Assembly (NCBI RefSeq): GCF_964204645.1
Contig: NC_134027.1
Location: forward strand, 5,444,485-5,508,484
Length of the DNA stretch: 64,000 nucleotides
DNA from: Tubulanus polymorphus
Taxonomy: Eukaryota; Nemertea; Palaeonemertea; Tubulaniformes; Tubulanidae
Direction: 5' to 3'
Shown here piece by piece: positions 1 through 64,000 of this stretch. Every line of letters starts with the position of its first letter. Positions within the stretch are counted from its first letter, which is position 1. The notes below the pieces were generated by a model. It ran no database searches, was not told the DNA's origin, and worked only from the letters and a program-made list of their open reading frames with translations. Made by a program: the position numbers and the translations under genes.

Positions 1-1166
1 ACCGAGAACGTACTCACTGGTAGTCTGTCACAGTATTGGTTGGTAGTTACAAAAACATTCATTTACAGAAACATCTTTGGACATGAGGTGAAAATTATTA
101 GATATTTTTGGACTTTATTCTGACCTCAAAGAGAATCAATTTTGATTAAAATTTTGACGATTTTATTTCGAGATATCATGTCAGAATTCCAAAAATGTTT
201 TTTTATCTCATGTCCCCAGGACGCTTCTGTAGCTTACAACTGTTACAAAATAATATACAGCAAAGTTGTTCATCTATCGAGACCGTCCTTATATAAATGG
301 ACATCGCTCAGAGGTTATATCTGAGAACCACATTATCAAAATTTTTTGGGGCCCTTCAGTTCCAACAACTAAATCAAAAACAAACCCTCCCACATTCCTT
401 ATGCATCAGGCCTAAAATCTTGAACATATAAAAGCTGTTACTTGTTTTTAACTAAGCAATAGCAGAATGTAGGGATATACAAGTGTAATTTGATAAAATA
501 TTGCATGTTGATTCCTTATCTAAAATGTGTTCACACGCCTGTTAGTTGGAGTATATTCCACAAATCCATGATAGATGAAAGTTAAAAACTGGGGCGAAAT
601 TTCGAGAATTTCTCAACTCAGTGGATATGGACATATATTCATCAAACAATAGCCTGTGATGTGAACTATGGACGATTCTACAAAACACATCCATTAGGAT
701 TCATGTAGGGTTCTTGTACACCTTAATTATTACATGTCTTAATAAATAGCTAGCTAAAGAGTTAAATAATATTTACATACACTATACATATACACATTAA
801 TATCAATTCCAAGATTCCTATATTAGTAATGAAGATAAAACGATTTATAGCCACACATTTCATAGCTCACATTGTTAAACATGATTGAACTTCATGAACT
901 ATCTATTCTAATTTGAATAAATGGTTGAAGTATAAATGATTCTGTAGGGTTGAAGTTAACACTGGGAAGTGCGATTTAAGTCCTGAGTATACATTACATT
1001 TAATTCCCGGTACATAAGTCAATATGATATGTGAAAATACATGTATTTCCTTCATACTCACAGTTTACCTTTAGATCTTCAATATCAACTTCAAAAATGC
1101 TTATAACCGTATCAGCAAAAGCATTTAGTATCAATAATCATTTTAAATGATGTACACGACTAGTTA
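1..1166. other. 3' flank of RAD54L2
   Basis: No gene is visible here. The stretch follows the stop codon of the minus-strand RAD54L2 gene and should hold its 3' UTR. Candidate poly(A) hexamers read on the minus strand lie at 999-1004 (ATTAAA), 162-167 and 114-119 (both AATAAA); the sequence does not show which is used. Confidence 0.5.
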
Positions 1167-4100
1167 CTACTGACATTGGTCAAGTAATGCTTTATTTGAA
1201 CGCACTGCAAAAATGCGCCCCTCTGCAGTTCGAATGTATACACCTTTTTGAGTTTTAATCACCATAATCTGTTGTCCAGCTGGGATTCTAGATGGAGTCC
1301 CGCTGTCTGTACTCGTGTTTGTACCAGGCATAACAATGTCAGTGGTCGTTACGACTTGGTGAACGGACACACCAGAGTTCTGTAATTGCTGCGATGCGAG
1401 GAATGGAGGACGAACTTTCTGATGCGGCTGCATTGGAATCGGAGTCGGTAATGTTGGATGTAAAAGAGGTGCATCATATGGTCTACGGTTTGCTATCATA
1501 GGATTCGGTCTCATTGTAGCAGAATGTCCCGCTGCAGTAGGATAATAGGCCGCGTACGATGGCCTCTGGTATGTTAAATTGCGTTTCTTTTCACGCTCAT
1601 ATCTTTGCCGAGCTAAACGTTTCTCAGCTTTGGTCAGTTTACATTCTTTCTGATCGAGCAGTAACGATTCATGGTTAAACGGAGCTTTCGTTAACCATCC
1701 TATCACCGAAAATAGAACGCGAGATAGTACTTCATCTTCAATGACGGGCAAATCAGCTAGATCAACTGAAGGCATGTCTTTGTCTTCGTATTCAAGTAAC
1801 GAATCAACCTGACGACGACTGAAGTTATTATTTGGATTCATTTCGTCGACAACGCGGTCGGCGACAGTTTGCTTCGAAACCTGACGCTGATATATTTTAT
1901 TCTCCAGCGTATTATCGGTGACAAGACGATAAATGTGGCACGGTTTCGTTTGTCCGTAACGATAAATTCTACACACAGCCTGAGCGTCATGACACGGATT
2001 CCACGACGCATCCATAATAATAACCCGATTAGCACCGATCAAATTTATACCGAGGCAGCCCGCCTTCGTAGACAGTAAGAATAAATGCAAGTCAGTACTT
2101 TCTGGATTATTAAACATATTAATCAGTTTTTCTCTATCAATTCCCGATGTGCTACCATCTAATCGAAAGTAATGTTTGTTCCTGACCCAGTTCTCCACGC
2201 AACCCGGCACAGGTACACGAGTCTTTCCGAGGTATTCTTCGATTAAATTCAAAGTCATTAAACTTTGGCTGAATATAAGTAGTTTATCACCGAAGGCAAG
2301 AATTTCACGAATCATTTCGAACAAAATAACAAATTTTCCGCTATTTTGAAGATTTCCGGGAATATAGTCTTTCAACAGTTCTGTGGCCCAGTCGTAAGTT
2401 ATCACAGTATCTCGTTTACTATTGCTCTCATCCGGCAACATCTTTGAATCTGCTGCCTCCACAGCGAGATCAGTTGCATTCTTTGGCGTTTGTTTGTTTT
2501 TAGTTTTTGTTTGTTTCTTTGATTTTTTGCCCGCATCGTTGTCAGGATCACCGATATCGAGGTCATTTTCGACATCTGTTCCTTTTCGTTGGTTGAAGAA
2601 CTTATAGATAACATCGGGATGGTTCCAAATCTTGCAGCACACCGAGAATGCTTTCAGAGGATTCATTGAAGCCCAACTTTCCAATTCTAACGTTAAGATG
2701 TTCATGAATTCTTTGTACAACGCTCTTTGTATATCAGACATCCGGACTATAATCACACATTCGTGTTTTACAGGTAGGGTGTACTTTAATACGGCATGTC
2801 CGCGTCTCTGAACGAATCCTTCCAATAAACTGTGTAAAACATGAGCACGTTCCCGCATTACTTTCAAATCTTGCTGCGTGCTGTCTACGCATTGCGCATT
2901 CATTATCGGACGCTCGAACATATTACTAAATTCCAGCTTTGTTCCGAGAAAGTTTGGACGAACGAAATCAACCATGCACCAGTATTCGACTAAGTTATTT
3001 TGTAGCGGGTATCCAGTCAACACCACTCGACGTTTGGTGTGAATTTCTTTGAGAGCTTTTGATATTCCAGCTCCACTGTTCTTTATACGATGGCCTTCAT
3101 CGCAAATAACGAGATCGGGTCCAGGAGATAACAAGGCAACTTGCATATCAATAGCGAGCTCCTTATTTCGATCTTCTTCTTCGAGATCAATGACAATTGG
3201 ACCGGCATTTTTCTTTGGTTTACGAGGTTTCTGAGGTTTTCGTGTGGCTAAAAGTCTATACATTTCATAACCCATCAACAGTACACCACCTTGACGTTGC
3301 CATTTATCGACTACAACAGCCCTGGCTTCCATGTTTTTCTGATTATCATTGATGGTATGAAGTTCGAAGTTTCGAGGACGCACATCATTTGTTTGGTCAC
3401 CGGTTGCACTATTAGTTGGCAACCAAACATTAAATTCATGTATCCAGTTTTGCAGTGTATTTATGGGGACAATGCAGAGTACCGATTTTGCCGAGGTATG
3501 ACGCAGAAACACATCGATAAACGATATAACCTGAATTGTTTTTCCCAATCCCATACTATGCGCTAAAATGCAACCGAATCCGCGACTAGTCTTAAAACGA
3601 GATAACGACTCGACGAGATTGTCATATAAAAATCGAACGCCACCAATTTGATGAGGTTTCACCGCTCTCGATAATTGAGGCGGCAAGAATATATCCGGTT
3701 CATCTTCCGGATGACCAACATTGACTAACACTAAACCCGATTCATCAGGTCGGTTTTGCGTGTCATCCACATGTAGCCCACTATTCTCCGTATCATCGTT
3801 ATCATCATCTTCATCCTCAGCAACATCGCTCAGAGGAACAACATCTTCATCATCGCTTGAAATATTAATGACATCAGGCTTCTTTTCAAATTTATGATGT
3901 TTTATCTGTAAATCTTTGGGTTTAACATCTATTTCCTCATCTGAACTTTCAAGCAATGCCTTTAAACATTGATTGTTCATTAGTTTTTTCTGTTGCTCCT
4001 GCAGACGTTTCTTTCGCTCAATTTCTTCTTGCTGGGCAGTTTTCGTTTCTTCTTCTAAATCATTTTCCTTGATGATTTTTCTGATATTCCTTCTTTCAAA

Positions 4101-6020
4101 TTTATTTTTGCGACTCGTTTCATCGCTGTCTTTTTTCACTCTTTTCTTACGTTTTTCAGTTTTTGACTTTTTACCAGATTTTTCAGTATCTTGTTTACGT
4201 TTCCGTTTCTTTGTTTTTACCGGACTTGGCTTTTTTGAATCCGTCTTTGATACAGTTTCACTCAAAACAGAAGGAATGGTGGATGCATTTAGTTCATTTT
4301 CACTTTTGACTTTTACAGATTCTGTCAGATCTGAATCATCAGGATTGTAGGACTTATTACTAGCCACACTGTCAAAATCATCAGTACACTCAGTTTTAAT
4401 GGTAATTCCACTTTTGGAACCATCTTCACCCATTTCTTCATTATCTTTATTGCCACCATTCACCGAAGAAGTTTCATCTTCTTCATCAGCACTTGATTCT
4501 GAACTTCCAGAGCTTTCATCTTCACTGCCATCATCGCTGCTTTCTCCAGAAGATGACATTTCATGCTCTTTTCGCGATCGTTTTAGCAACCCAGATCCAT
4601 TAGTCGACACTGAACACCCTATAGATGATGGCGTTGTTCTACCGGATTCAGTTCCAGCTTGAGATTTGTCACTGGCCGCACTACAGTCATTAGATAAAGA
4701 CAATTGTGTATCAACTTCTTTTCCAATCAATGATGCTTCAGCAGATTTATTTTCAGTCGATTCTGCAATTTTTTCAGGATTCTTTTCATCGACAGTGTTT
4801 TTGGCACCCATAGGAACTTCAGTGGAATCACTGGCAACAGGAATTGATACAGTATTTTCTTTACCATGTTTTTCTATTTCAGATACAGCTACTGTTATGC
4901 TGTCTGTTGATGGTACGGTGCAAGCATTGGTAAATGATATAGGAGCTGATGTTGGAGTTGATATTTTATTAATTCCAGTTGATGCCGATGAGGTAATCAT
5001 GCTTTCCAATGATGTCGCCGGTGCTGTACTTTGATTTCCTGTCGACCAACTAGAGGTTTGATCAGATTTATAGTTGTTGGAAGTATTATTGCCCAATAAT
5101 GCATCAATCGCATGATTGAAGTCATTAGATGAGTTAATATTACTAACTTTACTCTGACTGGGCTGTTGTTGTGGATATGTTGGATAACCAAGAGGCCAAG
5201 CCGACAGTCTATCAGACAAGTTTTCCTTCGAAGTTTGATTTGATAGAGAACCATTTGATGACATCATATTATCAGTTCCCGTGAATCCCATTGTATTCAT
5301 TGGTGGTTGAATCTGTGGCATGGGGTAGCCCATCGACCAGAAGGAAGAGTCATTGGACATTGTGTCTTTTAAACCATTATTTGAGAAGGACATTCCATTA
5401 CTGGAGGTATTGCAGTTAAAGTTGTCTCTTCCCAAGAGTGACATCATCGAATGTTCGTTTTGGGAACTAGAACCGCTCATTGACCAAGCCGACGGCTGGT
5501 GGAACATATCGTTACTTTTAGCAGCAGTACCTGTCACCGACTGTCCCATATTTCCATAATAGTTACTCCTTCCAGTATATGGCAACATATTGGGGTCGTT
5601 CATAGCGGGTGGGCCACCATATGACCAAGGCATTGGATCGCCCAACTTTTCATTTTTAGATTTATCATTTACTAATGCATCAAAACTGTAGCTGTTATAA
5701 TTTCCATATGATGGCAATGCATAATTTTTCCCTTGATGTTGTGGTGTATTTGGCAGCTGGTTACTACTTGGAAAACCCATTGACCAGGGAGGCTGATTCC
5801 CCATATGAGATTTGGTATTACTGTAGGAAGTTCCACCTGGTTGACTGGTATCACCAAATGAAAACATGGCCAATTCTTGTCCCATCAACGACATATCCGA
5901 ATGACACATCGACGACCATGGTGGCAATCCTCTGGAAGATTTATTTTCGCTGGTCTGGTGGTTACTCGCGTTGTAGGGCATGGACAAACCACTGCTATTA
6001 TTGAAGTGCCAATTATCCAT
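1167..6020 (-). CDS. RAD54L2: RAD54L2/ARIP4-like SNF2-family chromatin remodelling ATPase
   Basis: Predicted nuclear SNF2 ATPase of 1617 residues in one uninterrupted coding exon. Seen: a long Met/Ser/Asn-rich disordered N-terminus (to about residue 450), acidic and Ser-rich blocks, a basic nuclear-localisation-like stretch near residue 600, then the helicase core. Walker A is AHSMGLGKT (residues 820-828), the Walker B box is DEGH (974-977), the motif GYPLQNN follows, and motif VI CRIYRYGQ lies near residue 1350. The DEGH box, the AHSMGLGKT form and a C-terminal segment VIKTQKGVYIRTAEGRIFAV point to the ARIP4 branch rather than RAD54 or ATRX. Known for the family: DNA-dependent ATPase, nuclear receptor cofactor, and a role in resolving trapped topoisomerase complexes. 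A 3' splice acceptor just upstream (exon base 6061) implies at least one noncoding 5' exon. The length is somewhat above the vertebrate protein, mostly in the N-terminus. Confidence 0.95.
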   Translation of the reverse strand: MDNWHFNNSSGLSMPYNASNHQTSENKSSRGLPPWSSMCHSDMSLMGQELAMFSFGDTSQPGGTSYSNTKSHMGNQPPWSMGFPSSNQLPNTPQHQGKNYALPSYGNYNSYSFDALVNDKSKNEKLGDPMPWSYGGPPAMNDPNMLPYTGRSNYYGNMGQSVTGTAAKSNDMFHQPSAWSMSGSSSQNEHSMMSLLGRDNFNCNTSSNGMSFSNNGLKDTMSNDSSFWSMGYPMPQIQPPMNTMGFTGTDNMMSSNGSLSNQTSKENLSDRLSAWPLGYPTYPQQQPSQSKVSNINSSNDFNHAIDALLGNNTSNNYKSDQTSSWSTGNQSTAPATSLESMITSSASTGINKISTPTSAPISFTNACTVPSTDSITVAVSEIEKHGKENTVSIPVASDSTEVPMGAKNTVDEKNPEKIAESTENKSAEASLIGKEVDTQLSLSNDCSAASDKSQAGTESGRTTPSSIGCSVSTNGSGLLKRSRKEHEMSSSGESSDDGSEDESSGSSESSADEEDETSSVNGGNKDNEEMGEDGSKSGITIKTECTDDFDSVASNKSYNPDDSDLTESVKVKSENELNASTIPSVLSETVSKTDSKKPSPVKTKKRKRKQDTEKSGKKSKTEKRKKRVKKDSDETSRKNKFERRNIRKIIKENDLEEETKTAQQEEIERKKRLQEQQKKLMNNQCLKALLESSDEEIDVKPKDLQIKHHKFEKKPDVINISSDDEDVVPLSDVAEDEDDDNDDTENSGLHVDDTQNRPDESGLVLVNVGHPEDEPDIFLPPQLSRAVKPHQIGGVRFLYDNLVESLSRFKTSRGFGCILAHSMGLGKTIQVISFIDVFLRHTSAKSVLCIVPINTLQNWIHEFNVWLPTNSATGDQTNDVRPRNFELHTINDNQKNMEARAVVVDKWQRQGGVLLMGYEMYRLLATRKPQKPRKPKKNAGPIVIDLEEEDRNKELAIDMQVALLSPGPDLVICDEGHRIKNSGAGISKALKEIHTKRRVVLTGYPLQNNLVEYWCMVDFVRPNFLGTKLEFSNMFERPIMNAQCVDSTQQDLKVMRERAHVLHSLLEGFVQRRGHAVLKYTLPVKHECVIIVRMSDIQRALYKEFMNILTLELESWASMNPLKAFSVCCKIWNHPDVIYKFFNQRKGTDVENDLDIGDPDNDAGKKSKKQTKTKNKQTPKNATDLAVEAADSKMLPDESNSKRDTVITYDWATELLKDYIPGNLQNSGKFVILFEMIREILAFGDKLLIFSQSLMTLNLIEEYLGKTRVPVPGCVENWVRNKHYFRLDGSTSGIDREKLINMFNNPESTDLHLFLLSTKAGCLGINLIGANRVIIMDASWNPCHDAQAVCRIYRYGQTKPCHIYRLVTDNTLENKIYQRQVSKQTVADRVVDEMNPNNNFSRRQVDSLLEYEDKDMPSVDLADLPVIEDEVLSRVLFSVIGWLTKAPFNHESLLLDQKECKLTKAEKRLARQRYEREKKRNLTYQRPSYAAYYPTAAGHSATMRPNPMIANRRPYDAPLLHPTLPTPIPMQPHQKVRPPFLASQQLQNSGVSVHQVVTTTDIVMPGTNTSTDSGTPSRIPAGQQIMVIKTQKGVYIRTAEGRIFAVRSNKALLDQCQ

Positions 6021-9000
6021 TCTCGCTAATCATCTAGATGTTTTCAAGACTAATCTGATACCTGAAATTATAACGGACATGAATTTATTAGAAATGTCAA
6101 CACAACAATGCATTATATTTGATAGATATTGATTTGACTATACACACTACTTACTTTCATTTCATTACATTTTTATCCTCTTTAAAATGATGCTCTTCAA
6201 CGCAATGGTGGTAAATTTATGAATGGTTCTTTGCTCAAAATCAGAACTCTACAAAAAAAAAGTTTAAAGAATGATTAATGCACGACATACTGCTGAAGTT
6301 GAGGAAATGAGGTAATTAACTGATTACTGAAGAAATGAATACCATGGAAAGTACAGAAACTATAACATCACAGCGCAAACAACTAATGATAACCAAGTTC
6401 TCAATGAATATCCATGGTATAACGCACAACAATATGAACACTCCTTACATATAAGTCCCTCTTAATAAATATCATGTATCAAGTTACTAAGATATAGGCA
6501 TCTACTGGCCCGATTTTAAGCCACTCGAATCATGCATCCTACACATGGACTTGTCGCAATATGCCGATTTCATAGAAAATGGGGAGGTGTGCCATCTCTA
6601 GGATGAGTGTACATCTCTACAGTGGTTCTTAAAGAAAACTCCAGAACCTTACGTAGCCGATACATTTTATAATAGGTGTATGTAAGGATACATAAATGGT
6701 AGAGCTATTGTGATATTTGGATCCAAGTTGTAAGATAAGCATCTTCTACCCTAGTGATGCTGCCCTATTTCTAATGTGAAATAATACAGTAACCAGTTTA
6801 AGCCCTAAGGAAAACCCTACTAAATTGGTTGAATCAAATTAGAGAAGAATTGAATCGATTTAATTAATCAATCATGTCATCTTGTCCTTGTTAGGGAATC
6901 GTAACTGATCAGCATTAACATTACATGATACATAAGAGGTAATTCACAATATCAAACAAGTGACTTAATTATTAGAACACTTATTAGTCGCGTTGTTATG
7001 TAATGTGGGAACCAACAACGAAGACGGACGAAAGTCCGAAACACAGACTATAACAATCAGAGATCATTGCTCAAATTCACGAGATAATTCAACATTTCTG
7101 TCATACGAAAATAGTTTATCAGTCGGATTTGAAATTATTACCATTTAATCAGAAATCAGTTTGTGGGAATTGGTGCATATTGAGAATATATTGTAGATTT
7201 TCTTCTAGAATAATGCACAATTTCATTATCATAGAGTATCGTAAATTAGCGACCTCTATTCCCCTAATCGCTGGCTGCCGGCATCGGCATCCGACTCGGA
7301 CTGTCATGCGGACTTTCAATTCAATTCAATAGTCACTTTATTCATACCGTTTGCCGGTACTGCAAGCACGGCATCAGAATCACATACACATCGATTAAGT
7401 TGACAAATGTTTCACATGATAATGAGAAAAAAAGAACAGTTCTAAAATTGTGCCCGCGCAGTTAACCTGTCTTCAAGGCGTTCTACTTGAAGTAAGACAA
7501 CTAGTGGAGAATAGCAGGGCCGCTGAGCACTGAGTAGTCACACCGGCCGCAAGGTACGATTATTTTCATGACAATTGCACAGGTAACTCTATCTATTGAA
7601 ATATCAATAGATACAAGAAGTGACGTTTGCTTCTCTGATCTCTTTCACGTTTGCCGTCAGTTGCGTCATGACTCAACTGGATTCTTCGATATCATATGCG
7701 TCTCTAGTTTGATAGTTTTCATATTTTCGATCGAGTCAATGCTCAACTGTCATTTCAATTCAAATAGCGAAAAGATGAATGGCACGACGTGAGCTTTAAA
7801 TGCGCGCATGATTGTAAAGCGCCTCGAATTACCATGAAATATCTTAAATGTTGCAGATCAACTCTTGTCGATTTTTCAGTCAAACGAATTCGTGACGTAG
7901 CCTAATATCGAAGTTCATTCTGAAAGCCCCTTAAATAAGGCTGGAAAGTAGCATTTGATCTCCCATTGATGCAAATAATGCGCAAACATGTTTGCGGCAA
8001 TTTCTCGGAATTGTCTGGCTGTGAGTTCGCGTGTCTTCTAGAGGAATGACTAAATCTAGCTTGGTCAGTGACGTAGTGTCTCTTGCAAATGATATGTATG
8101 ACCACGGGGATATCTTCTCAAGTAGAAGTGATAGTCTATGATGAGAAATTATTGACTATGCTGACTCTGTTGACGGACTGTGAATATGAAAAACGGCACT
8201 GATTCAAAAAGAAATATCGATGCAAAATAACATGATTATATGCCATGAAGTGGGATTTATGAACGCCGGGTTTCAACATAAGATACACGGTGGCAAGTAG
8301 CAAATGTTACAGGAATTGGTAATTTGTTTGATATCGGTATAGCACGCGAATAATCCACGCCACCATGGCTCGGAGCATCTTTCCTAATAGAAAGGGCAAA
8401 TAGTATCATCCGTTCGGCACGAGGATGTTAGTTTGAAACCGAGATAACAACGGCAATTATCGTAACCCCAAGAATAGACTTAACCCGCGGAGGCTGTACA
8501 CATTCCCTAATTTTTAATGCATTTATCACCAGGATCATCATCATTATCATCATCAAATCAAAATTCATAATTAGAAATGTTTTTTAAGGTCTCTTAGCTG
8601 CTCAGCATTTCACCAGCCGTAAAGCAATTGGGCGTCGGAATATGAGGCATTTATATCAGCTGTTGAAAACATCTCAGAAAACGACATTAGTATCGGCACC
8701 ATTAAACAAGAAACACGATGCAACTTCCATGCGCTACTTATGCGTTATATCATAGCTACAGCGTGGATTAGAACTGATTTACAACCGTCTTCGTCAACTT
8801 CAAGTATTATGTCGCGAAGGTCGGAGCACTGCTTGTTTCTAATATTCGTGCGGTGATTGGAGGCTATATCGCAGCCTCTGTCGGTTGCTCCCGGAATATC
8901 TCCTCATCGAATACCATTTTTGCAACACGTAAGTACAGTGGAAGGCTCTATTCCATTTCTATATCTTCTCTGCTATTAGTGAAACAAAGTTATGTATCGA

Positions 9001-10212
9001 TATATTTCATGTTTGTTTATAACGAAATTATCATTCAGCAATATATTCGTGAATTAAGAATTACTTCTGTTTTGGTGAAGGCTCGTTTATCTCTAACATT
9101 CATTTTCTAAAACTTATTTTCAATTTTCAAAACCACATAGGAGTTCGTGTATAAACCGTGTGTATGAATGATTTATTTATCACTGTCGCTCGGTAAAAAT
9201 TAAATGCATTTAGGTGATGTTGGTGTGACAAAGCGTGTAACGTGAAAAATCGTAAATTTTGAATCTCCTACGACTTGGCAATTGCATACGTTATCTCGTA
9301 ACAGTCACACGTGTTCTACGATTCAGCGTATTTTTGCCATAAATTACCATACAATCATCATCGGTAAACCGTATAATATCATTGCGTCAATGGTAATCGG
9401 TACATTGCCATAAAAGTATATTATGATATGTGTCTTTTTAGTACCCCGATAAAACTTGATAGTGATAGCCACCATTGCCCGCGGGACTAGCTGTTATATT
9501 GCCTTGGTCCTGAATGATAAATTATTCGTTTTATGTCTCTTTTGATCAGTGGCTTAGGCTAGTAATGTTTTAGCAGTATTTCATTCTATTACGACGGTCA
9601 CGTGTAGAGTACCATCACGGTTGACATGTGGATGACGTGCACTCAATTTGCGCAGATCGACAACGGAATAAACGATGAGTGTCTTTTTTTAGGTATCACG
9701 AAAAATCTGTGTTAGAATACTACGAAACGACGAAATAGAACGTTGAAATAAAATGACTCAACACAGTTGAATTCTCATCACTAATTTACAAATTTAATTC
9801 CGCTTTGAAATTCATAATTTTCTAGTCACGTTTTTATTGTTCAACCGATGAATTGAGTGAGGAAATGAATGATGTGTCTATCGATCGACATAACCGTTGT
9901 TAATATTGTTCTCGCGTATACCATAAACAATTACACCGTATGATTTTTAACTCGTACTCTATTTTTTCCACTGGAGAATAATTTTCACAAAATCATTTTT
10001 TAGGTTTTAACCAATCCCTAAAGTTATTCAATACATATTGCTGATAACGAGAAGAGTTAGTGAAATACGATAGGCCTGAACATTGCATTTTAGCATGTTT
10101 GACTGAATTCCGGAGTGACAAGGTCCGGAGTGACAATGTCTACCCACTCAGCTACATTTGGCCTCTGTGAAAACTTGTGCATATTTCATAACTTCGTCTT
10201 TTTCTGTTGCAG
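6021..10212. other. Intergenic region between divergent RAD54L2 and paralog A; candidate 5' UTR exon
   Basis: No protein-coding gene is supported. On the minus strand an acceptor (TTTCAG before 6061) shows that the RAD54L2 leader is spliced, so its promoter lies somewhere to the right. On the plus strand a strong donor (AACAC then GTAAGT, exon end 8928) lies upstream of the acceptor at 10211-10212, and the two could join into a spliced 5' leader for paralog A. The start of that leader exon cannot be placed. Confidence 0.4.
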
Positions 10213-10306
10213 TTCCTGCGTCAAAATGAATGCTCAAGCCAGATCGGATTGCGTGTTGACATAAATGCCCTCTCTAAACATCGTGTTGCGGTCCCCGGTC
10301 TCTTCC

Positions 10307-13300
10307 ATGAGGGTTTTCCGCAATAATCTACTCGGTTTGCCACCAACACGATCCGATGTACAGTATCAACCCACGTGTCAGAGCGATACTGTAAGTTCTT
10401 CTCATTTCCACATACCATTTTCAGTTGGTGCTGATTGCTTCCGGCGAACTTTACCATTCTAACCACGTAGCTCTCTCAATTCCGAAAAGGTCCTGCCAAA
10501 ATACAACGCAACGCGTATTAATGGCGTTAAGCTGTCCTAATTCTTTGTGGTATATCTTAACATTGATAGAAATTTCGTCGGATTTTCTTGTCAGGTGTGA
10601 CGGTCACAGCGCAAGACTGATTGCAATAACTATCATCGTTTATTCATGATATGCGAGCAACGTTGAAGAATGCAGAGGTTTCATTCCGACTGAAATGTTT
10701 TCGATCACGAAAATAGAATCAACGCTGCAACCTAAAATACTATGATTACAGATTTGGATGAATCTGCTCTTGTAAATCTTTGCAAAAGTCAAAAACCACG
10801 CTTTTTACTTTTCTTTCATGTTTGCAGATTTCTTAATATTCAAATTTATTCTATGCTACCAATCCTGCCATTGATCGACAAAGCACTACTCATACGCAAT
10901 GTTGCAATTAACTTCTTTTGATTTAAGGGCACTGTAATTGGCATATGCGGCTGCGTAAAACATCAAAGTCAAACGGCGTATTTTCTCACATCTTAAAAGA
11001 GTTTTGATCGCCTTGAACAGTCGTTGATGTCGATGCCATGAAGAACACACTTTCTAATTGCCCATTCTGTTCAGGGGAGTGGTGCACCCCAGCCTTGTGT
11101 GTAAAATTAACTAAAATGATTGGGCATAGTCTCCAACGATTAGGTTTGGGCTTTTTAGTCAGATTCAATGCCTGTTTCTCATAGAAAGTAGATCACTTTA
11201 ACACACACACACCAACTTATTGCATTCGTGCATGGACGCCAAGCGTGTTTGGGCATTTTTTGCAATAAAGGCTGATTTATCAGTGACAGCAAATAGGATG
11301 AATTAGGAAAAAATAGTGATAAAGTAGACAACGCTAAACAGTTTGGATAAGGGCAATGCATTAGATTCAGATTCCGGATAAGAGTTGGTACTATCAGGAG
11401 ACTGAATGAATGACCAGAATTGATTTGTTGGCTTTCAAATGACCCCTCGATATTGGTGACCAAACACGACGTTCTTTGCCGCCTAGTTCATTGCCTCTTT
11501 GCCTCGTCTTGATACATTGCCTGGATTTCTTTCCGGGGAAACAATACTCAATTGAACTTCCCCCGATAGCCTTCATTAACCGATACAGAACTACGTATAA
11601 TAGCAGTTCCGTTTACAATTTTCCTGTACCTCAGTTAATGCTCCCTGGATCTTTTTGCGGTGTCGGGGAGCTTTGTTGTCAGGGATGGATAATCGTCAAA
11701 GCGTTGTTACGAAGGATTTAAGATGTTCCCGCGCTGCTAGGGAGCGGAATCCCAGGAGCTACGAAGCTTTGATATTTTGTAACTGTGTTTTTATAATTTT
11801 CTTATCTACATAACCACTTCAATCATTGGTCAAATCGCGGGGATAAAAGTTGCTGAAGGAATTTGATAGACAAGAATAGTCCCAAGCGAGAGATCTTTGA
11901 GCCATTTGACACTCGGTTGCAATTGCTGTTATCGCCTGAGAAATTATTTATAATTTTCTTGTTGCAGCTCACAGACTATGAAATTGACAATAGCCGAGAA
12001 GAATATCCATCGAAGAAAGTGTTAGAGCTGGTGGCGTATACAGTGTATAAAAGGCGTCTATTATATGTCTGTCTTGCTTCCACTTTGATTTTTGCGGGAA
12101 TTGTTGCCATGAGATTGACTGTAAACATCGAACCAGGTAATGCCCCCAACCCCAAACCTCCTCTGCGGTTGTATGTTTTCCTCATCATTTTGATCAAAAC
12201 CTTTCATGGTGTTCTTTAACCGTACTGCTTTTATGAAAGATGAAGAGATTCCTGTGGCTTTTGTTCAAAATAATTACATTTGATCTCCAATTAAAATTCA
12301 ATCGCTTTTTCACGTGAATATTATTTTGAGTAGGCCAACGACTTTGTTCTTCCGCGCTTACATCCTCGGGAACTTCAGTTTCCTCGTCAATATAGCTAAG
12401 CGTGATTAATCCAATGAAATAGCAATTCGAGTTTGCACCGGTATGATGCGTCTCCATCAAAAAAACAATGTGGAATCATGATGTCGCCTCGCAGGTTCCG
12501 TGCGTCAGTACACCATAACCACGACGTGTGTCGATTACACCCTGGAGGTAGTAATATGAAAAACGAGTTAATTTCGAAAACATGACATTCTATGTGGTTA
12601 CAAACGCAAATTGATCCGGTGAACTTTCTAGCAAATTTGGAATATTCATTACCGACGATAAATTGAGTTTCCGTACTGTTTCCTTTAAGTAATAGAACGA
12701 GGTCACACGTTATTCATATTAAACACTAAAAGATTTCCCAGTATATATTCAATTTCATACGTCGTTTCTCTCTTTTTGAGATGATGATGATGATGGTTAT
12801 GATGACGAAGTTGTCGAATCTGAAAGATTAACAGATGTATCTCATAAATCGAGAAACAGAACTGGAATCAATGTGACGAGAAATTCTTCTCGGTGCAATG
12901 GAACTAACGCAACGAATCTGGTTAGTGAAAATATGACTACCCAGTCATATTTACCACGGAGAATCAATTCTTCAATTGATCATACGCCATCTGCATCAGG
13001 GAAAACGCAACGACCGACTTCACAACCGGAGTTGGATCTCAACGGAACAGCTTTTCCCGAGAGTTCTTCATATGAACGCGGACGGAACGACAACAGCCTG
13101 GATGGAACTATGAGTCTAAACGGAACTAGATCATCAGACATAAACATCACTCGAAATGCGAGTATCAGTATATCAACTTTGAATCGCAAAAGTAAAACAG
13201 GCGATATAGAAAGTAACAATGTGGAAAAAGACAAACGTTTTTCAAAATCGAATAATTTAACAAACACTGCTACAGATACAAAGGACATTTTTCAACCAGG

Positions 13301-13400
13301 TAGTAATTTGGTGTCTAGACAAACAAACTCTACGATCAGATTGTCGAAAAAGCGTAAACCGAAACAAAAAGAAAATGAAATCGCTCGTCATCGAAACTAG
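10307..13400 (+). CDS. Paralog A: small single-pass membrane protein with N-glycosylation-rich ectodomain
   Basis: Unrecognised family. Model of three coding exons: 10307-10390 (the exon itself starts at 10213 after an acceptor), 11968-12136 and 12781-13400, giving 290 residues; intron phases 0 and 1. The N-terminal 28 residues carry LLGLPPTR and a conserved Cys. Exon 2 holds the basic stretch YKRR followed by a hydrophobic segment (about residues 59-76), so a cytosolic N-terminus (type II) is predicted by the positive-inside rule. Exon 3 begins with an Asp run, then a Ser/Thr/Asn-rich tail with 13 N-glycosylation sequons and a basic C-terminus (KKRKPKQK). The start at 10307 is preferred because it aligns exactly with the start of paralog B at 37509; an in-frame ATG at 10265 would add 14 residues. 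There is no enzymatic domain. Function is unknown; a surface or mucin-like role is inference only. Confidence 0.8.
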
Positions 13401-13451
13401 ATTTGAAACTCTGTTGTAACTGTTTACATGTATCTTGTTTTTGAAATGTAA

Positions 13452-13457
13452 AATAAA
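13452..13457 (+). other. Poly(A) signal of paralog A
   Basis: AATAAA lies 52 bases after the stop codon. It defines a short 3' UTR that converges on the 3' end of DNAAF4. Confidence 0.7.
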
Positions 13458-14005
13458 TCGCCTTGTTTGTCACAAGTTAATGGTGGTGGCATAGATTTGT
13501 AAGTATTAGGTGTAAAACACTTAAGAACCTTTCATTAAAGGGAAATTCTCTCAATGTACGCGCAATGTACTTTGATGATAAAGTGTGTGTTTTAAATAGG
13601 AGTGGACTGAGATTTGGTGGAGAATTGCTTGTTTTTGGGTATGTAATCGCAAAAATCTAATTGCTGTTAGTTTTCGTTGTACCATACTCCTAGTGAAGAA
13701 TTTTTGTAAATTTCATGTCTGATCATCACCGAGCATAAACGCGTTCGTCCCTGTTGACATCGTTTAATATTCAATTAGCCAATAATTATTTCCCTACGAA
13801 TACTGAAAATTCGACCCCCTGAGCTCAGAAGTGCTTCAGAAAAATTGAAACGTTGAATTATTGAATCGGCATCTGCGTAGGGCGTCGTGAATAGGGCGTC
13901 TGCATAATATATAGAATATCGTCAATCTAGAACCAAAGCCCACGTTACGCGTATAATAAGAGACTCATAAATAATTGAATTGAAGAAATGATTACAAAAG
14001 TATTC
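13458..14005. other. Convergent intergenic spacer
   Basis: The spacer lies between the 3' ends of paralog A (+) and DNAAF4 (-). No coding or RNA gene is seen. Confidence 0.6.
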
Positions 14006-14011
14006 TTTATT
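14006..14011 (-). other. Poly(A) signal of DNAAF4
   Basis: TTTATT on the plus strand reads AATAAA on the minus strand, about 340 bases past the DNAAF4 stop codon. Confidence 0.65.
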
Positions 14012-14350
14012 AAAGGTTTTACAGTGAACTTCGTTAATACATTAATACATTGTAGTCTACGTCATTCCTCTATGAATTATAGAAATACACGTTCACACTA
14101 ACAGATGGACACGTATAGGCACATTACGTGGAACCTTTTAACGATATGCGAACTTGTAAGTTTTATCGGGTACATAAATGCAGGATCATTGAGAAGTGCG
14201 CAGCGTGCATGTCTAGAAAGTCATTTTTCACAGAGATCGCAATTCAGATCGAACAGAGTCGCTTAGTAGTCAATTCAGTTTTTTTTAATACTTTTGACAT
14301 GATTTTCGCGATATCTTCAAATAAACATCATTTTTTCTATGCGAACGAGT

Positions 14351-15535
14351 TCATTGTGCTTCGATATTCGAACCTTGAATAACTACCCTTATATTATCCA
14401 TGTCCTTAATAATTTGTTGATTATTCGGATCAATCTTTAAAGCTGCGTCATAGTCCATCAAACCCTCGACGTATAGTCCGAGTTGGCAAAGCGCAGTTCC
14501 TCGACGAACGTGAACTTTTAAGCGACTAGCGGCATTGAGCTGAACTGCAGGTGTAAGTAGTTCTAATGCTCTGGAAGCATCTTCGATACATTTCATAAGA
14601 TTACCGAGTTTCAAGTGACAAGCCGCTCGATTTGAATGCAATGATGGTAAATTTGGTGACAGTTGAATAGCGTGAGTGTATGCATTCACTGCACCTAAAA
14701 GATTTCCAGATTTGAATAAACTATTTCCTTTATCTTGCAACCAAATCGGATCATTTTCTTCTTCCGTGAAATCGCCATCACCTATTGCTTTAGATGCTGC
14801 TTGCCTCCGATCGGCTTGCTTCTTCAACCATTCATCTTCTTGATCCTTTTGTGATTCTCTTGCCGCTGTCGGAAACACCCTCGGTGTGAAGGCAACTCCT
14901 ATTTTTCCAATCTCACGAACCGGTTCTTGGTTAACAGCTTCAACTGTTTTTCTCTTCTTTCCAGCAACACGAGTATCGTCTATCTTCTGGTTCTCTTGTA
15001 ACAAAATTTTCTTGGCTTCTAATGCTTGAAGTCGTCGTTCTTGCTTCCATTTCTCTAAATCTCGCATTGCTTCTGCTTTTTCGTTTTCTTTCTGTTTCTC
15101 GATTCTCTCTCTTTCTTCTTGGTCGATTCTCATCGCCTGTTGAACCAACAACTTTTCTCTTTCCCTCTTCTTTTCCGATTTCTCCTTCTCTTGTATTTCT
15201 GCTCGTTCATGAGCTCTCCTAACAGCTTCCTCCCTGATAGTCTTCATGAGCTCTTTATCAGCGGATTTTGGTGAATGTAACTGATCCCAGTGACCAGGAA
15301 CACATTTTTTCAAACGAAATGTAACCAGACCGTTTTCAATAGTCGCTGAGCTTTGATTATCATCGATAGATCCAAACAGCATGCATTCAAAAATATAAGG
15401 CGGGTTGTTCACTTTGACGTAATTCACTGATGACATGACATCTATTTTCGCTGTCTTCGCCCCTTTCAGAGGAACAGTAATAACGACAGTCGTGTCGCTG
15501 TCTTCCCACGAATAATCTTCCACGGACAAAGGCAT
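14351..15535 (-). CDS. DNAAF4: DNAAF4 (DYX1C1) dynein axonemal assembly factor
   Basis: Cytoplasmic co-chaperone for pre-assembly of axonemal dynein arms, 394 residues in a single exon. Seen in order: an N-terminal CS/p23 domain beginning MPLSVEDYSWEDSD (about 1-88), a charged Glu/Lys/Arg-rich coiled coil (about 90-175), the DYX motif FTPRVFPTAARESQ with EWLKKQADRR (about 217-242), and a C-terminal TPR block (about 265-390) with the typical LHSNRAACHLKLGN helix pair. The length is close to the family's usual size. Known for the family: the CS and TPR domains bind Hsp90/Hsp70 and partner assembly factors; loss causes ciliary dyskinesia in vertebrates. The start is the first ATG, directly before the conserved N-terminus. 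Vertebrate orthologs are split into many exons, so the lack of introns is odd and suggests intron loss or an old retrocopy. It sits head-to-head with the gene at 16354. Confidence 0.95.
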   Translation of the reverse strand: MPLSVEDYSWEDSDTTVVITVPLKGAKTAKIDVMSSVNYVKVNNPPYIFECMLFGSIDDNQSSATIENGLVTFRLKKCVPGHWDQLHSPKSADKELMKTIREEAVRRAHERAEIQEKEKSEKKREREKLLVQQAMRIDQEERERIEKQKENEKAEAMRDLEKWKQERRLQALEAKKILLQENQKIDDTRVAGKKRKTVEAVNQEPVREIGKIGVAFTPRVFPTAARESQKDQEDEWLKKQADRRQAASKAIGDGDFTEEENDPIWLQDKGNSLFKSGNLLGAVNAYTHAIQLSPNLPSLHSNRAACHLKLGNLMKCIEDASRALELLTPAVQLNAASRLKVHVRRGTALCQLGLYVEGLMDYDAALKIDPNNQQIIKDMDNIRVVIQGSNIEAQ

Positions 15536-16353
15536 CGTGCCGGCTCAAAGCAGCAGCAGTGTAAAAGACTCGTAGAGAAACTGGAGCGCGCTAGGCCTCT
15601 ATATACCTGACGCTGTCGCACGATAATGCACTACGTAAATGGCGACGAACACCGGTGAATGTCGAGTCCCGCGTACACGGTGAATATAAAACCGTTAACC
15701 CAATTCAGCGAGTTTACGATTGTCACCATAGAGATATATAACAAACAACAGAAACAGTCTTACAGTCTACGCACGTTATTGAAAATTGAAACAATTTTAT
15801 TGATAAAATCCGCATTTTTTCGGATGTGACTCAACAATAAGACATATTTGGTATTTGTTATCAGGATACGAAGCAATTTTAATTCATAATTCAATTCAAA
15901 ACAAACCACGAACGTATTCGTACGATATGAAAATATTTTTAAATGATTTCTTCCATATAAAAAAATCTTCATTACATTTATTTTTCTTTCATAAATGCAT
16001 CAAAATCTAAGACTAGCGATGTTTCTTTTCAATACGTTTACCGGTAATTAAGAATCACATTTCATGGATTCGTTGATCGGTTTCTCCATAAAAATGAATG
16101 AACTAATTGGTGGTTTAACCTGCACAGTCACTACGCACCTGCCAAACAGTTTTTCAGTGTAATGGTTTTATGGCAAAGCTAACACACAGCACGTACCGTC
16201 TCAACAAATAGCATTATGATCTTGGCAATAAAATGTCGCGGTAAGGCGCTTTGTCGCTATATAAGTACAGAAACTTACAGGATCAACCGGGGTTCATCGT
16301 GCAATAATCATACCAGAGTGAAAGCTAATATTTATTGAAACTCACCAAAGACG
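15536..16353. promoter_or_regulatory. Head-to-head intergenic region, possible bidirectional promoter with X-box-like site
   Basis: This 818-bp spacer separates the divergent starts of DNAAF4 (-) and the unrecognised gene (+). At 15722-15735 the sequence GTCACCATAGAGAT fits the degenerate RFX X-box consensus RYYNYYATRRNRAC at every position but the last. RFX control of DNAAF4 is known in vertebrates; use of this site is inference. No other gene is seen in the spacer. Confidence 0.35.
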
Positions 16354-19300
16354 ATGATGGATACAGAACGGTTTGATGTCAATATACTGACTCTAGTTTA
16401 TGGCCAATACTGGCCCGCAAATATACCAACCGAATACAAGCTTAACAGGTACGTTGAAGTAGATAAAAACGGCATTATATATTTTTGTAGCATTATATCT
16501 AAAAATCACTGGCAAATATAGACATACCTTCCGTTAAGTCGGTAAAACAAAAGAACTGTCCATTTCCAATTCCAAAATCGGAAAGTAATTAACAGGTGTG
16601 GGAACGGTTTTCAATCAGAGTCATTACGACATAATTCTACTGACCTCGAGTAGGTTTGATAACAGAGTGCCATTTTTAAGATAAAAACAAATAATAAGCA
16701 ATGGAAATAGTTTGTACCAAGCAGGTGGCCTTGTAAGTAACATTAATCAACGTGGATTTGCAAAGCAGTTATGTATGAATTTATATCCTGTAGCTTCAGT
16801 ATTTGATACACCGTCGCTTTCTCAAAGGGATTTCTCACGCTTTGCTTTGACTTTTACTGTATTGCTGAATTAACGCAGTACCGTGTCGTAATTGTAGTCT
16901 GTATTAATTAGGTGACGTTATAATTTGAAATGTTTCCTTTCTCACGACGAGATCTTGCGTTTGTTGACTCAGAATGAATGCGACCTGCTCATTATAACAG
17001 GAGTACTAGTCCTTTTATATATAACAGTCATTGAATATTAATGTGTGTTACCGTCGTATCCTTCAAATTCGTGGAAAGTGGGAAAGTGTACATTTCATTT
17101 GCTGGAAGTAAAAACCTTGTTTAACACGTAAAGAATAAATATATAAGATAATGGCCCATAGGCAAGACTAATATATACACATGGTTATGCTAAATTAAAC
17201 AAAGGTCAGCTTTGAGGTCAAGACATTAACAAATTTGCTCTTATGAAAATATGGACCGCTATGTCGTTGAATATGACCAGCTTAAATCATAACGACGACA
17301 TTTGATGGACCAACACTTTCCCTGGGCAATTAACAGAAATTATTGTTGCAGAATCTGTAGGCGTTGAATAATTTATTGGAAATCTAAACGCTCGATGTCG
17401 TAATGTCAGCATCATCATCATCTGATTAACAATTTGATAACGAGCTGATCAATCACTGTGGTAGATATAAACTTTTCAGCCATTAGCCGAAAAGGCATTT
17501 AGTTGTTTTTGTGCGTGACGCAAGACTGTCTCGTTGACGACGGCATCGAACTCGGCAGGGTGGCTTAATAAATTAATCAAGAAACTCAAATAAGCGTGTG
17601 ATACACAAATATTGTCTTGCGCTGGATGTTGTCACAATGGACGACGTAGCTTGCGTGCGATGAACATTTTCTTTAAGAGATATTGATTCCAACCAAGCAA
17701 GGAATATTCTGTGTTCGTTTTAACGCGAGAAATATATTGAACTGAATTAGTATAAGCGCCTTGAAACATTCGATTAAGATATACGTGTATAAAATCTCTT
17801 CCTATCGGCTGAAGTAGAATCAAATAAAGGGTCAAGTTCATGGCCCCAATTCGTCATTCTCAGATTGAAATCAACTGAGATTCTTTCGGCAAGGACATCT
17901 ATTGACGATGCTCATTAGCATAATTTCTGTTCGAGATCGTGAGAAAAAAGATCTGGTCTATATATGTTGAATGGTATAGATAGTAATTTGGTTCATATTT
18001 TCCAATTATTAGTATTATCGACGGTTACACGCGATGTGTGCGCAATGGTACACGTAATTTACTTAAGTAGGTACTTTTTTGGGCATTCAGAATCAGTGGA
18101 GCATCGCAAATTCATTAAAACCGCTTTACTTTTCTTTATCGTCGCGCACGCAATACGTGAATTATTGAACTAAAAACGAATAGCAGATCGAGATTCTAAT
18201 AATTGATTTCTCGATATATCCTAATTTCGGACGTTTTAATCTTATTTATTCACTTTGTTAATTCACGCTGAATGTCGCGCACTTGTTTGCATTGTTCGCC
18301 ATTTTCGTGCACAGCTACGCAATTCGCAACGAGCAGATATGTGGACTTTCCGTACAAAATAACGATCACGAAACGCACAGTACCAGTCTACAGGAATAAA
18401 TCAAGCTATTAAAAACACATGAGCTCGTTCTTTGTTTGAAATATTGACTATGAAATTGCTTTTCGCTCAAACCAGTAGAAGCGAAGAATTATTCTCAAAT
18501 TAAGGCTGTAATTGATTAGATATGCGGTAATTTTATCGCAGCTGATCGATGTATTCACGGCAGGTTGACCAATATTATTGTTGCTTCCAACGATACATAT
18601 TGTGCGCGACTATTTGATGATTTTATCGGACAACGCGAACGATGTATGAGGTTATGCTGCAGTATCACTCATTACAGTGTTATATAATTAGGTAGTGGCG
18701 CAAAATGTTAAGAACTGAAAGCGTGAAACTTGGGAATATAATTGATGTGAAAAGGTAACCATGATCGAGTATATACCACGTGACGACATTCCGTGGAAAT
18801 GTGCACTGATTTCCTCTTACGCGTATTTTGATAGATATATATTTCTTTTGTTAGTCATTAGGGAAACGATTCATTTGATTCATTACTCATTTTTATTGAT
18901 GTTTTTCTAGAATAACACCGTGTTCTCGGCCGCCAGTTGTCAAACTCGATGCTTGGACTAAAACTGATTCGGGGCCTAGGGTGAGTTTCGATGTTAATGA
19001 AATTCTAATATATAATATTGCTTAATCTCTACTAATCTACATTTTCAACATCATGATTTTGACTATTTTCTATATTGTAAATAAATTAGCGTGTCTTGAA
19101 TGAGTCTTGAATGGAGACGAATGCTCATTGACGATCACAGTTCTTTTCTTTTACGTGCATATCGATCATACATTTGCGTCGCTTTTGGAATTATACTGTT
19201 AAATGGAAATGAATTTGAAATGACACACGCGATTTGTGTCGATTGTTTAAATGATTTAGAGTAAAATTAAGATGCAATCAATTTATCATTAAGTACAAAA

Positions 19301-21926
19301 TGTGTGCCGAGTCATCATCATTAATCAATTCAATTCAAGAAATGTAATCTGATCGTGTTTGACAATGTCACTTGGTGTGTGTATACTTATTTCAGCCGCC
19401 TTCAAAAGATCGGGGAGGGATCTATGTGCCGGAGAAATATTCACAAGGTATGTGTATTATATTCCGTAAATGCAATCCATTTATTTCATTTGAAAATATT
19501 GCTAGAATAGCGAATTTGAAAATCAAAGACGTTTACTGTTATAATGATGATTCTTTAGTATAGTGTAAGCAGTACCAGTGAACATAACATTATATAACAG
19601 CCATATCTAACATCATTGATTTACACCAAGAGACATAAGACGAAAAATTCCATTTCCAAACTAGTAAAATCGCGTATTGTGCTGAATCTCGTCCGTTATG
19701 TCAGACATTAAATACGAAATCGGTAGAAACAGGAAGTAGAAATGTTCAGCCTAATGGAGTCGCTATTATTGAAAGCCACGTTAATAACCGTTCAAATATA
19801 ATCCTAACGATCTACGCAAGGAAGCAAGCAATGCGGTCGCAAAATATCTCAACCGCGTCGACCTCTTTTATCACATGTATTTGCTGAAAAGCATTCTTAG
19901 TTCTGAAAGCAGTTCTTTTTTTCAGATATGGATTCATGCAAATTAACGAAGGTAAAGATTGTGTTTTCTCGTGGCTCGCTTAACATGTTGTCTGAGTAGA
20001 AGGCTAATTGAAACTTTAATTTTTCACTCTTAAGTCACAATTTAGGAAACTTGCAGACCAGGTACGCGAGGTACATATAGGCTATCCCGGTAGAATTCGC
20101 ACTTCCACCAGTTTTAGGGTAAATAACATTCTTTAAGCTTACCTTCCCTGATAACGATTTTAATATACACGTATCTTACCAATTTCTTTTTTTAAGAATC
20201 TGCGATCAGCCCCGACAAAAAATGACAATCAACCAATACTTTATCGTAGTCAATTGGCGGAAAGTATGAAAGTATTCCAAAAGAAAACGTGGAATCCTCA
20301 TGATTCGACTACAGAAACAAGAAGATTTAGACGCGAACCACTACATGTAAGATGTAAACCAATAATGGGTTCTAATCCCTGGCAAACAGAGACCAAAACG
20401 TAAGTATAACAAGACCGGGGTTGCGTGATAGATTTAAACAGTCAACTTTTACAGTAGACTCACACTCACTTATTCGGATTACTATAGGGACTGCCGAAAT
20501 TTCTCCGAATTAAGTAAAATCTGAATTATGAACGAAAGTTTACATGGTTGACGACGTACTGATATAAAGGTTCACTTGGAAGGCAAAGAACAGTTATGAG
20601 CCAGAAATATATGCTGAAACGATTTTTCTATCATGGCATTCACATTGTAGGTTGAATACATCAAAGTATGTTTATGAGCCAAGACAGCGTCCGAGTTCAA
20701 GTCCGGCTAAGATGCGCGATAACCAGACAGGCGAATTCGATTCACTATCGACATCTAACATATACAGTATAGCAGCCTGCGACATCATCGATAGCGGCTT
20801 TGGAGATATAACCGACAATGGGGACAAAGCAATATCCGAATCAGATATGTCGGACGATGAAAACATCCCTGAACCATCGGTCGACGAAAGCCGATGTGCG
20901 CCAGATTTATACCTGCGTCCGGAGAACATGCAGGCTGTTTATTCGGCTGAGCATCCACGAGATTATCTCAAGTACGATTTCGACGCATCTCGCGTGCTCT
21001 TACCTTCGTACGAATTCGAATACGCCGGCCCTATCGAGTTCAAACACGTCGATTTTAATGATTTGAGTAAATTCGACAAAGACTGGCGCGAAATGACGAA
21101 GAGACGACCGGCGAATGTCGCTGACGAGGCGATGATAGATCGATTTATACAATTGGAAAGACTTCAAACAAAAACAATCGAGTGGGAAATATCGAAGAAA
21201 GAAAAGGCTCGAGCCGCCATTCGTCACAAAATGGCACTATCACAGATACTGAAATCGCAAGGACGACGAGCCCAAAGTGCTAGAAGTCGCGATAGAAAAT
21301 GTTGCGGAAACTGTTTACAGCCTGCATGTACAGGAGACTGCCCGACAAAGAAAGCAGCCCAGCATATTTGTATTCAATGTCGGCAGCCGTATTGCAATGG
21401 GCGATGTGCGCAATCATCCACCGCGTATACCGACCACACTCGACAAACTCCGATCGGCTCCGACGACGATGATGTACGCTCCAAACCACCAACTCGCCCT
21501 CAATCGTGCAACGCCTGTCAGAATCGCACTAGCCGCGGTAAACTTATCAACGCAAATAACATTATAATGGGCAGACCGAGATCTAGTCACGCTACATACT
21601 CAAGCGGCGGGCGATGTGCAAAAATCGGAAAAGATCTGCGTCCTCGTTCAGGGATTCAGGTTGACGATGATCTGAGTAAACAATTTGATAAACTCGGTGT
21701 TGATCAACACAGTCGCCCGAGCACTGCTAAACGTACCAAGATCAAAGGTCGCTCGGCGGTGATACCCGGTAAAGCGTTTCATTCTCAGAGACATAATTCG
21801 CTAACGACTACGAGAAAGATTCGAATCAAATCAGCACCGCCGAGACTTAAACGTGCGCGCGCTGTTACGAAAAGATCTCAATCAGCTAAGACGGAAACTT
21901 TAAACGAAACGATGCAATATAACTAA
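16354..21926 (+). CDS. Unrecognised 601-residue protein with twin Cys motifs
   Basis: Seven-exon model: 16354-16448, 18911-18980, 19396-19447, 19926-19951 (26 nt), 20035-20118, 20197-20399 and 20651-21926. Phases join cleanly and total 602 codons including the stop. The protein is hydrophilic, without signal peptide or membrane segment, so it is probably intracellular. The last exon holds an acidic stretch (DMSDDENIPEPSVDES), a Lys/Arg/Glu helix, and two copies of a compact Cys motif, CGNCLQPACTGDC and CIQCRQPYCNGRC, that look metal-binding. The C-terminus is very basic, with RIKSAPPRLKRARA and RSQSAK. I do not recognise the family. The head-to-head position with DNAAF4 makes a ciliary role a testable guess. 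Exon 4 is the least certain: it is short, and phase demands the acceptor at 20033-20034 for exon 5 if it is included. Skipping exon 4 and using the later acceptor at 20055-20056 also keeps frame. Confidence 0.75.
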
Positions 21927-22131
21927 TCTTTTAATTCTCGATAAATCTTGAGACGAGAAATACGAAACAACACACATAGAATAGGCCGGCTTCACTCCAT
22001 TACAAGTATGACCCATTTCCCATGATTTCTAACAACTTCTCGATTATAACATACTCTTGATTGATCTCATGTAAAAATATCTGTCTTACAACATATTCCC
22101 GAAAAATCTATGAATATAGACGTATTCTGGT

Positions 22132-22140
22132 TTTAATAAA
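22132..22140. other. Overlapping convergent poly(A) signals
   Basis: TTTAATAAA contains AATAAA on the plus strand (22135-22140), for the gene ending at 21926, and ATTAAA on the minus strand (22132-22137), for the F-BAR gene ending at 22200. The two signals share three bases. Confidence 0.6.
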
Positions 22141-22199
22141 TCTGTTGTCTTTATCTATATCTTGGTCTCCATTTGGTCGAAATGTGATCTCCTCTGTAT

Positions 22200-24717
22200 T
22201 CAATCGTCGTCGAATTCTTTATCGCTGTAATCATCGGCCCCTTCGTCGTGGTTGTAATGATCTGTAACAAGTTTAAAAAAGCATATTATACGCAATTTCA
22301 TTCACCTGAACTCTTACAGTATCGACGCTTGATCACGATAGATAATACCTGCTAAGCTAAAGCTGGACACAGAAGTAGATGGCGAATTACCTAACGGTCG
22401 ATTTGAGAACGCTGAAATTTGTCCACTTGCAGAAAGCTTTCGTTGCGTTTTACTCGTTGCGGCGTGATGGTACGACTCGTATATCACCGGCGCTGTTGAA
22501 TATAACATCTGATTTGATTAATCAAGACTCTGATTAATCATCAATTCACCAATTTTATACGCGTGTAGCTTCGTGTAGCATGACTGACATTATCAAAAAT
22601 CAACAGATTTTTACCAGTAAAAACAGACGTCATGGATTTACCAGGGGCGGATTTGGGGGTTGGTCTTGGAGCCCTGCATTCTCATGGGTCACGGGCCCCT
22701 GCCTGCCCAATCGGTGTCAAATTGTTTAAAAAAGCTGTAAATTTGACACTCATACTCTTAGAAATTGCACTCTTTCGGATGTGTATCTTTGAAAATATGT
22801 AGAACCGAGAGCGGATCTACACGGAACCTCAGCTAACTGGGCTACTTTGTCTTAAAGTTGCATTTTCTTGTCTTCTGGACCCTTGTCTTCCAATTCTCCT
22901 AGACCCGCCCCTGTTATACGATGTAAACTGAATTACCTGGTCGATCAGTTCCGGTCATACTTTTCTGAATAAATTCGCTGATATCATCTTGTATAATACA
23001 CGATTCAAGACTAATACGAACCTTTTCGTAGTCCTTGCAAAACAAAAGAAATCCCAAAAATTACAATATGATTTTTCAAACATGAACACATGACAAGTCG
23101 AACACCTACATTGTCTAACATGACACACATCTGTGAACAGATATTCGTATGAGCCCAGATCTCATTTCTTAAAAACATAATTCGTTCCTCTTCAATCTTC
23201 TGAAACGCCTAGAATATACACAAAGTGGGATCGATGCCTGTGAAGAGGTGACCAGTTGCTCAAGTTTGGTTAGAGTAAACCTGTGAAAAGGTCAACTGGT
23301 CCCTGGACGTTAAGTCAGTGTTGGATTAAAAATCACATGAGAGGAAGGATAGGTATGAGCAGCGTATTCTGAATGTAACTTCATTTGTTTCTCACCTCGC
23401 AGGCGTATTCCATGTCAACCTCCCAAGTTTGTCGAGCAACTTCAAGATGCTGGATAGATTTGGCGTACGTTTCATCTAGAAATCAAATCAGCCTTGGGAA
23501 TAAATTTCATGCATATACACGGATATCTTACGAGGACATATGGATGCAAGTCCTTGACACCTACCGCACTGTTTTGCCTGTTGCTTAGATTTTTGTTCTT
23601 TTACGTTGGCCTAGATATTTCAAACGAAATTTAAGGTCTTTTGATTATGAGTTTGCGTCTAAATATTGGTGAGACTTAAGTGAAACAAAGTATAAAGACT
23701 ACCTTATCCAGTTCTTTCTTTTGAGTGGAACTACTCTGTCGAAGCATGTTGGCATTTCGTTCCGCCGTGTCCGCTTCTTTACATTTTATTTCATACTGCT
23801 TTTTTGCCTTCAAGTTGATAAGAGTTTTCAATTTGATTAAATGATAATCCAGAAATATTTTCACATTCCCCTATGTATTATTTTTTTTCTTACCATTAAT
23901 GTCTTTTTGTGCAAAGCCTTCTTTTTGTTATGGGCCTTTCCAACTTTATCTTCTTCCTAAGGGTAAATTCAAGGTTTCGATCAGTAAATACCAATATATA
24001 TATGTGCTATCAAAATAATCTTTTACTATAACCCACACTTTGGCGCTCGGTCCTTTGTCTTTCGGCAAGTTTGTTTACTCTACTAATTTCTTCATCCAAT
24101 GCTTTTTCAATTTCAAAATGGCAATGTGCAATATCTTCTAAACAATCCTTTAGAGCTTCCCACGAGTTTCTAAGAGTACTGTAATTAAAAGAGTATAAGT
24201 AACGTTCGGTTACAAACCCTTTACCGATAAGAAGCACATTATCAAAATTCCAATAGTGACCGAAGAATAGTTGATATACAAGTTTTTGTATGTCTGGTTG
24301 GGTATTTTGATTCATATAAGGTACAAACCCTAATTCCTGTTTCCCGCCCATGGATCCAACAAGCTTCATCATTGATTTTGCGTATTCATCCTCAATCTTC
24401 TTTCTATTGAACAAACATGTCAGAAGAAAGGCTATCAGAAAAGATTTTGGATACGTCATTTAGGCCAAATGAAATATTGCTATATACTTATACCTCTGCT
24501 TCAAATAATCCTCGAAATCTTTCAATGTTTTATTTCCATCCTTTAGGCGAGTGCTCAGGGCCTCAATCCCGGCAGTACTGCAGAAGTCAGTCCCCTAATA
24601 CAAATTTTGCTATTATTTTCTATTTTCTGGTTGTTGACAACAGAACATGATTTCAGTGGAAGCTTTTTTACGTACCCAAAATGAGTCAACTAATCTTGTG
24701 CAATGTAGCGAAGCCAT
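22200..24717 (-). CDS. PSTPIP2: PSTPIP-like F-BAR protein lacking an SH3 domain
   Basis: Twelve exons in transcript order: 24676-24717, 24494-24594, 24329-24403, 24037-24178, 23894-23956, 23703-23807, 23565-23610, 23396-23475, 23110-23208, 22937-23033, 22349-22492 and 22200-22261. They total 351 residues and every junction keeps phase. The F-BAR domain fills about residues 10-285: VDSFWG at the first junction, RLKDGNKTLKDFEDYLKQR, KKIEDEYAKSMMKL, AKKQYEIKCKEADTAER, EEERIMFLRNEIWAH and DYEKVRISLESC track PSTPIP proteins block by block. The tail is Ser-rich with tyrosines and ends in an acidic YNHDEGADDYSDKEFDDD. No SH3 domain is present, as in vertebrate PSTPIP2, whereas PSTPIP1 has one. Known role: membrane-curving dimer that binds PEST-type tyrosine phosphatases and regulates actin. 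The symbol marks the closest architecture; strict orthology to one vertebrate paralog is not shown. Confidence 0.88.
22642..22913. mobile_element. Non-autonomous hAT-like inverted-repeat element
   Basis: The element is 272 bp in the second-last intron of the F-BAR gene. It opens with CAGGGGCGGATTTGGGGG and closes with CTAGACCCGCCCCTG, so the ends are inverted. CAGGGGCGGAT-type termini are common in hAT elements of invertebrates. I see no clean 8-bp target duplication. No coding capacity. Confidence 0.5.
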
Positions 24718-25679
24718 ACTCTATGTTACCTGCTTGTATTGGGGCTCCCGAAATTTCAATAAGAGATATATAGACCTGTTCCTATACAAAGAAAAACTTC
24801 CGGGAAGTAAATTAGCATTCGTTGATACATGACACTACAAACAGGAAGTGAAATCAAGATTGAATCTCTTATGTAGGTCATAATTTCACTCAGATTTAAG
24901 GGTATCTATTTTTACTTCAAAAGTAAATATGCCTATGTGTGTTTATCTATTTTCTTAATTTGAAAATCGAAAGAATTGTTCTTTAATTCGAAAATATGGC
25001 CCCAGGACGGCAGTGTTCGGGCCCGTAGTTGGGGGGGGGGGGGTAATCCTAATAGCGGAACCTAATAACGATATTCGTTCCGAAAATATTGCCGGACGCA
25101 CGAGCGCCGTAAGTGAAGGGGGTAAGGGGTCCTTCCCCAGATTTTGAAATTCATACGCCTGGAGATGCGTTTTTCTTGGACGCAACTCCAGAACTCACTA
25201 CGGGCCTGCATTGTTTCATGTTTTGGGATGTATTAATGATTTAATGAAAAAGATTTTGATTCTCTGATGAGAATTATTTCAATTGATAAACAAAGTTTCT
25301 GACTAAAATAGGTTAAATTTCATTAAAAGAAGTACCTGAAATCAATTTTTCAAATTAATAAATCATTTAATCTATTTTCCTTATGTGCCCGGAACGCTTC
25401 CGTAGTGAATAATGAACAGTTATGTGTCCAGTTGATTTTAAAGGGTGCCTTTTGGGTCCAGTTTTCTTTCAGAAAAGGGTCATTATCACTGAGTATGAAC
25501 CTAGCGAGAGTAACTTTAGTGAAGTCCATGGAAACCAATTACAACAATATGACCAGTTTTCATTAGATGGACATAAAGTGCGCTGAGAAAATATTTTGTA
25601 GGTTGAATTTTTTCAATCGCTCTACAAAGTTAGCCGCATACCCTTAGGAGTCACAAATGAAGCTACATTGATCTACGTG
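24718..25679. other. Divergent intergenic region between F-BAR and LamG/vWA genes
   Basis: The 962-bp spacer lies between two divergent start codons and presumably holds both promoters. The only recognisable content is the repeat at 25018-25208. Confidence 0.5.
25018..25208. repeat. Short inverted-repeat element with a G13 run
   Basis: The ends CGGGCCCGTAGTTGGG and ACTACGGGCCTGC are inverted copies of a GGCCCGTAGT motif. A run of 13 G lies at 25031-25043. This looks like a small non-autonomous DNA element. Confidence 0.4.
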
Positions 25680-28600
25680 ATGTTTCTTTTCTTCGCTGTC
25701 GTCACTCTCGTATTAGATATTAGCTGTGGTAAGTCTCAGGTGAAAGTCTTATTCACTGCGATTGCATCGCCATTTCAGAATTTTCAAATTCTTACCTCTC
25801 TCGTTCTTGGGCTATACATTGAGAGCTAACCCAGCTTTACTCATGCACATTCTAGGAGCATACGATCATCGTGTGGCCAAATGGACTCTTGACACCACCT
25901 CAGCAACATTGGACGTAACAGGGAATGGCAACAACCCATCAGAGGATTCCTATACTTTTGTTCAAGGCCTCAATTATGATGGCAATGAAGGATTCTTATC
26001 GACATTCGATGGATCCAGCCATAAGATCCGCTTTTCTAAAGAGGACACATCACTTGATATAAAAAACAAACTGTTTGGTTTCACCATCACAGCTTACATA
26101 CGACCAACACAAGTCGCGGCTATGCCTATTTTCGAATGGTACCAAGGGATGTATATTTGGCTGTCTAATAACATGCATATTCAAATTAGTCTAGATCACA
26201 ATACTTTAGATATATCTGACCAAACGGACCCAGTACCTACGAATACATGGACGTTCGTGGCTGTAACGCACGAACCAACTATTGGCCACCTCAGTGTATC
26301 TGTACAAGGTTCAAAATACGAAGCCAAAAATGTGATTTCATTTTCAAATACATCGGGTGATTTCTACATCGGTCATCGACCGGCTGGCTCGGATCCCGGT
26401 AGCCCAAATTACTTTGCTGGACAAATTGGATGCATTAGCATACATGACAAGGGGCTGACTGATTCAGAAGTAGAGGCGGCTCGACTACGCTGCATTGGGC
26501 ACCTCGGTTAGTAAAAATGACTCGTTATAATTTCTATATTTAACAATAGAATAGTGTTTTAATGGCACTGTTTGCACAGATTCGTTTCAGTCTCCAAAAC
26601 TGTATTTACGCCTGGATGCAACGTTTGGAACGAATGATTTATCGAGGAACAGAATCCCGATCACTGACGTCAATGTGCCTTTTCAATTAAGCAGTGGCAT
26701 TGGACCAAACGACTTACCAGGATTCTCCAGTTTCCAGTCGGTAACCGGAAATTCAGTTTTCTACATAAATTCAGCCGACCCCAGTGGACCACTAAATTTA
26801 CAAGGGAAATCATTCACAATCATGGCCTACATCAAACCCACGTTAACCAACTATCAGGTTTTGTGGGGATGGGTGACTGGTAAGCCAATTATTGCATGTT
26901 AATATAAGCCTATCTAATAGTATCAAATGAATAACATGCTTGTTTTGTCCTTTAATCTAATTATCTAGGAGCACGCTTAGGTGTCATAAATAATAAATTC
27001 TATGCCACGTTCGTTGGTAGTAATTACTACAGCACCGAACTTGTACAGAACGCTTGGAATTTCGTTGCCACCTCTTACAACTTAGCCACAGGTTCACTGA
27101 AAATGTATGCGAATGATTCGGTAACTTCGGCAAGTGTTCCGTCATTGACACCTGATACCACTGGTAATATATTGATAGGTGCCATTGTATCGTGGTACCA
27201 GTATCAGTACAGAGGCAATGTAGCCTGCATGTCTTTATTCGAGAAGGAACTCACAAAAATACAAATGGACGCAATTAATGCAGTATTTTGCAAAGGCGAC
27301 AGCGGTTAGTAAACCTGCCTTCTATGGAGACGTGCAGTCATTTAGAAACATATAGGACCTCAAGCTTATCCTTGTGCTTTTTATCTCAAGCAGAACCGAC
27401 AATGGCACCTGTTGCTATGTGGCGATTTGATAAACTATTCGGTACAGCAGACGTGGCCGGCGGCGTACTAGGCGGTACACCACACGGTGACCCATCAGTA
27501 TTCCATGGAAAAGGACCTCGCAATCAAATTTCATTTTACAGCTACGAATTCGATGGTACTGGTGATTACATGGTGGTATGTGAGTCAGAGCAAAGCCTTC
27601 TATCCAGAATATGAACGTGTACTAAAGTTAATTCATCGATAATGCCACCTAGTTTTGAATTTCAGATTCCCAATAATGGACAACTCGATTTCGGAATGCG
27701 AGACTTTACTTGGACAGTTTATTTCAAGATGCAGAGTCGCAAGTACCATACGCTACTTTTATACGATGAGTTAGTTTTGAAGATTACGATGCATATGAAC
27801 GGAGTTCAACAAAACGTTTGGAGTAGATTCGATTCGGGTGTTTATCAGCACCCTACACCATCACCGCTTCATCAGTGGACCTCTCTCATAGTTTCATATG
27901 ACTACTCGGCCGGTTCGTCTGTTCAAATGGCTCGACTGAACGTAATTTTCAACAACAACAAAAAATGAATGCAACCATATATGATTTAACTGGTATCTCA
28001 TTTTAGGTAAACTGAAATTGTGGATGGATGGACAAGCTCATGAATTTAACATCGGCACAAAAAATATGACGATGTCTCAAGATTTGATAATTGGTCGGAC
28101 GTCAGGAACCGGTCTATATGATATGCATGGACGGATTGCGTGTATGGCCATGTACGATAAAGTACTTACCTATGCTGAAATAGAATCACTGAATCAAGTA
28201 TACTGCATTGGAACAGGTATTGAAATCGTAAGAAAAAGTTTTTCAGATTCATAAGTATATTGCTAGTTAACTGTCTTATGGTGATATTGTATTTCAGCTG
28301 AGTCAACAGATGGCCCTCCATTTCCTACAATTGGTTAGTTGTATTATCAGCTGAAATATTTTCTAACAAACACAAGATTGTGTTATGTTGAATCCGAGAA
28401 TCAACTGAAGCAAATTACTTTTTTTAGGATATTGGCCTTTGGATGAAAACAGTACACTGTCTGACCTATCTGAGTACGGCAATAACCTAACAAACTATGG
28501 AGCAATATTGACAGAACTTGATTTTGCTGGTGAAGCTCAAATGGTTTATCTCTTGAACGGCACGAATTACATAAAACTTTCGAACGTCAACAACTTTTTT

Positions 28601-31351
28601 GACTTCGCACAATCTCGAAGTTTTACGTTCTTTCTTTTTGTTCGTCCCAAAAACGTCAGTAATACATACGGGATAATGCAATGGAACAGTGGCGCGTACA
28701 TGAGAGTGAAAGACAACGCATTCGAAGTAAGACTGAATTTAGATTTAGCATTTACGCTCGTTAGTGGACTACAAGATGGATTTTGGAACTTTGTCGGCAT
28801 GGCTTACGATAACGATGACGGCGTTCTGAAATATTGGGTCAACGAGAACGTTGGAACTCAAAATATTGGGAAGATTATTAGTCTGACAACTGGTGATATA
28901 TACTTTGGTGTTCAGCCACCGAACAACAACTATTTCACAGGTTATCTCGGATGCATCCAGGCTTATGATATCTCATTACCGGATTCAATTATTTTCAAGG
29001 CGAAACTGCTTTGTCAGTCTGGTAAGTATATTCATCAGTAACCTGTATTTCGGAACAACGAAACATACAAATAGAAAATCGAAATCAATCCAAAATACCC
29101 ATGAAATACTCACGAACCCGCTTACCTGTACGTACACGAATTACATTGAAAAACCTGGGCTCAGTTTCACAAAAAGGTTTAACTCCTCAATCGATTTAAG
29201 ATGCTAACTGAATCTATAAAGAAATTAAATCGACCTTTTCGTGAAACTGGGCGTGGGCTATGATGATACAGACAAGAAACACAAATGTTTTAAGTAAAAA
29301 ACTAAAAACATCATCGACAAAAATCAAAATATCACTACAAAAACCTTTTTCACGTGATACATTTTCCTTCCGTTCCATTTTTTCTTTTGTTTTAGTGTCA
29401 AAAAGCTTTTATTAGAACAACCCAACATGATACTGAACTCTCCAATTACGGGAGTCACTTCTCGAAGAATGCGGCACATTTTGTAGGAATAGTAGATACT
29501 TCCCTGGAAATAGATATAGCTACATCAGGTCCCGTGACTGGTCGTTATCATTCGATACCTCTTCAAACTAGCACGTCTACAGAATCATAATCTCCTATTC
29601 GTACAGTTAAAACCTCCAATCCTGTACACTATGAATTCATTACCTACATTAAGCAACAGAAAATGATATATATCTAACAAAAAGTGCATGAATACGATAT
29701 TCAACCCGAACAACATTCAACACTACAAACGATAACTATTCACAGCAGGAATTCTGAAAGACAGAAACAGATATATTTGCAGAAAAACTCAACTTAAGTG
29801 TTAGTGCGGTAAAGGGGGGTATAGGATTCATCTTTTTCATCTCTATTGCAGCCACGATCCCAAACACAACAGCAGCAGTTCCGACAACCGAACCGATTCC
29901 CACTCTTGCTCCGGACATCGCCTCTAAATACACATTACTCTTTTTGGTGGACAGCTCTGATTACGTAGGCGAGGGAAACTTTGGCCACGTGAAAAATCTG
30001 GTTCAATCGACGCTCGAGAAATTTACAGGAAACGATGTTAAGATAGGACTTGTGCATTGTGCTGATTCGGCATCTTCGGTGTTTACCGTGGGGCAACATA
30101 CGCTTTCTGAAGTCATGTTACTTCTGCCAACCGAGTTGAAATATCAAGGTTACGTACGAATAATCCTCTTATTATTGAAATGTGCAGTGTTTTAAGGATA
30201 CTGTTCATTCCCTAAATCTCAACCTATTTTCAGGCGGTGATTTCGATTTATTGAAAGCTATCAAAGAGTTATTCGTCCGGCAAACCAACCCTCTTCAAGA
30301 CGTTGAGAAATTGGCGAGTGCGATGGCGTCTTACGAGCAGCTGTACGGATTGAGGGAAACCGTCCGTATGATACGACTTGGCATGATACGTTTGCCGCAG
30401 GCAGTGCCACGGAGCGAAACGCTGGTTTTAGTGACTGGCAACGATCTCTACTACGACAAAGAGGTTAATGAACGACGTGAAAAAAAATTGTAGCCTAGAC
30501 TAGAGTCATGTTAAAGTGGTTGGAGATTAAGAAACCTGTTGATCTTGTTTCAGAAAATAAAGGTGGTCACAGATATCATACATCGCCTAGGAATACAAGT
30601 GATAATAGTTGGTCCATCGTCGCATGTTACCAGTGTACAGGACTACATGAGTTTGATGAATACAGAAACTGATATGATTCTTCTGTCAGATGATTTCGGT
30701 GGTTTACAAGCACTCAGTGATCCAATATTCACTGCCATCACACAACGTCAGTTTGAACGCGATTGAATCCTTTATTTTGATCGATTCTCATTTCATGTCA
30801 CATGTATGCGGTATTGATATAAGATATATGTAATATTATCGTTTATTCTTGAATAGATGTAAAATGTCCAGAAGGATTTTACCAAGCTGGAACATCGTGT
30901 AAACGTGAGTTATTCACAGTTAAAACCGGTGCTCGCATATATAATTGATAAACATAGGGGTTTATCTTTCTTAGGATCCGAAGCCGTGGACTATTTTTGT
31001 CAGTTAGCTGACGGACAGAAATATGCAGCAGGAAGTTCGTGGACAACAAGGTCTTGCTATACGTGGTCGTGCACGAGCGCTGGTCCAGTTGTTACGTCAT
31101 ACGGTAAGCCTGGTCGTCTTTCCAAGTCAAACCGGACTGCATATTACTGATGAATAATGACGTGATGTTCTTATGTTAGGAACTCCGTGATTTCATGTCA
31201 TTCTTTTGCTTCAGGTTGTCGGAATGCTAGAGGTCAATGTCTACCAATTGGATCGAGTAATTTCGTGTGTATTGTGGATGGTGTCTGGTACAGCTCGTGT
31301 CGCTGTACGTATAATGTCCAGACGAAAAGTGTTCAATATACACACAGTTAG
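25680..31351 (+). CDS. Secreted protein with four LamG-like domains, a vWA domain and a Cys-rich tail
   Basis: Fifteen exons: 25680-25728, 25856-26506, 26580-26879, 26969-27304, 27391-27575, 27666-27912, 28007-28216, 28298-28333, 28428-29021, 29852-30148, 30234-30463, 30554-30746, 30857-30904, 30975-31103 and 31215-31351, for 1213 residues. Exon 1 is a signal peptide (MFLFFAVVTLVLDISC). Four concanavalin-A-like LamG_3 modules follow at about 17-233, 234-445, 446-659 and 672-869; each ends with a Cys after a pattern like GCISIHDKGLTDSEV. A Thr/Pro linker leads to a vWA domain (about 895-1110) starting YTLLFLVDSSDY. The 100-residue tail has ten cysteines and resembles single-domain vWC repeats. 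There is no membrane segment, so it is probably extracellular, in matrix or fluid. Nearly all introns are phase 1, as in exon-shuffled genes. Ligand and function are unknown. The start is the ATG before the hydrophobic exon. Confidence 0.85.
29157..29252. mobile_element. MITE copy 1, TIR family with GTTTCAC ends
   Basis: This 96-bp element has inverted ends, GGGCTCAGTTTCACAAAAAG against ACCTTTTCGTGAAACTGGGC, in the intron between exons 9 and 10 of the LamG/vWA gene. A second member lies at 47160-47269. Confidence 0.6.
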
Positions 31352-34300
31352 ACCAGAGGGATCCTTTTTAAAGAATCTGAGATAATTTGCTAGAAAAAAA
31401 CCATATCTACAACTACGGATATAGGTAGAGACAACTTGATCCGTCGAATGCAATGGCCGGAGGAATGTGAAGGCCGAATAACATTTATTTTTTAGATATG
31501 AAATAGATAAATTTACTGTTTACGGAAAAAACATCGACGTTTATGTTGTATCATTTATATTGGACGGACGCTGGGAGAACATTTATTTCGTTAAAGCAAC
31601 AACGAGTAAGACGTAATTTGTATCATCTCTCCGCAGGCATTGTGCGCTAGGTTTGGCAAAACAATCGAGTTAGTGTAAGAAAGATATAGCTCTCGGTTGG
31701 TCATCGATCAACCCCAATTTATGAAGTGGCAGTAGTTGTGACGATGAATAAATCATTCTCTGCATAATGACTGTTTATCATCAGGAAATCCCACTAATGA
31801 TAATCTCTTTAACCGCGATCTATTGTTTTAAGTTCGATATAATCCCAGGGTTTACTGGATAATCATCAGAGTCCAATACACAGCCATAAAATCTCCACAG
31901 TCGCCCGTGATGAACAAAGGCTATAGAATTCTTTATCGTATTTACGATTTCTTTGAGGAAACCAATTCGATTTGGATGCGACGTAAATCTTTCGCCATTC
32001 CTTATCGACGTCATTTAGCTCGATAATTACATACGTTCGATGAATTCTATAGAGCACTTATCTATTTTCTTAACGCTCCAATGAATTACCGATACAGGGC
32101 GACACTGTAATACATGTATTTCCAGCCAGACTCGATTTGTTTTGCTTAATGTCAGCGCTTGTTCTAGTGCTTAAGTCCGAGACAACCGGATTAGACAATG
32201 AAATATTTACAGAAAAATTGCTGCCCCGAGACAATGCATACAAAGCCGATATAACGGCGATCACCACATGGTATGCATAAGAAATCCCTCCATCTGTGAA
32301 AGGAAAAATATCTCAGAAGATAAACCTGATAAGCCGCGACAGAAGTGATAAAAGGAGATCGAGGATGAAATTACTTAATGTTGAAAGATTTCTTTCCCAT
32401 ATGCACGCATAACGCAACAGACACATGATTTTATTGTGCCATAGCAAATAAATCCAAGCACATACACACACATCTAAATGAGTTTTCTGTGTGTGTCTCA
32501 CCCTCATTACGTGGTTATCAATACATTTTTTATGGTGGACGCAGACGGTGGTAAATGCTTGATTACACGGAAGGAAAACCAGTTCATCCTGTAACTAGAT
32601 GTAGATCTGCCCAGTATCCATACCTCATAATGGTCATCGAAATACGTACTTGATAACAAAATACGTATAGAAATGCTCAAATAGTATCTGCGTTTTATTA
32701 GATTAAGCGTTGAAACCTTTGATTTTATTCAAATCGTTCATTGTTCTTTTCCAGCGCTATGTACATTCAGAGATCTTGAGCATCTACGGATCGGTGACTT
32801 AGCACATAATGATTAGTTGCAAGATTGATTGGGGGGAGAAAATGAATTGAATTTCCCTCCCGACATAAATGGGATTGTTAATGTTGACAGTTACATATGA
32901 CACTTAAACAACACAACGAATGAGTCTATATCAATGATATAATCGTTCTGGAGCTTCAAACTTTTCAGTGTCTCGAACAGAAAAAAGATAATAATCGAAA
33001 AAATCTATAGGATTGATGGATTGTGATTCAAATATTAATTGACATTTTTCACCAGTTAAAACTTCTCACGCGAACTTCGTCCTTTAAAGATTTAACCGAC
33101 TTTCGAGCCAGCATATCATGAGACTGGTTCATCACCGTGATGTGACTAGTTCTTATTATCGTCTCGTCAATTATATACAGAACAAAAATGGCTTTGCGCT
33201 CGTGACAAGAAAGAAGAAAGTTGTCTGAAGACAGCCGTTAGATAGAGTGGGCGTAATGATTCCCGCTATAAATTGCAAGAGATGATATTTGCTGAGCAGG
33301 AAAAAGCATGTCAAATGACGAACTTGGAGATTAAAAACCGATTTTATAGCTCTGTCTAAACTTATATAGGGATCATATCACCGAGAATCATGCGTGATAA
33401 TATCAGTAAGTCGAACATCAATGACTACTCAGATCTTCCCATTTTGATGTGAAACCGTTGAAACTCCAAAACCATCTTTGATGAGCGTAGAATCTAATGT
33501 TCACAGATTCGTGGCCGGCCTTTATATTAGCTGATTAAAACGCACGCAATATGATTTATTCCAAAAGTGAGCTTCAGAATTGCAGAATCCTAGGTATAAG
33601 ATGTACATGCCATGGGTAAGATGGATTCGACATATATAACTAAAACGACCTTTCATGGAAAATTATTTGAAAGATCGTCATTATCTTTGGTGGACGATGT
33701 TCCCAGTCGTGTTGCTAACCACCAATCATGGCAGAAAAGATAGCTAGCTGGTATTTCATCAGGCAATTGGTGGAGGCCAATTCACTAGCTTTGTCGGGTT
33801 GTTGGCCGCCGCAACACCGCGCGACACTCGGTTCAAATGTGGCGGTGGATGTCAGTTAGATATAGCGTGACCGTACACCACCGGAGTGTCACGTTTTTCT
33901 CTTGCTGGAATATTGATGTATATGGCAAATTCCTTTAGGCTAATACAATTAATTCACCGGATTTATGGTAAGTAAGTTAATTCAAGTATTCTCTTCCTTA
34001 GGGGAAGTTACGAATTTCTAAAAATACTAACTGAAACCAACATTCAGAACACAGATCTTCCGGCTTTAAAACTATCAATGCTTTGCCATTATTTCACTTC
34101 AGCGAATAAAGTTAGATTTAGTTAAATGTATTGTATTGTATTTGATTGGTAGGTTTACACATATAGTTCACATCTTTTTCTACTGTTGTATTCGTCAATA
34201 TATATTTTCCTATGAATTAATTTTGACCTCCTGTTTTGACTGCACATCGTAAAAAACAAGAGCAATAGGTTTTTGAATATACCGCAATCTCGCAATATGT

Positions 34301-37300
34301 AACGGAAAGTTGCATGTTTGATTTAAAACTTAAACAACTGCTTACTAGTTATTCCCTTTACTCGAATTATTATGCAATTGAATTGAATTGCAATAGACAG
34401 TTTTTAAGTCAGGTTTTACTTCGATAGACGGAAGATTCATTCAGATTTTTTAACGTAGATATTGTGAAACTGGCTCTCGCTAAACTGTTTCTCCCATTGG
34501 GAGGATGTATAGAATTGGTTTAGACGAAATGATATTCAAAATATTGCGCTAAAATCGACGATGCAAGGATTAAATCTAACCTGACTACAAAAAATAATCT
34601 AATCTGGGAACATGCACAAAATGTTAATAAGAATCCCAAATGAATAGAAGTGTTAGAAATCATTCAAAAATGCATTCCCTCTTCACTCATTTCTGCTTAT
34701 GCATTCGTTCTTCAATTATCGACTGTTTACTCGCCGATCTAGAAACTAACGGTCGTGGCATCAAATCTATTCTGTAAAAACAGTTCTAAATCCCCCGTTG
34801 CTTATGCACTTTTGGGGCCCGTAGGCATGATGGTGGTGCAATGTTTATAGAACTTGATACCGACGTTAAAAACTCAATCTACCGGGGTAATGTTATACCC
34901 ACACCTACGCAAAAAACCATAGCGCTGCGTATCAACTTGTTAAAGAGGTCTTTTAAGCAAAATTCTTTAATTCTTTATTATGAAATGAACAACTCCAATC
35001 GTATTGCATGCAGTCTGTTAGTGGTTGATTCAAATTCAAGTGCACTTGATATAGCTGCCGGAAAGGTGCATAATGGTTAAAAGTAAAAAACCAATAGTTT
35101 TGAGCAATCATCGATTATAGATAAACGTTAGTAGGAGTGGTACTGACGTCATCACCCATCATCCGAAAACATCGATTTTGATAACATATTTCCAAATTTA
35201 GCTTTTTATTTACATTTATCAGATGGAATTGGCTTGTGAAGATCTATTTCTGGTAATACGCCAAAACACTCTAGACAAATATTCTCTAGACTTTAGGCGT
35301 CACCCACCTCGACGATTTTACTTCGTGTTTCCGTTATTCTTTCCTTTGAACGCATTGATTTCGTGAATCCGCTATTTGAGTATAATGCTACGAATTTTTT
35401 GTGCGCTAAACACAAAACAAAAGACTTACGAATCGATAGACATGACAAGTTTTCTACCTTTGATTCGTATAATGATAGAGATCAATTTTGTATCGACGTT
35501 AAAAAAGAACGCGCCATCGTCGACATCGTCGCCGAATTGCGTGTTACAAAAAAACGGCTGATATCAAAAACCCGATGACTCGAGATCTGTCCATCTTATT
35601 GACATCGCGCAATGGTAGACAAAGAACAGGTCGATGACGAGACTTACGAGTATATTGTTTTATATAGCAAATTCCTTTCCGATTCCTATCGTCTGCTAAA
35701 GCCAACATTGCCGATGCTTAAAAGGTTTTATGTTCGCAGACGAGCGTACACAAAGACATAACGGGTTGGCATTAAGTTATTACAAGACTGCTAATGACTC
35801 GTAAGGTGCCTTTGGGAGAACGTCAAGAGAGATCAAATAAGCCCAGATCATCAGCAGCGCACTTTCCCCGTGATTCGAAACCGAATGAGACCAAAATTCT
35901 CTGATCGTCAAGATGTGGTATAAATCAATCACAGCAACATTCATTCAGTCAATCATCGGTCAAAGAAGGAGGAAAGGAACATTTATGATTACGTACGAAG
36001 GTGCTCAGAAACCTATGGAACTATTCTGTCGAGGGATGCGAGAATTGAATGTGACTAAACAGCTACGTCAATTTATCGCATTTATGACAGGAGGGATTGT
36101 TTTTAGTTGAACGCGCAGCTAGATATTGATATTGATTGATAAATTGGCCGTTTGTCGAATCAATTCTTTAATAATGACACGCATTACATCAGCTTTAATC
36201 TGATTAGCTTTGATACACACAGAAACGTTCGTTTCTTACAGCGCAATGTTTGAATGACTGTCGATTGAAGCGAAAATAAGAAATCATAGCTTATATTTCA
36301 AACAAAATTTCTCGATATAGGCCTACAATATTTAGTGAACAGAGATAAAAGGGTACGCCCTATATACCGTAGATGGGCCTTTGTTATATCTAACTCATTA
36401 GGATTGTAGAGGGATATTTTGTAAGGTGCCCACAAAATCATTATGGCAGAATTAACGATATGTTGAAAATATTTCCTTTGCTCCACACGATTTATTCAAA
36501 AACCGCTGTAATCTATCCCAGGTGCATTCACAATCAAAAATGGATTTTAGTGTAAAGAATGAACATGTATTAAGTCTGTTGATGCTAATTCCATTTCAAT
36601 AACATTGCTAAATAAGCTTAGATTTGGTGTCATGACAACAGCTAGTACCAGTAGACTGGTTTCAAGTCTAAGTCTAAGACTGGCCCCAGGCCCCAACTCG
36701 CCCCAGGCGATTGACTTAGAATAAAAAAGCCACAGAGCTTCATGATAATGCTTCATTCACAGAGCTTTGTGATTCGTATATTGAATATTTTACTGAGAAC
36801 GTAAAGCAAGCCTTCATCGACGAATAATGATCAACTATACCCCGGAACGATGGACCTCTATTAGGACCGGCGAGCAGATATTCTCTTTTTAGACACAGTA
36901 TCACGCGAAGTACGGCGTATTATCGGTTGGCGACAAACGTCTTGTGTCCGCCACCGACGACACATCTCCTCGTTACTACACGACACGTTGTGCGACTAAT
37001 AAAGATTCATGGAAATGATTATCGGTATGAAAAAACCGTCGGCATCTTTCTGAGATTTATAGAGCCGGTGACGTTAGCTAGATAAATGACCTATCGCTGC
37101 ATCGATCAAACATCGACACTATCTATTTTTTATAGCATGTGTCAATAAGTAGTTATGAAAGCGATGAATCATCTTGGAAAACTTTTAGTAATAATGTGGA
37201 TCGAAAACTGATGTAAAGTGAACTAAAGCAAGAAATTCTAGCGATTGCGTCAGTTTCGGCGTGTGAAGTGGTGGCTTCCCTTATTAACTTAACCAGAACT

Positions 37301-37485
37301 TGTTCCTTATAATGTTCGAGTCTCGTTACTAACGTGCGTTAATTACCATCGTTTACCCGAAGACAAAAACCGTAAAAAATACGTATTCTAGCTAAAAGCC
37401 AAAGAAGAAAACGTGTAGAAACACTTGCATCTTGTCGACTGACGACTGAATAGAAGATTTATCGAAAACTTTGTTTCTGTTACAG
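31352..37485. other. Gene-poor spacer upstream of paralog B
   Basis: The 3' UTR of the LamG/vWA gene probably runs to the AATAAA at 31747-31752. The rest (6 kb) shows no supported coding exon. A strong donor (TTTATG then GTAAGT, exon end 33967) could end a 5' UTR exon for paralog B, whose first coding exon begins after an acceptor at 37484-37485; this link is speculative. Confidence 0.4.
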
Positions 37486-37508
37486 CGACGTGCATATCAT
37501 AAACGCCC

Positions 37509-40500
37509 ATGAAGGTTTTTCGCGATAGCCTCCTAGGATTGCCACCAACCCGTCCAGGTGTACAGTACAAACAGACATGCAAAAGTGATACGGTAAGTGA
37601 TACAAAGGGCCTAATTTTCTTATTTTTTTCTAGGCGAGTGAATCTATGGACATATATAGTCCAAGGGATGTATATGTGGACAAATTTCCTCATATGATTA
37701 TTGGTAGATTTGCAGGATTAAATGTAGTGTCATGCTTTATGTTGACTGGTCTCCAGGGACAGGTAACGACGCTAATTTCTTGCATGAATAGTTCCGTATC
37801 GATGTTCATCACTAAGACAGCGCGCTCACGGAAATATCCAACACGTTTTACCGTCACATTTGACGTGTCAAAATCTCTTTTAGAGTTCACGGAGTGCCCA
37901 ATATTTATTAAGTCAAAGACGGCATTTCCCACCGTTGTTTTTTTAGCGCAAGTTAGAATTCAAAGAGGCCCTCAAGAGCGCAACAACTAAACCAAGTGAA
38001 TAACGTTCTATCGCTATAGTGGGAATTATAACATGTGTTATAACTGTTTCTTGCTGTCATGTAATCACTTCCAATCATTTCAAAGTGTTTACCGCATCAA
38101 CTCGAAACATATCGGATTGCTGAAATTGAGTCATCGGAATCGGTCATCTACCGATGGGGTTGGAGTGAATTGAGTAACTGATAGATACTTCTTTCGATGG
38201 GTGCTGTATCGTCGAATGTTGTTGAAGTAAATGAATCGTGAAGGAAACTTCTGTTTGTTTGATTTCGCCTCTGATTGTATCGATATTCGATGAAATGCAC
38301 ATGGTATTTAGACAGAATTGTCGCCAGCTAAGCAACATACAAAATACTGTACTCGGCGAATAATAGACCGACCTGATAAAACCCTCCGAGTCGGGGACAT
38401 TTCAATTTTGTAACCATGGTAGTGAATAATTCTATAGTCAAAGATTTAGCCCTCGGTTGAATTAAACACCAGCCTCTGCGCATACCGTTTAAGCTGGTAA
38501 TTTGTTTAATCGGTTACTGTTGTCTGTCAATATTCTAGACAATTATCTTCACAAACGATATTGTGGGGAGCGGTATCAGATTTCCGTGCACGAATAATCG
38601 TTTCTTTTCTCTCGCAAATCCGTTCAGGAACTAATTTCACATTTGAGACTGAAGTGTATGATTTCGAATACTCGACAGCCCAGCACATCTACAAACCAAA
38701 GACTCTTTGTCCGGAAACTATAACCGATACTCAATCAGTAATTGGTTGTGGTACATATGTTTATCATCTGAAATCCACGAATAACGAAACAACCTTCTGT
38801 GTCAACTATCTGAATCTATTCCGAAAAAAAGATTCAGATAAGGTGGAGAGAATCGCCATTCCTTTCTAAGTATATATATGACCCGACTCACAACTCTACT
38901 GGACTGAATACAGGATCGAGTTATGCAGCTTTATTACTATCGGATATCTGAGGCCTGATCACCGGTAGGCCACGTTATTAATATCTTTGATAGGCAAAAC
39001 AGCTTGATAAGAACATTAATTTCCGCTGTCGCACACAACCTCGGCAACCGAAGCGACAGTGTAAACTGACTAAAATCACTTTCGCAGCGGTTTCCATCAA
39101 ATATTGCTCCAAATCAACGAATAGATTTTAAGGCTTGTCGTTTACGTATATCGCAGTGTTTATCTTTTCAATAGAAATATGCTCTTGGGGGGAAGAACAT
39201 TTCTCGTAGAATCTACGCTTGCAGGCATGTGAATTTGCTTTTCCTGTGTGCCTTCACCTGTTTGCTCTAGATCAAAAATAAATCGGTAGATTAGCCAATC
39301 CATGGTACATCAACCCGCGTAATCCAAAAGGGACAGCTCGCGCACAAGGGGTTTATGTAAATTATTTTATCTTTGCTCGGCAAAATTGTCTGTGCTGCTC
39401 CGGCGTTCATGAATGATGGCCATCTATCGATTATATCCAGACACGGATGTGTACTGGTATTACTGTCATCCCTCACACGGGATATCCAATGATAATGGGA
39501 GTGATTTACCAAGCTGTAACGAATAGCGCCAAAGCGTTGAACGAAAATTCATGGAATGTTTTTGTTTTAAACATGTAATTTCATATCTATATCAGAAACT
39601 GTTAAATGATTTATCAACTTGGAGAGGACATTACCACTGCCAGATTTACAGCTCAACATTTTCCCGAAAAGGTATAGAATAGAGTGGAATAGAAGAGGAC
39701 CAATCTGAAAGATACCGATGTAATGATATTTCTTTTCTCAAGCTTCAAGATAAAACTGTAACTTTCAAACCAATAAACACCAACGAACGATGCTTCTTAT
39801 TTTCTACGGGTGCATTGAGAGCGAGATCCGTATGACTCCTATATGGGCATGCATAGCGTATAAAAACACATCATCGCTATATTTTCATTCGTCTCTTGTG
39901 TGTTTGATAACCCTTCCATTTGCGAGAGCAAATGCGATGTCAACTGTGATCAGGCGGATTTTCTGGAAACGTCCAATATTAATGTAGTGGTTTTTATACG
40001 CCTCGGGTGAGCGCGCACATCCGCCATGTGTCGTACCCGGAAATAAGGCTTTGGTATATCATAAGCTTTCTCACTCGTCAACTGTCAACGATGATGAAAT
40101 ATTTTCTGGCAATTTGCTTATTTTCCGGGCACAGGGCTGTCCGCTTACCGGAGATGCGTTTTATTGCATCTGGACTAATAAGATGTTATCAGACCTGTGA
40201 CCATGTCAGGAAATGATGTTCTTTTTCGATGAGCTTCACAGCTCTTTTGTTTAATCAAAGGTCTTATATACATAATATTGATGATACTTATAATTCATTA
40301 AGTTATATACATATGATAGTTTGCCAAAGACGGAATTTGGTACTAGTTCGGGCTGTGCTGCAAACTGTACGACAATTGTAGTATTTGTAGGAAATTGGCA
40401 GATGCTAAAGAATAATCTTGATTTGCACCGCTTCACCAAGACTCGCGCCCAAGATGGTTTTACTGAGTGGTGTTGATGTTGTTATGCTGCATGCTTATTA

Positions 40501-43300
40501 CTAACAGATACATGTATTTTTGCCTCCTCTTTTGTTGTAGCTGGTAGATTTCCCAGAGTTTGACATCGACAATCGTAGAGAAGGGTTTCAGTCGAAGAAA
40601 GTGCTAGAGCTAGTGGCGTATACAGTCTATAAAAGACGTCTATTATATGTCTGTCTTGTTTCAACTCTGATTTTCGCGGGAATTGTTGCAATGAGACTGA
40701 CTGTAAACATCGAACCAGGTGCGTATACCGATTATAGCCAATGCTTTATTGCTTTTGGGTTGTACTTAGGGTAATCATTTATTTATTTAGCTGGAAGCTT
40801 AAGTATATTTCAGTTTTAGTATCACATCCCAGCAGTAATGCAAAAGTAAAGGTTGATTGTATGCCGTTGAAGTATCACCATGTTATAAAGGGATGGCGTT
40901 GAATGATATCTCATTCTGAAAACTCTAAAAGTAATAATCATGTTCCGTAATATTTGTTTTGGTTTTCCCTTGTGGCTGCCTCCTTTTATTTGACCAGGTT
41001 GAAAGAATGTCAATACATGTGCGCGCAACAATACACCTCATTATAGAGAAAGGATTTAACGTGGTCTGCAAAAAGATTTTTGCTGCCGAAACCTTCAGTG
41101 TGTGGTCATGCTTCCTCCCACTCCTTACAATTGAATGTTACTTCATAACAATCATCTGAACAAAAATATTTGTAATTTCCAGTTCCTTTTCGAAATTTTT
41201 CGAGCAAGTTCTGAATTAAGTTGAACGCCATTGATCCCTATTCCAGTTAATCAAATTAGTGCTGTTCTCCTGATACGCGCTGTTGTGTTACAAGCAATCA
41301 ATCGTTTTAATTGATGTAGTTGTTTTTCGGTCTGTTAATCGGAACACGCACCTGAACATCTGTCTTCAAAGCGCGTTTCGGGCCTTCAATCGGCCCAATT
41401 TAGGACTAAAATCTTAGAAAATAATACGATGACACTATGTTTGTTCCTCTTCGAAAAGAGTATTCTCGTGTTTCGGATTTTCTAGATACGGATGATTACA
41501 TATCCATGTCAACTACAGTGGAACCTCGTTAATTCCAGTCTTTAGGGCAAAAGTGAAACGGATTTCGTATAATCCAAAGCTTGATTGATACAAATATCTA
41601 AGCTGAAACATGCTGGAAATCATCGTAATAAACGGGTTTCGTATTATCGAGGTTCAAATGTAATTATTGACCGATTAACGACGGACTTTTTAAAGTTTAA
41701 TTTCATCTAGGAAGTTATTAACATTGTCAATCGTTGGGAAGACGGTGTCTTCACTAATGCGTTCATTTATCATTCGACCTTATATGCTGCTGTATTGCAG
41801 TGGAAATGGAGATACTCCACATTGCCTGGACTGTCCATTCTCTACGTGCATTTGGGAAACCGTTGGTAATTTCAGATGATAATTGGTTTAGCGGATGTAA
41901 GAACGACGACGACTTTTAAATCGTATAGACATTGATGACTTGCATGGGAACTAAGTCCATCCTCAGGACTGAATGTGAATACAGAATGCCGGCTTTAGCT
42001 GGGCCAATAATTTTGCCGATGATTTTTTTGAAGCCGTATTTGCGATCGACTATGAAACAGCTCCGTCTAAAACATTATGATTCGTAACATTCATAGCCAA
42101 AGTGACTCAATCGACCTGAATCATGATACCGGAAAACCTTTGATCTCAAAATAGCCCAAAAGCCTTCGAAGAACAACCATTCAGAAAGATTCTCCGAGGA
42201 AGACCCCATAACCCCTTGAAAGAAAATAGGCGCGAATTTTTCCGCGGTAAACGCTTCGCACCGTCGGATATGAGCTGGGCCAATGTCAAGTTGTTGCCGC
42301 CACCCCTAACCCTATAAAAAACAGAGACATATCTTTTTGCAAGATCAGATCAGTACGATATGGAATTCATTTTTTCTGCGTTTATCTACTTTCAGGCGAT
42401 GACGAAGACGACTATGAAATAAGTGGCCAATATCTCGTAGCAAGTAACCCGCAACAACAACCGAAATCAACAACGATCACTCCATCCTCATATCTAACCC
42501 GAATAAACATAACTTGCGTCGGATGCATTAACAGCACAGCGACACATTTACAGTCAAATGGCTCTTTATCGGAATATGAAAATGAAACTACTCCATTTGG
42601 TAATTTACATATGCAACAAGTTACGCCGACTGCACTCCACCAGAAAACGTCGACACTAGATCGACGGAGTGGAGAACTAACGTCACTGGACATCGAAAGT
42701 GTTTCCCCTTATCGCACGAGAGGAAAAGTGAAAAATGACGACACAAATGAGACAGAATCGGCAACGGAAAAGAATAATTGGTCAACAACGTCGACGTATC
42801 TCGGTCCGAAATCTGACATTACGAACAAACGCGACAGCAATAGCCCGGCGCCAACGAGGCAACCGCAAAGGACGCTAGAAATTGGATTACCTACGCAAGA
42901 AAATGCCAATGATATTCCACCCCAAACTGAATTATCATCAAGTAGCCATCCGTCTGTCAGCGTATCAACAGATGCTACGTCATTAGTGTATACCGAACAG
43001 ACGACATCAGACAGTAAGCGAGATGCAATTACGAAAACGCTTAAAGAACTTCTTTCTCCAGAAAGACCGACAATGCCTTCCGAATTCTTCTCTAGCGTGA
43101 ACAGTGTGTCCTCGAGTACTACTCAGCAAGGTTTGGGAGAGGTGATTACCAGCGGTAAATTAAAATCCAGAACTCCCACTTCAACCCTTACTACTGCTGA
43201 AAACAACCATCGTTCCACTGAACCAACAGTGCTAATTACTCGTTTTAGCTCCGGTTACGATAAAATCATAGACGAAACACCAATTGAAAACGCCACTTAG
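37509..43300 (+). CDS. Paralog B: single-pass membrane protein with Ser/Thr-rich ectodomain
   Basis: Second member of the unrecognised family of paralog A. Coding exons are 37509-37592, 40541-40718 and 42396-43300, giving 388 residues, with intron phases 0 and 1 exactly as in A. The exon carrying the ATG begins at 37486, and an in-frame TAA at 37500-37502 fixes the start. The N-terminus carries LLGLPPTR and SDT as in A. The membrane exon carries SKKVLELVAYTVYKRR and a hydrophobic segment at about residues 62-79. The ectodomain starts GDDEDDYE, holds two cysteines (TCVGC) and is rich in Ser, Thr, Pro and Asn, with seven N-glycosylation sequons, the last one (NAT) at the very C-terminus. Type II orientation is inferred from the basic residues before the membrane segment. 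Introns are large (2.9 and 1.7 kb). Function is unknown; no enzymatic domain is seen. Confidence 0.8.
41516..41660. mobile_element. pogo/mariner-like MITE with TA target duplication
   Basis: This 145-bp element in the second intron of paralog B has inverted ends, CAGTGGAACCTCGTTAAT and ATTATCGAGGTTCAAATG, flanked by TA on both sides (41514-41515 and 41661-41662). TA duplication and CAGT-type ends fit the Tc1/mariner-pogo class. Confidence 0.6.
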
Positions 43301-43583
43301 AACTCAAGTAGTAAAGCCCGATGCAAACGACGCAGGGAAACATGAAATAAATCACGTTTACACTCGGCAATATATTGTTTCCCCAAAACCATGTTTCTCA
43401 ACTCACACGACACGGGAAACATGTTTCAGTGTCCTGTTACCCCGCGTCTTGTGCGTTGCGCGAGAGGCGACAGAATGTATTATATACATGTTTTCCATAG
43501 TTGACACTTTTTCATTCCTAATGAACAAATATTGTTATAGAGTTAACTATCCGTTTCTCAGTTTGTAAATGAGGTTTCTTTTG

Positions 43584-43589
43584 AATAAA
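43584..43589 (+). other. Poly(A) signal of paralog B
   Basis: AATAAA lies about 280 bases after the stop codon at 43300. Confidence 0.6.
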
Positions 43590-44418
43590 AGCTTCGGTAT
43601 CCTGTAAACCGTATCTATTGAGAAAGATATTCCCGAACGCTGACAAGGAGGACCTATCGTGGAAATACGTGCAACCTTGGAGTAATCATAATGAACAGTA
43701 CGATTACTCCAAGGTACAACAAACACAATAACAAGACGAACACAGTGATAAGATCCTGATCGTTTATATATTTACAAAATGAAAGATGACAATTGAACAC
43801 TCTTTAGTAGTGAATTTCGCATTAATATTTTCTCGCATTTTTTTCTATTCGTGAGATGAACTGATGACTTTATCTTACATACGTTTCTATAAATCGCGAA
43901 AAGCACAGTAAAGTTTTCACAAGTACAGAGAGACACGAGACCGGGCTTAAAATGAGTAACATGATTATCTATCCTTACAAAAAAAAAAAAACAAAATGAA
44001 GTACAAAAAGACTATTTACATGAATGACATATACACGGCAGTGTTCAAATTTGCTCGATGAATTCATTTCATATTTTAGCGAATGATTTTTCAGAATATC
44101 TAAGACCTACCAGTAGATGATTTGAGAATCCATAATATTTACATGTATTTACAACACCAAGAATCTTTTCTAAGGCCCATTCCTTATGAAAACATTTTTT
44201 TCCATTGCACTTTTCAACAACTTGAAATCGATTCATTGAACAAGACTTGTGTACTTGCACTACTTTAACATATCTGGTCAATAACGCCAAACGACACATG
44301 TTTGTAGCATTGATACTCGCAGTGCACTTCGAGAGCGGTTTTCACACCCTGCTGTCGCAACATTCACGTAACACTGAACAGTGGATTGTTCAAAGTTCAC
44401 TTAAACATCCATGTACGT
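43590..44418. other. Convergent spacer between paralog B and WDR82
   Basis: The spacer contains the hairpin at 43674-43715 and an A12-type run near 43980. No coding exon is seen. Confidence 0.5.
43674..43715. repeat. Perfect 14-bp inverted repeat (hairpin)
   Basis: ACCTTGGAGTAATC (43674-43687) is repeated inverted as GATTACTCCAAGGT (43702-43715) with a 14-base loop. It lies just downstream of the paralog B poly(A) signal. Confidence 0.6.
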
Positions 44419-47400
44419 TTATTCGTCGAGCTGAGGTAACCAGAATGCCTGAAAAATTCATCAGAAAGCGGCATTAGTGGATCTACATGGTCGAATAAAC
44501 TGAAAATCATTCTCGTGATAGAGTCAAAGTTGCTTAATCCGAATCAGTTTAATACAGATTACATCAACGGTCATCTATACATAAATTCATGTAAAATATG
44601 ATATCTAATTTGGATTAATTTCATTGGTACCAAATGATCTGAGTTCTACTGTGATATAGGGGCAGTCTATTTATTGATACAGTCGGTTCTTACCATGTTC
44701 GAACAGGCACTGGCTAACATCATGTACTTAGGATTGAACTGTACGCATTGAACAGCACCGCCGTGTTCAGCGTTCAATATGGCTACTCGTGCACCGGTCT
44801 CTGTATTCCAACAATATACACGACCATCAGTAGAACCTGCAAACACGTTTACATTCATATTTAAGATTTATAACATAAAAAATCGATAAGCCAAAGATAA
44901 GAAAAACCAGTCTTCATACTTACCACTAAATACAAACTGTGAATCTGGACTGAACGAAGCTTCCATTGCGAGTCCTTTGTTATTTGTGATACCCTGTAAC
45001 ATTCAAAAAGCAAATGAATAAATCAAACATTAGAACATTGCTGGTATCTACGCATGATTGAAGGATCTGTTGACAGCTATTCCACCTCAAAGCAGGGATT
45101 ACTCAAATTATGAAGTAGATTGTATAACCAGGGTACTCGCCATAAATGTTTGCAAAGAAGCTCCTTGAAAAGCATCAATTAGATGAACTGCCTGGCCATT
45201 CGTTGAGATCAGAATCATTTTACCATCAGGACTAAATTTCAAGCCGGTCCAATCGCATTCTCGATCCTGTGTCAACTTGAACGTCGCAAAGGGACCCTTA
45301 AATCGTAAGAGAATGTGGTTTAGCTGAAGAATGAAGTTGGATTAATGATAGCTATGAACTATCACTCCTGATATCAATGATTGCGGTACCTTATCAAATG
45401 ACCTCAGGTCGTATAATTTCACATGTTCCGAGTTAATTCCAGCTGCGAAAATCAAACCTTCAGGATCGAACGCAGCTACAGGTCGACCGGTTAAATGCAT
45501 CAACCCCTGAACAACAGAACGGCGGTTATAAAGAAAGGTGAAAATACACATTTCACAACTATGCTCATGAAAAGAAACAGTAATCCTCACCTGACAATTG
45601 TGAGATCGTAAATCCCACAAACGAATCGTTCGGTCCAATGACCCGGACAAAAACGTATCATCAACTGGTGACATGCACAGCGTAACAACCCTGAAAACAT
45701 TATATTAATTAATAAATAAGATCATCTATGAACATTGTTATACCCTCCTTATGAAAATGTTCATGATCCATGCTCACTTTTTCGTATGTCCAGGAAAATA
45801 TCGAATGTATTTATTATCATGTAGAGACAAATAACGAATTGTGTCTGTAAGAAAGAAGAATGAATTTCAGATGAATAGATATCATGCAAACATGAGAATG
45901 AAAGTTTATCTAATTTAACAGTCACAAGGTTCCTACAATTCCTGGTATCCAGAATTCAAGGAATTTTTAAGGAGTAATTTTCAAAATTCAAGGAGGTTTT
46001 CGCGGTCATATATAAGGAAAAAGAGTCGAAAATTCAAAAACAAAATCCCCGTTTTTCTCAAATTTTGATCAGTTGTTGTGTGTGCCGTTTTGGTTTTACA
46101 TGTCTAAATCTCAAAGTGAAACAACTTTCATTCACAAGTCACACAGTGAAGAATAATAGAATACACTGTCTTCTGAAAAGGACTTTTTGAAAATTTTTAA
46201 TAGGACTTTCCCAGAATTTAAGGAGTTTCAAGGAGTTTATGGATATTTCTCAAAATTAAAGGATTTTCAAGGACCTTGAAAAATATTTTCAAAAATCAAG
46301 GATTTTTCAAGGATTCAATGAGTTGTAGGGACCCTGAATCAGGGTTAGACATTTGGGATGCCTTAACTGCAGTTGCACTAGTCAGGAATCAGGTCCACAT
46401 TTCCGGTGAAGTTTGATACGATCATACAGATATGGAGAGAAATCCTTAGACGTACCATCAACTTTAGTAGAACTGTGAATGGCAGCATTCGTTGCATGTG
46501 TATACTGTATCAAATCTACTCCATATTTCTTACTGTTCAATGTCCTCTTCGGTCTACAGTAGAAATCAATACATAAATACACAAATGATGAATTTCATGA
46601 TTGGAGTAATAACCTAATTAATGAAAGCGAATATTTTGCCAATAAAGCCACTATTCTTAACTAGGGGTACATGCACACTGCACTTGACGATCTGACTTTC
46701 AATATTCAACGTGCCACAATTGTAGAACATGAGCTACAATTTCGCAATGGATTATTGATTGTGGTAATTAGGTAACGATGTGTAGATGTAGGCATATTGA
46801 GAACAACAGCTAGATATTAAAGACTGGGGAAAGGTTTATGGTTGGCAATAGAACGTTTTAACTTTCACAAGTTCCTGCCTGAAGAATGATTGGCAGAATG
46901 GTGGTATACAGTGGGTTCAAATCCTGATTTTTCATTTATTCCTGTGATGAGATGCTGAATTTTCAACATGTTCAGCAGGACCGCATGAAGACGGCCTAAT
47001 TAATACAAACTGTCAATGGTTACGGGAGTCTGTACTATATCTGCGTACGCGAATGTTTAAAGGAATAGGGTTAGGGTAAGGTAAGGCTTTATACAGATAA
47101 ACTTTCGTCATGGCTTCCAGTTGTGTGCTGTGGCTCGGTGGGTGAAGGGTACAGCTTTCAGGGCCAGTTTCACGAAAAGGTTTAACTCTTAAATCGATTT
47201 AATTTCTTCATTAATTCAGTTTATCTTAAATCGATTTAGGCCTTAATCCTTTTTGTGAAACTGGACCCTGGTCTATTGCTAGAAATCTTTGCTTTAGTTT
47301 CGAATCCCAATTGCAAGTCAGAATTCTAGTGTATTGCAAAGCCACAGGGTCGGACAGTGTAATGTAGGCGACATCATCCATGCATAATAATGGCAGTGGT

Positions 47401-47661
47401 AAGCAGTATGAATGAACCATATATAGGTGAATAGCAGCTATTAAAAGAGTGCGCAATGGCAAAATATTCACGGTCTCTTTCCAATCTATAGCACACGTAC
47501 GTTCCGTTTTGGCAATCGTAAATTACGATGGAATCATCGTCGCTACTCGAGATCAATGTTTCTCCATTTGCTGAGAAGTTCATGCAGTTTATTTTGTCGG
47601 TATTTTCTCGAAATACTTTCGCCACGCGAAAACTCCGTACAACATGATCGGTTAGCTTCAT
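44419..47661 (-). CDS. WDR82: WDR82, WD40 subunit of SET1/COMPASS and PNUTS-PP1 complexes
   Basis: Nine exons in transcript order: 47501-47661, 46456-46553, 45778-45844, 45591-45690, 45390-45506, 45141-45296, 44924-44993, 44694-44836 and 44419-44448. They total 313 residues, the same length as the vertebrate protein. Conserved blocks run throughout: [104 protein letters not shown], and the last short exon encodes AFWLPQLDE. The protein is a WD40 propeller. Known role: it recruits SETD1A/B to phosphorylated RNA polymerase II and works in transcription termination. Eight introns separate the nine exons. The intron after exon 6 starts with GC instead of GT (GCGAGT). The start is the ATG of the conserved MKLTD N-terminus, not the upstream in-frame ATG at 47716-47718. 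Confidence 0.95.
45926..46336. mobile_element. Degenerate inverted-repeat element in a WDR82 intron
   Basis: The ends AGGTTCCTACAATTCC and GAGTTGTAGGGACCCT are imperfect inverted copies. The interior is rich in CAAGGA and TTTCAAGGA words. The whole element lies inside the second intron. Probably a non-autonomous DNA transposon of about 410 bp. Confidence 0.4.
47160..47269. mobile_element. MITE copy 2, same family as 29157-29252
   Basis: The ends AGGGCCAGTTTCACGAAAAG and CTTTTTGTGAAACTGGACCC (ending at 47268) are inverted copies and match the copy at 29157. The element is 110 bp, in the first intron of WDR82, and contains TCGATTTAA words shared with copy 1. Confidence 0.6.
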
Positions 47662-50634
47662 TTTGATGGGAAAAGTCACGATAAAAGAGCCCCAACAAGC
47701 AAGCAAACTTGCAAACAAACTGAGAACTTTCTAAAAAAGCGTTGAATGAAAATGGCCAATGTTGAGATGTAAGCTCTGGACGGTTTCAGCTAATATACGG
47801 ATATGGACTCTCAGAGTAATCCTAAAGTTCGGATAGTGGAATGGGACAAATAAATTCAATCAATGCCTTTATTTACACCTGTATTTAACAATAAAGATGA
47901 ATTTTACAATTATAGCATTATGTCAACAAAGAGACATTTGAAACGACAGTAAAAGGATCTAGTAAAGGCTCAGTGACCACTATATGCCAGCATAAGCCGG
48001 CACCCGGCCGGGTGAATTTATCTAGTGTAACAGATTCCGACAAATGCCTCGTCGAAACTGGACTATCAGTTTTGCCTTTATAAACATCTTAATGTGTGTC
48101 AAATTCTGCATGGGGAAAATATTTAAAATCTGTTAAACATATAATCATATAATTTTCACTGCGCCGCTTATGGGTGGATGTCCTTAACCCAGAGTTCCGA
48201 ATACGCATGTTGGGTTTTATTTTCTGTTGCTGTAGTATATTGCTAATACACGTACTCTTTTCCCTCCATAGACCATGGAGATGGCAGGAGTGTAATGAAT
48301 ATTCCTATTCGTATTTGATTTCACATTCAACATTCATCAATCAACCGCTAAAGCTTCAATGATGAATCCGTTTTTTAAAATGTGTTTGAAGCCCTCTAGA
48401 AGCTCGCATCGATAACAAAATAATAATGTGATAATTTCACCAGGAAAATTATGAAATATTAGTCTAGATTTCATTTGAAATAATGAATTTTTTCAAAGTT
48501 TTATATAGAACTCTTGTTCGTATTTCAATAACATCTCCCCATTTTAAAAAGATTTATATAATGAATGCAAATTTGAATTTTGTATTTTTGGGCCATCATT
48601 TTCCACTTCGGATCCTATTCAGATGCAGTGAAATTTGCAAAATCAAGAATATTCAACTATATCATGACCAAATTTCCAGGCCCAAAACCCAGGTTGAACA
48701 TTAGTTATAGGGGTTTTTTTCCATTTAAATGATCAAACCGGTGACACCAAAAATATGTGCACTGGACCCACAACTTCAGTCTTGCTTATGTTTCTCAGAC
48801 TGCGCGCACCAAACGAATTATGTAGTTCATTACCGATCCTGAATTTGCAAATTTCAGTTGAATTATGAGAAGAAAATTAATGAAATATATCCTCCATGTT
48901 CCAGAGCCGAAGAAGCCTTCAATCTAAGGCCGATTGTGAGACGGCTGGAAGACAGCTTACGTTGGAATACGTAATAAAAATATTTGTTTTTTACACACAT
49001 TTAGAAATATTTAGCAAAAATGGTGTAAGGTAGATTCGATACATTTCATTATAATTTACGAGAATAAAACCCTGCCTGGTGATTGACAAATAGTTGCTAT
49101 TTTTTCCTAGACGTGTTTTCTGTTGAGGCTTAAAGTGATGAAATAATGCAATTTTGTTGTCATGGAATCTGAGTGGGTAGTTTAATGTGATTGATGTGGT
49201 GACTGGGAGATTATAAAGCGGAAGTTTACGTAACATGAATTTCCCTTTTGTTTTTTTTCTCTGAAAGACTCATAGAAGGATAAGAAAGGCATATATGTAA
49301 ATGTCAATTTTTGAACGCCAATATTCTAGCTTCTACGTATATAGATATATGAATATTACCGAAAGCCTTTGAAGCGAACAAGGACAATTTAGTGAATTTT
49401 GGAACAAAGGAAAATGGGGTAAGATGCTAGTCGTTAACTTTTGTTCTACAAGTGTTTTAGATTACGCTGTATGAAGCGCATGTAGAAAAATAGGCTTCAC
49501 AGTCTGTGGAAACGCAGTGGAGTGATTTTGTTCTGGCGTCGTTTCTCCAGTAGATCCCTCGGTTGACAAGCCTTTCATCTACCAAACAACAGAGCACGTT
49601 ACTGATTTCACTGGCTTACGCACTACGCTCACAGTTCCTACGCGAAATATCACCTAGAATGGATTTTCTCAATGTTCGTCCTCAAGATACAAATCAAAAG
49701 CAAAATTATCAGCTCTTTTGATAGATCCACGTTTTTATTCGGTTAATACAAGATGATATCAACATATCAATGAAAATGCTTTGCAAAAACAAATTTATCT
49801 ACGATATCCGTTCTATGAATTTATTTTTCATTATCTAAGTGAGGTATAATGCTTGCCTTTTCCTTCATATAGCCAATCGTACGATTAATGCGTTATATCA
49901 AAACAGAGCATGAAAATAGGCATTGCATCAAGGTATAAAATTGTTATTTTCTACTAAAGAAGCAAAAATTGATCTTTTATTGCAAAACATGATAAACATA
50001 GCTAGCTAATACATCATGATATACAGCATTTGTGCATTGTAACTACCAATATGACTGATTTTTGGCCTAGCCGAATGTAAAATGATGCCAAATTGTACAT
50101 GTAGGGAAATCATTCATTTAAGAGACAAATATGTAACTTGACATATAATCATTCGCGTAATAATACCTGGCCGTACTTCATTTACGAGGAAGGCAGGAAA
50201 CAGCTTGTCAACCAGTCATCTTTAATTCAAGTATCATTTTCATTAACTACTATCATGGATACATAATTAGCGATGTCGCATGCGTCGCGTGTGAATTAGG
50301 TAAACTTAGATTGGAGAAGAAACTACTGGAAGAAAAGCAAAAAGGGACAGAAAATGTATGTGTATCATAGAAGATAATCTTTAAGCCGTTGATTGAAAAC
50401 TCAGTCTTTGAACAAATCATCGTGTCATGGCATCAGCAGCGATTTTCATACAAGAATATTACATTTGCAGCTTGTTTTTGAAGAGAAAATATACTTTATG
50501 TAAAATAAATCTCATTAAATGCAGCAGTCACAATCTTTTTATCTCGGTGGAATTTATCTGTATATTCCCAACGCCTTTCGGAGATGATTAACCGGCGGCA
50601 ACGTGGAACTTTTGAGCGGTGACATCTGAAGATT
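47662..50634. other. Spacer upstream of WDR82
   Basis: This should hold the WDR82 promoter and, at its right end, the 3' UTR of the prokineticin-like gene. No supported coding exon is seen. Confidence 0.5.
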
Positions 50635-53600
50635 TCACGAGGCGCAAACAAACTTGCTGGGTGAGCAATGTAGATCCGACATGCAGGGACATAGGCTGAA
50701 TGATCGACGGTAGTCTGACGGTGCTGGCATACTATTTGGATGGCACTTGTCACCAAGGTCTTGAAGGCCTCGACATTTCCGAATACCGAACGCAGTGAGT
50801 ACACAACATTCGTTGCGTCCACATTGCGCGTCCGTTATACAATCCTGTAAATAAACGGGACATACATATTATTAGCATTAGGAAAGACATCTTCTCATCT
50901 CATATAGTCAAAAAACAGTTTCTAATACAGCATAGCGTAAATGAATAACAATTCAAACTCTTATCTGAACATAAAATATCTATGGTGTCACAAAGTATAT
51001 TAGTCTTGATCATTTTTTTTTATACCATTTCAAAAGGAAATATAAGATAATTCTGTTCGTTAAGTAGTAAGGATGGTGAATTTTTTGTCACTGTACTTAC
51101 GTGTACCAAACCTGATAAGACTAAAATTAGATAGAATTTTACAGTTTTACATGATATGTGTAATCTTAAAAAATAATGTTATCACGTAACACACTACTGA
51201 CACGTCATTGTTAAAGACTAACATTCACAGGTAGCTATTATTTCTTATTTTTTTTTGTTTCATATACGTTAAACACATATTTTCCAAAAAAGAAAAATTT
51301 CATTCTTTTCACTTGTACCAAGAGATTCTTTTCTCGTACACACGGCGCATAAACGGCCTTTACATTGACCTCTGTCGAAGAACCTGGGGAACGGGCGACG
51401 GTAATCGGCGTCGGAACCTTTTGTCGCTAATCGGGTCCACATGGGAGAAAATTTGACGTCTTGTCGCCAATGATTCCTGATGTGAAATTGGAAGGCAGAA
51501 GGAAAGATACCTCATGCTGTGGGTGATGCCGCCGGCACTATACAGAGGAATCACTACTTTTATTCTCGATCTTGTTGTTCGCGGTAACTTGATTGCGTGA
51601 CACAAGTTCAAGGCAAATACCAAATTCTCGTGATCATAGTAATAAAAACTTGCATCTTCGGTAGCCGTGTGTCAATCTGATAATACTATACTACGAGTTC
51701 ACGCGGACTCTAGTAATTAGTAGACGTCTTCGAAGCAAAAATGCCATTCAACTATATCTGTACTTCGATTTTAAAAACCTAAACTCCTGTTTCGTTCCCG
51801 GCAGGCGTGTTGGGTTTTTAAGGGATGCAATCTCAAATCAATTGAAAATCAAATCAGATAAATAGGAGGGGTAATTTTGTCTTTTAAGATAAAAAATTAC
51901 ATTCAATTAATTACTTTCTATGATAAATTGAGATATTCACACGCGTAAATACATTTCGAATCATTCACCATAGTTCAGAATTTAGTTGGAACAGGAAATA
52001 CTGTGTTCATCAACATCAGACGAACGAGAAAAGTTTCGAAACAATTATACTATCAAAAATACGCCCCAGAGGTATCGAATATCATACGAGGCTTATTATC
52101 GCTAAGAGTGTCGTGAAGAATAAATTAGACCCTGTTGTTCTGAGATATAGCGCTAATGAGCGCGCCACAAATTTCTACGAGAAATTACCCAATTAGTAGT
52201 TTTCGCACGTATACTAACGGTAAGACGGTATAAGGATGATAAAATGAAGACAACCTTTTAGCGCCGCCAAACGATGATCGGTGTGGCAAGCTATTTGTCT
52301 TAGTTTGTGATTGCAATTGATTCGCAGGTATATTAATAGGATAGTTTTCGTTAGTTTTGCCCGTTACTGATTCACGATGATCTAATACGACTCATGGACG
52401 ATCTAATACAGGCGATATTAAAAATCAGATGGTGGTTTAAGTGATGCGTACGTATACATGTAAGCGTGGTCACGTGTAACAATCCGGCAAAAAAACAAAT
52501 TACCGACTTAGACATGGTTTCCATGCTAGAAAATGATTTCCTTCCTTAAAGAGCAGGTAACAAGAGGTAGTTCAAAAATGTATTTCTTCAAACACCGCAC
52601 ATAACTCTCATTTTTCCTCATTAAGATAGTCGCAAGGGTTACGCGTTGCGTAATGGTGTAATGTCACCACAGTCGCGACACGAACGCGACTGTGTATTAT
52701 TGCTGCTGAATGTTAATGCAGTTTGATTACAACATCCGGTTATTGACCTTTACAACTAAGAATATCATAAAAACTGCGCTGAATGAGAGAAGCTTTCACG
52801 TCGTATTTCAAACGGCGAAACAGAAACATTTCACTCAAATATCTTGTCGAAAATACTTCGAAATCAATCAAAATAGCCTCCATAAAGCCAGGATTTGACG
52901 GAACGTGTTAATCATTTTTATCATTCAAGACCCGTTCTCCTCGTATATTATATACTAACAAGCTACAGTAAATCTGCAAAAGGTCATAATCCCGGTGATA
53001 GTAGCAATCAAAGTGACCACAGATACGCGTCCACTGGTCAAGCGCGCATACGCTCGTAATTATGTCTCACGGAGTCGACGGCAGATTGCGGACTAAGCTG
53101 TCGTGGCATCGAATCAAGTTAGCATCGATCCTGGTAATACCGGAGGATAACTTTGATGTGGTAGTAAAATGAGTTCCACCTACCCTCATCGCATTCCCAT
53201 CGATGGAAGAATCCAGTCTCGCGATCCACAGATAGATGAACTAATTCTGTGTATACGGAATCTGATGACGGCCAATACTTGCTGGAACGTTTGAAGTATT
53301 TATCAATTGGAATAGCTAAGTATATAGCCAATTAGTTAGTTCCTCTGATCAAACCGATGCTTTACTTAGTCGACAATTCCTCTCACAGGATCCAAATTTT
53401 TTCATGCCGTTAATTGATGATCTAGGCCAGGATCAGCCCTCACTATATTATCATACAGTGAAATATCAACACGTCTTGCCTGTGTTACAACAATTCTTGA
53501 TCGTCTCAGTAAAGAGAAATATTACTAATAACGTTAATTCGTCGATATAGTGATAAAATGCCAAAGCGTGTCCCACAGATTGTGCGGCTCAACTCAAAAA

Positions 53601-55310
53601 TCCGTTTAACGAAGGATGAAATCCCGCACGTACGCAGATTAATCCATGAATCGTGAGGAAGATAATCGATAAGGAAGATTTACTTTTTTTGTTATTAACT
53701 TATCGTTTTTTTAAACCTGACGTGGTACGAAAAAACAAAACAAATATATGATAGCCAACAATATCGTACTTGCGAGCAAAAACGACCGCCGCGATTTTCA
53801 GCTCATTTTTGCAGCGTCGTGATGACAGTATTGTAAGGTAGAAGATACATCCAACTTTTACGTCCAGATTACATTGTTATGCATGTTGGATAGACTTTTT
53901 CTGTTAGCATCTTGAACAATCTACTCACACACATACACGCACATAAGCGTTCACTTAACTCATTGCGTGATAAAAACTGAGCTATTCTGCCGAATACCTA
54001 TCTACACTTGTAATATGAAACATCAGAGGCGACAGTACACAGCCGGTCTCAGATTTCGTCTGTTTTTACCACGATATTTGACGACGTGGGTTGTAATGAT
54101 ATCACACTATACCGAAAGATTATCCGATGTTGTGGAAACTTTGAGAACTTTTAGTTGTGGGCAATAACTCTGTCACAGGAAACGTGCTTTTCAACCTGGA
54201 AAAAGATGGATTTTACCTTTGATTGGGCATCAATCTTTACATTGTGACACACGGGACTTTACCTGTTAGTTTGTATCATCATCACGCCATTCGGAAACCC
54301 AAGTTAAATGAATGACATATAGACAATCTTAGACTACGACTGGAAAGATGTTGATTTTTCATCATGACAAGGAATGACTAGTACCGATACGTACAGTAAT
54401 TAAGTATTGTGTTGTTCACGCGATGACGGGCTCCACGCTGTTACATACCTCATATAAATTTCCATTTTCGAGCTGTTTGGTTAACCCAAACATTAACTAA
54501 TTAATTGATTTACAAAGTATCTATATCAACAGAGATCCATGGAAAACAACCTGTACACGCGGCCTAACAATGATTGATTCAGCGCTGTAAAAACCAACCA
54601 GAAAAGTCCTCTCAAAACAATGTTTGCAGTTCCTTCGAAGCGACCATTAAAATCGAATTAATTTTCACTGGAATTTAAGAGACACTTAAATAAGGGGTTG
54701 ACGATTTGTCAACTGGAGATAATAGGTAAATTTATCTAACATCAAGGGGTTAGCAAAATTTGTACCGTACTCATTAGGTTCTTCGCATCCTACAGAACGC
54801 GAATCGCGATATAGAAGATCAATGTTCGGTTTTCGTGATCAAATACGATGACATTTGCTTTATGCCAGTTGATCTGCAGATGGAGGCTAGTTACATGAAA
54901 TGTAAGAAGCTTAAAAATATGCACTCACATTAACCTTAAACGATGCATCGCAACATGGAAGCGGAGAGGGGGTTACAATCCAGCTGAAGGTATTTAGTTT
55001 ATAAGCCGGCAAATCTAAAACAAGAAGCTGTGTGTCTTGTTAGATAATGAAAGTACCCGAGGGCCTGTGACTGTCTTGACGTGACATCAGTTCAACTCTA
55101 GCCAATCAAGTGAACCTTTAATCCCGCCTTACTGACATATATGTTACTGCTAAATAATCAGTAGCGAGGACGTGGCCGGTTCCTCGCGGCACGGTTTACC
55201 GTGTATATACAACGATATATTGGACTAATTTTCTGCCGCGATGACCGCGACAAATCAGCCGACGACAGAACAGTTGCGGCGATAAACAGAATAAATACCG
55301 TCGAACGCAT
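50635..55310 (-). CDS. Prokineticin/astakine-like secreted cysteine-rich peptide
   Basis: The firm part is the terminal exon 50635-50844, read after an acceptor (TTTACAG): 69 residues and a stop. It has ten cysteines spaced C-x5-C-x4-CC-x9-C-x9-C-x17-C-x-C-x5-C-x6-C. Vertebrate prokineticins share this order and most of these spacings, including C-x5-C-x4-CC, the x9 loop, the x17 loop, CPC and C-x5-C; loops four and last are shorter here. Visible motifs are ITDAQCGRNECC, GDKCHP and LCPC. In vertebrates such peptides bind GPCRs; astakines are haematopoietic cytokines in arthropods. The candidate first exon, 55200-55310, encodes a signal peptide (MRSTVFILFIAATVLSSA), ends in phase 0 at GTAAAC and would give 106 residues in all. 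It adds an eleventh Cys, so the link is less certain than the exon itself. The N-terminal AVIT motif needed by vertebrate prokineticins is absent. Confidence 0.6.
50845..55199. other. Putative intron of the prokineticin-like gene
   Basis: This 4.36-kb stretch contains no clearly supported exon. A minus-strand reading around 51300-51500 includes DYRRPFPRFFDRGQCKGR, which looks peptide-like but has no matching splice pair that I can defend. Confidence 0.35.
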
Positions 55311-55374
55311 AATTACGCCCATCAAAGGGACGACAGTCACGTGACCCTTGACCACCCCCGGAACGCCGGTCACG

Positions 55375-55383
55375 TAAAATATA
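55375..55383 (-). promoter_or_regulatory. Possible TATA box of the prokineticin-like gene
   Basis: The minus strand reads TATATTTTA about 65 bases before the candidate start codon at 55308-55310. Two CACGTGA-like words lie between or next to it. Confidence 0.3.
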
Positions 55384-56146
55384 CTGTCATAAGGCGAAAT
55401 GATTTACATATATACATATTTCTTCCCAAAATGATCTGAGGTGGATATAGATTGCTCTGGGAGTTCATTTTGGTGACAGTCGTATCTTAGTAATCCGTAA
55501 TGAATATCTTCCGAAGAAGCTTAATATCGAAGATGTTGTCGACTATCATTTACTTGTTTGTTTTGAGATAATTAAGAAATGATTTTACTAGTTTACGTTA
55601 GCAATAGATTCCTATTGAACTCATCTCTAAGGCATCAATTGTCGGTATTGCGTGGCTGCGCTGTAGAGAGTAGCTAAATTCAATTATCCGTCAGTAATTT
55701 CACGATCCCTCGTCGTCCAGACAGCTCTCAGATTTCTCGCATCAATGAATTACGGCGTAGGATAAAATCAGATACATCGACTTTTTCTAATTTTCCTTGC
55801 TACCTTACGCCCTGTATCTATTTCAATCATTCTGCATTTGTACATAGGGGATCGTGGTTTCATTTATCACGCTTTCTGATAATCTTCTTTAAATCTTTTG
55901 TTTGACGTATACATCTATATCATAAAGGGGAGGTTGTCTTTTTTCGTATACATTTTTGAGAGAAATCTATTCTTTGTCTACTCGTGAAAATAGGCATAGA
56001 TACAGAGGAATAGTTTGCCATGGCCACCTTCGGTTTTCTGAGTTAGTCGACTATAGTCGAACTAAACGAAACCGAATGTCCGTTAGTCGGAACTATATTT
56101 CGAAAATCAAGCGCATTCGGTTATTAGTTCCGACCACTAGTCGACT
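55384..56146. other. Spacer with SalI-like GTCGAC words left of the foldback element
   Basis: No gene is seen. The right part (56047-56146) has several TAGTCGA words and CGAAACCGAA-like words, some of which recur inverted just right of the foldback element. Confidence 0.4.
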
Positions 56147-56231
56147 TATGGTGGCTGATAAGGGCCATAGCGTAAAATTCCTGGTATGTAAATGAGGGCG
56201 CCAGAACGCCAGAACGCCAAAACGAAAAAAA

Positions 56232-56760
56232 ACGTCCAATTTTCTCTAAAAGTTCGTTTTGGCGCGCCAAAACAAAGAAAATTCCGTTTTGGCGCCCCCG
56301 CCAAAACGAACTTTCATTTTGGCGCCCCCGCCAAAACGAACTTTCGTTTTGGCGCCCCCGCCAAAACAACGAAAAACGTCCAATTTTCTCTAAAAGTTCG
56401 TTTTGGCGCGCCAAAACAAAGAAAATTCCGTTTTGGCGCCCCCGCCAAAACGAACTTTCATTTTGGCGCCCCCGCCAAAACGAACTTTCGTTTTGGCGCC
56501 CCCGCCAAAACAACGAAAAACGTCGAAATTTCTCTAAAAGTTCGTTTTGGCGCGCCAAAACGGAGAATATTCCGTTTTGGCGCCCCCGCCAAAACGAACT
56601 TTCATTTTGGCGCCCCCGCCAAAACGAACTTTCGTTTTGGCGCCCCCGCCAAAACAACGAAAAACGTCCAATTTTCTCTAAAAGTTCGTTTTGGCGCGCC
56701 AAAACAAAGAAAAGTTCGTTTTGGCGCGGTTATTTCCGTTTTGGCGCCCCCGCCAAAACA
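56232..56760. repeat. Left arm: 144-bp tandem repeat array
   Basis: The marker ACGTCCAATTTTCTC or its one-base variant recurs at 56232, 56376, 56520 and 56664, exactly 144 bp apart. Each unit holds one perfect palindrome GTTTTGGCGCGCCAAAAC and three copies of TTTTGGCGCCCCCGCCAAAA. Confidence 0.9.
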
Positions 56761-56884
56761 AGCATTCAACCACAGTAAAATTATTTTTCAAATTGGCGCG
56801 TTGATCTTGTGTGTAATTTGCATAAATTTGCATAAATGAAAATATTTTACGTATATATAGAATTATTTTACGTGGTTTAAAGTT

Positions 56885-57585
56885 CGTATTGGCGGGGGCG
56901 CCAAAACGAAGGTTCGTTTTGGCGGGGGCGCCAAAACGGAATATTCGTTGTTTTGGCGCGCCAAAACGAACTTTCAGAGAAAATTGGACGTTTTTCGTTG
57001 TTTTGGCGGGGGCGCCAAAACCAAAGTTCGTTTTGGCGGGGGCGCCAAAATGAAAGTTCGTTTTGGCGGGGGCGCCAAAACGGAATATTCTCCGTTTTGG
57101 CGCGCCAAAACGAACTTTTAGAGAAAATTGGACGTTTTTCGTTGTTTTGGCGGGGGCGCCAAAACGAAAGTTCGTTTTGGCGGGGGCGCCAAAATGAAAG
57201 TTCGTTTTGGCGGGGGCGCCAAAACGGAATTTTCTTTGTTTTGGCGCGCCAAAACGAACTTTTAGAGAAAATTGGACGTTTTTCGTTGTTTTGGCGGGGG
57301 CGCCAAAACCAAAGTTCGTTTTGGCGGGGACGCCAAAATGAAAGTTCGTTTTGGCGGGGGCGCCAAAACGGAATATTCTCCGTTTTGGCGCGCCAAAACG
57401 AACTTTTAGAGAAAATTGGACGTTTTTCGTTGTTTTGTCGGGGGCGCCAAAACGAAAGTTCGTTTTGGCGGGGGCGCCAAAATGAAAGTTCGTTTTGGCG
57501 GGGGCGCCAAAACGGAATTTTCTTTGTTTTGGCGCGCCAAAACGAACTTTTAGAGAAAATTGGACGTTTTTTTTCGTTTTGGCGT
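56885..57585. repeat. Right arm: 144-bp tandem array, inverted
   Basis: The inverse marker (GACGT after GAAAATTG) lies at 56987, 57131, 57275, 57419 and 57563, again 144 bp apart. This arm has one unit more than the left arm, so the two arms differ in copy number. Confidence 0.9.
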
Positions 57586-57652
57586 TCTGGCGTTCTGGCG
57601 CCCTCATTTACATACCAGGAATTTTACGCTATGGCCCTTATCAGCCACCATA

Positions 57653-58757
57653 TCGACTAGATACGAAAACCGAATTTGGCCCTGACTGCGTTGCGGTGGA
57701 TGCGTGACTGAACTTGTGCATCCTTTTATTTGCGCCCGATAAGCTACGGCAATCTAACACATTTGAGTATCAAAATAATAGCAAATTTCAAAACAAATGT
57801 TTAGTGCAACAATGATTGATACGCGATAGATCTCAAGTCATTGCAATGATCCAGGATAAGAGGATCTTCCATATCTGGGAAAACATTGCCTGTTCACTGT
57901 GAATCAAAAAAGTTTACATTGGAAAATGTCTATCAAGATTTGTTTGGGCTGATATTTCAGCCGCCGTTCAACACTTAAGGGGGAGGGGGTAACCATTCGA
58001 ACTCCTTTGGAATCTCCATTTACCGATCCTTGCATTCATGTTTTTCATCTTTCGCTTGGCTCTACCAAAGACAACATTTCGCACACGGGTATTACGGCTT
58101 TATATAAAGCCGTGCGCCATTACTGTATAACTCTATAACTCCGCTCAGACGCATGGCCGTCAGTGCAAAAATGACAACTGCGATTTGATTTGATTTGATT
58201 TGTGCAGCAATGACTTTATGATTCAATAATTCGAAAGACCTGAAAATCCGGTGAGTAATTCGTTTCCATATAAAAAGTGCAAGGAAATACCACTTGATCG
58301 AACAGATAAATACAGGTAGAAATGTTATATCGAATCACAGCAATATAATCTCCAAAGAGAAAGATGATGGCAAATATCCAAGTGTCAGTTGCTCAAAAGT
58401 TGGACTGGTGGATGAAGTACCACGGTTACGATGCAATTTCAATAGTCACTGAGGCATTTATCCACCAAGCAACTGGTTTCATTTCAACTGGTTAGAGCCA
58501 CATTGTCTAGTTAGACTCAGGCAAAAAGGACTTGGCTAAAACTCTATATGTTGGATTTTTATTCATATCCATAAGAAAAAATGAATATGTATTGATTATC
58601 TGCTGTTAGTTGAATTGATTATCGAATTCTAATAGTCGGAATACTGACACTCAATGTTAAAAAACAAATTCTTATTAAATTCGCACCTGCGTACATAAGT
58701 GCACCATGCGAGCAAGCACGAATTAAAGGTCAGAATTAACAGAGACGTAACTTGCAA
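57653..58757. other. Spacer right of the foldback element
   Basis: No gene is seen. A minus-strand AATAAA (58558-58563) could serve the possible exon at 58758. Confidence 0.4.
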
Positions 58758-59021
58758 TTACGAGCTGGCAAAGTAACGCTCTTTGTCACGTGGTAGCACT
58801 TTGGGAATGCTGTGATAATCGTACTTATGCGCAATTTTCCCTCCAAACTCTGCAATGTGCGTTAAAAGCGTGTGATGAGTCTCTCTGTGAGTAGGGCTGT
58901 GTAGGTAAAACGTTAGCGGTAGAATCTTCGTTCGACTCGGCTGATTTACCTCAATCACAAGTGACGTGTAAAAGGAATTTCCAAATCCCACAACGAACGA
59001 AGGTGTCTTAGAAATCACGCT
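58758..59021 (-). CDS. Possible terminal coding exon, unrecognised
   Basis: Read on the minus strand, an acceptor-like TATTTTAG precedes an open frame of 87 codons and a stop. The frame has no ATG start, so if real it is the last exon of a gene whose 5' part lies at higher coordinates. The peptide has mixed composition with IEVNQPSRTKILPLTFYL and ends LPRDKERYFASS. A donor-like GAG/GTAAAT inside it weakens the case. I found no upstream partner exon in the window. Confidence 0.3.
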   Translation of the reverse strand, partial: SVISKTPSFVVGFGNSFYTSLVIEVNQPSRTKILPLTFYLHSPTHRETHHTLLTHIAEFGGKIAHKYDYHSIPKVLPRDKERYFASS

Positions 59022-62000
59022 CTAAAATACGCGATCACGTGAAATGCGGTCGTTAAGATTAATATGATATTTAACGGCCATGTTCCATCGGAAATTGAAA
59101 AGAAATGAAAGTTAGATAATCGTATCCGTCTAAAAACCTATAAACGAGGACAAATTTGAATGACGGTCAAATATTATTAGACTGAGATATGATTGCGTGT
59201 CGGGGAAATGGGATTTTTACATTATTCATTAGCAAATTTAAGTTCTTTTGTGAAGGACGATTTCTCATTCCTGTTCATCAGCGAGTTTATCAGCAAATAG
59301 AAAATTTAGAATCGTGCGGACCAATTTCCGAGATGTTTTCAGCCACTTGTACACGCACAGTGTTCGCGGTTTTGAAAGCGTTGATGTATGCTTAAACAAT
59401 TGAAGATGCTTTTTTTCCAACTTTGCACAAAAGAAGACACGTCACATTTCATACAGCAGCACAGACCGAAGACGTATTAGGATGATATCTCGCGATCTTC
59501 AAAACGTTTGTAGAATTATCCATACAGCCGCCGCTATTTGATATTTGAAGAAACACACAAGTTACGTGAAGCCGATTTGACGTTTTGCACCGTGATATGA
59601 CTGGCTGCTAGAACTATGGCATGTGGGAGATTTAAGACATTATGCATGAGGTTATCAGAATTAATTGAGAAATGTGGAACCAACCTGGTTCAGCTCTTTG
59701 ATAACCTGGATCGGTAAATGGAACCTACAATCCTCACCGTGATGGAAGTTCTATACATCACCAACATCTGTTGATTCCCTGATACTGATTTACGTTGTTT
59801 TTTCATATTATACACACTTTAGATTAGGCCCATAAAATAAAAAAGCAATATCACAGGGTTAAGGTCTTATCGATAGTTAATTCCAAAATCACCAAGAGAA
59901 TTCCCAATGCACATTTCTGGCATCAAGACACTGCCCTTTTAGCTTTTTAAGCTAACGTTGAGTGCAGATACATTTTTCCTTACACATCTTCAGGCACCGA
60001 CCCGTAGTGACGGTGATACGAGAATCTCTTGATTGTAATTGGTATTTCGTAAATGTTTCATTAATCAAGCTGTTTTTGAACCTCGATAGTAGGTTTCAAT
60101 TTATGACCACGAAATTGCTAGTCTGCTCGTTATCATCTTATTCAGCCGTTCAGCTACACTAATGAACGAGTTGCATAAGAACGACTTTTTCGAATTTTTT
60201 TTTCCAGATTTAAAATGGATGAAATTCGAATCACCCTGGATAGCCTCTCAGCGTTATTGATGAATAGATTATTCTATAATTATTTGTGAAATGGTTATAA
60301 ATAAGGGGAGTTAAGAATATAGAATAGTCAATAAATAATGAAATATACACATCGCGATCCTACTAAAGTTTTATCACCAGTGTCTTTGATCTAGATATCT
60401 CTGGGCCATCGTCTTCACTTTTCAGATGAAACGAATTTTCATACGATTCAAGTTAGTTTTGTCAATAATCGATAATGGTTCTGAATTTCAAAATAAAGTG
60501 ACAAAAGTTTGTTGGATTAAAGGTAAATGTCATTCTTTGAAAATCTGAGCAAAAGAGGTGAAACTTGGTGTAGATCGAACTGAGATGATGCACCGATGAA
60601 CCGTAATAGTTCGATAGAATTCGCGCACGACGAATATTCTAAATTTAAAAATTGATCAAATGGGAAATGAATAGAGACGCGTTTCCTTCAAGAATATTCC
60701 GTTGTTTATATAACTCACTTTACCATCAGTTTTTCTTTGGTTCTACGTGTGTACTTTGATAGAGCATAAATGTTGTTCATTGACGTACATTTTGCCCCAA
60801 GCTAATGGCCCTTATGAGACGAGAAGATCCACAATATTCGTGTATGATGGATAACGAGAGAAATCCCACAATAAATTCAGCCAAAAATGAAAAGTTCTAT
60901 ATTAAAATGATTATATTTCGAGCAACGTTTTGGCTAAATACGTATTTAGCCGAAACGTTGCACTTTTCATTTTTCGCTGAATATATTGTGGGATTTCTCT
61001 CGTGACCCTTCTTATGGTTCTGGGTTTTTGGAACCAAGTCGTTCCATTTTCATGTGTACATATGTGCGATACGAAACATTTCAATACATCATCTTGGAAT
61101 TTCAGTAGCCTATATATAGTTATATCTCTGTCGTGAATCATGTTTTTATAAATAGTTACCGAGATTATCACATAATGCTGTCTACATCAGTTTCAGACAG
61201 ATTTCTTAAAATTTCTGTCTGGATCATTAAATATTTACGAAACAGAACCGTTGATAAATACATGTTTTTACACAGTCATCAAATATCAGCACCTCCATCA
61301 CCGACAGTATCAACTATTCTAAATATGAATTAGTTAGTTCGCACGCATCCTTAACAAAACCTTTTCTTAGGAAACTTAAATCCATGTTTTGTTTGTTTTT
61401 AGGTCAATTTTAAATTTATTTTTGCAACATTGATCAAGTTTTGGTTCGTGGCACTTCTTCATCAAACTTGATGACATGAATCCGTTATTGTCTGTACTAT
61501 TGGTTCAGTGAAGTGGAAAAGCAGTTCTTGACCGATGCTGTACATGGCATTTGCAATAACCATAATCATAATTCGAGTTATTCATGTATTCATCGATACA
61601 CCAGAAAGTTTGCGTGAAGTGGAAGTGTTCCATTTTTTCGACGTTGTTTAGACGTGGATTATCAAAACAGTTATTTATCCAGCACTTTTCGCTTGATGGA
61701 AACTGTGTATTGCCTTACTTGATCAAAGAAAAACATGACATTATAAACTAAAACATTATCCGTAGAAATTATACATTAGATGTATATAAGTAAGAAACAA
61801 TCTCATTGTTACAGTATAAACATCGATGAACTACTTATTCATTATTCTATACATTGATATGAATACATATTAACAGTGTGATTGTGTGATTCCGGAGAAT
61901 TGAATCATAGGTTTTCTATACTGATATACAAACATTTCTCCGGACAGAACCTTCGAATTATTACTTTTTGCTTCGGTGTGTATTGATTACCCGTTCACAC

Positions 62001-64000
62001 TTGGAAATTGGGCAATTTTCTCATCATCGATGTCGGTGTATATTGACATTATATTGGCCCTGCGAACATTGATAAGTGTTTCGAATGACGTGGTTAGACT
62101 GATAAGCTGTCGTGGGTTCAATAGATTTTTATCGTCAAATATGGTTTTTCAGCAGGTCACAGCCATACTATTCCAATTGATCGCATAAATGGTAGATATA
62201 GCCCTCTCCGGAGGATTGCTTAGTAATATTCTGATGTTTCAATACTGAAAACCATCCAAACTAAGACATCTATCACTATCAAATCTATACGACGAAGCCT
62301 CTGTCCCCATTTTTTACGGATGAAAAACCTGAACAGTTATTATGGAATAATCCCGTTCAAAAATACTTTCCCTACTGAAGATGAATACTCTCTAAAACAA
62401 GCTATGATCATAACCTCCGTATTTTAAGTATGGGCTTTTAGTATGATCAATGCTTGTTTGTTGGATAGCTAGAAGAAATACAGACCATTCCCCCCATTCC
62501 CCCGCCATTGCCTCCAGTATGAAAGCAATTATGATGGCATCTCGTCTTGGAAAATCACGCCCTTTCTTTCGTTATATAGCCGATAATTGCCGTGATCTAT
62601 TCTCAGAAAGTGAAGGGAATGCAAAAAACAATGTCGTTGAATTATCTGCGGTGTCACTGGGATGAAACAGATGGAAATTATGGGAATTTACTGTTCGCAA
62701 GGTTTCTAAAAAATATTCATCTCGTTTATGTCCGAATGCTTTATCTAAACACAGCCTCATCAGTGATCTCATATGTCTAACTTTTTATTTGGCCACCTCC
62801 ATATCAGCAACATCCATATAGAAAGAACGATGACAACATTACGGGAAAATTGGCGTTGGCACATTTGATTCCATCTTCGTTAAGGCGAATGGCTGTTCGT
62901 CATAAAGAAAACGCTGAAGACAAATCAAAATAAATTGGTATTTTATTACTCGGAATACCGATTCTTCTGAACGTGTGATATTGTAAAACATACATACCGA
63001 GGAATACAATTAATATACATTGAGAACCTACTTATCGATGAATTCATTAATGAACGTCACGTATTCATTGAACGAATTGAAACCGAACACAGAATCTTTA
63101 TATTGGTGACATCGAGGAGGATTATTCTAAGAAGACACGACCAAACCACGTTTTCTTAAGCTGAACACAAATGTTTATTACTAAATACTACCTATCGAAG
63201 AGGATATCGATTCAAACTTTTGTCTATACTTCATTTGTCTTAATTGAATGTTCTAAGAGCCGATAAGGAATTTAGTGGGTTTGACATCGTTGAAACTCTT
63301 TATAAAACCATCGCGATTTGAGTTATGTACATTAAATGTGGATCCTTCAAAAAGAAGATTTCCTACTGACGTCACGTTCGTTCACTTCGTTTACTTTATT
63401 ATCACCAGGTAGCCGTCTACCAGTCCTACAATAGAATACGACGATCTTTAATTATCGGAAGTTCAGGTATAGTACCTGAGAAATACGTGCTGTGATACAA
63501 ATTGCTTGTGCAAACATGCATTAAGGGTTATTTCATGAAAATGTAAAAACTGTGCGGATATCATAAGAACATACGTATACGAATATAGATCATTATTAAA
63601 GTGTAAAAAGGTGCAGAAAAGCATGCAATAGAATATATTTCGATATTCGCCGTTAACGTGGTTTTATTCAACCGTAAAACTCACCCCACGCAATTCAATT
63701 TGAATTGTATTCCAGTCTTCCGCAAGATACCGCAGTGCTCTGTGTGTGACAACGTTTTAACCAAATCGCATTACTGTAAATGCAATCCAAATGAGGTCCA
63801 TCGATTGAAGGTCGGAAACGAACTGGGAGTATATCTCGCTTTCTGGGCAATTATTATGCGTTCTCATCGCACCATTTTGGAAAAAAGTGCGTAAAATAAC
63901 TAAAGATCGTCTTTTCCTTAAAGGATCGTAGGGCAATACGATTGTAGAATAGATAAAAAGCTTATAATCGGCAAATGCAAAACCATGCATGTTGTGTGTT
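59022..64000. other. Gene-poor right end
   Basis: No convincing gene is seen apart from the palindromic repeat at 60854-61003. A plus-strand open stretch at 63712-63894 includes CSVCDNVLTKSHYCKC after an acceptor-like TATTCCAG, but nothing connects it to other exons. Confidence 0.4.
60854..61003. repeat. Palindromic MITE-like element
   Basis: Arms 60854-60941 and 60942-61003 are inverted copies with no loop, meeting at TACGTA. Outer ends are ACGAGAGAAATCCCACAATA and its inverse. The left arm has an extra block of about 26 bases (TCTATATTAAAATG...), which accounts for the length difference. Confidence 0.65.

Follow-up and report, generated by a model that had tools for sequence, protein, structure and literature searches.

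The minus-strand exon described here is proposed to be the terminal coding exon of a prokineticin gene present in one copy, whose product would be a secreted hormone acting through two prokineticin-receptor-like G protein-coupled receptors (GPCRs) encoded on contig C5 of the same genome; a probability of about 0.78 is assigned to this reading as a whole. The exon lies in a stretch of 64,000 nucleotides, which is called the window here and to which all positions given without a contig refer. In the proposed mechanism a first exon, probably the candidate listed in Table 1, would supply the signal peptide by which the peptide is secreted, the secreted peptide would adopt the colipase-like prokineticin fold with its five disulfides and, in the role of a hormone or cytokine, act on the two C5 receptors, and its own N-terminus would stand in for the AVITGA sequence.

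Table 1. Coordinates of the prokineticin exon, of its associated elements and of the two receptor genes.
Feature	Position	Strand	Remarks
3' terminal coding exon	50635..50844	-	Complete ten-cysteine prokineticin domain, 69 aa, and TGA stop
3' splice site region	50845..50866	-	Ends TTTACAG; phase 0; one residue ahead of Cys1; direct reading
Candidate exon 1	55200..55310	-	MRSTVFILFIAATVLSSADLSRSSRQKISPIYRCIYT; signal peptide; donor ACG/GTAAAC; matching phase 0
Overlapping shadow frame	50496..50834	-	112 aa, open; from the ORF list; probably non-coding
Possible polyadenylation signal AATAAA	49976..49981	-	About 655 bases past the stop; by eye
Receptor gene A	exons C5:24755482-24755763, 24723466-24724065; locus C5:24723433-24755799	-	L057-L060 together with gene B
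Receptor gene B	exons C5:23500902-23501174, 23476108-23476695; locus C5:23476081-23501204	-	L057-L060 together with gene A

On direct reading of the minus strand the exon opens at 50844 as TTTATTTACAG/GAT TGT, with a CAG/GAT acceptor in phase 0, and ends at 50635 with TGC GCC TCG TGA; a CTAAT-like branch-point sequence can be made out by eye in the stretch that precedes the acceptor. The encoded peptide of 69 residues is DCITDAQCGRNECCVLTAFGIRKCRGLQDLGDKCHPNSMPAPSDYRRSFSLCPCMSDLHCSPSKFVCAS, with the cysteine spacing C-x5-C-x4-CC-x9-C-x9-C-x17-C-x1-C-x5-C-x6-C. The first-pass annotation of this DNA had given the coordinates, strand and frame of the exon and had described ten cysteines in the prokineticin order with several characteristic spacings and a CPC motif. 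The former are borne out by the direct reading and the ORF list, and the latter are confirmed, all ten cysteines aligning with those of Bv8 and MIT1. The longer overlapping shadow frame that it had pointed out is also real (Table 1). The prokineticin ORF as a whole (50635-50868) begins after a stop codon and contains no ATG from which it could start; the gene must therefore have an exon further upstream, and the present one is the 3' terminal exon. Codon usage gives 0.037 bits per codon for the cysteine frame versus 0.075 for the shadow frames, a lack of separation which neither supports nor opposes the exon, and the case for it therefore stands on homology and splice structure. Downstream of the exon and on the same strand, WD-repeat exons are found at 45345-47730, the first of which reads like WDR82.

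The family assignment is carried by sequence searches. The Pfam profile Prokineticin (PF06607) matches the exon peptide with 41.6 bits (E 1.5e-10), well over its curated cut-off of 21.6, and is the top Pfam match, six orders of magnitude ahead of the next one. Comparison with all PDB sequences by phmmer, up to E 5, returned only frog Bv8 (E 7.4e-11) and mamba MIT1 (E 4.9e-8), and in a search of the whole genome (268 Mb) the exon (E 2e-7) was the sole prokineticin exon above the cut-off. A chance ORF is ruled out by these same values, and the prokineticin family call made earlier is supported. Two sub-threshold prokineticin matches on contigs C1 and C3 carry no cysteine pattern and were discarded as noise. 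From sequence comparison it is practically certain that the exon belongs to a prokineticin family gene, and this gene is very probably functional and expressed.

With the vertebrate prokineticins, Bv8 and MIT1 (AVIT family, PF06607) the peptide shares ten cysteines in identical order and the C-x5-C-x4-CC start, and the loop before CPC has 17 residues as in Bv8 and MIT1, which is the vertebrate prokineticin length. It differs from them in the loop after CC (9 versus 11 residues), which contains no Trp, in a shorter last loop and in the lack of AVITGA in the candidate first exon. Prokineticins of lophotrochozoans (Crassostrea, Platynereis, Capitella and most other phyla) are, by their description, similar in having the ten-cysteine domain and come from the same large clade of animals, and those of the oyster likewise lack AVIT (PMC8398477, PMC6425005, PMC8557429). 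Arthropod astakines are also described as prokineticin-domain cytokines without AVIT, from a different phylum, and astakine signature sequences are ecdysozoan-specific (PMC11521371). As regards the likeness to astakines drawn by the first-pass annotation, the host is a lophotrochozoan and not an arthropod, "prokineticin" is the usual gene name in that group and the 17-residue loop is of vertebrate length. Since prokineticins have already been reported from virtually all sampled lophotrochozoan phyla (PMC6425005, PMC8557429), the ligand alone is an ordinary, routine addition to a known kind.

The N-terminus of the hormone has to be sought upstream. The 19 residues encoded by the first exon of human PROK1 comprise the signal peptide and AVITG, and exon 2 begins just before Cys1 (PMC8877203); the present exon begins, like human exon 2, one residue ahead of Cys1. 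The absence of AVIT from this exon is therefore uninformative on the N-terminus of the hormone, and the earlier statement that the AVIT N-terminus is lacking could not be read from it, even though the best candidate for exon 1, still a putative one, does lack AVIT. This candidate was found by scanning 33 kb upstream of the exon for a start codon, a signal peptide and a phase-0 donor, and is the only good one in the scanned region, where about 0.1 would be expected by chance. Read from 55310 to 55200 it is MRSTVFILFIAATVLSSA/DLSRSSRQKISPIYRCIYT, and its codon score of 0.22 bits lies above the 95% point of non-coding open stretches (0.165). Against it are the weak donor ACG/GTAAAC and an odd extra, eleventh, cysteine, because of which the candidate is regarded as correct with restrained confidence, somewhat on the favourable side. 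It contains no AVIT, RFP or LFVamide sequence, and searches for these three motifs throughout the 33 kb yielded nothing usable. In Platynereis and Capitella the prokineticin precursors carry LFVamide peptides after the signal peptide (PMC3890597), a segment in which the present gene, over the 33 kb, differs from them. At 56180-57620 in the window lies a long palindromic array whose short GGCGGGGGCGCCAAAACG / TTCGTTTTGGCGCGCC units run in either orientation. Several of its reading frames are open, and it looks like a non-autonomous transposable element and not a gene.

The search for a prokineticin-receptor-like GPCR, which had been suggested by the first-pass annotation, was unexpectedly positive. 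Human PROKR2 as a query matches many GPCRs of the genome at about 30% identity. Among them are the two genes on C5, both of which encode intact, full 7tm_1 proteins, 50% identical to each other. Each is split within the Arg codon of its DR(L) motif by a phase-2 intron, and the donors are of the GTAAGT type; a genome search with gene A revealed no third member. Leaving aside the match between the two, they are most similar to PROKR2 and PROKR1, and the tachykinin, orexin and PrRP receptors stand behind together with the other GPCRs of the genome that were compared. As no prokineticin receptor was among the best PDB matches, the reciprocal test was made by tree. In a mixture-model tree, built like the others on a limited reference set, the C5 genes cluster with PROKR1/2 (support 99/96), and after addition of BRS3, NMBR, GALR1 and GALR2 and removal of the longest branches the support for this grouping is 100/99. 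The latter tree also recovers known pairs, placing the orexin receptor with L068, the bombesin receptors with L045/L056 and the galanin receptors with L043/L050. Trees in which the C5 genes are placed with the tachykinin receptors (p 0.042), the orexin receptors (p 0.0005) or the PrRP receptors (p 0.0015) are rejected by the AU test. A residue check of the human sequences used covered PROKR2, where 23 of 23 published positions agree.

Single residues point in the same direction as the tree. Ten alignment positions are common to genes A and B, PROKR1, PROKR2 and at most one other receptor. One of them is Arg 298 (6.58), a proposed ligand contact (PMC3221691). Another is Thr 330 (7.50), found in both C5 genes as in PROKR1/2, at a position occupied by a near-universal Pro in all 18 other receptors covering the region. 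Further likenesses are the CGIGN sequence in TM1 and, numbered as in human PROKR2, Asp 112 and Glu 319. The intron in the DRY motif is also a feature of vertebrate prokineticin receptor genes (PMC8877203), but it is supportive only, because other peptide receptors of the genome are also split there. The differences from PROKR1/PROKR2 are an overall identity of about 28%, DRL in place of DRY and a Glu 2.61 of the human receptors that is not conserved. On the strength of the tree, the AU test and the common residues, it can be held with considerable confidence that the C5 receptors are prokineticin-receptor orthologues.

It has been stated that the prokineticin receptor was ancestral to bilaterians and was lost in protostomes (PMC8557429, PMC6188537, PMC8398477), and protostome prokineticins have been called exceptional, as a conserved ligand without a known receptor (PMC8557429). 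In the literature covered, which was mostly open papers, no report of a protostome prokineticin receptor was found. The receptor result raises the interest of the locus, since it contradicts this stated loss and makes the receptor question directly testable. If the assignment and the pairing with the ligand are right, prokineticin signalling through GPCRs was not lost in all protostomes, the reconstruction of when the receptors were lost would change, and lophotrochozoan prokineticins as well as astakines would gain a concrete receptor candidate, so that the puzzle of their signalling becomes a simple cell assay. That the ligand acts through the C5 receptors is judged reasonably likely, the pairing being suggested by the presence of both in one genome; that a lophotrochozoan has kept the prokineticin system whole, ligand and receptors together, with this peptide as the natural agonist of both receptors, is given only slightly better than even odds.

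The alternative that survives best accepts a genuine prokineticin and lets it act without a receptor of the PKR type, for example through cell-surface F1-ATP synthase beta, the C5 receptors then having another ligand. Such a view is the published one for protostomes, F1-ATP synthase beta having been proposed instead as the receptor of crayfish astakine (PMC8398477, PMC8557429), and it agrees with the lack of conservation of Glu 2.61 in the C5 receptors and with an exon-1 candidate that lacks AVIT. The presence of two PKR-clade receptor genes removes its main reason in this genome, and it is considered unlikely.

The peptide could also be a cysteine-rich effector or a venom-type peptide of colipase fold, comparable to the MIT-like atracotoxins and the octocoral colipase toxins, in place of an endogenous hormone. 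Colipase-fold toxins without AVIT are indeed known in spiders and octocorals (PMC11896702), and the profile MIT_LIKE_ACTX (PF17556) gives a weak match of 21.9 bits. This match falls below the curated cut-off of 27.5 and far behind the Prokineticin score, so the MIT-like atracotoxins were set aside, and the gene occurs as a single copy and not as an expanded array; a toxin is accordingly a very improbable identity for it. A decaying pseudogene or stray exon that has lost its expression would fit the uncertain first exon and the flat codon usage, but the ten cysteines, the frame, the acceptor and the stop are all intact and no other copy above the cut-off is there as a replacement, which leaves this explanation with a marginally smaller chance still. 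Least credible of all is the exon of a Dickkopf-type Wnt antagonist (its second cysteine-rich, colipase-like domain), for although Dkk genes are present in lophotrochozoans (PMC6425005), Dkk domains share the fold and Dickkopf_N scores 20.3 bits, that score is below its cut-off of 25, the E-value of prokineticin is six orders better, no Dkk chain was returned by phmmer up to E 5, the peptide has the prokineticin CPC motif and the Dkk-like exons of the genome lie on another contig.

Those exons, three weak Dickkopf_N-like ones within 36 kb at C8:10025583-10061161 (L079-L081), form a possible Dkk cluster, and one of them passes the cut-off when combined with its neighbours.

The first-pass annotation had recommended a profile search and a structure prediction. 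The profile search placed Prokineticin above its cut-off and the MIT-like atracotoxin and Dickkopf_N profiles under theirs. The single-sequence AlphaFold model of the exon peptide is of low confidence (pLDDT 60.8), and with it Foldseek found nothing significant (E above 1), yet a second structural comparison of the same model had MIT1 at the top of its ranking (Z 4.4, with 2.7 A over 56 residues) and Dkk1 and Dkk4 next. The modelled structure can be said to agree with the sequence evidence and is no proof of the fold alone.

The lophotrochozoan character of the host can be read from its Hox cluster (C6:5318228-5634747), a compact array of ten genes on one strand in the order Post2, Lox2, Lox4, Antp, Lox5, Scr, Dfd, Hox3, pb, lab, which showed no further posterior gene past Post2, as would fit an annelid. 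The genes were named by their homeodomains and flanking motifs, Lox5 having a KLNGP tail, and Lox5, Lox2, Lox4 and Post2 are marks of a lophotrochozoan genome. A search for COX1 gave no match and so yielded no mitochondrial contig. Another homeodomain locus, C3:26132386-26134986, contains four homeodomains in one open frame of 1824 codons and is probably a zinc-finger homeobox (ZFHX) gene.

Several further genes are recognizable in the window. A SNF2/Helicase_C protein of 1620 codons is encoded at 1170-6029 (minus strand) in one intronless open frame, which is unusual beside its intron-rich neighbours. At 20568-21923 (plus strand) there is a match of 39.4 bits (cut-off 27) to the poorly characterised FAM217 family. 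Exons for a Laminin_G_3 (concanavalin-like) domain and, after them, one for a von Willebrand A domain extend over 25744-30192 on the plus strand and probably encode a large secreted or surface protein.
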